Virus record (IMG/VR): IMGVR_UViG_3300047352_000137
Span: 1-48,881 of that record
Reading direction: 5' to 3' (one strand)
DNA: 48,881 bases
Source: a virus
Below the pieces are notes generated by a model. That model ran no database searches and was not told the DNA's origin. It worked only from the letters and a program-made list of their open reading frames with translations. The position numbers and the translations under genes are program-made. Positions 1 to 48,881 of this stretch are shown here, one piece after another; the first letter of the stretch is position 1, and each line of letters starts with the position of its first letter.

Positions 1-1
1 T

Positions 2-175
2 GTGCTGGATAGCAGCAACGAATATGGCAACGACCTGACCAATACTGAAAAGCAGGCAAAGGTTTTGCGTAGCTCTGGATACCTAGAGTATGGCAAAGCT
101 CTTGGCGATTGGGGGTCAGAAGACTTCTCTGCCATCGACTCTGCTGTTACAGCCGCAAAAGCATATACACCGTAA
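2..175 (+). CDS. C-terminal fragment of a cut gene, probably tail-associated
   Basis: An open frame enters from the left edge and ends at TAA (173-175), leaving 57 residues. The fragment is hydrophilic and ends in AVTAAKAYTP. It has no motif I recognise. The gene entering the right edge of the window is a tail-fibre-like protein, so on a circular molecule this fragment could be the tail end of that gene or of a close neighbour. That is inference from position only. A strong ribosome-binding stretch (TAAGGAAAAAAAG) for the next gene follows directly, so the two belong to one transcript. Confidence 0.6.
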   Translation: MLDSSNEYGNDLTNTEKQAKVLRSSGYLEYGKALGDWGSEDFSAIDSAVTAAKAYTP

Positions 176-188
176 GGAAAAAAAGACC

Positions 189-362
189 GTGCAAATCAAC
201 CTAGAAGAAAACGAGATCAACGCAATCCTAGCAATCCTTGGTGATATGCCAAGTAAATCAGGCACTTGGCCTTTGATGATGAAGATTAAGGTACAAGCTG
301 ACGCGCAACTCGTTGAGCCAGAAGAAGACGACGAAGAAGAGACTGAAGTCGTAAATGGCTGA
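189..362 (+). CDS. Small acidic protein, function unknown
   Basis: A 57-residue protein. I start it at GTG 189 because AAGGAAAAAAAG lies just upstream, whereas the frame opened further left has no binding site and runs inside the preceding gene. The N-terminal half (QINLEENEINAILAILGDMP) reads as a short amphipathic helix pair. The last 20 residues are almost all Glu, Asp and Val. Similar small proteins with a conserved ILG-x(2)-P pattern are, as far as I recall, common beside the lysis and fibre genes of marine phages. The role is unknown. Its end overlaps the next start by 8 bases, which suggests coupled translation. Confidence 0.65.
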   Translation: MQINLEENEINAILAILGDMPSKSGTWPLMMKIKVQADAQLVEPEEDDEEETEVVNG

Positions 363-1068
363 AATACAGTTTCAGATGCACCCGCTGCCGTCAGTATTCT
401 TGATGGAGTTGGATATACCGACAGAGTTTGTTGAATCGTGCAATGACTATCTTGATGAGCTAGTCAAGCAGGACAATAAGGTAAGCGCAGCGCATACACT
501 GGTAGGTCAGATCAAGACAGGCGAGCAGCTTGTAATGGATCACGAAGATCCAAGGCTGGCACCGTTTTCTAGGTTCTTGTGCGAGATGGGCGTGACGTAT
601 GTTAACCAGTTCATGGCGCAATCTGGTCAGGTGCTAGACGGTAATCGTAACGTAGAAATAGATGAGCTATGGTCTGTGCATAGCTATGAGGGCGACTACA
701 ACCCGATCCACGATCATGGCACGAAGACTGTGATGGGTATTAGCTGTACGACATGGACGAAGGTGCCGCCACAGATAGTGCAGGGGCCAAGGCCGGGATC
801 GCAAGAATACGGGCTATACAACGCCTCTGGCGAGTCAGACGGCTGTTTGTGCTTCAACTACGGGCAGTCAAGCACATGGGATAGAGAACGGCTGAAGCCT
901 ACGCAGAATGTCGTAGTTAGGCCGCAGGTGGGACGGTTATATATGTTCCCATCGTGGATGCAGCACATGGTGTATCCGTTTCAGGGGGAAGGCGAGCGAA
1001 GGACAGTAGCTGCCAACATAAATTGCTTTCCTGTGCAGAATGAAGGAGCGGTAAATGACACCCACTGA
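355..1068 (+). CDS. 2OG-Fe(II) oxygenase (double-stranded beta-helix)
   Basis: This 237-residue protein fits the phage 2-oxoglutarate/Fe(II)-dependent dioxygenase group resembling Pfam 2OG-FeII_Oxy_5. Metal ligands are visible as an H-x-H pair (H119-D-H121, after YEGDYNPI) and a distal histidine in FPSWMQHMVYPF (H204). R215 or R216 is placed to bind the 2-oxoglutarate carboxylate before AANINCF. Such enzymes hydroxylate proteins, nucleotides or small molecules; the substrate cannot be read from sequence. It sits between tail and lysis genes, so modification of a virion or envelope component is possible but unproven. The start overlaps the previous gene and the end overlaps the next by 14 bases. 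A second, differently built oxygenase lies at 31608. Confidence 0.85.
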   Translation: MAEIQFQMHPLPSVFLMELDIPTEFVESCNDYLDELVKQDNKVSAAHTLVGQIKTGEQLVMDHEDPRLAPFSRFLCEMGVTYVNQFMAQSGQVLDGNRNVEIDELWSVHSYEGDYNPIHDHGTKTVMGISCTTWTKVPPQIVQGPRPGSQEYGLYNASGESDGCLCFNYGQSSTWDRERLKPTQNVVVRPQVGRLYMFPSWMQHMVYPFQGEGERRTVAANINCFPVQNEGAVNDTH

Positions 1069-1237
1069 GAAGGCAATAGCCCAGATTGAAGCGCATGAGC
1101 GTGAATGTGCGGTACGTTACGAAGCTATCGAAAAGCGCCTCGCTTCTGGCAGCAAACGATTTGATCGTCTCGAAATGATGATTTGGGGGGTCTACGTCAC
1201 AGTCGTTGTAGCTGTAGCTTTACCGCAACTTATGTGA
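1055..1237 (+). CDS. Small C-tail-anchored membrane protein
   Basis: A 60-residue protein with a charged helical N-terminus (about residues 1-40, coiled-coil-like, rich in Glu, Arg and Lys) and one C-terminal transmembrane segment (about 42-59, WGVYVTVVVAVALP). It overlaps the oxygenase gene by 14 bases and precedes more membrane proteins and the spanin/endolysin genes. A role in the lysis cassette, as an accessory holin or antiholin, is plausible from place and shape. No family signature is visible, so this is inference. Confidence 0.65.
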   Translation: MTPTEKAIAQIEAHERECAVRYEAIEKRLASGSKRFDRLEMMIWGVYVTVVVAVALPQLM

Positions 1238-1247
1238 GGTAAGTCCT

Positions 1248-1712
1248 ATGGTGATCGAATCTGTCGCAGCGGCGGGGATGCTGCTGAGCCAAATTAACCA
1301 AGTTATTCAACAGGTTAACGAGACAGGTTCGGGTGTGCAGCAGGCGATGGGGCTGATTTCCGATTTCGGAGAAGCCCTGAACACGTTTGAAGTAGATCGT
1401 AAAAACTCTACGTTCAAGCCGCTTAGCCAAAATGACATCCTCAAGATACAGATGCTTCGTAGGCAGTATGAGAGGCATTGGCAAAGCGTAAATGACTTGC
1501 TTTTGGTTGCTGATCCTAAGCTCTTAGAAGATTTCAAAAGGGCTAAAAAAGAACAGGAAGAAGCGCGGCAGAGGCACTTAGCGATGTTAGCTCGAAAGAA
1601 AAAGGCGCGTGCTCTTCTTATCAGCCAGATCTTAGTAGGAGGAACGACGCTCCTGATCGGGGGGTCAATAGCGGTTGGAACCATCTTTATCGTTATTAAG
1701 ATATTCGGATGA
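1248..1712 (+). CDS. Membrane-anchored helical protein near lysis genes
   Basis: A 154-residue protein preceded by GAGGTAAG as binding site. The N-terminal 100 residues are helical and polar. A strongly basic stretch (about 103-122, ending RKKKARAL) leads into a C-terminal transmembrane segment (about 125-151, ISQILVGGTTLLIGGSIAVG) with a short IKIFG tail. The predicted topology is N-in with one span. It overlaps the next gene by 4 bases (ATGATGG). No catalytic motif is seen. It may help holin timing or envelope attachment, but the function is unknown. Confidence 0.65.
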   Translation: MVIESVAAAGMLLSQINQVIQQVNETGSGVQQAMGLISDFGEALNTFEVDRKNSTFKPLSQNDILKIQMLRRQYERHWQSVNDLLLVADPKLLEDFKRAKKEQEEARQRHLAMLARKKKARALLISQILVGGTTLLIGGSIAVGTIFIVIKIFG

Positions 1713-1915
1713 TGGCCTTCTTGTTAGTCGTTGTAATTAACGGCGAGCCAATACCCGATCAGTTTTACTTTCGAGACATTACACGGTGTAACACGTTTGC
1801 GTATTACGTCAGCACAGGTAAAACCAAGATAAACAACCGCTACCAGATGCAGGAAAACATAACGGCTTATTGCATACCGAAGCGGGTGCCAGCCAACACA
1901 CGGACATGGGACTGA
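1709..1915 (+). CDS. Small secreted or membrane-associated protein
   Basis: A 68-residue protein starting MMAFLLVVVINGEPI, a short hydrophobic start that could act as a signal or anchor. It has two cysteines (CNTF and AYCIP), which could form a disulfide if exported. It overlaps the preceding gene by 4 bases, and its TGA stop overlaps the next ATG (TGATG). These tight joints support a real gene. I recognise no family. The position suggests an envelope or lysis-related role. Confidence 0.55.
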   Translation: MMAFLLVVVINGEPIPDQFYFRDITRCNTFAYYVSTGKTKINNRYQMQENITAYCIPKRVPANTRTWD

Positions 1916-2241
1916 TGGCAGCGAAGCGTTTACAAGAAGGCAGCGAATACGCCGAATACGATGCGGATGGGGACGGTATTGTTACCGACGAAGAGCTAAA
2001 CACCAGCAAAGAATTACAAGAGCTACGCCTGCAACATGAACGTGCTGATGCTCAGAGGGCTATGTCATGGTTTGCGCTGTGGGGCATGTTGCTCTATCCA
2101 AGCCTTGTGGTTGTCAGTGAGTTCTTCGGGATGAACCAAGCTGCATCTATCTTGGGCGATATGGCAGCGGTTTATTTTGTCAGTGTTGCAGGCATCCTAG
2201 CTGCGTTTTTTGGCGCACAAGCATGGTCGAATAGGAAATAG
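1915..2241 (+). CDS. Holin candidate with N-terminal EF-hand and two membrane spans
   Basis: About 108 residues from ATG 1915, chosen because it forms a TGATG overlap with the previous stop; ATG 1906 is an in-frame alternative. The N-terminus carries a canonical calcium-binding EF-hand loop, DADGDGIVTDEE. After a charged helix come two hydrophobic segments (about residues 48-70, SWFALWGMLLYPSLVVVS, and 80-102, AAVYFVSVAGILAAFFGA). The protein ends in a basic tail, SNRK. Two-span small proteins just before spanin and endolysin genes are typical class II holins. As the endolysin here has no membrane export segment, a holin is required, and this is the best candidate. The calcium-sensing idea is inference. 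Confidence 0.65.
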   Translation: MAAKRLQEGSEYAEYDADGDGIVTDEELNTSKELQELRLQHERADAQRAMSWFALWGMLLYPSLVVVSEFFGMNQAASILGDMAAVYFVSVAGILAAFFGAQAWSNRK

Positions 2242-2242
2242 A

Positions 2243-2641
2243 ATGTGGCAGATAGCGGGTGTTCTGGGCGTGGCCTTGGTTCTCACGGGCGGAGCTTTCA
2301 AGATGTATGCGGACAAGACTGAGGCTGAGAAAGAGGCAATGGCTACCAAGCTCCGCGTTGCCGCCGAAAACGAATTAGTCCTAGAAAACAGCATATTCAA
2401 CTTGAACAACCAGCTTACTGAGGCGGAAGAGCGGCAGCAGCGCATATTGGATCGAGTAAATGACCTTCAGGCTGCTAACGCACAGGCCCAGCAAGAGGTG
2501 GAATCGATCAGAAAAAAGTTCGCAAAGCACGATATGAATGTGCTGTCGCTGCGCAAACCGGGTCTGATCGAAAACATCATCAACCGTGGCACGAAGGGGG
2601 TTCTGAGTGATCTGGAAGCTATTACCGATCCTGCTTCTTAG
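2243..2641 (+). CDS. Rz-like inner-membrane spanin (i-spanin)
   Basis: About 132 residues from ATG 2243 (MWQIAGVLG), with GGAAA upstream. One N-terminal membrane segment (about residues 3-21) is followed by a long polar coiled coil (about 25-105, rich in Glu, Gln, Lys and Ala). This is the layout of i-spanins, which stay in the inner membrane and reach through the periplasm. The next gene starts inside its 3' end in another frame and encodes a lipoprotein. That matches the overlapping Rz/Rz1 arrangement, in which the pair fuses inner and outer membrane after the endolysin acts. There is no sequence signature beyond architecture. Confidence 0.7.
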   Translation: MWQIAGVLGVALVLTGGAFKMYADKTEAEKEAMATKLRVAAENELVLENSIFNLNNQLTEAEERQQRILDRVNDLQAANAQAQQEVESIRKKFAKHDMNVLSLRKPGLIENIINRGTKGVLSDLEAITDPAS

Positions 2642-3008
2642 CGGCTGTGGACTACTGGGTCGAGAGCCATACGTCCCTGAAACGAAAAAGGTCGAGGTGG
2701 TTACCGTCACGCAGCCAGCCGCTGTTTATCACCCACCCCTGCCAAACGCGATCTCTACGCTACCTGTGGAGTGGAAGGTTCTCACGCCTGAGACCATGCA
2801 GGAATATCTTGACGATCTTAACGAAGGCAACGCCCCGACAAACGCTTACTATGGCTTATCGACCAAAGGCTATGAGAACCTTTCGGCAAACATGGCGGAA
2901 GTTAAAAGATACATACGCCAAGTGCTCAGTATTGTACAATACTACAAAAATTTGGACGAGGAACTCGATGATGAGAGTGACGAGCGAGGAAGGAATAGCC
3001 CTGATTAA
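2607..3008 (+). CDS. Rz1-like outer-membrane lipoprotein spanin (o-spanin)
   Basis: A 133-residue protein starting at GTG 2607, inside the end of the Rz-like gene. The N-terminus MIWKLLPILLLSGCG is a lipoprotein signal with lipobox L-S-G-C, giving lipidated Cys14. The next residues (GLLGREPY) have no Asp at +2, consistent with outer-membrane sorting. A proline-containing middle (PPLPNA) and a helical C-terminal half follow. The partner would be the Rz-like protein. It is longer than lambda Rz1 (60 residues). Its last 41 bases overlap the start of the endolysin gene, so three reading frames are nested in sequence. Confidence 0.75.
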   Translation: MIWKLLPILLLSGCGLLGREPYVPETKKVEVVTVTQPAAVYHPPLPNAISTLPVEWKVLTPETMQEYLDDLNEGNAPTNAYYGLSTKGYENLSANMAEVKRYIRQVLSIVQYYKNLDEELDDESDERGRNSPD

Positions 3009-3417
3009 AAAGTTTGAGGGCTGTGAGCTGGATGCTTATCAGTGCTCCGCCAACGTCTGGACGATTGGTTACGGCCACACAAGAGGCATTAGCGAAGGCG
3101 ACACATGCACACAAGCGCAAGCCGACGAAATGCTTGTCGATGATTTGCAGGAGTTCGAGGGTTACGTCAACGAGCTGGTTGATGCAGAGCTGACGCAAAG
3201 TCAGTTTGACGCGCTAGTGGCTTGGACATACAACCTTGGCCCAACCAACCTAAAATCCTCCACGCTACTCAAGCGTTTGAATGAAGGTGACATGGCGGAC
3301 GTGCCACACCAGATTCGTCGATGGAATAAGGCTGGCGGAAAGGTATTAGACGGTTTGATCCGAAGGCGCGAAGCAGAGGCGCTGCTTTTCCAAGGAGACG
3401 CTTGGGAAAATGTCTGA
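2968..3417 (+). CDS. Endolysin, GH24 lysozyme
   Basis: A 149-residue phage lysozyme cutting the beta-1,4 bond between MurNAc and GlcNAc. The T4-type catalytic triad spacing E-8x-(D/C)-5x-T is seen in FEGCELDAYQCSANVWTIGYGHT as E17, C26 and T32. The usual Asp is Cys, as known in some phage enzymes. The start is ATG 2968 or 2971; the longer upstream frame runs antiphase through the spanin gene and is not credible. The N-terminus is MMRVTSEEGIALIKKF, with no signal or SAR segment, so release needs a holin. The 3' end overlaps the terminase gene by 8 bases. Confidence 0.92.
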   Translation: MMRVTSEEGIALIKKFEGCELDAYQCSANVWTIGYGHTRGISEGDTCTQAQADEMLVDDLQEFEGYVNELVDAELTQSQFDALVAWTYNLGPTNLKSSTLLKRLNEGDMADVPHQIRRWNKAGGKVLDGLIRRREAEALLFQGDAWENV

Positions 3418-4894
3418 TCTTTCGCTCAAAGATTTTGAGATTCTATCGGAGCAAGATCAGAACGAAGCCTTGGCACTGCTGTCCCGCTATGACCAGATGG
3501 AAAAGCAGGATAAGTGTCAGGGCGATTTCATTGAGTTCGTCAAGCATATGTGGCCTGAGTGCATCTTGGGCCGTCATCACAAAATTATTGGGGATAAGTT
3601 CAACAAGATTGCGCAGGGCAAACTCAAGCGCCTGATCGTCTGCTTGCCCCCTCGACACTCTAAGTCTGAGTTTGCGAGTACTTACTTTCCTGCTTGGATG
3701 ATGGGGCGCAAGGGTGATCTCAAGATCATTCAAACCACGCACACGGCTGAGCTGGCGGTTAGATTCGGCAGAAAAGTCAGAAACATCATCGACTCGGATG
3801 ATTACTCTCAAGTATTTCCAGACCTACAATTGCAGGCGGACAACAAGTCTGCTGGCCGATGGACAACAAACCAAGAAGGTGAATCGTTCTACGCAGGCGT
3901 TGGCGGCGCTATCACGGGTCGCGGCGCTGACCTTTTGATCATTGATGATCCGCATTCAGAGCAAGACGCGATGTCGCCCACCGCGATGGAGTCGGCTTAC
4001 GAGTGGTATACCTCTGGCCCTCGTCAGCGTCTACAGCCGGGCGGCATCATCATCATCGTAATGACGCGCTGGAGCACCAAAGACCTTGTCGGCAAGGTGC
4101 TCAAAAAACAAGGTGACGATCACGCCGATCAATGGGACGTTGTCGAGTTTCCAGCCATCATGCCTGAATCTGATACTCCGCTTTGGCCAGAGTTTTGGAA
4201 GAAAGAAGAGCTGCTTTCTGTCAAAGCCTCACTGCCAATCAGCAAGTGGAATAGCCAGTGGATGCAAAACCCGACGGCTGAAGCTGGCTCTATCGTGAAG
4301 CGCGAATGGTGGCGTAAGTGGGAAAACGAGTGGGTGCCTGCTTACGACTATGTGATTCAGAGCTACGATACCGCTTTCAGCAAGAAAGAAACCGCTGACT
4401 ACTCTGCCATCACGACATGGGCGATATTTCAATCGCCAGATCAGGACACTCAAGCGTTGATTCTGCTGGACGCAAAGCGCGTGAGATTGGACTTCCCTGA
4501 GCTGAAAAGGCTGGCTTACGAGGAGTACAAGTATTGGGAGCCAGACTGCGTTTTGATCGAGGCAAAGGCCAGCGGAACACCCTTGACTCAAGAGCTTCGG
4601 CGCATGGGTATCCCTGTGACAGCCTATACACCGTCAAGAGGTCAAGATAAGATCGCAAGAATGAACAGTGTCGCCCCCATTTTTGAAAGCGGCATGGTGT
4701 GGGCACCAGACGAAAGCTTCGCTGAAGAGGTTATTGAGGAGATGGCAAGCTTTCCGTTTGGCGATAACGACGATTACTGTGACTCGGCAACGATGGCGTT
4801 GATGCGGTTCCGTCAAGGGGGCTTTTTGAGCTTACAAGACGATTACCCTGAAGAGGCTGAGTTTTTAAGGCGTGACAGACAGGTATATTACTGA
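3410..4894 (+). CDS. terL: Terminase large subunit (TerL)
   Basis: A 494-residue DNA-packaging motor and nuclease. The ATPase domain (about 60-270) has a deviant Walker A, PPRHSKSE (80-87), and Walker B LLIIDD (175-180). A coupling stretch MTRWS follows at 218-222. The RNase H-like nuclease (about 310-470) has the acidic triad D320 in SYDTAF, E384 in LIEAKASG, and D455/D458 in DDYCDS. Length is typical. It cuts concatemers and pumps DNA into the prohead through the portal encoded next, whose ATG overlaps its stop (TGATG). The small subunit is not adjacent but lies about 34 kb away at 38356. Confidence 0.95.
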   Translation: MSDLSLKDFEILSEQDQNEALALLSRYDQMEKQDKCQGDFIEFVKHMWPECILGRHHKIIGDKFNKIAQGKLKRLIVCLPPRHSKSEFASTYFPAWMMGRKGDLKIIQTTHTAELAVRFGRKVRNIIDSDDYSQVFPDLQLQADNKSAGRWTTNQEGESFYAGVGGAITGRGADLLIIDDPHSEQDAMSPTAMESAYEWYTSGPRQRLQPGGIIIIVMTRWSTKDLVGKVLKKQGDDHADQWDVVEFPAIMPESDTPLWPEFWKKEELLSVKASLPISKWNSQWMQNPTAEAGSIVKREWWRKWENEWVPAYDYVIQSYDTAFSKKETADYSAITTWAIFQSPDQDTQALILLDAKRVRLDFPELKRLAYEEYKYWEPDCVLIEAKASGTPLTQELRRMGIPVTAYTPSRGQDKIARMNSVAPIFESGMVWAPDESFAEEVIEEMASFPFGDNDDYCDSATMALMRFRQGGFLSLQDDYPEEAEFLRRDRQVYY

Positions 4895-7398
4895 TGGCTA
4901 TTGAGAAAAAAGGCTTAGGCACCGAGAACGATCCTGATGTGATGCCGATGGGCAGCGCGATGGAGATCGAGCCTGAGATGACTCGCAACGACGAGATTCG
5001 CAACGCAGCCGAGATATTGGTTGCTGAAGAAGAAATACTGATCGATGACGAGATCGACGCTGTTGAAGAGCAGATAGCCACAGACTTCAACGCCAACTTG
5101 GTTGATTTCATCTCAGACAGTGATTTATCCAAGCTGGCGAGCGATGTTATTGGCTCTATCAAATCAGACAAAGAAAGCCGTAGCGAGTGGGAAAAGACGT
5201 ACACCGATGGTTTGAAGTATCTGGGCATGAAGTTCGATGAGTCGCGCAGCCAGCCCTTTGAAGGCTCAAGCGGCGTTATTCATCCGATCTTGGCGGAATC
5301 GGTTACGCAGTTTCAGGCGCAGGCGTACAAAGAGCTGTTACCCGCGAAGGGGCCGGTTAAGACCGAAATCGTGGGGGTACGCAGCCCAGAGGTCGAAATG
5401 CAGGCTGGTCGCGTTCAAGACTTCATGAATTATTACATCATGAACATCATGGAGGAGTACGACCCGGAGCTGGATATGCTCCTGTTCTATCTTCCGCTCG
5501 CAGGCTCAGCTTTCAAAAAAGTGTACTTCGACACCGGCACAAGCCGTGCAATGAGCAAGTTCATCGAGCCTCAAGACCTTATCGTACCCTACGAAGCGCC
5601 TGATCTGTTTTCTGCTGAGCGAGTCACGCACGTTCTTAACATGAGCCGCAACGAAATCAAAAAGCAGCAGCTCAACGGGTTTTATGCCGATGTCGAGTTG
5701 AAGGGCGGTTCTATGACCGTCAGCCGAAGCGACATCGAGGAGCAGATTGATGAGATTGAGGGCATGGAGCCTTCGTATCAAGAAGACCGTGATCACGTCG
5801 TTTTCGAGACGCACACCATACTCGACATACCCGGCTTTGAGGACGTAGGAGAGGATGGCGAGCCTACAGGTTTGAAGCTGCCGTACATCGTCACAATAGA
5901 CGAGCAGAGCCAGAGGGTTTTGTCGATCAGACGCAACTACATCGAGACTGACCCGCGCAAGGCTAAGATCAACTTCTTCGTGCAGTATAAGTTTTTACCG
6001 GGCCTTGGATTCTACGGTTTGGGTCTGTCGCACATGATCGGTGGCATCTCTAAGTCGGCCACGTCGATCCTGCGCCAGCTCATTGATGCAGGCACCTTGG
6101 CGAATCTACCGGCAGGCTTCAAGGCTCGCGGTATGCGTATTCGTGACGAGGACAGCCCACTACAACCGGGTGAGTTCCGAGACATTGACACCACAGGCGC
6201 GTCATTGCGCGAGAACCTGATACCACTGCCGATCAAAGAACCCAGCAACGTGCTTATGCAGCTCTTGGGGCTGCTTGTAGAGTCTGGTAAGCGGTTTGCG
6301 TCGATAGCTGACATGAATGTCGGTGATATGAACCAAGCCATGCCAGTGGGCACCACAGTGGCTCTGCTGGAGCGTGGCACCAAGGTCATGAGCGCGATAC
6401 ACAAACGCCTGCACTACAGCCAGAAGCTGGAATTTCAGCTTCTTGCCAAAGTATTTGCCGAGTATCTGCCACCCAGCTATCCGTATGTCTCGCGCAATGG
6501 CCCACAAGAAATTATGGGTCAGGATTTTGATGGCCGAGTTGATGTCATCCCTGTATCAGATCCCAATATCTTCAGCCAATCACAGCGCATCACAATGGCT
6601 CAAGAGCTGCTAACGATGGTGCAATCTAACCCTGAGCTACACGGGCCACAGGGCATCTATGAGGCGTACAGGCGCATGTACTCGGCTCTCGGCGTTGATG
6701 ATGTGGACAGCCTCATACAGCCGCCAGCCCCGCCACCACAGCCAATGCCGGTTGATGCAGGCATAGAAAATAGTGGCTTTTTGATGGGGCAACCAGCGCA
6801 AGCGTTTGAGCCACAGAACCATCAGGCTCACATCGATGCTCACAGATCGTTGTTTTTGACCGACGTGGTTAAGCAGAACCCGCCGCTTCAGGGCATGGTC
6901 ATTGGCCACATGATGCAGCACTTGCAGTTCATGGCTGGTCAGATGGTTCAAGACCAGATACCGCCAGAGCTGAACCAACAGATGCAAGAAATGCAGGCCG
7001 CGCAACAGTCAGGACAGGTGCCCCCCCAGCAGCTCCAACAGATGCAAAGCCAGATTCAGATGCAAATCGAGCAGATATCATCGCCAGTGTTGGCTCAATT
7101 GACGCAAGAACTGCTTGAGTCGATTGGTCAGGGCGACGAGACAGATCCTCTGGTTCAGATTAGACAGCAAGAGCTTATGCTGAAAGAAAAGGCTATTGAT
7201 TCTGAAAACGAGCAGTTTGAGGCCAAGCAACAGCAACGTGCTGAAGAGAAGCTGCTGGAAACAGAGATTGCCAAGCAGCGCCTTGGCATCCAGAAGGAAG
7301 TTGCGGACGATAAGCTTGATGTGGCACTTCGTCGCCTAGAGCAACAAGCGGAGCTGAAGCTCCTAGACATGCAAAACAAAAACATGGGAGGCCGATAA
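4894..7398 (+). CDS. Portal protein, P22-like
   Basis: An 834-residue head-tail connector forming the dodecameric DNA gate. An acidic N-terminal leader (1-75) precedes the core. The core contains a stretch I recognise from podoviral and marine-phage portals, around IADMNVGDMNQAMPVGTT and ALLERGTKVMSAIHKRL (about residues 470-505). The C-terminal quarter (about 640-834) is glutamine-rich and coiled-coil (QQMQEMQAAQQSGQVPPQQ), like the barrel of P22 gp1. Length also matches the P22 class rather than the shorter HK97 type. It lies directly after TerL, the standard order, and overlaps the next gene by one base (TAATG). Confidence 0.9.
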   Translation: MAIEKKGLGTENDPDVMPMGSAMEIEPEMTRNDEIRNAAEILVAEEEILIDDEIDAVEEQIATDFNANLVDFISDSDLSKLASDVIGSIKSDKESRSEWEKTYTDGLKYLGMKFDESRSQPFEGSSGVIHPILAESVTQFQAQAYKELLPAKGPVKTEIVGVRSPEVEMQAGRVQDFMNYYIMNIMEEYDPELDMLLFYLPLAGSAFKKVYFDTGTSRAMSKFIEPQDLIVPYEAPDLFSAERVTHVLNMSRNEIKKQQLNGFYADVELKGGSMTVSRSDIEEQIDEIEGMEPSYQEDRDHVVFETHTILDIPGFEDVGEDGEPTGLKLPYIVTIDEQSQRVLSIRRNYIETDPRKAKINFFVQYKFLPGLGFYGLGLSHMIGGISKSATSILRQLIDAGTLANLPAGFKARGMRIRDEDSPLQPGEFRDIDTTGASLRENLIPLPIKEPSNVLMQLLGLLVESGKRFASIADMNVGDMNQAMPVGTTVALLERGTKVMSAIHKRLHYSQKLEFQLLAKVFAEYLPPSYPYVSRNGPQEIMGQDFDGRVDVIPVSDPNIFSQSQRITMAQELLTMVQSNPELHGPQGIYEAYRRMYSALGVDDVDSLIQPPAPPPQPMPVDAGIENSGFLMGQPAQAFEPQNHQAHIDAHRSLFLTDVVKQNPPLQGMVIGHMMQHLQFMAGQMVQDQIPPELNQQMQEMQAAQQSGQVPPQQLQQMQSQIQMQIEQISSPVLAQLTQELLESIGQGDETDPLVQIRQQELMLKEKAIDSENEQFEAKQQQRAEEKLLETEIAKQRLGIQKEVADDKLDVALRRLEQQAELKLLDMQNKNMGGR

Positions 7399-7730
7399 TG
7401 GCTGATTTGATTTCATCAACAAGTTATGTGCGACAGCGAATCGAAGAGCTGCGCGAAAGCAAAAGGCTTGCTAGGCAGGTAGAAATGGCTTTGGCAGAGA
7501 AGAAAGCTGAAGATGCTGCTGAGAAGAAAAGAAAGAGCGATGCTCGGATTGCTGCAAAACTAGCAAGGATTGCTGGGGAAGAGCCGCCTGTAATTGAAGA
7601 GCCAGCGGTTGAAGCAGTGGTCGCTGAAGAGGTTCAAGAAGAGCTTGTTATCGAGGAAGAGCCTATTATCAAAAAAGCGGCTAAAAAGGCCGCTGTGAAG
7701 AAAGAAACTGAAGAAAGCGAGGAAGACTGA
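7398..7730 (+). CDS. Charged Ala/Glu/Lys-rich helical protein
   Basis: A 110-residue protein, almost entirely charged. A helical N-terminal half (RQRIEELRESKRLARQVE) is followed by low-complexity acidic valine-rich repeats (EEPAVEAVVAEEVQEEL) and a lysine patch (KKAAKKAAVKK). No fold can be named. It is coupled on both sides by overlapping stop/start codons between portal and capsid-assembly genes. It may be an assembly helper or minor head component. I see no support for a more precise role. Confidence 0.6.
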   Translation: MADLISSTSYVRQRIEELRESKRLARQVEMALAEKKAEDAAEKKRKSDARIAAKLARIAGEEPPVIEEPAVEAVVAEEVQEELVIEEEPIIKKAAKKAAVKKETEESEED

Positions 7731-7900
7731 TGAAAGATATGAGCAGAATCAAGAAGGTTGAGTCACCAACTAAAAGCATCAAATCTGGCCCTACATCGCC
7801 TGAGTTGATTCGTCGCACGATGGGCGGTGAAATCAAGGTAATCAAGGCTCGTGGTGCCGGTGCTGCAACCCGTGGTTTTGACTTCCACGAGAAAGTTTAG
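7730..7900 (+). CDS. Small basic protein, marine-phage type
   Basis: A 56-residue protein between perfectly overlapping neighbours (TGATG at its start; its TAG shares a base with the next GTG). It ends in KARGAGAATRGFDFHEKV. A glycine-alanine-Arg C-terminal motif of the form RG-x-GAATRG-x-F is, from memory, repeated in many marine phage genomes at this position between portal and scaffold. The isoelectric point is high, so contact with DNA or an acidic partner is possible. The function is unknown. Confidence 0.65.
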   Translation: MKDMSRIKKVESPTKSIKSGPTSPELIRRTMGGEIKVIKARGAGAATRGFDFHEKV

Positions 7901-8082
7901 TGGATGATATTGATCTTGGGTCGCGCTTGAAGCGAGTCATGGCTGAGCGGAAGGAATTGATCCGTGAGGTCATGATGGACGGTATGCTCAAAGATATAGA
8001 ACATTATAAAAGTTTGCAGGGCGAGCTAACTGTTATAAACTTGGTCGAGGAAACCATTAAAGAGTTCTATAAGGAAATCTAA
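7900..8082 (+). CDS. Small helical protein in head cluster
   Basis: A 60-residue protein starting at GTG 7900, which shares one base with the upstream TAG. It is predicted to be two helices (LGSRLKRVMAERKELIREVM and a C-terminal VEETIKEFYKEI). There are no cysteines or membrane segment. It has tight spacing with the GroES-like gene one base downstream. I do not recognise a family. Confidence 0.55.
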   Translation: MDDIDLGSRLKRVMAERKELIREVMMDGMLKDIEHYKSLQGELTVINLVEETIKEFYKEI

Positions 8083-8083
8083 A

Positions 8084-8503
8084 TTGACTACCCCGACTAC
8101 GGAATCCGCTTACGTTGCAAGCACGGAGCGCGTTCTTGACCCCACCTTGCTTGATAAATCTGCTTTAGAGCGTATGCCAGACCCTACGGGTTGGCGCATG
8201 TTGGTGCTGCCTTACAAGGGCAAAGCTCAGTCTGATGGCGGTATTCACCTATTGAAAGAGACTGTAGACCGTGAGGCACTTGCCACGGTTGTGGCATATG
8301 TTGTAAAAATGGGGCCACTTTGCTACGGCGACACGGAAAAGTTTGGCGACACGCCTTGGTGCCAAGAAAAGCAATGGGTTCTGATCGGTCGTTACTCTGG
8401 CGCTCGATTCAAGTTAGAAGACGGTGGCGAGGTCAGGATCATCAATGATGATGAGGTTATTGGCACAATTCTTAACCCAGATGACATAGTGAGTTTCACA
8501 TGA
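8084..8503 (+). CDS. GroES-like phage co-chaperonin
   Basis: A 139-residue protein starting at TTG 8084. From about residue 36 the pattern matches the GroES/Cpn10 beta barrel: GWRMLVLPYKGKAQSDGGIHL, then VAYVVKMGPLCYGD, a WVLIGRYSGARFKLEDGGEVRII strand pair, and IGTILNPDDI at the end. The segment KAQSDGGIHLL (47-57) takes the place of the mobile loop, with IHL as the hydrophobic tripeptide that would dock to GroEL. Phage versions such as T4 gp31 let the host GroEL fold the capsid protein. Its place just before scaffold and capsid genes fits that job. The N-terminal 35 residues are extra. Confidence 0.8.
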   Translation: MTTPTTESAYVASTERVLDPTLLDKSALERMPDPTGWRMLVLPYKGKAQSDGGIHLLKETVDREALATVVAYVVKMGPLCYGDTEKFGDTPWCQEKQWVLIGRYSGARFKLEDGGEVRIINDDEVIGTILNPDDIVSFT

Positions 8504-9447
8504 TTGAGAACCAAAACGCCCAGCAAGTCGAAGAAGAGCAGGTCTCTATTGAGGTCACAGAAGATCCAGTAGAAACCACTGATTCTGGCGACGAGCTTGA
8601 GAATTACACCAAATCGGTTTCTAAGCGCATCAACAAGCTGAATGCTAAGCACCGCGAGGCAGAACAGCGAGCGCAGCAGCTTGAGCAGATTGCTTTACAA
8701 AAAGAGGCAGAGCTTCAGCAGTACCGGCAGTATTCGGCTCAGCAGTCAAATCAAGTCTTGGCGAAAGAAGAAGAGGCTTTGGTATCGAAGGAGTCTCAAA
8801 TTGATGACGTGTATCGCAAGGCTGTTGAGAGTGGCGATTCAGACCTTATAACAAAGGCGGCAAAGCTCCAGAGCGACATATCTATTCAAAAAGAAAAGCT
8901 GCGTGTAGCCAAGGCCAGACAGCAGGCCGCAGTGCAAGAGCAGGCGTATGTGTCGCAAGGCAATGAGCAGGTTGTGCAACAGGAGCAATACCAGCAGGCT
9001 GAACAAGAGGTTCAGCCGACAGAAGATGCTTTAGAATGGCATGAGCGCAACCCTTGGTACGCCAACAAAGACGATGAGGACGATATGAAGGCGACTCAGT
9101 ACGCCTACTACGTCCACTACAACCTAGCTAACGAGGGCTATGATGTTGGCTCAGATGAGTATTACGAGGAGTTGGACAGCCGTGTAGGTACGGTTTATCC
9201 TCACACTAAATCCGCTAATAGTGGATCTAAGACCGTTCAAAGTGGAAGCAGACCCGCTGTGCAAAGAGTCGCTTCCGCCTCCCAAGGAGGTCGGTCAAAA
9301 ACACAAGGCAAAAAGAATGGCGTGAGCTTTTCTAAGTCAGAACTAGAGCGTCTCAGAGGTCTCAAGCCGCACAATATGTCTGAAGAGGCATGGTTGCAGC
9401 GAGTAGCCAAAGAGAAGCAAAAAATTGCAGCAAGAGAGGCAAGCTAA
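8500..9447 (+). CDS. Capsid scaffolding protein
   Basis: A 315-residue protein with an acidic start, a long coiled coil (about 40-170, Gln/Glu/Ala-rich, EAEQRAQQLEQIALQKEAEL), a middle with WHERNPWYAN and tyrosine-rich segments (about 180-235), and a basic Ser/Lys-rich C-terminus (about 240-315). Acidic coiled coil plus basic tail, placed between portal and major capsid, is the usual form of scaffolding proteins, whose C-terminus contacts the coat protein. It overlaps the GroES-like gene by 4 bases (ATGA). No protease gene is nearby, so the scaffold may leave the prohead intact, as in P22. Confidence 0.75.
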   Translation: MIENQNAQQVEEEQVSIEVTEDPVETTDSGDELENYTKSVSKRINKLNAKHREAEQRAQQLEQIALQKEAELQQYRQYSAQQSNQVLAKEEEALVSKESQIDDVYRKAVESGDSDLITKAAKLQSDISIQKEKLRVAKARQQAAVQEQAYVSQGNEQVVQQEQYQQAEQEVQPTEDALEWHERNPWYANKDDEDDMKATQYAYYVHYNLANEGYDVGSDEYYEELDSRVGTVYPHTKSANSGSKTVQSGSRPAVQRVASASQGGRSKTQGKKNGVSFSKSELERLRGLKPHNMSEEAWLQRVAKEKQKIAAREAS

Positions 9448-9448
9448 A

Positions 9449-9922
9449 ATGGCGGAAACAAAAGCAAGCGCACGTTCATCCCGTGATTCGCAGTCACACG
9501 ATAATCAGACTCGCAGAAAACCATGGCGACCTGTTCGCTCATTGGAGACTCCCACACCACCGCCGGGTTATACCTATCGGTGGATCAGGGAGTCGATGTT
9601 GGGACAAGAAGATCGAGCTAATGTCTCGCGTCGAATTAGGGAAGGGTGGGAGCTCGTAAGAGGGACTGATCTTCCTGAAGAATGGCGTTCTTTACCGACG
9701 ATGGACAATGGGCGGCACGAAGGCGTGGTTTACAACGAAGGGTTGCTATTAGCGAAGATCCCTAACGAGACGGTTGAAGAGCGGAGAGCCTATTATCAGG
9801 CTAAAAGCAAAGAGGCCACTGATGCGTTGGACAACACCATGTTCAACGAGACCCGTGGTGATAGCCGTTATGTTAAATACGATCCTCAACGCGATAGCAA
9901 CGTCACATTTGGACGTAGATAG
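9449..9922 (+). CDS. Conserved head-cluster protein of unknown role
   Basis: About 157 residues from ATG 9449 (MAETKASARS), two bases after the scaffold stop, with GAGAGGCAAG as binding site. After a polar N-terminus the motif RRKPWRPVRSLETPTPPPGY leads to YRWIRESMLGQEDRANVSRRIREGWELVR. I recall this Trp/Pro/Arg pattern in marine phage genomes beside the capsid gene, without an assigned function. The C-terminus is charged and helical. It may be a minor head or head-completion protein, from position only. Confidence 0.65.
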   Translation: MAETKASARSSRDSQSHDNQTRRKPWRPVRSLETPTPPPGYTYRWIRESMLGQEDRANVSRRIREGWELVRGTDLPEEWRSLPTMDNGRHEGVVYNEGLLLAKIPNETVEERRAYYQAKSKEATDALDNTMFNETRGDSRYVKYDPQRDSNVTFGRR

Positions 9923-9934
9923 AGGTAATTACAA

Positions 9935-10519
9935 ATGGCGAATAAAGACGCTGCATTTGGAATGAAGCCGGTCAGAATGATCGGTGGCGCACCTTATTCT
10001 GGTGGCTCAAGTCGATATCGTATTGCTGCGAACTATGGAACATCCATTTTTCAAGGCGATATGGTCGCTCAAGTCACTGGTGGTACGGTGGAAGTTCACG
10101 CTGACGGAGGCACTGTGCCTATCGTTGGCGTTTTCAACGGTTGTCAGTACACCGATCCGACTTCGGGCGAGCAGGTGTTCAGCAACTACTACCCTGCAAG
10201 CACCAACGCTTCAGACATCATCGCTTTCATCATTGATGATCCGAATGTTGTTTACGAAGTGCAGGCTGATGACACATTCCCGGTCGCTGATCTTTTCGGC
10301 AACTTCGATATCGTGTACACCAGTGCTGGCAGCACACAAACTGGCATTTCGGGAGCTGAGCTGGACGTAACCACTGGTGCGACAGCAACGACCCTGCCAA
10401 TCAAGGCGATTGACATCTCGCAAGACCCGAACAACGACGACGTTGCATCGGCGAACACTAACGTGTTGGTGGTCATTCAAAACTCAATCTTCGGCGTTAA
10501 AGGCGCTGGCTTAGCATAG
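9935..10519 (+). CDS. Probable capsid decoration or head protein
   Basis: A 194-residue beta-rich, Gly/Thr/Asp-rich protein starting MANKDAAFGMKPVRMIGG. Low lysine content and many alternating hydrophobic residues suggest a barrel or jelly-roll fold. It sits 11 bases before the major capsid gene, with binding site AGAGGTAA. Position and composition fit a decoration or head-stabilising protein. No domain can be named with certainty. Confidence 0.6.
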   Translation: MANKDAAFGMKPVRMIGGAPYSGGSSRYRIAANYGTSIFQGDMVAQVTGGTVEVHADGGTVPIVGVFNGCQYTDPTSGEQVFSNYYPASTNASDIIAFIIDDPNVVYEVQADDTFPVADLFGNFDIVYTSAGSTQTGISGAELDVTTGATATTLPIKAIDISQDPNNDDVASANTNVLVVIQNSIFGVKGAGLA

Positions 10520-10530
10520 GGAGTTAAATA

Positions 10531-11448
10531 ATGGCTATTTCAAGAGCACAACTAGCTAAAGAGCTAGAGCCGGGTCTGAACTCGCTTTTTGGCATGTCTT
10601 ACGACAGTTATGACCGCGAGTACGAAGAAATCTTTGCTATCGAAGACTCACAGCGAGCCTTTGAAGAAGAGGTTTTGATCACTGGTTTCGGTGGAGCACC
10701 GACCAAAACTGAAGGCCAAGGCGTACAATTCGACAACGCTTCTGAGTCTTATACCGCTCGTTACACGCACGACACCGTTGCGTTGGCTTTCGCTTTGACC
10801 GATGAAGCCGTAGAGGACAACCTTTACGACTCACTGGGCAAGCGATATGTGAAGGCTTTGGCCCGATCTATGGCTAACACCAAGGAAGTAAAAGGCGCTG
10901 ACGTATTGAACAATGCGTTTGATACCAACTTCACTGGCGGTGACGGCGTAACATTGATCAACACGGCACACCCTCTAGCGGGTGGCGGCACCGCTGCAAA
11001 CCGTGCGACATCAATGGCTGACTTGAACGAAACGTCTTTGGAAGATGCGCTGATCGACATCAGCACGTTTACCGATGACAAGGGTCTAACGATCTCTGTT
11101 CAAGCTACCAAGCTGGTTGTTCCGCCTCAGTTAGTGTTTGTTGCTGACCGTATCCTGAACTCAACTTTGCGTTCTGGTACTGCCGATAACGACATCAACG
11201 CTGTACGCAACACGGGTGTATTGCCCGGTGGCTATACGGTCAATCATTACCTGACTGACCCTGACGCCTTCTTCCTGCTAACTAGCGTTACTGACGCTGG
11301 CGAAGGCTTGAAGATGTTCCAGCGTACTGCGATGGAGACCACGATGGAGCCAGACTTTACGACTGGCAACATCCGTTACAAGGCCCGTGAGCGTTACAGC
11401 TTCGGCTTTAGTGACTGGCGCGGCATCTACGGCTCACAAGGCGCGTAG
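10531..11448 (+). CDS. Major capsid protein
   Basis: A 305-residue protein. It has the features of an HK97-fold coat protein: an N-terminal helical arm (AQLAKELEPGLNSLFGMSYD), an extended loop region rich in Gly and Thr, a spine-helix-like segment with LALTD-type residues, and a C-terminal P-domain strand ending ARERYSFGFSDWRGIYGSQ. That last pattern resembles Mu-like gpT and related coat proteins. It follows portal, scaffold and decoration genes and is closed by a strong terminator, as expected for the most expressed gene. The binding site is GGGAGTTAAATA. Confidence 0.85.
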   Translation: MAISRAQLAKELEPGLNSLFGMSYDSYDREYEEIFAIEDSQRAFEEEVLITGFGGAPTKTEGQGVQFDNASESYTARYTHDTVALAFALTDEAVEDNLYDSLGKRYVKALARSMANTKEVKGADVLNNAFDTNFTGGDGVTLINTAHPLAGGGTAANRATSMADLNETSLEDALIDISTFTDDKGLTISVQATKLVVPPQLVFVADRILNSTLRSGTADNDINAVRNTGVLPGGYTVNHYLTDPDAFFLLTSVTDAGEGLKMFQRTAMETTMEPDFTTGNIRYKARERYSFGFSDWRGIYGSQGA

Positions 11449-11463
11449 ATACCAAGCAAAAAG

Positions 11464-11489
11464 AAAGGGGGCTTATGCCCCCTTTTTTT
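11464..11489 (+). terminator. Intrinsic terminator after the capsid gene
   Basis: A perfect 9-bp stem, AAAGGGGGC/GCCCCCTTT, with a TTAT loop is followed by a run of seven T. The A-rich 5' flank makes it work in both directions. It therefore closes the head operon on the plus strand and also the minus-strand gene that ends at 11497. Confidence 0.9.
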
Positions 11490-11496
11490 GTGCCGC

Positions 11497-12333
11497 TTAT
11501 GCGGCCTCCTCGTCTAGATTGACGGCCTTGGTGGGCCGCTTGTAGAAACCAAACTTGTCATCGTCACGCGATGGCTCAACCGCCGCCATGAAGGTGACTC
11601 GCGCTCCGCGACTAGCGTGTAAGCTGCTAGGAATGCTGCCCCACACCTTGAAGCCACGGTCATCCTTGACCAGCATCTTCCAAGTGTCGCCGTAGTAACT
11701 TTCTTGCAGTTTGATAGCGAGAATTTCGCCAGTGATAGCAACGCGACCAGTCGGGCATGGCTCAGCGGCATCTAGCTCAGCTTGTTCAGCAGCGCGTTGC
11801 GCTGCGGCGGCTGCAACCTTCGGAGCCTCAAGGTAAGACTCGATAGCGTCAGCCACGTCCTTGCAACGCTCGTCAATGTAGACGTACACCATTTGGTCGC
11901 CATCACGATCCTCGAAAGGCTTGCCGGTGTGAATGCCAACAATGCCCGACAGCGCCTCGATGACGGCATCAGCTCGCTCGACGGTTATGTAGGTGACGCG
12001 GCGTAGCGGGGAGCCAGTACGTTTCTCAGCGTAGTCGCTGCAAAACAGCTTGATCTGCTTGCTCCAAGGCAAAAATTCTCCAGCCATGAACACACCATCA
12101 AGCACGGCTTGCTCCTCGCCGTCAGAGTTGTAGAGACACCATTCCCAGTAGTAGTTGTCGCAAGGCGCGTGCATACCAGCGGCGCTGACCGTTGGCTCCA
12201 TGCCGTGGTTCGTGTCGTGGTTCTTTTGTATGCGAGCGTCTCGCGCAGCTCGTGCTGCCGCAGATCGAGCGTCGAACTGCTCGATGCGAGTGGTTACGGT
12301 TTGAACGAGTTGTTGTAAATCTTTCATCATCAT
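11497..12333 (-). CDS. Isolated minus-strand protein, early-type, unknown function
   Basis: About 278 residues. The start is one of three consecutive ATG codons (12333, 12330, 12327) just after GGAAA; the longer frame upstream covers the promoter and is rejected. The N-terminus is helical and Ala/Arg-rich. The middle has CDNYYWEWCLYNSDGEE and a cluster of aromatic/acidic residues. An Ala/Glu-rich linker (about 200-225) leads to a C-terminal segment (about 225-278, GRVAITGEILAIKLQES, WKMLVKDDRGFKVWGSIP) that looks like a small beta barrel, possibly an OB fold. An OB fold suggests nucleic-acid binding, as inference. It has its own promoter and terminator inside the late region, like a moron. 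Confidence 0.7.
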   Translation of the reverse strand: MMMKDLQQLVQTVTTRIEQFDARSAAARAARDARIQKNHDTNHGMEPTVSAAGMHAPCDNYYWEWCLYNSDGEEQAVLDGVFMAGEFLPWSKQIKLFCSDYAEKRTGSPLRRVTYITVERADAVIEALSGIVGIHTGKPFEDRDGDQMVYVYIDERCKDVADAIESYLEAPKVAAAAAQRAAEQAELDAAEPCPTGRVAITGEILAIKLQESYYGDTWKMLVKDDRGFKVWGSIPSSLHASRGARVTFMAAVEPSRDDDKFGFYKRPTKAVNLDEEAA

Positions 12334-12354
12334 TTTCCGTTGTTGTTGGCGTTT

Positions 12355-12382
12355 ATTATAATGATTCCGTGTCGATGTGCAA
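12355..12382 (-). promoter_or_regulatory. Sigma70-like promoter with shared CGACACGG element
   Basis: On the minus strand TTGCAC is followed by a 16-base spacer, ATCGACACGGAATCAT, and a perfect TATAAT. It drives the gene ending at 11497, with a leader of about 15 bases. The first part of the spacer is shared with the promoter at 46079 and, with changes, with those at 46016 and 32356, so this is probably an early promoter. Confidence 0.8.
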
Positions 12383-12465
12383 CTATTTATACACCAAAAA
12401 GTGCAAATAAATGAACTTTTTTTTGGTAGATCGTTGGCATACACTGAGGCTCTGAGATAAACCCA

Positions 12466-12526
12466 GCCCCAGCGACTGGCTCAGCAGACGTTACGAAGAC
12501 TCTGGGGCGAATCCTTTCGTAAGAGG
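12466..12526 (+). promoter_or_regulatory. Possible H-type pseudoknot leader overlapping a ribosome-binding site
   Basis: Stem 1 pairs GCCCCAG (12466-12472) with CTGGGGC (12502-12508), 7 of 7. Stem 2 pairs TTACGAA (12491-12497) with TTCGTAA (12516-12522), 7 of 7. The strands interleave, so both can form only as a pseudoknot, with loops of 18, 4 and 7 bases. The last strand runs into the AAGAGG binding site of the gene at 12534. This is a candidate translational switch or autoregulatory site. Found by eye; chance pairing is not excluded. Confidence 0.5.
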
Positions 12527-12533
12527 TAATACC

Positions 12534-13043
12534 ATGTCACAGACAACATTTTCAGGCCCAGTCAGATCGCTGGGCGGCTTCATCACCGCAGGCGTAAACA
12601 GCAGTGTCAGTCTGTCCGCAGACACCACGCTGACCGTGGCGGCTCATGCTGGCAAGATCATTCTGCTCAACGATGCAGACGGCAAGTTCACTTTGCCAAC
12701 AATCGATGCAACCACACCCGCAGATCCAACGTCGCCAAACCAAGGCAACAACATCGGCGCGTCTTTCTTTTTCTACATTGAAACCGCAGCCACTGACTTG
12801 GATATCAAGACCGATGGCACCGACAAGTTCAAAGGCGCAGCTATGGTTGCTGTAGATGACGGCTCTAAAAAAGCTTTTTTCCCAGCCGCATCAAATGACG
12901 TAATGACCTTCAATGGCTCAACCAAAGGTGGTTTGGTCGGTAGCGTCATTCAGGTGACTGCAATCGACTCTATAAGCTACCTCGTTCATAACACTTTGTT
13001 ACTTGGTTCAGGAACGATTGTTACGCCTTTCGCTGACGCTTAA
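12534..13043 (+). CDS. Structural protein, beta-rich
   Basis: A 169-residue protein, MSQTTFSGPVRSLGGF at the start, Gly/Ser/Thr-rich and almost free of positive charge. It is typical of phage surface or decoration proteins. I recall the opening TTFSGPVRSLGGF from marine phage virion proteins. It is the first gene of the second late block, after the minus-strand insertion, and has an elaborate leader (12466-12526). The binding site AAGAGG is 7 bases before ATG. A role as a decoration or head-fibre protein is likely but not proven. Confidence 0.65.
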   Translation: MSQTTFSGPVRSLGGFITAGVNSSVSLSADTTLTVAAHAGKIILLNDADGKFTLPTIDATTPADPTSPNQGNNIGASFFFYIETAATDLDIKTDGTDKFKGAAMVAVDDGSKKAFFPAASNDVMTFNGSTKGGLVGSVIQVTAIDSISYLVHNTLLLGSGTIVTPFADA

Positions 13044-13065
13044 TCCACAAAATAGGAGATAGGCA

Positions 13066-13470
13066 ATGGCAGATGCAGTAACAAGCCAAACCATTCAAGA
13101 CGGTGAACGCAAAGCCGTCTTGAAGTTCACCAATGCCTCTGACGGCACGGGTGAATCGGCAGTCAAAAAAGTAGACGTTTCGGCACTGACCAGCAACTCG
13201 GCTGGTTTGTCATGCAACCGCGTGACGATCAACAAGATTTGGTGGCAGTGTACCGGGATGTCAGTCAAGATTGAGTTTGACGCAACCAGCAACGTGTTGG
13301 CTATCGGACTTAGCGAGGATAGCAATGGATATCACGACTACAGTGATTTCAGTGGCATACCAAACAACGCTGGCTCTGGCATCACGGGCGATCTTGACTT
13401 CACCACTGTTGGTCACGGCAGCGGTGACACTTATATGATTGTGTTGGAATTGATCAAGTCTTATGGCTGA
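13066..13470 (+). CDS. Structural protein, beta-sandwich-like
   Basis: A 134-residue protein preceded by AGGAGATAGGCA. It is Gly/Ser/Asn/Asp-rich with alternating beta-strand patterns (KAVLKFTNASDGTGES, INKIWWQCTGMSVKIEFD, YMIVLELIKSYG). No catalytic motif is seen. It lies with the neighbouring structural protein at 12534 and overlaps the next gene by 8 bases. Probably a virion protein of the head or head-tail region. Confidence 0.6.
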   Translation: MADAVTSQTIQDGERKAVLKFTNASDGTGESAVKKVDVSALTSNSAGLSCNRVTINKIWWQCTGMSVKIEFDATSNVLAIGLSEDSNGYHDYSDFSGIPNNAGSGITGDLDFTTVGHGSGDTYMIVLELIKSYG

Positions 13471-13756
13471 TACAAGCGACGTAAAGAGAACGAAGTCGGG
13501 CAGACTCATCTATCGAGGTGAGTCTTTCCCCGGCTATAACCAGCAAAAAAGAACGCCCGGTGAGAACAAGAAGTTCGCGGTTCTAGCCAAAAAGGGCGAT
13601 CAGGTAAAGATTGTGCGTTACGGTGATCCGAACATGGAGATCAAGCGCGACAATCCAGAGCGTCGGCGCAACTTTCGTGCTCGCCACAACTGCGATGCGG
13701 TTCAGAAGAAGAAGGACGTATTCGCAGCTTCCTATTGGTCGTGCAAAAACTGGTGA
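13463..13756 (+). CDS. Small basic protein, conserved pattern
   Basis: A 97-residue, strongly basic protein. The pattern NKKFAVLAKKGDQVKIVRYGDPNMEIKR then RARHNCDAV and a C-terminal YWSCKNW is one I recognise as recurrent in phage and giant-virus proteins of unknown function (possibly the DUF5872 group; not checked). Two cysteines and a histidine near the end could bind a metal. Two further basic proteins in this block (16373 and 16728) appear to belong to related families, so they may act together. Confidence 0.65.
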   Translation: MADTSDVKRTKSGRLIYRGESFPGYNQQKRTPGENKKFAVLAKKGDQVKIVRYGDPNMEIKRDNPERRRNFRARHNCDAVQKKKDVFAASYWSCKNW

Positions 13757-13762
13757 TTTGAT

Positions 13763-14770
13763 ATGACTGTAATGTTCATGACCGACGCTGGTCGTAAGAC
13801 TGGTGATTCTAAAATTGACAGATTGGCGATGGAGTACGAAGACAAGTACGGCCAGCCTTTAACCGACGCTCAAATAGAAAGATTAGACCAGCTTTCTGGC
13901 TCCTCAGAATACGGTAATTATGCGATTGATACGTCAGGTTTTGCATCTGACGCGCCTTTTGGGAGTCCTCAAAGGGAATCTGAGCTTAATGCGTACATGA
14001 AAAATTTGCAGGACGAAAGAAATGCAAAGCGAGCAAATTTTACACTGGAAAATTTAGGCATTTCACCTGACCAGACTGGCTCACTTACACGGCCCATGGC
14101 TCCCCAAAATCCGATGCAGGGCGGTATCGGCGGTTTACTTGAGGCGCTCCAAGGGCAAATGAAGCAGATACCAAAGCCGCCAACCCAAAACCGTGGGATG
14201 GGTGATATACAAATCTCTCCGATAGAGCGAGGGCCAGACCCAAGGCTCATGGGCAACATGAGCTTTATAAATTTTGGTTCGTTGCCATTTGAAGAGCGCC
14301 TAAGAATTCGTCAAGAAGGTCTGAAAGCTATAGAAAATGAAGCTATCGGCTTACAACCCAAGCTGCCACCACAAATGCCAGACATGATGCAGCAGCTTCA
14401 AGAAGCGCTTAGGCAGAAGCAAATGGGTGGCGCTCGACCTAGACCGACGCCTACACCCCGTGGAGGCCCACTTGACTTGGGCGATATGATTGGAAGGCTT
14501 CAACAGCAAATTGAGCAAAGACGAGAACCGCCCCCCATGCAACAAAGACGAAGACCCCGTGGAGGTTTGTTTTCTCAGCTAAGCAGGAGCATCCCGCAGG
14601 ATAGAAGGGAGCAACGTATTTTTGCTGGTTTAGCCGATAAGATTCCACAAGATCGAAGAGTCAAGCCGATGGGCAGAAGCTTGTTGACGAAAGGCAGGGG
14701 TCGCCCAGACATGGAAGAGATTCGCAGACAAGTTATGCAAGGCATTAACGTGCGTGGGATTAGAATGTAA
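13763..14770 (+). CDS. Pro/Gln/Arg-rich virion-associated protein
   Basis: A 335-residue low-complexity protein. An acidic start (about 1-45) with two regular helices is followed by long Pro-, Gln-, Met- and Arg-rich stretches such as PMAPQNPMQGGIGGLLEALQ. The C-terminus is basic and contains two copies of a SIPQDRREQR/KIPQDRRVKP motif (about residues 275 and 295). Disorder is expected. Composition resembles internal or ejected virion proteins. The end overlaps the next ATG (TAATG). The function is unknown. Confidence 0.6.
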   Translation: MTVMFMTDAGRKTGDSKIDRLAMEYEDKYGQPLTDAQIERLDQLSGSSEYGNYAIDTSGFASDAPFGSPQRESELNAYMKNLQDERNAKRANFTLENLGISPDQTGSLTRPMAPQNPMQGGIGGLLEALQGQMKQIPKPPTQNRGMGDIQISPIERGPDPRLMGNMSFINFGSLPFEERLRIRQEGLKAIENEAIGLQPKLPPQMPDMMQQLQEALRQKQMGGARPRPTPTPRGGPLDLGDMIGRLQQQIEQRREPPPMQQRRRPRGGLFSQLSRSIPQDRREQRIFAGLADKIPQDRRVKPMGRSLLTKGRGRPDMEEIRRQVMQGINVRGIRM

Positions 14771-16362
14771 TGGCTGAATCCAATGACCTACAGGCTGCGT
14801 TAGACGAGTACGGAAGCTCAGCTTCGCCATACTCGGCTTTAGATCGGTATTTGATGCAGCAGCCCGTCTACGACAGAGGGCCAAGGGAAGCGCCAGCAGC
14901 GCCCACTCTGCGTACTTTGGAAGCTATTACGCCCGACACTGAAGACATGCTGGCAAGCCAGTATGAGCGGATTATGGAAGAGCAGCGAGCCGCTGATGAA
15001 GCCGCTACCGCTGCTCGTCAAACCGAGATTGACAGTCTGCGAGACTTGTTGCGTCAAGAGCTATCTACCTCAGAAGACGCTGCATTGGCGCAACGCTCTG
15101 ATATTACGAAGGCGCTCGAAGGCCGTATTGCGGACATGCAAAAAGAGGTTGACGCTGAGACACTCGATCTGCGCCAAGCCGGTTTAGATGAAAGAGCGGC
15201 TCTGGCTCGTCAAATAGAAGAAGGCGACAGACTGGTTCGTCAGGCTCAAGAGGCTGCGATTGGGGATTTGAGTGACCGTCAGGGTTCTTTGATGGGAGAC
15301 TTAAAAGGGCGGATAGCTTCTCTTTCTGGTGATTTATCTGACATAAATAGCGTCATTGACGAAAATTACTCTGAGCTTTTGCAGATGCAGGAGTCATCCG
15401 CAGGGGCTACGCAAGATCAAATTTCTGGCATCTCGCAAGAGCTAGAGTCGCTCGGCGGTACGCAAGACGAAATTAGTGCGCTCAATCAGCAGCTCGAAAC
15501 ACTGTATACAGACGTAGAGTCTGGTAACGCAGCCCAGTCTGAAACGATTAGGAATGAAACCGCGAACTTGATCGCTGGTTTGGAACAGCAAATCGGTGGT
15601 TTGGCAGACAATCTTGGTGCCTTGCCGATAGATGCAATTCAGTCACAGCTTGCTTCTGTGAACGACCAAACAGCTCAGTTTCAGCAGGCGGTGGATTCCG
15701 CTACAGGGCAAAGAGCGGAGCTGGCCTCGCGCATTGACGCTTTACAAGCCGCTGGCTTGACGCAAGACGATTTAGCCGCAGCGATCAACCCGATATCTCA
15801 GCAAAGGCAAGAAGCAATCTCCGCTGCTGTGAACCCAATTCAAGCTCAAATAGAGGCGCTTCGAGGTGAAATACCTCAACAGGTAGACACCGAGGCGCTA
15901 CGCAAACAGATCACCGATGACATCATGGCTCAGATGGCGAGCCAACAGCCTCCTGCAACCACGACTCCGCCAATCACGGTTGGCTCTGCCGAAGGACAAC
16001 AAGGTATCGTCGTTGAGCCAGAAGGCGATATATATTCTAATCTTGGCCCATCATCATCGGAGGCCGCAGGGTTCAATCCTTACGGCGGCGGCTCCGCAGC
16101 CGCTATGAACGTGTCGGACGGGCAAGCAGACGCAATGGGATTGTTTGATGATTCAGCTCCCACTGGCGGAAGCTTGAGAGCAAGAGGCCAGCTCGGTTAT
16201 CAACGACGCGATCAGTTTGACCCAAGGGGTCAGCAACAGTTTAATCAAACACCGGGCGTGAGAGACACCGTGGCTGTTCCGACCATGCGAAGCAATCAGA
16301 TGACTGGCCGAGTTGGTGACTTTATTCCAGATATGCGCGACATAATGCAAGTAGGCCAGTGA
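14770..16362 (+). CDS. Long coiled-coil virion protein
   Basis: A 530-residue protein whose middle (about 55-400) is an uninterrupted Gln/Glu/Leu/Ala-rich coiled coil with repeated blocks of the type AGLTQDDLAAAINPISQ. It is followed by a Gly/Pro-rich, flexible C-terminus. There is no membrane segment, so it is not a classical tape measure. In a podovirus a protein like this may span the head-tail channel or be ejected. It is coupled to the genes on both sides. Confidence 0.6.
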   Translation: MAESNDLQAALDEYGSSASPYSALDRYLMQQPVYDRGPREAPAAPTLRTLEAITPDTEDMLASQYERIMEEQRAADEAATAARQTEIDSLRDLLRQELSTSEDAALAQRSDITKALEGRIADMQKEVDAETLDLRQAGLDERAALARQIEEGDRLVRQAQEAAIGDLSDRQGSLMGDLKGRIASLSGDLSDINSVIDENYSELLQMQESSAGATQDQISGISQELESLGGTQDEISALNQQLETLYTDVESGNAAQSETIRNETANLIAGLEQQIGGLADNLGALPIDAIQSQLASVNDQTAQFQQAVDSATGQRAELASRIDALQAAGLTQDDLAAAINPISQQRQEAISAAVNPIQAQIEALRGEIPQQVDTEALRKQITDDIMAQMASQQPPATTTPPITVGSAEGQQGIVVEPEGDIYSNLGPSSSEAAGFNPYGGGSAAAMNVSDGQADAMGLFDDSAPTGGSLRARGQLGYQRRDQFDPRGQQQFNQTPGVRDTVAVPTMRSNQMTGRVGDFIPDMRDIMQVGQ

Positions 16363-16372
16363 GGTATATGTA

Positions 16373-16735
16373 ATGGCTAGTGATGTACCAAAGAACGTAG
16401 CGAACCCTTCTCTTTACAAGAAGGCGAGATCTATGGCGAAAGCTAAATACGACGTTTGGCCTTCTGCGTATTCGAGCGGATATATGGTGAAAAAATACAA
16501 AGAGATGGGCGGAACATACAAAGGCGCTACAGGCGGTGAGGTGACTCTCGATCCGAAGAAAAGCGATCTCGACAACGACGGTAAGCTTAGCGGTTACGAG
16601 CGCAAGCGTGGCACCGCGATAGCCAAGAGCATGGCAAAGAACATGAACATGGGCGGGACTGTGATGGTTCAAAGCCGTGGTTGTGGTGCTATCATGCCCA
16701 ACAAGCAAAAGAAGACGAGAGTGCCCCGTGGCTAA
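16373..16735 (+). CDS. Small basic protein with EF-hand-like loop
   Basis: A 120-residue, Lys/Gly/Met-rich protein. The N-terminus KNVANPSLYKKARSMAKAKY and the segment VWPSAYSSGYMVKKYKEMGG are a pattern I recall from phage and giant-virus basic proteins. DLDNDGKLSGYE (about residues 66-77) resembles a calcium-binding EF-hand loop. The C-terminus MNMGGTVMVQSRGCGAIM is glycine-rich with one Cys. It overlaps the next gene by 8 bases. DNA-condensing or virion roles are possible. Confidence 0.65.
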   Translation: MASDVPKNVANPSLYKKARSMAKAKYDVWPSAYSSGYMVKKYKEMGGTYKGATGGEVTLDPKKSDLDNDGKLSGYERKRGTAIAKSMAKNMNMGGTVMVQSRGCGAIMPNKQKKTRVPRG

Positions 16736-17267
16736 GCCCAGAGGCGGTCTGAAGAAGTGGTTCGGCAAAGGCAAAGGTGGCAACTGGGTTGACATCTCAG
16801 CGCCCAAAGAAGGCGGTGGCTTTGAAAAGTGTGGTCGCAGTAGCGCCAGCGATTCTGATCGCGGTTACCCTAAGTGCGTACCCGCAGACAAAGCTGCAAA
16901 CATGAGCAAGAAGCAGATTGCTTCAGCGGTTCGCCGCAAGCGATCAAAGAAACAGGGTGTTGGTGGCAAGCCTACCAATGTCGCAACTTTCGCTAAAGAT
17001 GGAGGCGAGATCATGAGAATGAAGAGCAAGATGGGCACGAAGGGCGGCGCAATGGGCGGCAAGAGAAAGATGAAGATGCCCGGCGGCATGAAGAAAGGCG
17101 GGTCAGCCACGAAACCCAAGGGCATGGCCAAAGGTGGTGCCATGCAACCCAAGGGCATGGCTAAGGGTGGTGCCATGAAAGCCGAGGGGATGGCTAAGGG
17201 TCGAGCTGCAAATGGCGGTATGAGAAAGCCTTCTAGCAAGAACAGTGGTTTGTATGGCCGTAAATAG
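16728..17267 (+). CDS. Very basic Lys/Gly/Met-rich protein
   Basis: About 179 residues from GTG 16728, which overlaps the previous gene; the upstream frame is an antiphase extension. The N-terminal domain (1-75) reads KPRGGLKKWFGKGKGGNWVD, then GGFEKCGRSSASDSDRGYPKCVPADKA, with Cys residues that may be structural. The rest is Lys/Gly/Met-rich, containing three tandem 11-residue units of type KPKGMAKGGAM. The composition recalls histone-like tails. It probably binds DNA or acidic virion partners, as inference from charge. The end shares its last base with the next start. Confidence 0.65.
   Translation: MAKPRGGLKKWFGKGKGGNWVDISAPKEGGGFEKCGRSSASDSDRGYPKCVPADKAANMSKKQIASAVRRKRSKKQGVGGKPTNVATFAKDGGEIMRMKSKMGTKGGAMGGKRKMKMPGGMKKGGSATKPKGMAKGGAMQPKGMAKGGAMKAEGMAKGRAANGGMRKPSSKNSGLYGRK
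17112..17210 (+). repeat. Three tandem 33-base coding repeats
   Basis: Three in-frame 33-base units encode variants of the 11-residue peptide [KQ]PKGMAKGGAM. The third unit has drifted (KAEGMAKGRAA). Units 1 and 2 share most bases. They lie in the C-terminal part of the basic protein and look like a recent expansion rather than a DNA-level element. Confidence 0.8.
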
Positions 17268-17965
17268 TGGCTTATCTTCAAAGCAATATCCCACACTTCA
17301 AGGCGTGGGTTAGAAGAGAGTACACGGTCAACCATGAGCGATACCACGGCGAGTTTTTACACGCTATGGTTATCGCTGTGACCACTATGCCGACAAGGTG
17401 CTTGAGCTTTCAGGTCATTTTTACGGGCGCTGAGACTTACGACGATGACGAAGAACCAAACGTACATGGCGGCGCTATGTGGGCGAGGATGCCCATTACG
17501 GCGCTGGTTGCCGATACGCCCTTGGAAGATTGGCCTGAACCAATGCCAGTTTGGGCCGCGCAGCCTTGGGACTGTTCTTCTCACAACCACTCTGTTTATG
17601 TCTTAGATCGCGCAACACCGTGTCCTTGGCTTGCCAAGATTGATGGCGAGTTCTACCCAGCAAAGTATTATTTCACCGTCGATTATACTGAAAATGAAAT
17701 AGCGGATGACCCAGCGCAGCACAAGCAGAGCCATGTTTTGGAGCTACTTGACGCTGGTAAGTGGACTGGGAACATTGTGGCTTTGCCGAATAACCGTGTA
17801 AGGGTGACACACCCAGCGTGGTTTGAGACGGGCGACGGTGCTCCAGACTTTAGGCCAAGCCAGCATATCCATTACAGTAAAAGCGACTTAGACTACACTC
17901 TTGACGTGAATCAGGTTTTCGACAACCTATACGCAGGTAAAAAAGATGGCCGTAAGCGGAAGTAA
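17267..17965 (+). CDS. Conserved tail-cluster protein of unknown function
   Basis: A 232-residue protein starting at GTG 17267, which shares a base with the upstream stop. It is acidic and aromatic, rich in Trp, Tyr, His and Asp (WAAQPWDCSSHNHSVYV, HPAWFETGDGAPDF). It lacks membrane segments. The C-terminus is basic (GKKDGRKRK) and overlaps the next gene by 20 bases. The many His and Asp residues could bind metal, but no family motif is clear. I have a memory of similar genes in marine phages beside adaptor genes. The function is unknown. Confidence 0.55.
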   Translation: MAYLQSNIPHFKAWVRREYTVNHERYHGEFLHAMVIAVTTMPTRCLSFQVIFTGAETYDDDEEPNVHGGAMWARMPITALVADTPLEDWPEPMPVWAAQPWDCSSHNHSVYVLDRATPCPWLAKIDGEFYPAKYYFTVDYTENEIADDPAQHKQSHVLELLDAGKWTGNIVALPNNRVRVTHPAWFETGDGAPDFRPSQHIHYSKSDLDYTLDVNQVFDNLYAGKKDGRKRK

Positions 17966-18641
17966 GGACTTTGAGTTAGACGTAGCCGACTACGTTGAAG
18001 AAGCGTTTGAGCGTTGTGGCTTAGAGCTTCGCACGGGCTACGATTTGAAGACGGCCAATCGTTCACTCAACCTGATGCTTGCAGAGTGGGCTAACCGTGG
18101 CTTAAACCAGTGGACGATTAACCAAAAAGTCTTGGCTATGGTTAAAGACACCACCTCCTATACGATTGATGCAACCAACCCCACGGCAACGATTGACGTG
18201 CTGGACGTGTTTATCCGTGAGACCTTGGGCGGTGTATCAACAGACGTACCGCTCACTCGCATGTCGCGCTCGGAGTACGCCAACCTGTCCACCAAGACAA
18301 CCACTGGCAAGCCAAACCAGTACCTTATTGACAAGCAGATCAGCCCAACCATCACGGTTTGGCCTGCGCCAGACCAAAACTCAAAATACAGTTTGTATCT
18401 AAACGTGCTGAGCCGCATAGATGATGCAGATGCTGGCGCAAACACCTTGCAAATACCGTTTCGGTTTTACCCGTGCTTGGCCGCAGGTTTGGCCTATTAC
18501 ATCGCTCTGAAGCGAGTGCCAGAGAAAGTTTCCATGCTCAAACAGCTTTATGAAGAAGAGTTTGAGCGAGCCTTGAGCCAAGACCAAGACCGGGTGTCGT
18601 TCAGAGTCGCACCTGATTTGCGCGGATACAATCTAGGCTAA
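17946..18641 (+). CDS. Head-tail adaptor protein (SU10/P22 gp4-like)
   Basis: A 231-residue protein. The N-terminal VADYVEEAFERCGLELRTGYD and LNLMLAEWANRGLNQWTI fit the helical bundle of podoviral adaptor or tubular-A-type proteins, which sit under the portal ring. A beta-rich middle (SYTIDATNPTATIDVLD) and a C-terminal helix with AAGLAYYIALKRVPEK follow. It is followed by a second protein of similar build (18961) and by a nozzle protein. The assignment is by architecture and gene order. Confidence 0.65.
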   Translation: MAVSGSKDFELDVADYVEEAFERCGLELRTGYDLKTANRSLNLMLAEWANRGLNQWTINQKVLAMVKDTTSYTIDATNPTATIDVLDVFIRETLGGVSTDVPLTRMSRSEYANLSTKTTTGKPNQYLIDKQISPTITVWPAPDQNSKYSLYLNVLSRIDDADAGANTLQIPFRFYPCLAAGLAYYIALKRVPEKVSMLKQLYEEEFERALSQDQDRVSFRVAPDLRGYNLG

Positions 18642-18964
18642 TGGCTTTTGCATCCAACAAACGCGCTTATGGCATCTGTGACATCACGGGTTTTCGCTAC
18701 CGCCTGCGCGACATGAAAATGACTTGGGACGGCTTGCTGGTTGGCCCAGACCAGTGGTCGCCAAAGCACCCGCAGCTTATGCCTCGGCCAACGCCCATAG
18801 ATCCACAGGCTTTGCAGGTCACGCGGCCTGATCAAGCAGCCGATGGCAACGACAACAATTTCTTTACTGTCTACACCAACGTGGGAGATGGTAAATTGGG
18901 CACAACTTTGCAAACTTTTGGACTTACTGTTAGTGTTGGCACTGTGGAGGTAACAACGTCATGA
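18641..18964 (+). CDS. Small conserved tail-cluster protein
   Basis: A 107-residue protein with the pattern CDITGFRYRLRDMKMTWDGLLVGPDQWSPKHPQL near the N-terminus. I recognise this type from marine phages. In some relatives, from memory, paired cysteines form a zinc ribbon around the DGLLV region; here only one Cys is left, so the site is lost or was never present. It lies between the two adaptor-like genes, with TAATG and ATGA overlaps on both sides. It is probably a virion protein at the head-tail joint. Confidence 0.6.
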   Translation: MAFASNKRAYGICDITGFRYRLRDMKMTWDGLLVGPDQWSPKHPQLMPRPTPIDPQALQVTRPDQAADGNDNNFFTVYTNVGDGKLGTTLQTFGLTVSVGTVEVTTS

Positions 18965-19611
18965 GCTTCACACTGGCAACACTAAAATCGACTGTGCAAG
19001 ATTACTTGCAGGTCAATGAGACCACGTTCAACAACAACCTGAATACGTTTATCAAGGAAGCCGAGAGCCGCATATTCAAGCTGGTTCAGCTTCCAGAGCA
19101 AAGAAAAAATGTGCAGGGTACGTTGACGGCGAGCAACCGTTTCTTGGCTACGCCAAGCGACTTCTTTGCTCCATTCTCATTGGCGGTTATTGACAGCAAC
19201 AACAAGTACCACTATCTGGACTTCAAGCACCCGTCATTCATCAAGGAATTCAGCCCCACCACCACAACGACTGGAAGGCCGAAGTATTATTCCCTGTTTG
19301 ACGAAACAGCTTTTGAGCTGTCGCCTGTGCCAGATTCTGGTTATACGGCGGAGTTGCATTACCTGTTCAAGCCAGCGTCTTTGACGGTTGGGAGCGATTC
19401 AGGTACGACAATTCTGTCAACGGATCACCCTGATCCCTTGCTTTACGGCACCTTGGTAGAGGCTGCTGTGTTCCTAAAAGAAGCTCCTGACGTGATAGCC
19501 AACTTCGAGGCTCGGTTCAAGGAAGGTGTCGCTCGGATGAAGAATCTGAGTGAAGGCCGTGGAACCAGAGACGAGTATCGATATGACTTATTGCGTACAG
19601 GGGTAACCTAA
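18961..19611 (+). CDS. Second adaptor-like protein (gp6/gp4 type)
   Basis: A 216-residue protein. LATLKSTVQDYLQVNETTFNNNLNTFIKEAESRIFK at the start is the helix pair usual for phage connector/adaptor proteins. A beta insertion (NRFLATPSDFFAPFSLAV) and a C-terminal helix (ALVE-type, AVFLKEAPDVIANFEARFKEGVARMK) complete the fold. This last pattern is typical of the tubular or SU10-type adaptors. It probably forms the ring next to that made by the 17946 product. Confidence 0.65.
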   Translation: MSFTLATLKSTVQDYLQVNETTFNNNLNTFIKEAESRIFKLVQLPEQRKNVQGTLTASNRFLATPSDFFAPFSLAVIDSNNKYHYLDFKHPSFIKEFSPTTTTTGRPKYYSLFDETAFELSPVPDSGYTAELHYLFKPASLTVGSDSGTTILSTDHPDPLLYGTLVEAAVFLKEAPDVIANFEARFKEGVARMKNLSEGRGTRDEYRYDLLRTGVT

Positions 19612-20334
19612 TTGGAACCAATCAAAGAGCTTGAGGGCAAGAAAGTAGCGATCATCGGTCTGGGAGCCTCTCAGATCGACTATGTTATCGGCAAAGAGAA
19701 TAGCGTCGAGTGGGACGAGGTTTGGGTGATTAACTCTGCCCTGTCGGTTTTCGACTGTGATCGCGTTTTTATGCTCGACCCTGCCAGTCGATTTTTAGAT
19801 ACCGATGATGCAGGCAACCAAACGGACGTGATGCGAAAGCTCCTGCCTACGTTTGATAAGCCGATATACACCTGTGAGCTAGATGAGCGCGTACCTGCGC
19901 TGGTTGAGTATCCGCTTGAAGAGGTCATCAAAGACCAACGCTGCGCCTACATGAACACGACGGTTTCTTATGCCTTGGCGTTTGCAGCGTGGAACAAGGT
20001 GGGCGAGGTCGATCTGTTTGGCATGGATTTCAGTTACAAAAACAACCTGCACTTCGCAGAGGCTGGCAGAGCCTGCCTTGAGTTTTGGATTTGCAAAATG
20101 ATCGCCTTGGGAGTCAAGGTTGGCGTAAGCCCTAGATCGTCTTTGCTCGATCAGAACGTGCCGATAGAGGAAAGGCTCTACGGCTATCACCGACTACCCA
20201 ACCCCAAGATAGCGATGCCAAATCCAGAGGGAGAGTGGGTGGTCTGCAACCGCTCAGAGCTGGCGCAGATGGTCAAAAAGCACAAGTTAGAGACGGTGGA
20301 GCTGCCGTCTTCACCTGAACCGTATAAGGGGTAG
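19612..20334 (+). CDS. Rossmann-like protein, unknown enzyme
   Basis: A 240-residue protein starting at TTG 19612. It opens with KKVAIIGLGASQIDYV, a Gly-rich loop after a beta strand. VWVINSALSVFDCDRVFMLDP and EVDLFGMDFSYKN are spaced like DUF115/sialyltransferase-type Rossmann proteins. Such folds bind nucleotide sugars or dinucleotides. Being among tail genes, a role in virion glycosylation or assembly may be guessed. The catalytic residues are not clear, so no enzyme is named. Confidence 0.55.
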   Translation: MEPIKELEGKKVAIIGLGASQIDYVIGKENSVEWDEVWVINSALSVFDCDRVFMLDPASRFLDTDDAGNQTDVMRKLLPTFDKPIYTCELDERVPALVEYPLEEVIKDQRCAYMNTTVSYALAFAAWNKVGEVDLFGMDFSYKNNLHFAEAGRACLEFWICKMIALGVKVGVSPRSSLLDQNVPIEERLYGYHRLPNPKIAMPNPEGEWVVCNRSELAQMVKKHKLETVELPSSPEPYKG

Positions 20335-20336
20335 TT

Positions 20337-20621
20337 ATGTCGCAAGGTAGAGTAGAGCTGGGTCAGGTCATGGTTTCGACGACTGAAAACCGTGGGCATG
20401 ACGTAGAGTTTTGGGCAAGGGAGACCACTAAGAAGATTTTAGGTATATCAGCAGAAGCTGAGCCGCACATTCGATTGCAGGCCGAGGCTTTCCGCAACCA
20501 TATTTATGCGATAATCTTGGCAGGAATGAAGAACGCTATTGCTTCTGACAGGGTAACCATTCGCGGTTTGCTTGCGTCTCAGGGGCATGAAGACATGGCA
20601 AAGATAATCAAGGAGCTTTGA
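20337..20621 (+). CDS. Small helical tail-cluster protein
   Basis: A 94-residue all-helical protein. The pattern EFWARETTKKIL then PHIRLQAEAFRNHIYAIILAGMKNAI and a C-terminal GHEDMAKIIKEL is one I recall as common in marine phages near tail genes. There is no membrane segment. The role is unknown; it may be a tail-assembly chaperone or minor component. It starts two bases after the previous stop. Confidence 0.6.
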   Translation: MSQGRVELGQVMVSTTENRGHDVEFWARETTKKILGISAEAEPHIRLQAEAFRNHIYAIILAGMKNAIASDRVTIRGLLASQGHEDMAKIIKEL

Positions 20622-20622
20622 T

Positions 20623-21051
20623 ATGGCCATCACCTCTGCAATCCCTACTAGCTTCAAGCAAGAGCTTTTGGTTGGAACTCATAACTTTACTGCCACTAGC
20701 GGTAACGCTTTCAAGCTTGCGCTCTACACGTCAAGCGCAACCTTGGGTGCTGCTACGACGGCATTTACGACCACGGGGCAAGCCAGCGGCACCAACTACA
20801 CTTCGGGCGGCGCGACGGTTACCTCCGTAACTCCAACCACTTCTGGCACGACTGCTGTTTGTGATTTTGCTGATCTAACCTTCGGCACGGCTACCATCAC
20901 TGCACGGGGGTGTATGATTTATAACGACACCCAATCAGACAAGGCCGTTGCGGTCATAGACTTTGGTGGTGATAAAACCAGTACGGCGGGTGATTTCACC
21001 ATCGTCTTCCCTAGCCCTACGGCTACCGGCGCGATCATTCGGCTGGCGTAA
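20623..21051 (+). CDS. Tail or decoration protein, Thr/Ser/Gly-rich
   Basis: A 142-residue beta-rich protein, AITSAIPTSFKQELLVGTHNF at the start, then many Thr, Ala and Gly residues (TSSATLGAATTAFTTTGQASG). The fold is likely a beta sandwich. Similar small proteins occur in marine phages before the nozzle gene, from memory. A role at the tail hub or as a surface decoration is possible. Confidence 0.6.
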   Translation: MAITSAIPTSFKQELLVGTHNFTATSGNAFKLALYTSSATLGAATTAFTTTGQASGTNYTSGGATVTSVTPTTSGTTAVCDFADLTFGTATITARGCMIYNDTQSDKAVAVIDFGGDKTSTAGDFTIVFPSPTATGAIIRLA

Positions 21052-21057
21052 TGGCTC

Positions 21058-22956
21058 ATGCCGCTACAAACACTAGAGTTTCAACCGGGCATCGACAAGG
21101 AGGGCACCGACTACTCGGCTAAAGGCGGATGGGTAGACGGTAACCTCGTTAGATTCAGAAAGGGTCGTGTCGAAAAAGTAGGCGGCTGGCAAAAGCTCGG
21201 CACTAATTTCTATCTCGGCACGGGCCGTGCCCTTCATTCTTGGATCAGCCTTGGCGGTGTGCGCTACCTCGGCGTTGGTTCAACCTTCAAGTATTACATC
21301 GAAGAAGGTAACACTTACTACGATATCACCCCGATCAGAGCAACCACCTCCGCTGGTGATGTCACGTTTGCCGCAACTAACGGCTCGTCAACCATTACGA
21401 TTACCGATACTTCTCACGGCGCGGTGACCAACGATTTCGTGACGTTCAGCGGAGCTGTCAGCCTTGGCGGTAACGTGACGGCAGATGTTTTGAATCAGGA
21501 ATACCAGATATCATTGGTTACGGGTGTTAACACCTACGAGATAACCGCCAAAGATACGTCTGGCGCGACAGTCACAGCTAACGCATCGGACAGCGGCAAC
21601 GGCGGTTCAAGCGTAGTAGGCACTTACCAGATCAATGTAGGGCTAGACACTTTCGTAAAATCGTCTGGCTGGGGCGTAGGCACTTGGGGTTCTGGTGGGT
21701 TTGGTTCTGCATCTTCAATCAGTGCGGTAAACCAACTCAGACTGTGGACGCACGACAACTACGGCGAGAACCTGATCATCAACCCTCGCGGCGCAGGCAT
21801 TTATCGCTGGGTTGAAAACAACGGTACAAGCGTCAGAGCGTTGGAGCTTTCTGGTATCAGTGGCGCAAACCTTGTGCCTACCGTTGCGCTTCAGGTCATC
21901 ACCTCAGAGACAGATAGGCATCTGGTGGTATTGGGTGCAGATCCGATATCAGGCAGCAGCAGGACTGGGGTCATTGACCCGATGTTAGTCGCTTTCTCAG
22001 ATCAAGAGAACGAGCTGGACTTTGAGCCAACAGCGACCAACACGGCTGGTTCTTTGCGCCTATCTTCTGGCTCTTTCATTGTTGGCGGTATCAAGTCTCG
22101 GCAAGAGATCTTGATCTTCACTGACACCAGCCTCTACAGCATGAATTTTATCGGGCCACCGCTGACGTTTGCGATCAACCTGATCAACGAAGGGTCTGGC
22201 CTGCTATCGCCAAAATCTGCGGTAAACGCGCCAAACGGCGTGTTTTATGTCAGTAAAACTGGCTTCTATTTCTACAGCGGATCGGTGAAGCGCCTGCCCT
22301 GCACGGTTCAGGAATACGTCTTTGAAGACCTAGATTTGAGCCAAGCCTTCAAGTGTCATATGGGCGTTAATACCGAGTTTAGCGAGATATGGTTTTTCTA
22401 TCCAAGCATCGAGGACGGCACTGGCGAAATCAGTCGATACGTTATTTACAACTACGAGGAAAACCATTGGTCTGTAGGCAATTTGGTGCGCTACGCATGG
22501 CTCGATGCAGGCATTGAGGATCTGCCGTTTGCGACTGCGACCACCAGCTCTCAGCAATGTGTTTTTGAGCACGAAACCGGCTTTGATGATTACGAGGATG
22601 CGATGACTGGCGTTTTCATTGAAAGCGCCGACTTAGACATCGGCTCTGGCGACTCGTTCACTTTTGTTAAGCAGATCATCCCCGACATGAAGTTCGTCAC
22701 TGAGACGGGTATAAGCGTCAATCCTGCAATGAACATTGTGCTGAAGGGTAGAGACTACCCCGGTCAAAGCCTGACAACCGACTCCACTACGCAGGTCACG
22801 CCAACCAGCACGTTTGGCAATGTGCGTACAAGGGCACGGCAAGTTGCTTTTCGGTTTGAGAGTGATGATGACAACGCGGCTGCTGACCAGAAGGGCTACA
22901 AGTGGCGGCTTGGATCGACTCGTATTGAAATCCAGCCAAGCGGTAGGCGCGGATGA
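21058..22956 (+). CDS. Tail nozzle protein, P22 gp10/T7 gp12-like
   Basis: A 632-residue, beta-rich protein starting MPLQTLEFQPGIDKEGTDY and GGWVDGNLVRFRKGRVEKVGG, a pattern seen in podoviral nozzle or packaged-DNA-stabilisation proteins. The region about 75-215 carries an Ig-like insertion rich in Thr, Gly and Asn. It is followed by blocks such as LRLWTHDNYGENLIINPRG and WSVGNLVRYAWLDA that fit beta-propeller blades. It would form the tube below the adaptor rings. The position after two adaptors supports this and the podovirus assignment. The start is ATG 21058; the ATG at 21051 is out of frame. Confidence 0.8.
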   Translation: MPLQTLEFQPGIDKEGTDYSAKGGWVDGNLVRFRKGRVEKVGGWQKLGTNFYLGTGRALHSWISLGGVRYLGVGSTFKYYIEEGNTYYDITPIRATTSAGDVTFAATNGSSTITITDTSHGAVTNDFVTFSGAVSLGGNVTADVLNQEYQISLVTGVNTYEITAKDTSGATVTANASDSGNGGSSVVGTYQINVGLDTFVKSSGWGVGTWGSGGFGSASSISAVNQLRLWTHDNYGENLIINPRGAGIYRWVENNGTSVRALELSGISGANLVPTVALQVITSETDRHLVVLGADPISGSSRTGVIDPMLVAFSDQENELDFEPTATNTAGSLRLSSGSFIVGGIKSRQEILIFTDTSLYSMNFIGPPLTFAINLINEGSGLLSPKSAVNAPNGVFYVSKTGFYFYSGSVKRLPCTVQEYVFEDLDLSQAFKCHMGVNTEFSEIWFFYPSIEDGTGEISRYVIYNYEENHWSVGNLVRYAWLDAGIEDLPFATATTSSQQCVFEHETGFDDYEDAMTGVFIESADLDIGSGDSFTFVKQIIPDMKFVTETGISVNPAMNIVLKGRDYPGQSLTTDSTTQVTPTSTFGNVRTRARQVAFRFESDDDNAAADQKGYKWRLGSTRIEIQPSGRRG

Positions 22957-23264
22957 GCAAGCTGCTTGAGACAAGGTTGCCGTTTTCTCAAGGCGATTCT
23001 GTCAGTTCTGACACCTTTAACCGACTGGTTCGCATCTTAGAATTGAACCTTGGCTCGGTTGATTTCACGATATCCCCGCACTTCAACGCGACTGAAATCA
23101 GTCAGCTTCAGTTTGCAACAGGTAGTATAATCTTCAATACTACTAACCAAATACACCAAGCGTTTGACGGCACTGCTTTTCGAGATCTGTATAGCCATCA
23201 AACTTATCCGACGGGACTAGCGATCACCGCTGGCGTTGGGGCTGTCACTGTGAGTACACCGTAA
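22953..23264 (+). CDS. Small tail-hub protein with one fibre-repeat unit
   Basis: A 103-residue protein overlapping the nozzle gene by 4 bases (ATGA). An N-terminal helix (SSDTFNRLVRILELNLG) precedes a short beta region (INFNTTN-type). The last residues PTGLAITAGVGAVTV match one unit of the 22-residue repeat in the tail protein at 47606. It may attach to the nozzle and seed or bind the fibre. The shared unit is visible directly; its meaning is inference. Confidence 0.65.
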   Translation: MSKLLETRLPFSQGDSVSSDTFNRLVRILELNLGSVDFTISPHFNATEISQLQFATGSIIFNTTNQIHQAFDGTAFRDLYSHQTYPTGLAITAGVGAVTVSTP

Positions 23265-25306
23265 TGATGCAACTTCAAAATTCTTTAATGAATGTTTTGT
23301 CAGCCAAAAATAGGCAAGACGCTATGCAAGATAGTGTTGGTATGCTCCCCTCTTATCAGTCAGGAGGTCAAGTAGACGCGCCTGACGCAACCACCACCGA
23401 AATGCAGATGATGCAGATGCAGGCAGAGCAGGGCGTGATGGAAGGTGCAGAGGAAGACCCAAACGCATCGCTTGAGGAATACATCAACGCGCTCATGATG
23501 GAGCGTGATGCCACGCAAGACCCCTCAGAACGTGCTCAAATTGAGCACATGGCTGAAGCCGCAGCACTATCTACCGAAGCGCCTATGGCTGCTCAAGCGT
23601 TTGAGATTGCAGCTCAAGGCCGAGGTGAAGACACGGCGCTCGCGCATTTACGGCCCGGTGAGGTGGTTTTGCCACCTGAAATGTTTGAAGACGCGCAGTT
23701 TGAAACGATGGTCGAAAACCGTTTCAACGAGCTAGACCTTGACCCTGAAGCACACGTTGTTGGTTTGGGCATCGCAAGCCTGAACCCGATTACTGGATTG
23801 GAAGAGTTTGGCTTTTTCAAGAAAATTGCCAAGGGCATCAAGAAAGTCGTCAAAAAGGTCGTTAAGCCGGTTGCAAAAGTTGCACAGTTTATACCCGGCC
23901 CTTGGCAACCGATTGCTGCACTGGCAAACAAAGCGTTCACGGTTTATGACGTAGCCAAAGGCAGGGCCAACCCGCTTAGCCTGTTGACTGTGGCAGGGCC
24001 GCTGGCGACTGGTGGTAGTCTCAGTCAAAACATTGGAAACATCACAAAGGCAGGATCTGGCAGTTTTATTAGTGGTTTGGGTAAAGGGTTAGCTGGCGCA
24101 GGGGCTGGCATAAAAAGTGGCATCGGTAGCTTAATCAAAAACCCTATCGGCACTTTCACCGGCTCAGCGCCGGGTGGTGGTATTCCAAGCTTGCTAAAAA
24201 CAGCAACTTACTCTGGTCAGCCGATGGCTCAAGGTGCTGCTGCAACGGGTAGCGTTCTTACTCCTAGCAATTTGCCCGGTGCTCCTACTGGAATGGTTGG
24301 GAAAAGCCTAAGTGCGTTAGCGGGTGCTAGTGGCGCAGGGATGACTGGCGCTCCCCAACAATACCAAATTCAATCTGGAGATACGCTATCTGGAATCGCC
24401 GCACAACTTGGCGTGTCGGTTGCGGATTTGATGGCACTCAATCCAAACATAACTGACCCTAATTTGATTATTTCTGGTCAGATGCTGAATGTGCCGGGCG
24501 GTCAAGTGCAAGCAGGCGCTAGCGGGTTCAATTTACCCGCAATACTGGGTGGAAGCGGCACTCCGGGGCAAAGCCGCCTTGGTCTGATAGAAGACTTTTT
24601 GAAAGGCAGGCCGTCAGACCCAGTGCGAGCAAGTGCCGGTCTTGGCAGTTTAGGTAATTTATTTAGCGGCAGCGGAACCGGCAGCAGCGGCGGTTTCGGG
24701 TTAGGTCAGCTAGGCGCTATCGGCGCTGCTGGCTTGCTTGGCAAGCTGGCTTATGACGAAGCCAAAGATAGAAAGGGCGTAGCCTTAACTCCGCTTACTC
24801 AAGAGGGATCAACTGGCCGATACAACATCGAAGCCGAAATTGCACGGCGCACGGGCCAGCCTGCACCTAACCCTGTTGAGTACGGTTTGTTACCAACGGG
24901 AACAATACCCACACTAAGTGGTGGTAGACCAACCCCAAGAGCCGAAGAAACACAGCAGCCAGTAATGACCGCACGGTATGGCGGCGCTGTCATGCCGATG
25001 GCTTACGCCAAGGGCGGTAACGTGGCCACAGAAGACTTTGAGCGCATGAACGGTGGCATCAACGGCGAGGGCACAGAAACCAGTGACGATGTGCCTGCCA
25101 TGCTGTCAGACGGCGAATTCGTCATGACTGGGCAAGCAGTACGAGGTGCTGGCGCTTTTGACTTGTCCAAGGGTAAAGGCGGTATCATCACGCTGACACC
25201 AAACGGCGGCGAAAGCAGAGAAGGCGGCACAGCCTTGATGTATGAGATGATGGATTTGTTCGCTGAGTTTGCAGATAAGCCTAAATCAAAGAGGGCAGCG
25301 GCATGA
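23264..25306 (+). CDS. Internal virion protein with LysM domain
   Basis: A 680-residue protein. The parts in order are a Met/Gln-rich acidic start with SYQSGGQV (about 30-37); a HLRPGEVVLPPEMF motif (about 127-140); a basic amphipathic stretch KKIAKGIKKVVKKVVKPVAKVAQFIPG (about 185-212) that could insert in membranes; Gly/Ala-rich spans; a LysM domain YQIQSGDTLSGIAAQLGVSV through IISGQMLNVP (about 366-409), which binds peptidoglycan; and a C-terminal motif DDVPAMLSDGEFVMTGQAV. This suggests a protein ejected with DNA that helps cross the cell wall. It starts with a TAATG overlap. Confidence 0.7.
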   Translation: MMQLQNSLMNVLSAKNRQDAMQDSVGMLPSYQSGGQVDAPDATTTEMQMMQMQAEQGVMEGAEEDPNASLEEYINALMMERDATQDPSERAQIEHMAEAAALSTEAPMAAQAFEIAAQGRGEDTALAHLRPGEVVLPPEMFEDAQFETMVENRFNELDLDPEAHVVGLGIASLNPITGLEEFGFFKKIAKGIKKVVKKVVKPVAKVAQFIPGPWQPIAALANKAFTVYDVAKGRANPLSLLTVAGPLATGGSLSQNIGNITKAGSGSFISGLGKGLAGAGAGIKSGIGSLIKNPIGTFTGSAPGGGIPSLLKTATYSGQPMAQGAAATGSVLTPSNLPGAPTGMVGKSLSALAGASGAGMTGAPQQYQIQSGDTLSGIAAQLGVSVADLMALNPNITDPNLIISGQMLNVPGGQVQAGASGFNLPAILGGSGTPGQSRLGLIEDFLKGRPSDPVRASAGLGSLGNLFSGSGTGSSGGFGLGQLGAIGAAGLLGKLAYDEAKDRKGVALTPLTQEGSTGRYNIEAEIARRTGQPAPNPVEYGLLPTGTIPTLSGGRPTPRAEETQQPVMTARYGGAVMPMAYAKGGNVATEDFERMNGGINGEGTETSDDVPAMLSDGEFVMTGQAVRGAGAFDLSKGKGGIITLTPNGGESREGGTALMYEMMDLFAEFADKPKSKRAAA

Positions 25307-27057
25307 GCATATTGACACCCGGCCAGCTTGCTAGGGTTCGTCGGTTCCAAGAGGGCGGCAGTACATCGCAGCCTTTTGTTGCAGGCGTAACCAAGACTGA
25401 GCAGCGCATCGATCCAATCACTCAGCAACTGCTGTTTGGTTTAGATGGTCAGGGTGGGTTCATCCCCGGCGCTTTCCGCGCAGCAGAGCGCACCTTCTTC
25501 GATGACCAAGGTCGCCCGATTGTCATACCCCAAGAGATCGCAGGCTTTAGCCCTGATCAAATCAGGGCGATGGAGTTGGCTAGAGCCAACATCGGCGTAC
25601 AACAACCCTTCATCGACGAGGCGATGCGCCGAGGGCAGATGGGCATTGGATCAATTCAACGGGGCTTGGAAGAACAAGCTCTATCGTCGCAGAGGGCGCT
25701 AGAGGCAACCAGAGAAGGTTCTCGGTTTGCCCTTGACCAAAGAGACCGTGCGCTCATGGATGCGCTCAGAGGCACTCAGGAGGGCCGTGGCAGGGCTATA
25801 TCGGCTGAAGAGCGGCTTCGTGGTGACTTGGGCGATTTAGCTCGTCGAGGTGTGCGCGACACGCAAAGATTTGGCATGGACTTGGCTCGCGCTCGACAGC
25901 AGGGTCGCAGAACATACGACGAGTTTGGTCGTGACATTACCGACACCGTAGGAATGAGCATGACGGAGGCGCAGCGCCTTCGTAGTGGCTTGGGTGAGTC
26001 TGAAGAGCTATTGCGAGGAACTGCTGGTGACTTCGATGTAGCTGAAGCTACGGCGAGATATCAAGATCCTTACGAAGATCAGGTCGTACAGCAGATGATC
26101 CAAGACGCAACCGAAGGTCTTGCTAAGCAGGACATCGGTGCGATTGCCAGCGATATACAAAGAGGTGGCCAGTCTGCATTTGGCTCCAGAGCGCGTCTGA
26201 GCGCCGAAGAGAGGGCGGAAGCCCTTGGTAGGGGTCTGGCAAAGAGTGTTGGTGAACTGCGCTCACGCGGCTTTCAGCAGGCTCAGCAGACGGCTATTAG
26301 CGAAGACGAAAGGCGGCGACAGGCTGCACGAACCGCATCGGCTGGTTTGGCAGGGCTGCGCGGTCAAGCCTATGGCGCAGGTCGTGATGTGACTGGTCAG
26401 CTAGGTCAAGCGGCACAAGCCAAGCTTGCGGCTGGCACGGGTTATGGAAACTTGCTTCAACAAACCGCTCAACAGCAGCTTGGTGCTCAGCAGCAGCTCG
26501 GCAGTCAGCTAGGGCAGATGGCGCAGCAGCGGTTTGCTGCTGGCACAGGTTTGGGCCAAGCACTGTCTGGTTACGGTCAGCAAAGCGCAGCGGCTAGACA
26601 ACAAGCTGGTCAAACGGGCATGGGCGTAGCTGGCGCTCTTGCAGGTCAGTACGGTCAGATTGGAGCGCAGCAAGCGGCTGGCGGACAGGCTCTAGGAGCC
26701 GCCCAGACGGGTTATGGCGGCTTCCTGACTGGGTTAGGCCAGCAGGCCCAGCAAGCCGGTATGCAGGACGTGGCGAGCTTACAGGGCATTGGCGGCATGA
26801 CTCAGCAGCAGCGACAGCAACAGCTTGACGCGCAACGTGCTGGTTTGTTGCAGGCTCAGCAAGCGCCACTGGCTCAGTACCAAGCCTTGATGCCATTCGT
26901 GCAAATGGCCCCAGCGGGTCAGACGCAGTTCCAGACACAATTTACGCCTCCACCAAATGCGCTTGGGGCTGGTCTTTCAGCAGGACTTGGAACACTTGGC
27001 GCGTTGGGTAACTTCTTCAACCCATCTACTGGGCTTTCAGGGAGTGGTAATCGGTAA
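25303..27057 (+). CDS. Gln/Ala/Gly-rich internal virion protein
   Basis: A 584-residue protein. The start MSILTPGQLARVRRFQEGG shows a short basic helix and a GG motif. A long helical region (about 95-330, Arg/Glu-rich) leads to a strongly repetitive Gln/Ala/Gly region (about 340-520, QQQLGAQQQLGSQLGQMAQQ). The C-terminus is glycine-rich with a possible membrane-active segment (LGAGLSAGLGTLGALGNFF). The composition is that of podoviral ejection proteins. It is coupled to genes on both sides by ATGA and TAATG overlaps. Confidence 0.65.
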   Translation: MSILTPGQLARVRRFQEGGSTSQPFVAGVTKTEQRIDPITQQLLFGLDGQGGFIPGAFRAAERTFFDDQGRPIVIPQEIAGFSPDQIRAMELARANIGVQQPFIDEAMRRGQMGIGSIQRGLEEQALSSQRALEATREGSRFALDQRDRALMDALRGTQEGRGRAISAEERLRGDLGDLARRGVRDTQRFGMDLARARQQGRRTYDEFGRDITDTVGMSMTEAQRLRSGLGESEELLRGTAGDFDVAEATARYQDPYEDQVVQQMIQDATEGLAKQDIGAIASDIQRGGQSAFGSRARLSAEERAEALGRGLAKSVGELRSRGFQQAQQTAISEDERRRQAARTASAGLAGLRGQAYGAGRDVTGQLGQAAQAKLAAGTGYGNLLQQTAQQQLGAQQQLGSQLGQMAQQRFAAGTGLGQALSGYGQQSAAARQQAGQTGMGVAGALAGQYGQIGAQQAAGGQALGAAQTGYGGFLTGLGQQAQQAGMQDVASLQGIGGMTQQQRQQQLDAQRAGLLQAQQAPLAQYQALMPFVQMAPAGQTQFQTQFTPPPNALGAGLSAGLGTLGALGNFFNPSTGLSGSGNR

Positions 27058-27878
27058 TGGCCATAAATAGGGCGCAGTTAGAGCAGCAGATTCAAAGCTT
27101 GAGCAATGGCGGGGAAAGCCAAAGCTCTATGGCGGACAATTACATTGCCGGTTTGAGGGGTGTAGATCGATCACCAGTAAGCTATGAAGAAGTTAAAAAA
27201 AGAGCTGATGAGCTGTACAAATACTTTCCTCAACCTAGACAGCCAAACATCTACGATTTAGCGAGTAGTCTGGCGAGAGGCATCGCTCAAAATGCTCAAA
27301 GCGCAAGACCAACAGCTCTAGGCTACGGCTTGGGACTTGGCTTTGATCTTTTTAACCAACAATTTCAAAAGCGCAGAGAAGAAGCAGATAAAATGCGGCG
27401 AGAGATGATGCTTTTAGCGCGGCAAGAGGTTGAAAAAGAAAAATCTGATGATGTTCGATTGCAAGAGGCTGGTTTAGAAGCTGCCTTTAAGTTGCAACTT
27501 GAGAGGCTCAAGCTGTCTGGTTCAGGCGTTTTTCAGGGTAAGGGCGATTTGGCCTCTGCCTTGAATTACATTTTGAGGGCGCAAGCAGATCCGAGACTTA
27601 AATTCGATGAAAACAACAACCTTCGACCAGAGTATGCTTTCGCAAAAGCCTTGGTCGAAAGGCCCACGCCGCGAGTCGTGCAAACGGATCAGGGGTCTGT
27701 AGTTGTACAGCTCCCCGGCTTGAATGTAGATCAAATTTTGGGTGAATCAACGTCTTCACCACAAGCCAGCTCTCCCACAGGGAGCGCACCACAAGGGTTT
27801 ACTGACACGGGCCGCACCACGTCAGATGGTCGAAGAATTTTTCAAGACCCTAATGGAAGATTGGTGGTAGAGCAATAA
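27057..27878 (+). CDS. Helical internal virion protein
   Basis: A 273-residue protein. A start with INRAQLEQQIQSLSNGG, a region with DLASSLARGIAQNAQSARPT, and a charged coiled coil (about 100-165, KRREEADKMRREMMLLARQE) are followed by a Ser/Pro-rich linker and a C-terminal GRRIFQDPNGRLVVEQ. No enzyme motif is seen. It lies in the run of ejection-type genes and is probably in the virion. Confidence 0.6.
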   Translation: MAINRAQLEQQIQSLSNGGESQSSMADNYIAGLRGVDRSPVSYEEVKKRADELYKYFPQPRQPNIYDLASSLARGIAQNAQSARPTALGYGLGLGFDLFNQQFQKRREEADKMRREMMLLARQEVEKEKSDDVRLQEAGLEAAFKLQLERLKLSGSGVFQGKGDLASALNYILRAQADPRLKFDENNNLRPEYAFAKALVERPTPRVVQTDQGSVVVQLPGLNVDQILGESTSSPQASSPTGSAPQGFTDTGRTTSDGRRIFQDPNGRLVVEQ

Positions 27879-27880
27879 TC

Positions 27881-28537
27881 ATGAGCGAAAACTTCAGACC
27901 GCTAACAGAAGAAGAGCAAAGACAATATCTTATTGACTCTGATAAACCCTCTCCAAGCCCGTCAATTCAATCCTTCGATATTGCAGGCTCTGAAAGGTTA
28001 AAAGACCCTTTTACCGTTTCCCAAAAACAAACTGCTGGTTACGCAGCACGAATGCAACGTGCTGTAGAGCAGATGGAGCGACTGGAGGATAGCGGTTTCG
28101 ATCCTGTAAATTTCAAAGATTCCGTTCTTGTCGAATATGCACCTTTTATTCCTGATCTCGCAGAAAACTTTTTGAAGTCATCAAAATATCAACAGTACCA
28201 AAGAGCAATGACAGACTTTATCATGGCTCAGTTACGCGATGAATCTGGCGCAGCCATTTCTGCTGGTGAATTCCCATTAGCTTTTAGGATTTATATTCCA
28301 CAGCCGGGAGATGGGCCAGAGGTAATTCAGGCCAAAAGAGAAGCCAGAAGGTCTGCTTTGAGTGCTATGAAGGCTGGCGCTGGCAAAGCGTTTGATCGAG
28401 CTTATAGCGAAACACAAGGGGTCACTGAAGGGCAAACGCCATCTTCAGAGAAAGCGTTGATGATTCTTTTGGAGCGAGCAAAAAAAGATCCTGAGCTGGC
28501 AGAAAAGTTAAGACAAAGGGGCTTGTTACCACAATGA
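27881..28537 (+). CDS. Helical virion-associated protein
   Basis: A 218-residue protein, mainly helical with an acidic, proline-containing start (RPLTEEEQRQYLIDSDKPSP). The middle contains YAARMQRAVEQMERLEDSGFDP and RAMTDFIMAQLRDESGAAIS, a pattern seen in marine phage internal proteins of unknown function. It overlaps the next gene by 4 bases. I would place it with the ejection proteins. Confidence 0.6.
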   Translation: MSENFRPLTEEEQRQYLIDSDKPSPSPSIQSFDIAGSERLKDPFTVSQKQTAGYAARMQRAVEQMERLEDSGFDPVNFKDSVLVEYAPFIPDLAENFLKSSKYQQYQRAMTDFIMAQLRDESGAAISAGEFPLAFRIYIPQPGDGPEVIQAKREARRSALSAMKAGAGKAFDRAYSETQGVTEGQTPSSEKALMILLERAKKDPELAEKLRQRGLLPQ

Positions 28538-31101
28538 CGCAAACAGCTTTAGAGACCTTAAACGATGATATTTTGCTCGATATGGTTACCCCATCTGGAA
28601 GAGTCCCTGTAGATAACCAAAGTAGCTTGGGGTTCACTGACGATTTATTGTTGCAGATTGCCCAGAAGAAGCTTTCAAACTCAATAGACACCCAAAGCGG
28701 CGCACCCGCAAGTGTTCGGGCACAAGTGGCCGCTGCACAGACACCAAACGATAGGCTGTCAACGCTGCAAAAATTCTTTCCTGACGCCATTCCGATAGAG
28801 GTTTTTGACCCTGAGTACGGGGCGTCAAAATTTGGTAGAGGAAACTTTGTTTTTACCAATCCAGAAACGGGTCAGCTAACCCTGTTTGATGAAGATATTC
28901 GTTTGTTTGGTGTCCCTATACCTACACTGGGCGACATAGCGGATGTCGGCCCAGAAATTGCTGAGACCGTAGGCGGTATTACTGCTGGAACGCTTGCCGC
29001 TGGTGCGGCTGGAACAGCAACTTCACCCACCGTTGTCGGCTCCATACCTGCCGCTACAGCCGCTTTCATTGCTGGCGAAGGTATCGGCAGTGCAACTGCT
29101 AGAGAAGCTTACATCAGCATATTGGACTATTTTGGAGAAACCGAAGATAACCGCACGGGTTTAGAGCGATTGAGCGACTTTTCAACAACAGCGGTTTTGA
29201 ATGCAGCGATGGGGCCAATCGTTAGCAAGTTGTTTGAGGGGGTGAAGTTTGTAGCCGGTGCGCCTATTAGGTATGCAAATAACGCTCTTTCTGTTCCTGC
29301 AAAAGAAGCTTACGAAAGGCTTGTTCGCACAGGTGTCACAGACCCAACCGTAGGGCAAGTAACATCCAGTCCTTTGGCAAATTTATTTGAAAATGCAGTT
29401 TTATCAAACCTGCCAACTTCTACCGTTACGATGCGACAGAACGCAGAGCAGACGATTCGGCAGATAGAAGAGGCGGCTCAAAAACTTACTGAAAAGTATG
29501 GCGGCGCTAGAACATCCTCTGAAGCTGCTGAGCGAGTAATGGGTGCTGCTCAAGCGGCACGGGACAGGTATGACGCTCAAGTTAGGGCTTTATACTCTGA
29601 GGTAGATGAGTTAATGCCCTTGAATGTAAGTTCGGATGGCAAAAATACGATTCAATTTGTTGAAAAGTATTTAGCAGACTCAAAGACTGCAACCGGCAAA
29701 GATGATTTAGACGCAGCGTTACGGTTGGCGGAAAAGCTGTTGCAAGACGCAAAAAATGGGGCGCTAAACTTCAACCGGCTACAAGCTTTCAGATCAAGCG
29801 TGATGAATACTGTGAGAAAAGCAGAGTCTCAAGGCGCGTTGAACAGCTCTGAAAGAAAGATAAAAGAGCTGATCCCATATATCACACAAGATTTAGACGA
29901 TTTAGTTCAGCGTGGCGCTATGGAGGCATCTTTTGGCACTGGGGCCGAGGCAGGTGCTTCAGCTGCGGGTCGAACAATTTTAGATAAGTTCAAGGCCGCT
30001 AACGCTTTTGTTGCTGAAAACTCAAAGAAGGGCGGCGACATCGCCTTTGTTGATGCCACCATTCGCAAAGGTCAAGAAAGGGCAACGCAAGCCTTGAACT
30101 ACGTTTTGTCTGGCGCACGGGACAGCGGAGATAGCATTGAAATTCTGCGAAGGCAATTTGACCCAGATGAGTTTAACGTCATATCTGGCTACATGCTTGG
30201 CAAAATGGGCACACCCACGCCCGGTCAAGCAGGCGCTGTTGAGTTGGGTGAAGCTGCTGCAATGGAAGGCAGAGATTATATATCTGCTTCTGGTTTCTCT
30301 CCCAGAAGATTTTTGTTCAACTGGAACAACTTATCGAAGGAAGCAAAGGAAGCTCTTTTTTACGGCACAGAGTATGAAAAGCTCGTACCTGCGCTAGACG
30401 ATTTGACCTTTACTTTAGAAAGGGTCGCTAGAAACGCCAGCGATATGGCTAACCCATCTGGAACCGCGAGAGCTGTTGCTGCTATGGGTATGTTTGGCGT
30501 TTTAGGTGGAGATACTGTTTTTGGCAAGGCGTTAGGGTCAGACGGTTTTGAGTACGGTTTTGGCGGTTTAATTGGCCCTTACGCAGCCGCGAAACTTATG
30601 ACTAACCAAGATTTTGTTAAATGGGTTTCAACAGGTGTAGAAAAAGCAGTTTACAACCCAAAATCTTTTGGTCAGCACGTCAGAAGGTTGTACCAAATAT
30701 ACGAGGTAAACCCAGACATTCGTGACGGGATAAAAGCCGTGCTGCATGGCATGACTCAAGACACGATTGAACCGTTGCCAAACGAGTCAAGTCAATCAGC
30801 GCCAAGTTTAGCGCCAAAAGATAATGAGCTTGGTTTTCGTCAGGTAGTGCCCAAAAGCACCGCAGACAAGATACTACCAAGCCGCATTGAGTCTTTAGAA
30901 AAAATGAACCAAGTTGCGGGTGCGCCACCAATGGCAGAAGAGATATCGATGTTTGAGCCTTTGCCTGAAGCTCAGCCGTCAACCCCCACAATGGGCCAGA
31001 TAGACCCAGCCATGTCGCCTACTATCCTGCCATCAGACAAGGATAGGGAGCTTGCCATGCGCCTGAGAGGGCCGTTAGGCGGGATCGCTTCCCTCGCCTA
31101 G
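28534..31101 (+). CDS. Large internal virion (ejection) protein
   Basis: An 855-residue protein. An Ala/Gly/Thr-rich hydrophobic segment (about 145-190, VGGITAGTLAAGAAGTATS and PAATAAFIAGEGIG) could cross a membrane. It is followed by long coiled coils (about 300-500) and a C-terminal region with another hydrophobic patch (GGDTVFGKALGSDGFEYGFG, about 660-680). No lytic transglycosylase motif is found. It probably forms part of the ejectosome channel. The end overlaps the oppositely oriented gene by 27 bases, and no terminator is visible between them. Confidence 0.65.
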   Translation: MTQTALETLNDDILLDMVTPSGRVPVDNQSSLGFTDDLLLQIAQKKLSNSIDTQSGAPASVRAQVAAAQTPNDRLSTLQKFFPDAIPIEVFDPEYGASKFGRGNFVFTNPETGQLTLFDEDIRLFGVPIPTLGDIADVGPEIAETVGGITAGTLAAGAAGTATSPTVVGSIPAATAAFIAGEGIGSATAREAYISILDYFGETEDNRTGLERLSDFSTTAVLNAAMGPIVSKLFEGVKFVAGAPIRYANNALSVPAKEAYERLVRTGVTDPTVGQVTSSPLANLFENAVLSNLPTSTVTMRQNAEQTIRQIEEAAQKLTEKYGGARTSSEAAERVMGAAQAARDRYDAQVRALYSEVDELMPLNVSSDGKNTIQFVEKYLADSKTATGKDDLDAALRLAEKLLQDAKNGALNFNRLQAFRSSVMNTVRKAESQGALNSSERKIKELIPYITQDLDDLVQRGAMEASFGTGAEAGASAAGRTILDKFKAANAFVAENSKKGGDIAFVDATIRKGQERATQALNYVLSGARDSGDSIEILRRQFDPDEFNVISGYMLGKMGTPTPGQAGAVELGEAAAMEGRDYISASGFSPRRFLFNWNNLSKEAKEALFYGTEYEKLVPALDDLTFTLERVARNASDMANPSGTARAVAAMGMFGVLGGDTVFGKALGSDGFEYGFGGLIGPYAAAKLMTNQDFVKWVSTGVEKAVYNPKSFGQHVRRLYQIYEVNPDIRDGIKAVLHGMTQDTIEPLPNESSQSAPSLAPKDNELGFRQVVPKSTADKILPSRIESLEKMNQVAGAPPMAEEISMFEPLPEAQPSTPTMGQIDPAMSPTILPSDKDRELAMRLRGPLGGIASLA

Positions 31102-31347
31102 CATGGGAAGTTCTGGCTCGGCAGGGCTGGCGATGATCATTGCGCCACTGACATTCCAGTCAAAGTCGTAACCCATGTGAAACTCGCCCTCGAAGTCGAT
31201 CATGAGGTTGCGGCTACAAAGCCGTAGTAGCGCCGCCTGTTGGTGTAGGGTCATCCTGCTGAACAGATCTATCACTTCTTCAGCGTTAGCCACGGGCCGA
31301 TACGATTGCGGTACCTGAGCTGGTTTCTTTTTGAATATGTTTTTCAA
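31075..31347 (-). CDS. Small acidic protein downstream of the RHH regulator
   Basis: A 90-residue protein with a TTG start that overlaps the TGA of the regulator gene (TTGA). The N-terminus is basic (MKNIFKKKPAQ). The centre is helical (EEVIDLFSRMTLHQQAALLRL), and the C-terminus is acidic. A helix-turn-helix is not evident. It overlaps the end of the ejection-protein gene from the other strand. It may act with the regulator; this is only from coupling. Confidence 0.55.
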   Translation of the reverse strand: MKNIFKKKPAQVPQSYRPVANAEEVIDLFSRMTLHQQAALLRLCSRNLMIDFEGEFHMGYDFDWNVSGAMIIASPAEPELPMLGEGSDPA

Positions 31348-31553
31348 TGTCGATCCCTATCGAAAAGCTCGTCGTAACGGTCTTCAATCATTAGCTGTAA
31401 CTGACTGATCAGGGTGCGGCGCTCTTTGCCGCAAATCTGTCGTAGCTTCCAGTAGGTGTCTTCGTCGATAGCGAGCGACTTGCGCTTGCGGTCATCACGA
31501 TAAATCGCATCGACCTCCATGCCGTCCTCGTCCAAAACTTTTTCTTTTGCCAT
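31344..31553 (-). CDS. Ribbon-helix-helix transcription regulator
   Basis: A 69-residue protein. KRKSLAIDEDTYWKLRQICGKERRTLISQLQLMIED fits the ribbon-helix-helix (Arc/MetJ/CopG) fold: beta strand KSLAID, helix DTYWKLRQIC, then TLISQLQLMIED. Such proteins bind operators as dimers. The start is ATG 31553 (with AGGAA upstream); the longer frame crosses the divergent promoter. It lies back-to-back with an oxygenase gene, across a region of short repeats that may be its operators. It is probably an early repressor or a switch factor. Confidence 0.75.
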   Translation of the reverse strand: MAKEKVLDEDGMEVDAIYRDDRKRKSLAIDEDTYWKLRQICGKERRTLISQLQLMIEDRYDELFDRDRH

Positions 31554-31580
31554 GATCATTTCCTGCAAATTATTGATGAA

Positions 31581-31609
31581 GTCTACAAGATTGTATAAGA
31601 TTGTACAAT
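31581..31609. promoter_or_regulatory. Divergent control region with repeats and palindrome
   Basis: Two direct copies of AAGATTGTA (31587-31595 and 31598-31606) lie between the RHH gene and the oxygenase gene. The second runs into a perfect palindrome, ATTGTACAAT (31600-31609), that covers the oxygenase start codon. On the plus strand TTGATG (31573) is 15 bases from TATAAG. On the minus strand TTGTAC (31607-31602) is 17 bases from TAGACT. Tandem short repeats are typical RHH operators. The assignment is by pattern. Confidence 0.55.
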
Positions 31610-32321
31610 GTATGAAGTAAAGAACTATATGCTGTCGATGCAGTCGCATTGGATGGTTAATCAGCCCCTGTACAAAGCCGTACAGGAAAGCGTACCGCTC
31701 ATTGCAGAGTACCGCACAAGGGAGGGTGTAGAGCGGCTGGCTAAGACCCCAGTATCCCAGCTCTGCAAGCGCATCTTTCCCGACGTGTATCGGGTGCCCT
31801 TGTTTCGCAGGCAGTTCTGCAAGATGTTGGTCGAAGAGATCAAGCTGATGGAGCAAGAGATACCCTTCGTGCCCAATGATGACGAGGACGAGCTAAGGCA
31901 GATCCCAGAGATCGTGCTAAGGGATCATGTGCCAGAGCTGTACCGCACGATGTGGTTTGTCGTGCAGAACGTCTTGCAGCCGATCTTCTACAGCCTGTAC
32001 CAGCGTGATTGCCATGACGTGGCTTCGATCCAGATAGCCAACTACAACCCCAAGGACAAGCAGAAAGGGGCGTGGCACCACGACGAGAGCGCCGACATCA
32101 GCGTTGTGGTTCCGCTGAACACCGACGAATACAAGGGCGGTGGCACTGAGTTTCACAATCATGGGGTTCTTAGTCCGTTGCCCAGCGGCCACGCGCTGAT
32201 CTTTCCTTCCTTTACCAACCTGCACCGTGGCCTAGCGGTAGAGAGTGGCGACCGCTACCTGTTGGTTTTCTGGCTCTACAACAAGCGCCGACTCATCGAT
32301 AACTACAACGAATTGGCATAA
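31608..32321 (+). CDS. 2OG-Fe(II) oxygenase, prolyl-hydroxylase-like
   Basis: A 237-residue protein. The C-terminal half holds the dioxygenase core: WHHDESADISVVVPLN with H157-H158-D159 (H-x-D, using H157), then GGGTEFHNHG (178-186), LPSGHALIFPS (191-201), distal H206 in NLHRGL and R216 in SGDRYLLVFWL. That is the P4H-type layout, distinct from the H-x-H enzyme at 355. The N-terminal 130 residues are helical and not recognised. The start ATG lies 5 bases after a possible -10 box, so the message may be nearly leaderless. The substrate is unknown. Confidence 0.85.
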   Translation: MYEVKNYMLSMQSHWMVNQPLYKAVQESVPLIAEYRTREGVERLAKTPVSQLCKRIFPDVYRVPLFRRQFCKMLVEEIKLMEQEIPFVPNDDEDELRQIPEIVLRDHVPELYRTMWFVVQNVLQPIFYSLYQRDCHDVASIQIANYNPKDKQKGAWHHDESADISVVVPLNTDEYKGGGTEFHNHGVLSPLPSGHALIFPSFTNLHRGLAVESGDRYLLVFWLYNKRRLIDNYNELA

Positions 32322-32388
32322 ATTTGTAAATAATTGCATTTATTTGTAAATAAATGTGTACAACGACACGGGATTATGAGACTATATC
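32322..32388 (+). promoter_or_regulatory. Promoter region with shared CGACACGG element
   Basis: GTGTACAACGACACGG (32356-32371) aligns with the TTGCACATCGACACGG element of the promoters at 12355 and 46079. A clear -10 box is lacking: TATGAG (32375) and GACTAT (32380) are candidates. An AT-rich inverted stretch with repeated ATTTGTAAATAA lies upstream. The site precedes the gene at 32427. Confidence 0.55.
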
Positions 32389-32390
32389 TG

Positions 32391-32419
32391 CGTTGGGAGG
32401 ATAACCCTCCCCGCTAACG
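32391..32419 (+). promoter_or_regulatory. Leader hairpin before an early gene
   Basis: CGTT-GGGAGG (32391-32400) pairs with CCTCCC (32406-32411) and AACG (32416-32419), giving 6 + 4 bp with loop ATAAC and a 4-base bulge. The binding site GGAG starts at the last base of the stem. The hairpin could stabilise the message or tune translation. It lacks a T-run and is not a terminator. Confidence 0.55.
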
Positions 32420-32426
32420 GAGAAAG

Positions 32427-32852
32427 ATGATGGAAAACGAAGCCAACAAAATCAAAAACCTTCTGAACGACATCGCTGCCATTCGGCACAGCGACGCGGT
32501 CATTAACGGCATGAACGCTAAGCGAGCGACACGCTGGACTCTCAAGATGGGTCATGGTTTGAAAGTGTGCGATATTGCTGTGGGCGTATTCAACGACTTG
32601 GGTCAAGTAGATCGCTGGGTGCGGGACGCAGTAAACCACGACGAGAACGCGAAGGTCGTGAGAGGGATTGAGGTCAAAGACGATGGCACGGTGGTGGAGA
32701 TTTTCGACACCACGCCTCTTGAGCGACAGTGGGAGCTTGCGCGACTGAACCTAGAGGCGGTCATGACGGGCAGCGGAGGCTTGTTAAGCGACAAGCAGCA
32801 CCGATTGCTGAAAAGCATCAACAGCCGAATCATCGAAGCGGAGGCCGCGTAA
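32427..32852 (+). CDS. Early protein, unknown function
   Basis: A 141-residue protein, mixed alpha/beta, with charged termini. The start is one of two adjacent ATG codons (32427 or 32430). It contains KMGHGLKVCDIAVGVFNDLG and GIEVKDDGTVVEIFDTTPLE, the latter a likely beta hairpin. The C-terminal third is helical. I recognise no family. It is transcribed with the next gene from the promoter region at 32322. Confidence 0.6.
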   Translation: MMENEANKIKNLLNDIAAIRHSDAVINGMNAKRATRWTLKMGHGLKVCDIAVGVFNDLGQVDRWVRDAVNHDENAKVVRGIEVKDDGTVVEIFDTTPLERQWELARLNLEAVMTGSGGLLSDKQHRLLKSINSRIIEAEAA

Positions 32853-32875
32853 GCGGCCCTAACAAGGAGAACGTG

Positions 32876-33220
32876 ATGACAGATTCAGTTTTGACATATC
32901 GGGATTGCTACGACCAGTGCAAATCCCTTGCCCTCGAAATTATCGAAGAGCACAAAGACGAGTGTAAGGAGATCGAGGACTTTATGGATAAGACATGGGA
33001 GTGGGTGGATCAACATGAGTGGGTGATCTATTACTACCGCGCACATCAGTTTCTCGCGGCTATTGATGGCCATTTGCGAGCAGAAGCCGAAGATACGCTT
33101 CAGGATATAGGCTCAACGCCAGAGTCTTACGACGATTACGCTAGTCAGCTCACATACTGGGCGATCAACATCTGGGTCTCTCGGTTTATCGAAGAGAGTC
33201 TTGAGTCGGCTACCGCCTAA
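32876..33220 (+). CDS. Early acidic helical protein
   Basis: A 114-residue protein from ATG 32876, within the start box AAGGAGAACGTGATGAC that recurs at other early genes. The longer frame upstream overlaps the preceding gene and lacks a binding site. It is acidic and aromatic (KTWEWVDQHEWVIYYYRAHQFL), probably all helix. Small acidic early proteins often inhibit host enzymes or mimic DNA; that is speculation here. It ends 11 bases inside the converging minus-strand gene. Confidence 0.6.
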   Translation: MTDSVLTYRDCYDQCKSLALEIIEEHKDECKEIEDFMDKTWEWVDQHEWVIYYYRAHQFLAAIDGHLRAEAEDTLQDIGSTPESYDDYASQLTYWAINIWVSRFIEESLESATA

Positions 33221-33404
33221 ACCTACGCCGTAGCTCGACCCTGCAAGCATTCAAGGCTTCGAGCCACTGTTTAGATTGATCCTCCCCAGCATCTGGATAC
33301 GCAACCATCAAGGTTGCGTAATTCATCAGCATCTCCTGCACCTCACTGACCTTTTCTTTGCCCTCCAGCTCAGTCTTGAGTTCGGACAGAAAACTCACGG
33401 TCAA
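33210..33404 (-). CDS. Small helical protein, end of minus operon
   Basis: A 64-residue protein, helical, with KTELEGKEKVSEVQEMLMNYATLM and a basic end (RVELRRRFRR). It overlaps the preceding gene of the operon by 4 bases. Being the last gene of the SSB/exonuclease operon it may aid recombination, but no motif says so. Confidence 0.55.
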   Translation of the reverse strand: MTVSFLSELKTELEGKEKVSEVQEMLMNYATLMVAYPDAGEDQSKQWLEALNACRVELRRRFRR

Positions 33405-33628
33405 CCCTTTTGCCTTTTCTGTCCTGCCATTCGCTTAGCATAGGCATCGAGCGGTTCACCAAACTTCTTCTCAAACCACTGCGCCCAAGTCACCCTACGA
33501 TGCGGTGGGTTGTTTGGCGTGGCATGATTTTTGCGCTTCCAACACCATCGGGCAGCGTGATACTTGATGTCATCCGCCCATTGTTTCTCTTGCGCTTGCT
33601 CTTCCTCAGTTAAGGTCAGAAAGGCCAA
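33401..33628 (-). CDS. Small basic protein in recombination operon
   Basis: About 75 residues from TTG 33628, with AAGGAG eight bases upstream. The open frame to 33724 lies inside the exonuclease gene. The protein is tryptophan-rich and basic (ADDIKYHAARWCWKRKNHATP, then VTWAQWFEKKFGEPLDAYAKRM). The start overlaps the exonuclease end by 23 bases, so translation is coupled. It may be a DNA-binding helper. No family recognised. Confidence 0.6.
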   Translation of the reverse strand: MAFLTLTEEEQAQEKQWADDIKYHAARWCWKRKNHATPNNPPHRRVTWAQWFEKKFGEPLDAYAKRMAGQKRQKG

Positions 33629-34376
33629 ACTCTTTGACTCCTTCTTGGTTGTAAGGCAGGTACAGGTCTTGCTCACGGCACTTGATGCCAACAGCCATCG
33701 CCTGTTCGTTCTGAGCATCGGCATACGCTATGGCTTCGTCCGACAAGGTATAGACACCAAACGGATAAGGGTGAGCCTTTTCCTGCGCCAAGAAGTAAAA
33801 CTTCTCGGTGGGCAGCCCAACGGCTCGACAGCCAGCCAGATAGTACGCAGCCTGCTGATGGTATCTAAACGTGTTGATCGCGCTCCTGAAGCCCTTGGGA
33901 GAGGCGTCACGGCAGGTCTTGAGATCCCAGATGTCTGTGCCAGTGTGCCAGTCCAGCTTGCCTTTGCACGGCTGACCATTCCAGATCCAGCACAACGTCA
34001 GCTCTACCTTGTGCTCTGGCTTCGGAATAAAGTCAGAAACAACCTCACGGCGCTCCATGCAGATGTCGTACATATCCTGCTTGCAGGCAGTGCGATCACC
34101 CAAGTCTTCCAGCCATTCGGAATACTCCGCTTTGCCAACCTTGGTTCGCTTATCAACCGCTGGCTCGATGGCGAACTCGTCAAAGAATTTGTGGTGCTCC
34201 AAAAACACAGTGTGCTGCACCCTGCCTTCAAGCAGCGCGGGTGAGTTGTTGAACACTTGGTTTTTCCAAGTGTATGGACACTTAGCTATCGATGTCAGAT
34301 CGTGAGATCGCCACGCAGGGATCGAGTCGTAAGTGGGGTAGTCGAGGTCTTCGTAAATACCTACTTTGAAATCCAT
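33606..34376 (-). CDS. PD-(D/E)XK exonuclease (RecE/lambda-exo type)
   Basis: A 256-residue protein like the PDDEXK/DUF3799 exonucleases of phages. It has LLEGRVQHTVFLEHH with H55, CKGKLDWHTG with D142, IWDLKTC with D151 and K153, and FRYHQQAAYYLAG with Q174/Q175. These correspond to the H...D...(D/E)xK...Q pattern. It would chew 5' ends to make 3' single strands for annealing, working with the SSB encoded first in this operon. No annealase is recognised, though the small genes that follow are candidates. The binding site AAGGAGAACAAG follows a terminator-like hairpin. Confidence 0.8.
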   Translation of the reverse strand: MDFKVGIYEDLDYPTYDSIPAWRSHDLTSIAKCPYTWKNQVFNNSPALLEGRVQHTVFLEHHKFFDEFAIEPAVDKRTKVGKAEYSEWLEDLGDRTACKQDMYDICMERREVVSDFIPKPEHKVELTLCWIWNGQPCKGKLDWHTGTDIWDLKTCRDASPKGFRSAINTFRYHQQAAYYLAGCRAVGLPTEKFYFLAQEKAHPYPFGVYTLSDEAIAYADAQNEQAMAVGIKCREQDLYLPYNQEGVKEFGLSDLN

Positions 34377-34388
34377 CTTGTTCTCCTT

Positions 34389-34492
34389 AAAAAGCCCCAG
34401 CCTTCGGGCACACGGACTGGGGAACGTGCAGGAGAGAGGTTGTGTGGTCTCTCGGCCCTGTAAGATCCCGCCTTCTGGCTCAGCGGACGGGA
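34389..34492 (-). promoter_or_regulatory. Tandem hairpins in the leader of the exonuclease gene
   Basis: Two similar elements lie between the tiny membrane gene and the exonuclease. Read on the minus strand, the first is TCCCG/CGGGA (34492-34466) and the second CCCCAG/CTGGGG (34422-34395). Each encloses GTCCG and a small GCC-N4-GGC hairpin. The outer stems differ in sequence but keep pairing. A third stem, GAGAG/CTCTC, lies between them. The second is followed by TTTTT and then the AAGGAG site, so it can act as an intrinsic terminator or attenuator. Confidence 0.55.
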
Positions 34493-34520
34493 ACGCTGTT
34501 GGAGGGTCGTGATGGAACCC

Positions 34521-34628
34521 TTAGCCAAGACCAAATCCTATCAGCAAACCAGCGCCAAATGCTCCTATCACAGCATATGAGGTGAAGGTTGGCAGTCTGG
34601 CCGATTCAACCAGTCTGCGCGGACTCAC
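34521..34628 (-). CDS. Tiny membrane protein (35 residues)
   Basis: The GTG start is inside a GTGA overlap with the stop of the preceding gene. The sequence reads SPRRLVESARLPTFTSY, then one membrane segment AVIGAFGAGLLIGFGLG. A basic N-terminus and a glycine-rich span (GxxxG type) predict N-in insertion. Tight coupling argues for a real gene despite its size. The role in a replication operon is unknown. Confidence 0.55.
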   Translation of the reverse strand: MSPRRLVESARLPTFTSYAVIGAFGAGLLIGFGLG

Positions 34629-35029
34629 AGCGATTCCAGACGCTTAATCTCAGCGTCGATGTAAAACTTGATCTTCTTTGCATCGCGCAGCCGATCACTG
34701 TGAGATGCCTGTCCGTAGCGGTAGGTGCCACGAAATATCTCGCCCATCTGAGCATTCATGTCCTTGAACGAGATCAGGTCTTGCAGCTCGGTAGCTTCCG
34801 CTGGCAGCTCGTAATATGAAGCCGTGCTGCCATCGCTCACGCTTACTACTGGCGCTATCTCTTCTAAACGCTTTTCAAGCGCCATTGGTTTCTCTTGACA
34901 GAACTCTTGCTTGATTGACCATGCCGTGCCGTAACTACACTTTGCCCACTCAGCAGCCTGCTTGGTTGTCGCATCGGGATTATCCTTGAAAAACTTACGC
35001 AGCTTCGCCGCTTTTGTTCCATTAGCCAT
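34625..35029 (-). CDS. HTH plus DUF3310-like protein
   Basis: A 134-residue protein. The N-terminal 45 residues hold a helix-turn-helix-like segment (ATTKQAAEWAKCSYGTAWSIKQEF). The C-terminal part (about 83-134, DLISFKDMNAQMGEIFRGTYRYG and RDAKKIKFYIDAEIKRL) resembles DUF3310, a short helical domain common in phage replication proteins. It lies after SSB. A role in replication control is possible. Confidence 0.65.
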   Translation of the reverse strand: MANGTKAAKLRKFFKDNPDATTKQAAEWAKCSYGTAWSIKQEFCQEKPMALEKRLEEIAPVVSVSDGSTASYYELPAEATELQDLISFKDMNAQMGEIFRGTYRYGQASHSDRLRDAKKIKFYIDAEIKRLESL

Positions 35030-35038
35030 GTCGCCTCC

Positions 35039-35749
35039 CTAAAACGGTATGTCGTCTTCAAAGTCATCGTCTGCCAAGGCAGGCGCTTCTTCTTGTTTCG
35101 GTTCTTCTGCTACTGGCGCAGGCTTGCCTTTGCCCTTCGCCATCGCTGCTTGCAGCTCAAAGCACGGATCGATTTGTTCTTTACCCGGTTCATCGCACCC
35201 ACCGATCTGCCATTGCATGAAGCGGGGCAGTCCCTCGAAGATGTCGCAAGCTTTCTTGCTGGCTTCATCTGACTCGCCAGAGAACTCGCGGCAGTAGTCT
35301 TCCAGATCGAAAACCACCTGTTCGTTGACCGTTGGGACTTTCTTCGCACCACCATCAGCGCAAAAGACACCGACTACCTTGGCGTTGCCGCCACTGGTTA
35401 AACCGACATCGACCTTGCAGGTCGTGCCCAAGATTTTGGTCAGGTCAAACGACTTCAGCTCTTCCTCGGTGAACGATTTGTTGCGCCACGCCTGCAAGTG
35501 CTGACGCAGCTTGGCTCTTTCATTTAGAGACAGCGTGTACTGGCAATTGATCGACATAGGCCGGTCATCGTCCATACGAAGCTCTGACAGCTCCCAGAAG
35601 ATGAATACGTTGTGGCGCTTATTCACTTCACCTTGGTACTCGTTCATTGTGGTGCCAGCGTCAACCAGCTTGTAGCAAATTGCGTTGTGAGTGCCCACTG
35701 GGACTTGCTCGAAGTCTCCACCGCCACCACCTGATGCTATGATTCCCAT
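35039..35749 (-). CDS. ssb: Single-stranded DNA-binding protein
   Basis: About 236 residues from ATG 35749, with AAGGAAAACGCG upstream. The N-terminal part (about 1-145) has beta strands typical of phage ssDNA-binding or DUF669-like proteins (VPVGTHNAICYKLVDAG, RHNVFIFWELSEL, LTKILGTTCKVDVGL). The C-terminus ends in an acidic tail DDDFEDDIPF, the signature for contacting partner enzymes. It is first in the operon with the exonuclease and is divergent from the primase-helicase gene, consistent with early replication and recombination. Confidence 0.75.
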   Translation of the reverse strand: MGIIASGGGGGDFEQVPVGTHNAICYKLVDAGTTMNEYQGEVNKRHNVFIFWELSELRMDDDRPMSINCQYTLSLNERAKLRQHLQAWRNKSFTEEELKSFDLTKILGTTCKVDVGLTSGGNAKVVGVFCADGGAKKVPTVNEQVVFDLEDYCREFSGESDEASKKACDIFEGLPRFMQWQIGGCDEPGKEQIDPCFELQAAMAKGKGKPAPVAEEPKQEEAPALADDDFEDDIPF

Positions 35750-35759
35750 CGCGTTTTCC

Positions 35760-35789
35760 TTGTGTAATTGCAAAAAGGTGTACTATTAT
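35760..35789 (+). promoter_or_regulatory. Promoter for the primase-helicase gene
   Basis: TTGTGT (35760-35765), an 18-base spacer and TATTAT (35784-35789, 5 of 6 to consensus) lie 36 bases before the gene start. The segment GTGTACTATTATGCAC is an imperfect palindrome spanning the -10 box and may be an operator. It lies between two divergent early genes. Confidence 0.6.
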
Positions 35790-35808
35790 GCACATCTTGG
35801 AAAACGTG

Positions 35809-35835
35809 ATGCAAGGAAAAATTACATGGGATTGA
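35809..35835 (+). CDS. Possible 8-residue leader peptide
   Basis: GGAAAACGTGATG repeats the start box of other early genes, and the ATG opens a reading frame MQGKITWD ending at TGA 35835. It overlaps the start of the primase-helicase gene in another frame. It may couple or limit translation of the primase. It is short enough to be coincidental. Confidence 0.3.
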   Translation: MQGKITWD

Positions 35836-37973
35836 AAATAACCGACGGCAATCAGAAGGATTTCAGCAGGCCATTGAGCGGTGACATCCGCGCTGACTTC
35901 GAGTCTTTCTTAGCCGAGAACGGTATGAAGCCAGACAAAGATCTGGTGGTGGGTGGTGACATCGGCAGGGCTTACATGGACGTGGGCGGCAAGCAGAAGC
36001 TCGTCGGTTGGTATCAGGTTTGGCTCGATCAAGAGGTGCCCTTTGGTCGGTGCGGTGACCGCACAATCAGTAATGATGAACCGATAGCAAAGTGGAAGCC
36101 TGAGAACTCAGAGCGCCACCAGATGACGCCAGAGCAGCGAGAACAGATCAGGCAGCTAAGTGAGCAGGCTGCAAGAGAAAAAGAAGAGCGCCAAGCCAAG
36201 GCTGCGAAGCGAGCCAAGGAGCTGTGGGACAGCTATCCAGAAGCCACAGACGATAACCCATACTTAGAACGCAAGGGCGTGACCAACCACGGCTTGCGGC
36301 AGGACGGCGACAGATTGGTCATACCAGTGCTCGATGCCAAGCTGAAGATCGCAGGACTCCAGTACATTGATGACGCAGGCGGTAAGAAATTTTTGCCCGG
36401 CACCAAGAAGAAGGGGTCTTTCTTTGTCATTGACCCCGGCTCGATGCGTCAAGCGCACACCATCAACTACGTTGAAGGCTACGCAACAGGAGCCAGTTAC
36501 TTTGCCGACTTGGGGCAACCCGTCGTGGTTTGTTTCGACGCCTTCAACCTATCCCCAGTCGCGGAAACTATCAGCGGCTACTTCCCACAGGCCAAGCACG
36601 TCTTCATTGCAGACTTCGATGACTCAAAGACAGGCGAACAGGAGGCGATCAAAGCCGCGCAGGTAGTGAGGCGTATCGGCGCTCAAGCCGAGGTGTTGAT
36701 GCCGCAGAGCAAGGGCGACTACAACGACCACGCCATCGAGGGTGAGTTGATGCCTGAGCTGAACCATGTGGAGGTGCCAGCAGAGGTCGAGTGGAGTAAG
36801 TCGGAAAAGGGACGGCTGCTCAACGTCAAAGAGAATGTTAGGGCAGTGCTTGAGATCAACCAGATTGATTTGAGGTACAACGCCATCAAAAAGGATCTGG
36901 AAATTCTTATACCACACCAAGATTTCGTCGCTGATTTGAAAAAGGATGCGTCGTTGGTCGAGGTAGAGAATCGGTGCCGCCATCTGGGTGTGCCAGCGAC
37001 TAACGTGAAGGACTATCTCAAGCTCTTGGCACGGGAGTACAACCCAGTGCGGGAGTGGATGGAGAGCAAGCCGTGGGATGGTAGAAGCAGGTTACAAGAG
37101 TTTCTGGATACCATCACCAGCAGCAACGAGCCACTCAAAGAGATGCTGATGACGAAGTGGTTGGTTTCCTGCGTAGCAGCGGCCTGTGAGCCGAATGGTG
37201 TGGCACTGGAAGGCATACTGGTGTTCCAAGGAGCGCAGGGACTGGGCAAGACGCTATGGTTCAAGCGGCTGGCCGACTACGACAACGGCTGGCTACTGGA
37301 AGGCGCAACGCTCAACCCTAGCGACAAGGACAGCGTGAAGCAGGCAGTGAGCCACTGGATTGTGGAGCTGGGTGAGATAGAGAGCACGTTCAAGAAGAGT
37401 GACATCGACCAGCTCAAAGCTTTCGTAACCAAGAAGAACGATGAGTTGCGCCTACCCTATGACCGCGCCTTCACCACTTACCAGCGCCGCACAGCGTTTT
37501 ACGCCTCCGTCAATGCCCGTGAGTTTTTGACCGATACCAGCGGAAACCGACGCTTCTGGGTGGTGCCTGTCACGGGAATCAATGCCGATCATGGTTTGGA
37601 TATGCAGCAAGTTTGGGCAGAGGTGAAGGAGACGCTCTACTCCAACACCAACTTCGATTGGTACTTAACCAAGGAAGAGCGAGAGATGCTGCAGGATTCC
37701 AACGAGTACTACCGCACCCAGTCTAGCGTCGAAGACCTGATCCTTGAGCACGTCCATTTCACCAGCACCCAGACCAAGCCAGTGCAGATGACAAAGCTGC
37801 TGAGAGACCTCGGGATAAGCCAGCCAAGGATGCCTGACATCAAAGATGCCAGCAGGGTATTAGCAGCCCACGGGCTGGAACCGCGCAAGAGTAACGGTAA
37901 AAAAGTGTACGACTTGGACTACACAAAAGTAGAGGTAGGCAATGCTGATAAGTTTTCTGGCGGGTGGAATTGA
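35826..37973 (+). CDS. Primase-helicase (Toprim + VapE/VirE-type helicase)
   Basis: About 715 residues from ATG 35826 (AAGGAAAAATTAC upstream); earlier in-frame codons cross the promoter. The N-terminal half has a Toprim-like domain, YVEGYATGASYF (E217) and FIADFDDSKTG (D263/D265). The C-terminal half is a VirE/VapE AAA+ ATPase: GAQGLGKT (469-476), acidic WIVELGE (511-517), ASVNAREFL (sensor N563) and TSGNRRFW (arginines 575-576). It should prime and unwind phage DNA, with host polymerase doing the synthesis, as no polymerase gene is visible. No zinc finger is seen at the N-terminus. Confidence 0.85.
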   Translation: MGLKITDGNQKDFSRPLSGDIRADFESFLAENGMKPDKDLVVGGDIGRAYMDVGGKQKLVGWYQVWLDQEVPFGRCGDRTISNDEPIAKWKPENSERHQMTPEQREQIRQLSEQAAREKEERQAKAAKRAKELWDSYPEATDDNPYLERKGVTNHGLRQDGDRLVIPVLDAKLKIAGLQYIDDAGGKKFLPGTKKKGSFFVIDPGSMRQAHTINYVEGYATGASYFADLGQPVVVCFDAFNLSPVAETISGYFPQAKHVFIADFDDSKTGEQEAIKAAQVVRRIGAQAEVLMPQSKGDYNDHAIEGELMPELNHVEVPAEVEWSKSEKGRLLNVKENVRAVLEINQIDLRYNAIKKDLEILIPHQDFVADLKKDASLVEVENRCRHLGVPATNVKDYLKLLAREYNPVREWMESKPWDGRSRLQEFLDTITSSNEPLKEMLMTKWLVSCVAAACEPNGVALEGILVFQGAQGLGKTLWFKRLADYDNGWLLEGATLNPSDKDSVKQAVSHWIVELGEIESTFKKSDIDQLKAFVTKKNDELRLPYDRAFTTYQRRTAFYASVNAREFLTDTSGNRRFWVVPVTGINADHGLDMQQVWAEVKETLYSNTNFDWYLTKEEREMLQDSNEYYRTQSSVEDLILEHVHFTSTQTKPVQMTKLLRDLGISQPRMPDIKDASRVLAAHGLEPRKSNGKKVYDLDYTKVEVGNADKFSGGWN

Positions 37974-38203
37974 TTTTTTAGAGGGTATAAAGAAAAGGTG
38001 CCCTATTTCTATTTTTTTTAAGTTATTGATTTGAAAGGGTTTATATACACAGGGAGGGTAGGGTACCTTACTTATAAACTTAGTGTTGTTATTAGATAGT
38101 AGTAGGAAGGAGCGAGAAAGCGTTGGGGTGTTTGGGATGTTCACGGAAGTTTTCGAGAGCTGTACCCTGTACCTTGGTACCCTGTTTACGATAGGAGAAC
38201 GAG
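37974..38203 (+). other. AT-rich gap before the small terminase operon
   Basis: About 230 bases with no convincing gene. It opens with AT-rich runs (TATTTCTATTTTTTTTAAG) and TTATATACACAGGG. It ends with repeated TACC blocks (TGTACCCTGTACC then GGTACCCTG), which contain a GGTACC palindrome pair. It could hold a promoter, origin or packaging signal for the terminase gene downstream. Only the repeats are seen directly. A 26-codon frame from 38138 has no credible binding site. Confidence 0.4.
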
Positions 38204-38371
38204 ATGAAAAAGTTTGAGTGGGACGATGACGCGAGCGAAGATGAGAACTTCAGGCAGTGGGCTATGATGAATGCAGATGAACGCGAGAGCGTAGGGCAAG
38301 CGCCTCTTTCGGAGGAAGAGGCGCGGGGGTTGTTCAACGAGCTGAAGGAGAGCGGATGGCTGACGATGTAA
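38204..38371 (+). CDS. Small acidic protein before terminase small subunit
   Basis: A 55-residue protein with site AGGAGAACGAG. It is strongly acidic (EWDDDASEDENF, LSEEEARGLFNEL) and mostly helical. It overlaps TerS by 16 bases. It may regulate TerS or bind a basic partner. No family recognised. Confidence 0.6.
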   Translation: MKKFEWDDDASEDENFRQWAMMNADERESVGQAPLSEEEARGLFNELKESGWLTM

Positions 38372-38886
38372 AACGTAAGCCGGGTAGGCCGAGGAAAGAG
38401 CGCAAGGAGTTGGTGGAGACACCAAAGGCTTTCCTTGCAGATGAAGAGGCTGGCATCACAGACATGCAAGCGGCTTTCGTGTGGCATTACACGGAAGGCG
38501 CGTGTGGGCAGACGGAAGCAGCGCGAAGAGCAGGGTTCTCGTTTCCTGCGAGCGCAGCGACTAAGATGCTCAATGGCAACGACTTCCCAAAGGTCACGCG
38601 AGCGGTTCGAGTCAAGCAGGATGAGATGCGTGAGAAGTATGCGATCACGCCGCAGAAGACAGGAGCAATGCTGTGGAAGATAGCCGAGACTTCATTCGAG
38701 ACGGGAGCGTACAACGCTGCGGTTAGCGCAGTGAAAGAGTTGAACCAGCTCGCTGGCCTCACGATCCACCGCAGTCAGAACCTGAACATCAACGCAGACT
38801 TGCAGAAGATGACGAAGGAAGACATCAAGCACCGGCTTAACGAGCTGCTGGGCGTGGACGGGGAGATGAGCGACAAAGACTACTAA
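38356..38886 (+). CDS. terS: Terminase small subunit (TerS)
   Basis: A 176-residue protein. The start is basic (VKRKPGRPRKERKE), an AT-hook-like GRPRK. The middle, DMQAAFVWHYTEGACGQTEAARRAG then SAATKMLNGNDFPKVTRAVRVKQ, is the DNA-binding helix-turn-helix core typical of Terminase_2-type TerS (T-AA-x-RAG ... PxV-x-x-AV pattern). EKYAITPQKT and a C-terminal oligomerisation helix follow. It recognises the packaging site and feeds TerL. Unusually, TerL is far away at 3410. Confidence 0.8.
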   Translation: MADDVKRKPGRPRKERKELVETPKAFLADEEAGITDMQAAFVWHYTEGACGQTEAARRAGFSFPASAATKMLNGNDFPKVTRAVRVKQDEMREKYAITPQKTGAMLWKIAETSFETGAYNAAVSAVKELNQLAGLTIHRSQNLNINADLQKMTKEDIKHRLNELLGVDGEMSDKDY

Positions 38887-39372
38887 CCTCGTCGGTTTGA
38901 CGCTATCGCAGAATGAACATCGTTCTGGCCCCGCCTCCCGCCCAGCCCCTCAAAATCTCGGAAAAATGCCGATATTATGTTAAATGGGATAAAAAGCTAA
39001 TAAAAACAAAGGCTTACGCATTTATGTTAGTGAGCACTAACTTGCTTGTATTGGCCTACCCTGCTCAGAGGCGACACACGTCTAGGCCGCTAGGCTGCGC
39101 GACCTTGGTTTTCTTCTCTCTGAGCGCCTGTACGCGCCTCTCAGCCGATTCCGTGCGCGGCAGTAGGAACCCTATAGGGTCGGAAAAAGCCTGAGAGATC
39201 GGCCTGTGGCGCGACCCCCGTACACCCCTATATAGCGAGCGCGGCGAGCGCGATAGCTATAGCAAGGTTTTACGCATTCAGTATCCAAAAATATGTATGC
39301 CGAATCTCTTGCGTTTGACCTTGGCTTGAAATGATCTCATTATGCGCCGTAACCACATTCGGGCAGTTCCTG
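38887..39372. other. Long non-coding segment rich in inverted repeats
   Basis: This is the longest gap in the window. It has GTTAGTG-AG-CACTAAC (39026-39041), GCTCAGAG (39063) with CTCTGAGC (39118), CTCTCAG (39138) with CTGAGAG (39191), the palindrome ACCCTATAGGGT (39169-39180), and direct GAGCGCG repeats (39236-39251). A 93-residue frame in it lacks coding character. It lies straight after TerS, so a packaging site is one candidate; an origin, attachment site or operator is another. Confidence 0.55.
39026..39041. promoter_or_regulatory. Operator-like inverted repeat
   Basis: Perfect 7-bp arms GTTAGTG and CACTAAC are separated by AG. The pattern is like operators of TetR-type repressors, perhaps of the host. 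It sits in an AT-rich stretch that could hold a promoter. No gene for a matching regulator was found in the window. Confidence 0.45.
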
Positions 39373-40152
39373 ATGTATATGTCGCCGTTTCAAAATTCAA
39401 GATCCGCACTCCTTGGCTCACGTCGGCCAATGATGCAGCAGCATATTTTCCGCCCCCAACCTGCGTTCTTGCAACCGCAACTTTTTTTGCGAAACACTAT
39501 GGCTCGAGATCGCGCTAGTATAGTGCCGCAACCCACACAATTCGGTCAGCTTCAAGGCAGCTCTGGGTCTAGCCCGCCATCGTTGGAAGAAGTGCTCGCG
39601 GAACGCGGTTTCATGATGCCCAAAGAGCCGACAGGTGGGATGACTCAAGATATGGCGGGGCTAGGAATAGACCCAGTGACAGGCAACATGATCACTGGCT
39701 CTAGCAGTATGCGTGGGTATTACAACGCATTAAATGAAATGTACGCACAAAACCCAGAGGCTCTGGAGATCGCAAAACAGTACAAGTCCGATCCATTTCA
39801 ATTTGGTGGCAAACCGTCCCCTACTGTTTCTCTGGGCAGTCAACTCACTCAGACGATTCAGCCGCCGTTACAACCACCTATTGAAATGATTCAGCGACCC
39901 GGCGGTTCTGTTGGTTTACCCGCAGAAAGACAAGCTCAACTAGAAACGCAAAGGCGACAGCCTGATTACGGTCAACAAGTTCAAGAAATGCAGGCGATGA
40001 TGCGCGAGATGATGCAGATGATCTCTGCGCTGAGTAACAGGGGCGGTTTCGGCGGAGGATACGGAGGCGGTTTTGGTGGTTACTCTCCGCGCCAGCAGAT
40101 GATGTTCGGCGGTATTGGTTCGATCCCTATGTCTAGGGGCATGTTCTACTAG
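39373..40152 (+). CDS. Gly/Met/Gln-rich virion-type protein
   Basis: About 259 residues if started at ATG 39373; ATG 39331 and 39379 are alternatives and none has a strong binding site. A proline/glutamine-rich start (MMQQHIFRPQPAFLQPQLFL), a Ser/Pro middle and a C-terminal tail rich in Gly, Tyr and Met (FGGGYGGGFGGYSP) suggest disorder or a sticky surface. The composition is like the internal proteins of the late region, so it may be a virion protein encoded apart from them. A terminator-like stem follows. Confidence 0.55.
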   Translation: MYMSPFQNSRSALLGSRRPMMQQHIFRPQPAFLQPQLFLRNTMARDRASIVPQPTQFGQLQGSSGSSPPSLEEVLAERGFMMPKEPTGGMTQDMAGLGIDPVTGNMITGSSSMRGYYNALNEMYAQNPEALEIAKQYKSDPFQFGGKPSPTVSLGSQLTQTIQPPLQPPIEMIQRPGGSVGLPAERQAQLETQRRQPDYGQQVQEMQAMMREMMQMISALSNRGGFGGGYGGGFGGYSPRQQMMFGGIGSIPMSRGMFY

Positions 40153-40173
40153 GAAGGAACCCTACCCACCCGA

Positions 40174-40258
40174 TTTTTGCGGGATGATCAAAAATCTGGG
40201 GACGGATGAGCAGGGCTTGATCGCAGGATCGAGGCAAAGGTAACCCCGCAAAAATTTT
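40174..40258 (+). terminator. Nested stem structure ending in a T-rich tract
   Basis: TTTTTGCGGG (40174-40183) pairs with CCCGCAAAAA (40245-40254), followed by TTTTATTTC. Inside, CTTGATC (40216-40222) pairs with GATCGAG (40227-40233) around GCAG, and GATTTTT (40172-40178) can alternatively pair with AAAAATC (40190-40196). The 61-base interior makes it unusual for a terminator. It may be a structured RNA that also ends transcription before 40291. Confidence 0.5.
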
Positions 40259-40290
40259 ATTTCTATTTTTTTTTCGCCTAAACTCGCGCC

Positions 40291-40701
40291 ATGGCAGATT
40301 CACGCACCAAAGGAGCCGCTTTCGAGCGCGACATCGTGAAGCGCATCAATGCGTTTGCCGATCAACACGCCCTTGGTTTCACCTGCAAGCGTAACCTCGA
40401 CCAATATCAAACCGCTGACCTTTGTGACATCCAGATCCCGCGACATTCGATTGAGTGCAAGGCGTACAAGTCTGGCTGGTGGTATGCACCAGCTTGGTGG
40501 GATCAGGTTTGTGCGGCTTGTGGCGACAACACGCCCGTTTTGATATACAAGTTCAACAAAAAAGCGATCAGGGTATGCCTGCCGCTGTATTCGATTAACC
40601 AAAATATGGCGCGAGATAACTCTCGGACAGCGGTTATCACTCTTGACGAGTGGTTGGAGCTGTTGAAAGAGAGCTTTGACGGCCAACGAGAGGCTGCGTA
40701 G
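40291..40701 (+). CDS. Holliday-junction-resolvase-like PD-(D/E)XK nuclease
   Basis: A 136-residue protein with the archaeal Hjc-type pattern: E12 in KGAAFERDIVKRI, then D46 in TADLCDIQIP and E55-C-K57 in HSIECKAYKS. This matches the E...D...ExK catalytic set of small phage nucleases. WWYAPAWWDQVCAACG follows, with a Cys pair. It probably resolves branched DNA before packaging. The start codon ATG 40291 lacks a clear binding site, and TAAACT just before could be a -10 box of a leaderless message. Confidence 0.75.
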   Translation: MADSRTKGAAFERDIVKRINAFADQHALGFTCKRNLDQYQTADLCDIQIPRHSIECKAYKSGWWYAPAWWDQVCAACGDNTPVLIYKFNKKAIRVCLPLYSINQNMARDNSRTAVITLDEWLELLKESFDGQREAA

Positions 40702-42092
40702 TGGCTGGCATGGACGATATCGACATTTTTGGTGTTCCAGTCACTGGCTCGACCCGTGATCGTGATTTAGACCGTCTTGAGAGCATGGTTCGAGGCCGAT
40801 ACATCGATCCGCTTGAGCGTCAGGCTAAGGACATTGTCAAAAATCAGGTTGTTAAGGCGCTCAGTGGTATGGAAGGGGTCACTGGGGCTGCGATAGCTCA
40901 AGTTGTTGCGCTTGCTGACTCTCAAGACCCGAATGACAAGCTGGTTTTCAATCAAATCGTGTCTCGTTTGAATTTGCCGGTAAATATCCGGCGTATGGGC
41001 GACGATTACATGGCATCTAAGCGGTTTGAGGGTGCTTTGGGCCGTGATTCGAGCGTTGACGTGATGGCTTATCGTCCAGACGAGGGTGAAACCCAGTACA
41101 GCTTGGGTCTTCAGAAGCGTTTTCCCAATCTTTTAGGTAAAAATTCGTCTGCTGACGTGTCAGCGCGGGTTTCTACGATGGGTGACCCTGAAATTAGGGC
41201 GAGATTTGAGAAAAGATTCGCTGAAGGCGGTGAAGTTGACATTTTTGACGAGCCTGTAGGCCAAATGAACCGCCGCCAACAGCCAAAAAACGTATCAAGG
41301 CTGACGCCAGCGCAACTTGCGAACATCGGGGCGGCTTTTGCAGACCCTTTGGGCATGATCGACATCACGGGTGAGTACCCTGAGTTCCCCGCAGCGGGCG
41401 TTTCTACTGCTGAGATGGTTATGGAAGGGCCAAGATCGCCTAGTTTGATGGAAAATTTGCGCGAAGGCGACTATGGGGCAGCGGCGCTTCAGGGTGTGGG
41501 AGTAATTCCCGTCGCTGGAGGCGCTGCGAGGGCCATTCGAGGCGTTGCGAAGGGTGCAGACCGTCTTGAGAAGGCTAAAAAGGCTGGTTTTGACACCGAT
41601 ACGGTGTATTACCACGCGACGGATAAGTTTGCAGACTCAGAATCTGGGGAATTTGCCCAGTTGCGTCCTTCAGCAAAGGGAAAACTGGGGCCGGGCATTT
41701 ATTTATCGCCTGATGCCAGTTACACGCAGAAATATATCCGTCGATCTTACAGATCAGACACTGAGGAGCCGCCTTTCGGTGAGGGTGCTCGCATTTTGCC
41801 GGTTTTTGTGCGCGGAAAGGTGGGCACTAGAGAAGATTTTGCTGAGGCCGTCGATAGCATTAAGAAGAGCGCATCAGACAAAACAGATTTCCAAACCATC
41901 AAGCGCAAAGCCCAAGAAAAAATGTCAGACGATGGGTTTGCAGGGTTCAAGGTGCAGGATGAGCTTGTCATTTTCGACCCCAAAAACATCCGCTCGGTGA
42001 ATGCCGAGTTTGAAGACCTTGATTCGCCTGAATTGTTGAAGGCGAAGGGTGGGGCCATAGACATCAACGACATCGATATTTTTGCGAGATAG
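40701..42092 (+). CDS. ADP-ribosyltransferase-like (ART) protein
   Basis: A 463-residue protein from GTG 40701. The C-terminal domain (about 300-440) resembles polyvalent-protein ARTs: TVYYHATDKF (H305), GPGIYLSPDASYTQKYI (Y334), RILPVFVRGKV, and DELVIFDPKNIRSVNAEFE (E421). The H, Y and E positions match an H-Y-E NAD+-binding triad. The N-terminal part is helical, with a Gly/Ala-rich stretch (about 255-285, AALQGVGVIPVAGGAARAI) that may be membrane-active. Short motifs DIDIFGVPV, VDIFDEPV and IDIFAR occur at residues 7, 179 and 457. It could modify host proteins after injection. The function is inferred from motifs only. Confidence 0.7.
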   Translation: MAGMDDIDIFGVPVTGSTRDRDLDRLESMVRGRYIDPLERQAKDIVKNQVVKALSGMEGVTGAAIAQVVALADSQDPNDKLVFNQIVSRLNLPVNIRRMGDDYMASKRFEGALGRDSSVDVMAYRPDEGETQYSLGLQKRFPNLLGKNSSADVSARVSTMGDPEIRARFEKRFAEGGEVDIFDEPVGQMNRRQQPKNVSRLTPAQLANIGAAFADPLGMIDITGEYPEFPAAGVSTAEMVMEGPRSPSLMENLREGDYGAAALQGVGVIPVAGGAARAIRGVAKGADRLEKAKKAGFDTDTVYYHATDKFADSESGEFAQLRPSAKGKLGPGIYLSPDASYTQKYIRRSYRSDTEEPPFGEGARILPVFVRGKVGTREDFAEAVDSIKKSASDKTDFQTIKRKAQEKMSDDGFAGFKVQDELVIFDPKNIRSVNAEFEDLDSPELLKAKGGAIDINDIDIFAR

Positions 42093-42095
42093 TTC

Positions 42096-44882
42096 ATGAG
42101 CATTAAAAAAGCAATCATCAGGGCGCAGGTCAACGATCTTGGCTTGTACAGCAAAGCCGAAGATGTTGCCGAGAAGATGCGGCAAACGAAGGGCCGTGGT
42201 GACGATTTCAAGAGATATTTTATCAAGCAGGGGGTGAAGGCCGAAGAGCTGGAAGCCCTTGGCTTAAACGATCTATTCCGCCAAGAAAGGGTCACTCAGC
42301 AAGAAATTTTGGATCGTATCGACTCAAATCGCATTGAAATGGAAGAAAACGTCAGTACAGGGCCAGCGGAAGGCTCTTATGACTTTCAATACGACGAAGA
42401 AGACATCGATATTGAAGAAGCGTATGGCTCCGATTACCAAAGGGAGCGAGCGGAGGAGCTTCTTGATGACATGCTTGACGTTTTTCTGCGTCGAGAAAAC
42501 ATAGAAGACTACGCAAGAAGATACTCCAATGATCAAGACGAGTTTTTAGAACTTGTAGCTCGGATGGAGCGAGTTATTGATGGCGAAGCGGATTATGAAA
42601 CGCTGCCTAGAGCAATCCGCAACGACTTGTTAAACGACGCAGAAAACGAAGCCATTGTCGAATACGAGCAAAATCCAATCCGCAGAATTACAGTTCAGGT
42701 CAATGATCAAAACGCTGAGACAGAAAACATAGGCGACATGCCCGGCGCGGCTTTCAGCTATTCGCTCGTCGGCAATGAAGACTTAGGCTTTACCCTAGAT
42801 GGACGAGAAAGGAACAGCGTCCCAGACAACATCCTGCGCCAGATAGATAACGCAAACATTTATGACCCCGACGAAGTGGTCGTGCAGCTTCGAGGTATCG
42901 CAGAGGAATACGGCGACATAGAGGGACTTGCTAAGGGCGAGACACGATGGGGCGAGTACACCCTAGACGGCGGCGAGAACTATCAAGAAGCTCGGCTTTC
43001 TTTGCCCAGTAAAGGCAAAAAGAGGTTTCGCGAGGGTGTTCACTTCCCTGATGACATCAACAACGTCTTCCACATTCGCACCAAAGACCGTAAAGGGCCG
43101 ATGGGCGAAAATATTTTGTATGTGGAAGAGGTGCAGTCTGACTGGGCGCAGCAAGGTCGCAAGCAGGGATTCAGAAGCCCAGAGGTCGAAAAACAGGCGC
43201 AAGAGGCCGCGAGGCAACTCTTAGAGGAGGCAGGCCCACTTCTGGACGAATTGACCCTGAACGACAATGTTCGTAACAGACCATCCGAGGGTGCGGGTTT
43301 CGCGAGGACGTTGACGGAGCTTTTGGAAGCTGGAAACCAAGAGCGGCTTGCTCGAATAGATTTATCAAGTAACGAATTTATTGAAGCTGACGAGAGAGAC
43401 AAGTTTACAGAGTATCAACGCTCTTCCGCCTTGGATGCTGCTGGGAATATCAAAACTGCGCTGCAAGCCTCTGAACAAAGGGCAAGACAAGCGGCAAGCA
43501 ACATACTCGATCAGGAATATCTCGACGGGTTTACGCAAGAGCAAAAGTTAGAGGCGCTTACTAATTTCATCATTCAGCGGAGGCACCCGGTAAACCTCCC
43601 CCAGATGGAACTAGACCTCATTAGGCGAAACATTCGGTCTGAAGTCGAGCAAACGCTGGAAGAAAAACCGGGTCGCGTTGATCAGATGTTGTTGAATGAA
43701 GCGCGTAAGCGCGGTGAACTGCCTAAAGACGCTTATAATGATATGTCAGGGCTTCAGTTTGATGGCACCAACCCGAAGTTCGAGGCAGCTCTCGTACAGG
43801 CGAAGAAAGAGCAGCGCGATTATTTAGCGGGTTTAGGCGTTGACCCGATGCTTTACTCAAAGCTGCAATCTGCGTTGGACAAGGCTGACCCAGAGGGCGC
43901 TAAGCTCAAAGCTGAACAAATGCAAAGGGGCAAAGCAGACGTAGCGCCATTTGTATTAGATACCCAGTCTTGGAACAAGCTGGCTATCAAATACATCTTC
44001 AAAAAGGCTGTTGAAGAAGGTTATGACGGCGTGAGCTTTGCGCCAGCAGACGCGCACATTGATCGCTGGGGCGACGAAGGCTTGCGGGTTCAATACGATG
44101 AAAACATACCAAGGGCCATCGATAAGGTTTTCGGCAAAGCGCCGATTATCCCGTCCAACCGACCAGAAACAATGGAGGTGGATGGTTACGAATCCCAGAT
44201 TTATCACCTAGACAACCTAACGCGGGACGGCGATAGCATCTACGAGAAGATGAAAGACCCAACCACTATGTTTGGCTTCGCCCCACTGCCGTTGGTGCTG
44301 CCGCAAGGTATCGCTGGTTTACAGGGTTTGTCTCCAGAGCAAGCAGAGGAGCAAGAGCGCAAGGTGCGCGAGCTTGAGCGCACATTCCCTGACGCCACGC
44401 CCAGCGAAAGGGCAGGCATACTCGACGCGCTCAAGGGCGCAGGCGAAGTCGCTTACGAGGGCTTATCTGACATGGTTATCGAGCCGTTCATGGGAATGAG
44501 CGGCGCTGAAGCTGCGTTTGAGATGGGTGCTACGCCAGAGCAAGCTGAAGCGGCTCGCAGGAGGGCCGCTGCGATGGTGGATTTCGAGACCTCATCACCG
44601 ACGGGAAGGCGCTACAAAGAGGCTGTGAAAGGCGGTCTGGGCGCTCTAGGCGAGTATTTGATGGGTGAGGGCGAGATGGGTCGTACAAGATCAGGTATGC
44701 CGATTGCACCCAGCCGCGACCCAGCTCAGTTCTTGTTCCAAGAAGCTTTGGTTCCCGCAGCGGAAGCTGTGACTGAGGGTGCTCTGGGCATAATCGGCTT
44801 AGACCCAAGAGACACGGCAGAGATGGAGCGAGTTCGACAAGAGGCTGCTAGGCCGTTCATCGAAGCCATACAGCCTATTTAG
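42096..44882 (+). CDS. Large polyvalent-type phage protein
   Basis: A 928-residue protein. The N-terminal AEDVAEKMRQTKGRGDDFKR and GVKAEELEALGL (about 20-58) match the start of a domain I know from giant phage proteins. The core region (about 285-360) has YTLDGGENYQEARLSLPS, HFPDDINNVFHIRTKDR and ILYVEEVQSDWAQQGRKQGF. A later part (about 612-660) has APFVLDTQSWNKLAIKY and EEGYDGVSFAPADAH. These blocks recur in polyvalent proteins, function unknown. The last 200 residues are Ala/Glu-rich. It is encoded right after the ART, three bases apart, so the two probably act together, perhaps as ejected proteins. Confidence 0.65.
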   Translation: MSIKKAIIRAQVNDLGLYSKAEDVAEKMRQTKGRGDDFKRYFIKQGVKAEELEALGLNDLFRQERVTQQEILDRIDSNRIEMEENVSTGPAEGSYDFQYDEEDIDIEEAYGSDYQRERAEELLDDMLDVFLRRENIEDYARRYSNDQDEFLELVARMERVIDGEADYETLPRAIRNDLLNDAENEAIVEYEQNPIRRITVQVNDQNAETENIGDMPGAAFSYSLVGNEDLGFTLDGRERNSVPDNILRQIDNANIYDPDEVVVQLRGIAEEYGDIEGLAKGETRWGEYTLDGGENYQEARLSLPSKGKKRFREGVHFPDDINNVFHIRTKDRKGPMGENILYVEEVQSDWAQQGRKQGFRSPEVEKQAQEAARQLLEEAGPLLDELTLNDNVRNRPSEGAGFARTLTELLEAGNQERLARIDLSSNEFIEADERDKFTEYQRSSALDAAGNIKTALQASEQRARQAASNILDQEYLDGFTQEQKLEALTNFIIQRRHPVNLPQMELDLIRRNIRSEVEQTLEEKPGRVDQMLLNEARKRGELPKDAYNDMSGLQFDGTNPKFEAALVQAKKEQRDYLAGLGVDPMLYSKLQSALDKADPEGAKLKAEQMQRGKADVAPFVLDTQSWNKLAIKYIFKKAVEEGYDGVSFAPADAHIDRWGDEGLRVQYDENIPRAIDKVFGKAPIIPSNRPETMEVDGYESQIYHLDNLTRDGDSIYEKMKDPTTMFGFAPLPLVLPQGIAGLQGLSPEQAEEQERKVRELERTFPDATPSERAGILDALKGAGEVAYEGLSDMVIEPFMGMSGAEAAFEMGATPEQAEAARRRAAAMVDFETSSPTGRRYKEAVKGGLGALGEYLMGEGEMGRTRSGMPIAPSRDPAQFLFQEALVPAAEAVTEGALGIIGLDPRDTAEMERVRQEAARPFIEAIQPI

Positions 44883-45033
44883 GCACCTTCACAAACTCCG
44901 CAGTCACCTTCACCTCGACTTCTTGGTCTTGGTGAAGGGCTTCGAGGATCACGTCTTCGATCAAGTCTTCGAGCATATCTAGGTCTACCAGCGTCTTCAC
45001 GCTGATCTCAGCTATCACTGTCATCTTTCGCAT
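44875..45033 (-). CDS. Small helical protein, end of minus operon
   Basis: A 52-residue protein from ATG 45033 with GGGGG five bases upstream. TVIAEISVKTLVDLDMLEDLIEDVILEAL is one long amphipathic segment, then a beta strand EVKVTAEFVKVP. It converges with the large plus-strand gene and overlaps it by 8 bases. No known family. Confidence 0.55.
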   Translation of the reverse strand: MRKMTVIAEISVKTLVDLDMLEDLIEDVILEALHQDQEVEVKVTAEFVKVPK

Positions 45034-45199
45034 TGATCCCCCGCTCTTTTTTCCACAGGCGGATAATGTAGTCGGCTTCTGGCCCTGCGTCATGCTGCGA
45101 GTTGAGCACATGGCGGTAAAGCTTCATGGCTTTTTCGCTATCGGGTTCAAGCATCATGCGAAAGTTTGCCATGTCGAGGGTTTGAAAATACTTATCCAT
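45008..45199 (-). CDS. Small early protein, unknown
   Basis: A 63-residue protein from ATG 45199, with GGAGGGAATCA as binding site; the longer frame lies in the upstream gene. It is helical and charged (NFRMMLEPDSEKAMKLYRHVL, then EADYIIRLWKKERGI). The start overlaps the upstream stop by 8 bases and the end overlaps the next gene by 26. Unknown. Confidence 0.55.
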   Translation of the reverse strand: MDKYFQTLDMANFRMMLEPDSEKAMKLYRHVLNSQHDAGPEADYIIRLWKKERGINAKDDSDS

Positions 45200-45407
45200 T
45201 GATTCCCTCCAGCTCAGCCAGCCACCACGCCAGATCCCCAGCCTTGTATTCCTCAAAGGCTTGTTCGACCAGCTCTGGTTGGCCAAGGCGCTCAGCCTCG
45301 GCATTGATTGCCGCTCGCTCGGTTAACCCGCGCTGCCAGACCTTGTGGTCATCGCTGTACTCGAAATACCAATCGTGGTTTCGTAGCAGCTTAATCAGAT
45401 TTTCCAT
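45192..45407 (-). CDS. Small aromatic acidic protein
   Basis: A 71-residue protein from ATG 45407 (site GAGGATCGAG). It contains LRNHDWYFEYSDDHKVWQRG, a short beta-hairpin-like segment, and a C-terminal helix with KAGDLAWWLAELEG. It overlaps both neighbours. It resembles small early phage proteins of unknown role. Confidence 0.55.
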   Translation of the reverse strand: MENLIKLLRNHDWYFEYSDDHKVWQRGLTERAAINAEAERLGQPELVEQAFEEYKAGDLAWWLAELEGING

Positions 45408-45621
45408 CTCGATCCTCCACAAATTTAGCGAGCTTCTTCTCGATACTCGTCCACCGCGCCTTCATCTCGGCTTCCTCGTCTTTGTTGTAGCACTTGAACC
45501 AGAAGCAAGTGCCGATCAGCCCGTTGACGCGAGGATCGTCGGCGCTGCTACGCATAAGCGTAGACAGCATCTCGATCTCTTCGTTGGTGAGCTGAAGGTA
45601 TTGGGTTTTAAGTAAGCTCAT
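45391..45621 (-). CDS. Small helical early protein
   Basis: A 76-residue protein from ATG 45621, overlapping the previous stop (ATGA). It contains QLTNEEIEMLSTLMRSSADD, LIGTCFWFKCYNKDEEAEM and a charged C-terminal helix. Two Cys five residues apart. No domain recognised. Confidence 0.55.
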   Translation of the reverse strand: MSLLKTQYLQLTNEEIEMLSTLMRSSADDPRVNGLIGTCFWFKCYNKDEEAEMKARWTSIEKKLAKFVEDRDGKSD

Positions 45622-45989
45622 GCCTCGACCCTCCAAACTTTGCGAATACGGTGGCGACGATTACTGTTCAGCCAGTCTATCCATTCACCATTTTTGAAAA
45701 CTGCAACGTGACCTCTAATCCAGACGATGTAGGTGCCGCCGCGCTCAGCCATCTTTCTGGATAAAGTTTTGATAGAGCCAAAGCCGCTGAGATATCCGCT
45801 TTCCTCTATTTTCATCTTCTTTTCAAACAAGGGTATCCACAAGCTATTGTGCATCCCTCTGCCGTCTTTGCGGCCAGCCTCTTTGCACAAGGCGTGTGCC
45901 TCTTCATAAGCCATGCCGCTCGCGTTGACTAAGGCTCGGACTACACAGTCGTTGCCGTCTTGAGAATTTGCGTAGGTTTCAGAACTCAT
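45618..45989 (-). CDS. Papain-like cysteine-peptidase-fold protein
   Basis: A 123-residue protein from ATG 45989, in the start box GGAGAACGTGATG. DGNDCVVRALVNASGMAYEEAHALCKEAGRKDGRG carries a Cys at a helix start, and GTYIVWIRGHVAVFKNGEWIDW carries a His. This Cys/His layout is that of small papain-like (C39-like) phage proteins. The acid or Asn partner could be D or N in IDWLNSN. It may cleave a host or phage peptide, or only bind. It leads the minus operon from the promoter at 46016. Confidence 0.65.
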   Translation of the reverse strand: MSSETYANSQDGNDCVVRALVNASGMAYEEAHALCKEAGRKDGRGMHNSLWIPLFEKKMKIEESGYLSGFGSIKTLSRKMAERGGTYIVWIRGHVAVFKNGEWIDWLNSNRRHRIRKVWRVEA

Positions 45990-46015
45990 CACGTTCTCCG
46001 TTGTTGGTTTCCAAC

Positions 46016-46044
46016 AGCTTAACACATGCCGTGCCCATATGCAA
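46016..46044 (-). promoter_or_regulatory. Promoter of the minus early operon
   Basis: On the minus strand TTGCAT (46044-46039) is 17 bases from TAAGCT (46021-46016). The spacer begins ATGGGCACGG, close to ATCGACACGG in the promoters at 46079 and 12355. It drives the operon 45989 to 44875 and is divergent from the next promoter. Confidence 0.65.
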
Positions 46045-46078
46045 ACACCTATAAAAAACAATTTATTCAAATAAAGTG

Positions 46079-46107
46079 TTGCACATCGACACGGATGTCC
46101 TTATGAT
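46079..46107 (+). promoter_or_regulatory. Promoter of the plus early operon (CGACACGG type)
   Basis: TTGCAC (46079-46084), a 17-base spacer ATCGACACGGATGTCCT, and TATGAT (46102-46107). The -35 hexamer and first ten spacer bases are identical to the minus promoter at 12355-12382. It drives the genes from 46134. Confidence 0.8.
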
Positions 46108-46133
46108 GCAATTTCACTTACAGGAGAAACGTG

Positions 46134-46412
46134 ATGACCGATAAAGAACTGACCGTTGAAGAACAATTGCTACACGCCGACTGCCACAAGTTCGCTCGTC
46201 TGCATGTGCTCACCGCAGCGGAATCCATGATGCTGCCAGCCTTGTTTCGCAAGGGTGCGTCAGTGACCGAAGAGACGCTTTCTGCGTTCTCGCACAAGGC
46301 TTTGGAGATCAAAGAGCTTGGCGAGTATGTAGCGAAGATGGCTCGCAAGGTTGCTGCTACCGAAGACGGTAAGAAGCTGTACGCAGAGTTTTTGCAGGAG
46401 GGCGCAGCGTGA
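46134..46412 (+). CDS. Small helical early protein
   Basis: About 92 residues from ATG 46134, in the start box CAGGAGAAACGTGATGACC. It is entirely helical (TVEEQLLHADCHKFARLHVLT, SVTEETLSAFSHKALEIKEL). No DNA-binding motif is clear. It is followed by a GTGA overlap with the next gene. It may be an early regulator or host-takeover protein; unknown. Confidence 0.6.
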   Translation: MTDKELTVEEQLLHADCHKFARLHVLTAAESMMLPALFRKGASVTEETLSAFSHKALEIKELGEYVAKMARKVAATEDGKKLYAEFLQEGAA

Positions 46413-46642
46413 GCGCCCAAGCAAAGAAGGTTTTTTACAACCGAGTGCGCCGCACCTGCCTCAAGCACAACATCGATATCGTATACGATGGGATGCCCAA
46501 GGCAGTGTATGGCGTGGAGTTGGTCAAAGACGGTCAGGTGATGTTCGCTGACCGCAGTGCCGATAACATGCCGCTGGACATAAACTGGCAGCGGCTGCAC
46601 GAAGAGATGGCCGACTATGGCTATAAAGGCGGTGTGAAATGA
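46409..46642 (+). CDS. Small basic early protein
   Basis: A 77-residue protein starting at GTG 46409 (GTGA overlap). It contains KKVFYNRVRRTCLKHNIDIVYDG, a basic helix, then beta strands VYGVELVKDGQVMFADRS. It ends in DYGYKGGVK and overlaps the recombinase start (ATGA). No family recognised; a role with the recombinase is possible by coupling. Confidence 0.6.
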   Translation: MSAQAKKVFYNRVRRTCLKHNIDIVYDGMPKAVYGVELVKDGQVMFADRSADNMPLDINWQRLHEEMADYGYKGGVK

Positions 46643-47430
46643 GCGGTAACCCACTAAAGCAAATAAACAACATCTACGGCTACGTCCGCGTATCCACCGA
46701 CGAGCAGGTCAAGTCTGGCATCTCGCTGGAGACTCAGATGCAGCAGATCCGCGAGTTTGTGCGCGAGAAGTACAACCGTGAGGTGACCGAGTTCTTCGCA
46801 GACGAGGGCATCTCTGGCACCCATGCGGTGCTAGATCGACCCGCCAGCCGCGACATGACCGACGTGATCGATGAGCATGACGTGGTGATCTGCACTCGGC
46901 TTGACCGATTAAGCCGCTCCAGTTCTGACCTTCTTGGCTTGATCCCCGTGCTGCAAGACATTGGTATCACGATGTATTTTTGCGAGCAGTTTGGCGAGAT
47001 GCCGATTGTCTACCCAGATGCCGCCAAGTCTAAGGGCTTGGATGCCAAGTTCGATATGAACTCGATGGCGAACCAGATCATGCTGATGGTGTTATCAGCG
47101 GTTGCCGAGATCGAACACGCGACCATCAAGGATCGATTTGCCGCAGGTAAGCTCGATTGGGCCTCACGCGGCTACGCAATCGGCGGATCTGCGCCGTATG
47201 GCTTTAGGCACGAAGAGGTGAAGACTGGCAGCAAGACTCGCAAGAAGCTGGTTGAGGTGCCTGAAGAGCAGGTGGTGTTGAAGACGATCTACAAGCTGCA
47301 CAAGCGCGGCCTTGGCCCTCGCAAGATCGCTAAGCAGGTCAACAGTATGCACAACATACCTCCGCTCACGCACTCCAAGGTGCAGCGCATATTGAACCGC
47401 AAATTTCAGGGTGTCCCTAACGCAGCATAG
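46639..47430 (+). CDS. Serine recombinase (resolvase/invertase family)
   Basis: A 263-residue protein. The catalytic domain has YGYVRVSTDEQ with S19 as nucleophile and R17, then VICTRLDRLSRSSSDLLG with D89, R90 and R93. A long helix near 145-165 precedes a Recombinase-type domain (YAIGGSAPYGFRHEEV, about 174-190) and a C-terminal DNA-binding part (LGPRKIAKQVNSMHN). It lacks the long C-terminus of large integrases. It may integrate the phage, resolve concatemers or invert DNA. Tail-fibre genes follow, which favours a variation role, but no inverted sites were found. Confidence 0.8.
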   Translation: MSGNPLKQINNIYGYVRVSTDEQVKSGISLETQMQQIREFVREKYNREVTEFFADEGISGTHAVLDRPASRDMTDVIDEHDVVICTRLDRLSRSSSDLLGLIPVLQDIGITMYFCEQFGEMPIVYPDAAKSKGLDAKFDMNSMANQIMLMVLSAVAEIEHATIKDRFAAGKLDWASRGYAIGGSAPYGFRHEEVKTGSKTRKKLVEVPEEQVVLKTIYKLHKRGLGPRKIAKQVNSMHNIPPLTHSKVQRILNRKFQGVPNAA

Positions 47431-47462
47431 GCCGTATTATGTTGTCTTGATTGGAGGTCATT

Positions 47463-47606
47463 ATGACGGCTTTAGACGATATTGAAGAGGCCATCGAGAC
47501 GATGGAGGCTTCGCTTGCGACAGATTTCATGACGAATGCGGTGCGCGACATCATGCACACGGCGGTGCAGCGCCTGAAAGATGCCAAAGAAAAGCTGACT
47601 GACTGA
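47463..47606 (+). CDS. Small acidic protein before tail genes
   Basis: A 47-residue helical protein with site GGAGGTCATT. TALDDIEEAIETMEASLATDF and VRDIMHTAVQRLKDAKEKL form two amphipathic helices. Its TGA overlaps the next start (TGATG). It may be a fibre-assembly helper or anchor, from position only. Confidence 0.6.
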   Translation: MTALDDIEEAIETMEASLATDFMTNAVRDIMHTAVQRLKDAKEKLTD

Positions 47607-48322
47607 TGTCTCAGGAAGGTTGGGGTCGCGGCACATGGGGGCAGGGCGCTTGGGGAACCCCGCTTTCGATTGATGTAACGCCTACGGGACAGCAGGCGAC
47701 TGCTGGCGTGGGCGCTCTGACGGTTGACGCTGAAGCAAAAGTTACTTTAACAGGTCTTGCGATCACATCTGGCATCGGCGCTGTCACTGTAGATGCTGAA
47801 GCAAACGTCACGCCTACAGGTCAGGCAATCACATCAGGCGTTGGCGCTCTTACCGTAGATGCCGAAGCGAATGTTACGCCCACTGGCCAAGCGATTACGT
47901 CAAGCCTTGGATCGATACAAGTGGTTGCAGGCGCTATCGTGCAGCTCACAGGACAGTCGATCACGTCTGGCCTTGGTGCGCCGACCACCGATGCAGAGGC
48001 CAATGTCACGCTCACAGGTCAGGGCATCGCGTCTGGGCTAGGAACCCCTGCCGCCAGAACGGTAAACAACGTCTTTGTTGACGGCCAGCAGATTAACTCG
48101 GCCATTGGTGACGCAACTACGGTTGCAGGCGCAATTGTTCAGATTACTGGCTTGTCAATGGTTGCAAGTGTCGGTGATATTCTGGTATGGGGCGAGATAG
48201 ACACCAACCAAGACCCGTCCTACAATCCAGTCAGCACAACACAATCTGCGAGCTACTCGGCTATTGATACCAGCCAGTCCGCAGGATACGAAGAAATTAA
48301 AGCTGGCCGTGATGCCGCATAA
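47606..48322 (+). CDS. Tail protein with 22-residue repeats
   Basis: A 238-residue protein. The start is EGWGRGTWGQGAWG, an aromatic glycine motif. Residues about 27-202 hold eight copies of a 22-residue beta repeat, TGQAITSGVGALTVDAEANV-like, in exact 22-residue phase. The end has SYNPV, SYSAI and GYEEI triads in a repetitive Asp/Gln/Ser/Tyr stretch. It is probably a fibre shaft or surface protein. It is coupled with the small gene upstream and precedes another fibre gene. One repeat copy is also found in the protein at 22953. Confidence 0.7.
   Translation: MSQEGWGRGTWGQGAWGTPLSIDVTPTGQQATAGVGALTVDAEAKVTLTGLAITSGIGAVTVDAEANVTPTGQAITSGVGALTVDAEANVTPTGQAITSSLGSIQVVAGAIVQLTGQSITSGLGAPTTDAEANVTLTGQGIASGLGTPAARTVNNVFVDGQQINSAIGDATTVAGAIVQITGLSMVASVGDILVWGEIDTNQDPSYNPVSTTQSASYSAIDTSQSAGYEEIKAGRDAA
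47684..48211 (+). repeat. Eight in-frame 66-base repeats in the tail gene
   Basis: Units of 66 bases start at 47684 and encode T-G-x(3)-T-S-G-x-G followed by variable residues. The first four units are most alike, and the last two have drifted (VDGQQINSAIG, TGLSMVASVG). This suggests growth by duplication, possible slip or recombination, and a periodic beta fold. Confidence 0.8.
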
Positions 48323-48334
48323 ACAGGTGATTAA

Positions 48335-48881
48335 ATGGTAACTTACGTCAACGACCTCCGCTTGTCCGAATTGGCCACCGGGGAAGGCTCAGGCACTTGG
48401 GGCACGACCACAAACACCAACCTTGAGTTAATCGCAGAGGCATTCAGCTTTGGTACGGAAGCTATTACGACTAATGCTGATACCCACACTACTACTATTG
48501 CCGATGGGTCTACTGATCCCGGCAGGAGCATGTTTCTTAAATACACTGGCACTCTTGATAGCACTTGCACCATTACTATAGGGCCAAACACGGTCAGCAA
48601 GCTGTGGTTCATCGAAAACGCAACCAGCGGATCGCAGTCGATCATTATCAAGCAAGGTTCTGGTGCTACGATCACCATTGCTAATGGTCAGACCAAAGCG
48701 ATTTACAGCGATGGTGCTGGATCAGGCGCTGCGATGGTTGATGCGTTTACGGATCTGTCTGTGCCTGATTTGTTCGTTGACGATGACCTGACGTTTACTT
48801 CCGACAGTGCAGTCATCACGTTTGGCGCAGATGGCGATACGACCCTGACGCATACAGACGGTTCTGGCCTGACGCTGAACA
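48335..48881 (+). CDS. Tail-fibre protein, cut by the window edge
   Basis: At least 182 residues, opening MVTYVNDLRLSELATGEGSG and TWGTTTNTNLELIAEAF, which I recognise as a frequent start of tail-fibre proteins in marine phages. It is Ser/Thr/Gly/Asp-rich with beta-helix-like patterns (DDDLTFTSDSAVITFGADGD at the edge). The true length is unknown, as it runs out of the window. If the molecule is circular, the left-edge fragment may belong downstream. It probably contacts the host receptor. Confidence 0.8.
   Translation, partial: MVTYVNDLRLSELATGEGSGTWGTTTNTNLELIAEAFSFGTEAITTNADTHTTTIADGSTDPGRSMFLKYTGTLDSTCTITIGPNTVSKLWFIENATSGSQSIIIKQGSGATITIANGQTKAIYSDGAGSGAAMVDAFTDLSVPDLFVDDDLTFTSDSAVITFGADGDTTLTHTDGSGLTLN

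What the first reader, a model, noticed from the sequence alone, without database searches (positions are those of the whole stretch)
40701..42092. ADP-ribosyltransferase-like phage protein with an H-Y-E pattern
The C-terminal domain has H305 in YYHATD, Y334 in GIYLSPD and E421 in DELVIFDP, spaced like polyvalent-protein ARTs. The rest of the protein is virion-like, so it might be injected and modify host targets at once. That job is inference; the pattern is read directly.
Basis: partly seen in the sequence, partly recalled or inferred. Interest (0 to 1): 0.75.

Follow-up and report, generated by a model that had tools for sequence, protein, structure and literature searches.

The report
Phage ADP-ribosyltransferase in swappable effector cassette
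A marine bacterial virus carries a protein with a PARP-like ADP-ribosyltransferase domain of a known phage family, and close relatives of the virus carry different effector modules at the same spot behind the same short leader peptide.

Summary
The 463-aa ORF (40701-42092) has H305, Y334 and E421 exactly as described. Residues 303-435 match Pfam ART-PolyVal over the whole domain: below cut-off for this protein (E=1e-4 for the domain), above cut-off for relatives (down to 1e-15). A good-confidence model (pLDDT 84.5) places H in strand 1, Y in strand 2 and E at the start of the fifth main strand. Its best solved match is cyanophage A4 gp27, an ART-bearing protein of the capsid-internal pre-ejectosome; PARPs come next. 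So it is a polyvalent-protein ART, a known kind. H-Y-E is fixed in its own subclade, but many sister domains have H-F-V or H-F-T. "The rest is virion-like" is not shown directly: residues 1-183 match no virion family. Virion packaging and injection rest on family precedent (T4 Alt, A4 gp27, N4-like vRNAP). The gene lies between TerS/PDDEXK and a serine recombinase, outside the structural block. Unexpectedly, this site is a swap cassette. Phages with 92-94% identical flanking nuclease start the next gene with the same leader (MAGMDDIDIF) followed by at least eight different modules. The D-I-D-I-F-type motif recurs at module joints (115 found, about 3 expected).

The parts
40701..42092 (+). Finding ORF: 463-aa modular protein with C-terminal ART domain
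   Evidence: GTG start overlaps the stop of the upstream PDDEXK gene; dN/dS well below 1
40701..40730 (+). Leader (V/M)AGMDDIDIF, shared by first cassette genes of related phages whatever module follows
   Evidence: 43 of 57 loci with the upstream PDDEXK
40731..41249 (+). N-terminal module (res 11-183): helices 18-89 and a predicted beta-meander 95-183; no known family
   Evidence: found with other downstream modules in L015, L017, L099-L105
41226..41255 (+). Module joint, AEGGEVDIFD region
41256..41552 (+). Linker with a moderately hydrophobic stretch (AALQGVGVIPVAGGAARAI, res 261-279)
   Evidence: low confidence in model
41553..42026 (+). ART-PolyVal-like domain (res 285-442), H305, Y334, E421
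42057..42089 (+). C-terminal joint motif INDIDIFAR
42096..44882 (+). Second cassette gene, 928 aa, polyvalent-type protein (weak match to 2564-aa phrog_7348), 3 nt after the ART gene
   Evidence: in L001 and L013 a single 1594-1707-aa gene with tandem ARTs occupies the site
40291..40701 (+). PDDEXK nuclease (PF24608) directly upstream; conserved left border of the cassette
38356..38886 (+). Terminase small subunit-like gene upstream
46639..47430 (+). Serine recombinase (Resolvase N-terminal domain); conserved right border

Best explanation
The ORF encodes a polyvalent-type phage effector whose C-terminal domain is a PARP/Tox-ART-HYD2-like ADP-ribosyltransferase of the ART-PolyVal family. Shown: homology, predicted fold, and conservation of H305, Y334 and E421 in its subclade. 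Inferred: it binds NAD+ with H305 and Y334, uses E421 as the catalytic acid, and mono-ADP-ribosylates a host macromolecule early in infection. Inferred from family precedent: the protein is packaged in the virion (leader and N-terminal module as packaging or docking parts) and enters the cell with the DNA, as T4 Alt does. It occupies one slot of a cassette in which effector modules are exchanged between related phages at D-I-D-I-F joints.
For: Pfam ART-PolyVal over the whole domain, above cut-off in relatives with the same architecture (L001 56.7, L019 44.2, L018 32.5 bits). An iterated profile reaches the family prototype CBX87992.1 (E 8e-4; 1.5e-10 when searched alone). AF2 model pLDDT 84.5, pTM 0.79, with H305 in strand 1, Y334 in strand 2 and E421 opening the fifth main strand. 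Foldseek: A4 pre-ejectosome gp27 (E 9.5e-5), then PARP14, tankyrase-2, PARP12, PARP4 (E 0.06-0.2); 31 viral models at E<=1e-3, several annotated as PolyVal ARTs. 9k3a_B is A-4L gp27, and the ART profile hits its residues 1424-1596. H 22/22, Y 22/22, E 19/19 readable in the subclade. Purifying selection. Cassette. Literature: PMC5512222, PMC9503650.
Against: This protein alone is below the Pfam curated cut-off. PARP matches are individually weak. The published family motif is H-Y-D, and E421 is absent in about half of the sister domains, so the acid assignment is not certain. No virion-protein match in the N-terminal half; the gene is not in the structural block; the nearest phages with annotated genomes (related by capsid and terminase) lack the domain (HTVC027P was scanned whole, 023Pt_psg01, DSL-LC04 and CRP-902 only over the first 50 kb). 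No activity, target or virion data.
Confidence: 0.62

Rival explanations
1. An active ART made inside the cell after infection (not packaged), modifying host or phage proteins like T4 ModA/ModB, or acting on NAD+-based defence.
For: The gene sits at the end of a replication/TerS operon, not in the structural block; no virion match in residues 1-300.
Against: Multi-module polyvalent architecture, fixed leader, and solved and prototype relatives in ejection proteins or vRNAP are typical of packaged effectors; TerS is itself a packaging gene.
Confidence: 0.22
2. A catalytically dead ART-fold domain kept as a binding or structural module, as in PARP13 or some ejectosome proteins.
For: Many sister domains at the same site lack Y and E (H-F-V, H-F-T); a solved relative is part of a structural pre-ejectosome.
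Against: In this subclade H, Y and E are all retained down to about 50% identity, and clusters that lose Y also lack E, as expected for an active site.
Confidence: 0.12
3. Toxin of a toxin-antitoxin or superinfection-exclusion pair.
For: The Tox-ART-HYD2 clade includes TA toxins (PMC5512222).
Against: No antitoxin, macrodomain or ADP-ribosylhydrolase found among the neighbours scanned; no PADLOC match; fused to other modules.
Confidence: 0.04

Closest known systems
ART-PolyVal (Pfam PF18760), Tox-ART-HYD2 clade of polyvalent proteins (Iyer et al. 2017, PMC5512222)
   Same: Full-domain profile match, H in strand 1, Y in strand 2, acid at strand 5, phage multi-module context, tandem copies in relatives
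   Different: Acid is E in this subclade (family described as H-Y-D); this protein is below the Pfam cut-off; only one ART here
Anabaena phage A-4L gp27, pre-ejectosome protein (PDB 9k3a chain B)
   Same: Best solved fold match; C-terminal ART motif found by the same profile
   Different: 1717-aa ejection protein encoded in the structural block; no similar N-terminal part or leader found
Roseovarius Plymouth podovirus 1 vRNAP-like polyvalent protein CBX87992.1
   Same: Family prototype, hit by the iterated profile; marine alphaproteobacterial phage
   Different: Fused to an N4-like RNA polymerase in a protein of more than 3500 aa
Octadecabacter Antarctic DB virus 2 gp6
   Same: Nearest annotated phage protein with the ART domain (28% identity over 151 aa; profile E 2e-25); lies between TerL and a tail tubular gene
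   Different: Different N-terminal part; Q at the acid position
Phage T4 Alt
   Same: Works-like model: packaged ART injected with DNA that modifies host RNA polymerase (PMC5512222)
   Different: R-S-E clade, a different ART family
PARP catalytic domains (PARP14, PARP12, tankyrase-2)
   Same: Next-best solved folds; same order of H, GIY/GxYF and acid motifs
   Different: Weak E-values (0.06-0.2); cellular proteins

Membership tests
ART-PolyVal (PF18760) | Profile match over the domain | tested here: met
   303-435 aligned to 9-135/140, E 1.1e-4 for the domain, 23.4 bits, below the 31.2 cut-off; relatives up to 56.7 bits
ART-PolyVal (PF18760) | ART fold (split beta-sheet) | tested here: met
   AF2 pLDDT 84.5; Foldseek to A4 gp27, PARPs and viral PolyVal ARTs
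ART-PolyVal (PF18760) | H in strand 1 and Y in strand 2 | tested here: met
   H305 in strand 297-307, Y334 in strand 332-336; H 81/81 and Y 47 (F 27) of aligned domains
ART-PolyVal (PF18760) | Acidic residue (D in the published description) in strand 5 | tested here: inconclusive
   E421 opens strand 421-424; D426 also conserved (47 D of 66); which is catalytic is not settled
ART-PolyVal (PF18760) | NAD+-dependent ADP-ribosyl transfer | not testable with these tools
   needs enzyme assay
Phage polyvalent protein (Iyer et al. 2017) | Two or more disparate domains in one polypeptide | tested here: met
   N-terminal module + ART here; up to three ARTs, a possible GNAT (sub-threshold) and other modules in relatives
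Phage polyvalent protein (Iyer et al. 2017) | Encoded near virion/packaging genes | tested here: inconclusive
   next to TerS and PDDEXK, but outside the structural block
Phage polyvalent protein (Iyer et al. 2017) | Packaged and injected | not testable with these tools
   no virion proteomics; solved relative is in a pre-ejectosome
T4 Alt/VIP2 (R-S-E) ARTs | R-S-E active site | tested here: not met
   H-Y-E at the aligned positions

The most novel reading that the evidence does not exclude
The locus is a phage counterpart of polymorphic toxins. A fixed MAGMDDIDIF leader (possibly a packaging or docking tag) is followed by interchangeable effector modules joined at GG-x-VDIF/DIDIF seams, so that near-identical marine phages deliver different ART types (H-Y-E, altered H-F-V, tandem) or other effectors into the host. 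The adjacent serine recombinase might help in the exchange.
Probability: 0.35. Interest if true: 0.72.

Novelty: new member of a known kind. Interest (0 to 1): 0.48.

Why it matters
It adds a well-supported H-Y-E member to the polyvalent-protein ARTs and ties the family by fold to a protein seen inside a phage pre-ejectosome. The cassette is a natural experiment: close phages with the same leader and flanks but different effector modules. It makes testable the suggestion of Iyer et al. (made for kinase-bearing loci) that polyvalent genes vary by cassette recombination as polymorphic toxins do, and it offers a candidate tag (DIDIF) for asking how such effectors are loaded into virions.

Tried and rejected
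PHROG, NCBIfam and PADLOC searches of the protein gave nothing. Full-length AF2 was poor outside the ART (pLDDT 52.1); its weak matches to transmembrane beta-barrels, probably from the 95-183 beta-meander, are not used as evidence. The genome-contig scan gave 125 pattern matches but no relative. Sequence search of the PDB gave only non-significant PARP12/PARP13/PARP3 hits. The idea that the two cassette genes are one broken gene was rejected: the same two-gene arrangement recurs in relatives (L010, L021, L024). An invertase-type switch was looked for: no convincing inverted repeats around the cassette, only direct repeats of the DIDIF-coding DNA in L001 and L013, so recombinase-driven exchange is not supported. 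The A4 structure paper (PNAS 2025) is not in the library; that its ART domain is resolved in 9k3a is inferred from the Foldseek match.

Full report
Check of the observation. The ORF, its coordinates and the three residues are as stated. The window is an IMG/VR virus record of 48,881 bases. Its major capsid protein and large terminase are about 60% identical to those of Pelagibacter phages HTVC023P and HTVC027P, phage 023Pt_psg01 and phage DSL-LC04, so it is a tailed phage of that mostly marine group, probably podovirus-like.

Family. Pfam ART-PolyVal matches residues 303-435 over nearly the whole profile (E 0.0014 for the protein, 1.1e-4 for the domain; 23.4 bits against a cut-off of 31.2). 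Twenty-seven close relatives were found in viral contigs and 72 ART-bearing loci with an ART alignment. Every one of 13 aligned members matches ART-PolyVal, the best at 1e-12, and L001, L013, L018 and L019 pass the curated cut-off. An iterated HMM recovers ART domains in 81 loci, including CBX87992.1, the prototype named by Iyer et al.. Membership therefore rests on intermediates as well as on the direct weak hit.

Fold and residues. The ART-only model has pLDDT 84.5 and pTM 0.79. H305 lies in strand 297-307, Y334 in strand 332-336 and E421 is the first residue of strand 421-424. The best solved match is 9k3a_B, cyanophage A4 pre-ejectosome (E 9.5e-5, prob 1.00), followed by PARP14, tankyrase-2, PARP12 and PARP4 at E 0.06-0.2. 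The viral library gives 31 matches at E<=1e-3, several named PolyVal ADP-ribosyltransferase. 9k3a_B is Anabaena phage A-4L gp27, 1717 aa, and the ART profile hits its residues 1424-1596 (LYHGT...GSGTYF).

Conservation of the triad. Y304 and H305 are invariant in 81 aligned domains; position 334 is Y 47, F 27, H 4, W 2. In the subclade of the window, H 22/22, Y 22/22 and E 19/19 readable, down to about 50% identity. Seven of 27 clusters at 50% identity are H-Y-E; clusters with F, H or W in place of Y have no E. The published description of the family is H-Y-D with D in strand 5. Whether E421 or the more widely kept D426 is the acid is open; strand position and co-occurrence with Y favour E421.

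Is it a virion protein? Residues 1-183 match no known family and were found only in this group of viral contigs. The gene follows VapE/primase, TerS and a PDDEXK nuclease, with a 3-nt gap to a 928-aa second gene that weakly resembles a giant multi-domain phage protein. It is not in the structural block. So packaging is inferred from family precedent: T4 Alt, ARTs in virion-embedded polyvalent proteins and N4-like vRNAP (PMC5512222, PMC9503650), and the solved A4 pre-ejectosome relative.

The cassette. In relatives, VapE, TerS, PDDEXK and the serine recombinase are kept (often 85-99% identical) while the genes between them differ: N-terminal module with or without ART, H-Y-E or H-F-V type ART, up to three ARTs in a 1594-1707-aa protein, one gene or two. 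In 43 of 57 loci with the upstream PDDEXK, the next gene begins with a DIDIF-type leader, in the close group MAGMDDIDIF, and the starts continue with at least eight different sequences. The motif [VI]D[IL]F occurs 115 times in 82 such proteins against 2.9 in shuffles, mostly just after a start or after a GG, some at the C-terminus. The sequences are related, so this count is not of independent events. Its codons differ between sites, but the DNA is also a direct repeat within L001 and L013, so both a protein-level role and use as a recombination seam remain possible. Iyer et al. raised cassette recombination as a possibility for kinase-bearing polyvalent loci; here the swapped states are seen.

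Function. Most likely an injected or early-acting ADP-ribosyltransferase aimed at a host macromolecule (0.62). The target is unknown. Rivals are a non-packaged host-takeover ART (0.22), a dead binding domain (0.12) and a toxin of a toxin-antitoxin pair (0.04).

Verdict. A real, well-supported new member of a known kind; the injection claim is plausible but unproven; the swap cassette with its leader is the more unusual part.

Noticed in passing
window 40701-42092; 57 loci with upstream PDDEXK: Fixed leader MAGMDDIDIF followed by at least eight different modules although the upstream nuclease is 92-94% identical in the closest group.
   Followed up: partly
L001:10001-14785, L013:10001-15121: One gene of about 1600-1700 aa replaces the two genes of the window and carries three tandem ART-like domains, two of them without the acidic residue at the E421 position.
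   Followed up: partly
window 47606-48322: ORF made of 66-nt (22-aa) imperfect tandem repeats, next to the serine recombinase; also in L001 (18468-19250).
   Followed up: no
window 39331-40152: ORF with a Gly-rich C-terminus (GGFGGGYGGGFGGYSP) present upstream of the cassette in some relatives and not detected in others.
   Followed up: no
L019:332-2692: A weak, sub-threshold GNAT acetyltransferase match between the N-terminal module and the ART, another possible swapped effector.
   Followed up: no
L074-L076 (2925-aa ORF at 7325-16099): DarB-like antirestriction polyvalent protein with an ART domain of this family.
   Followed up: no
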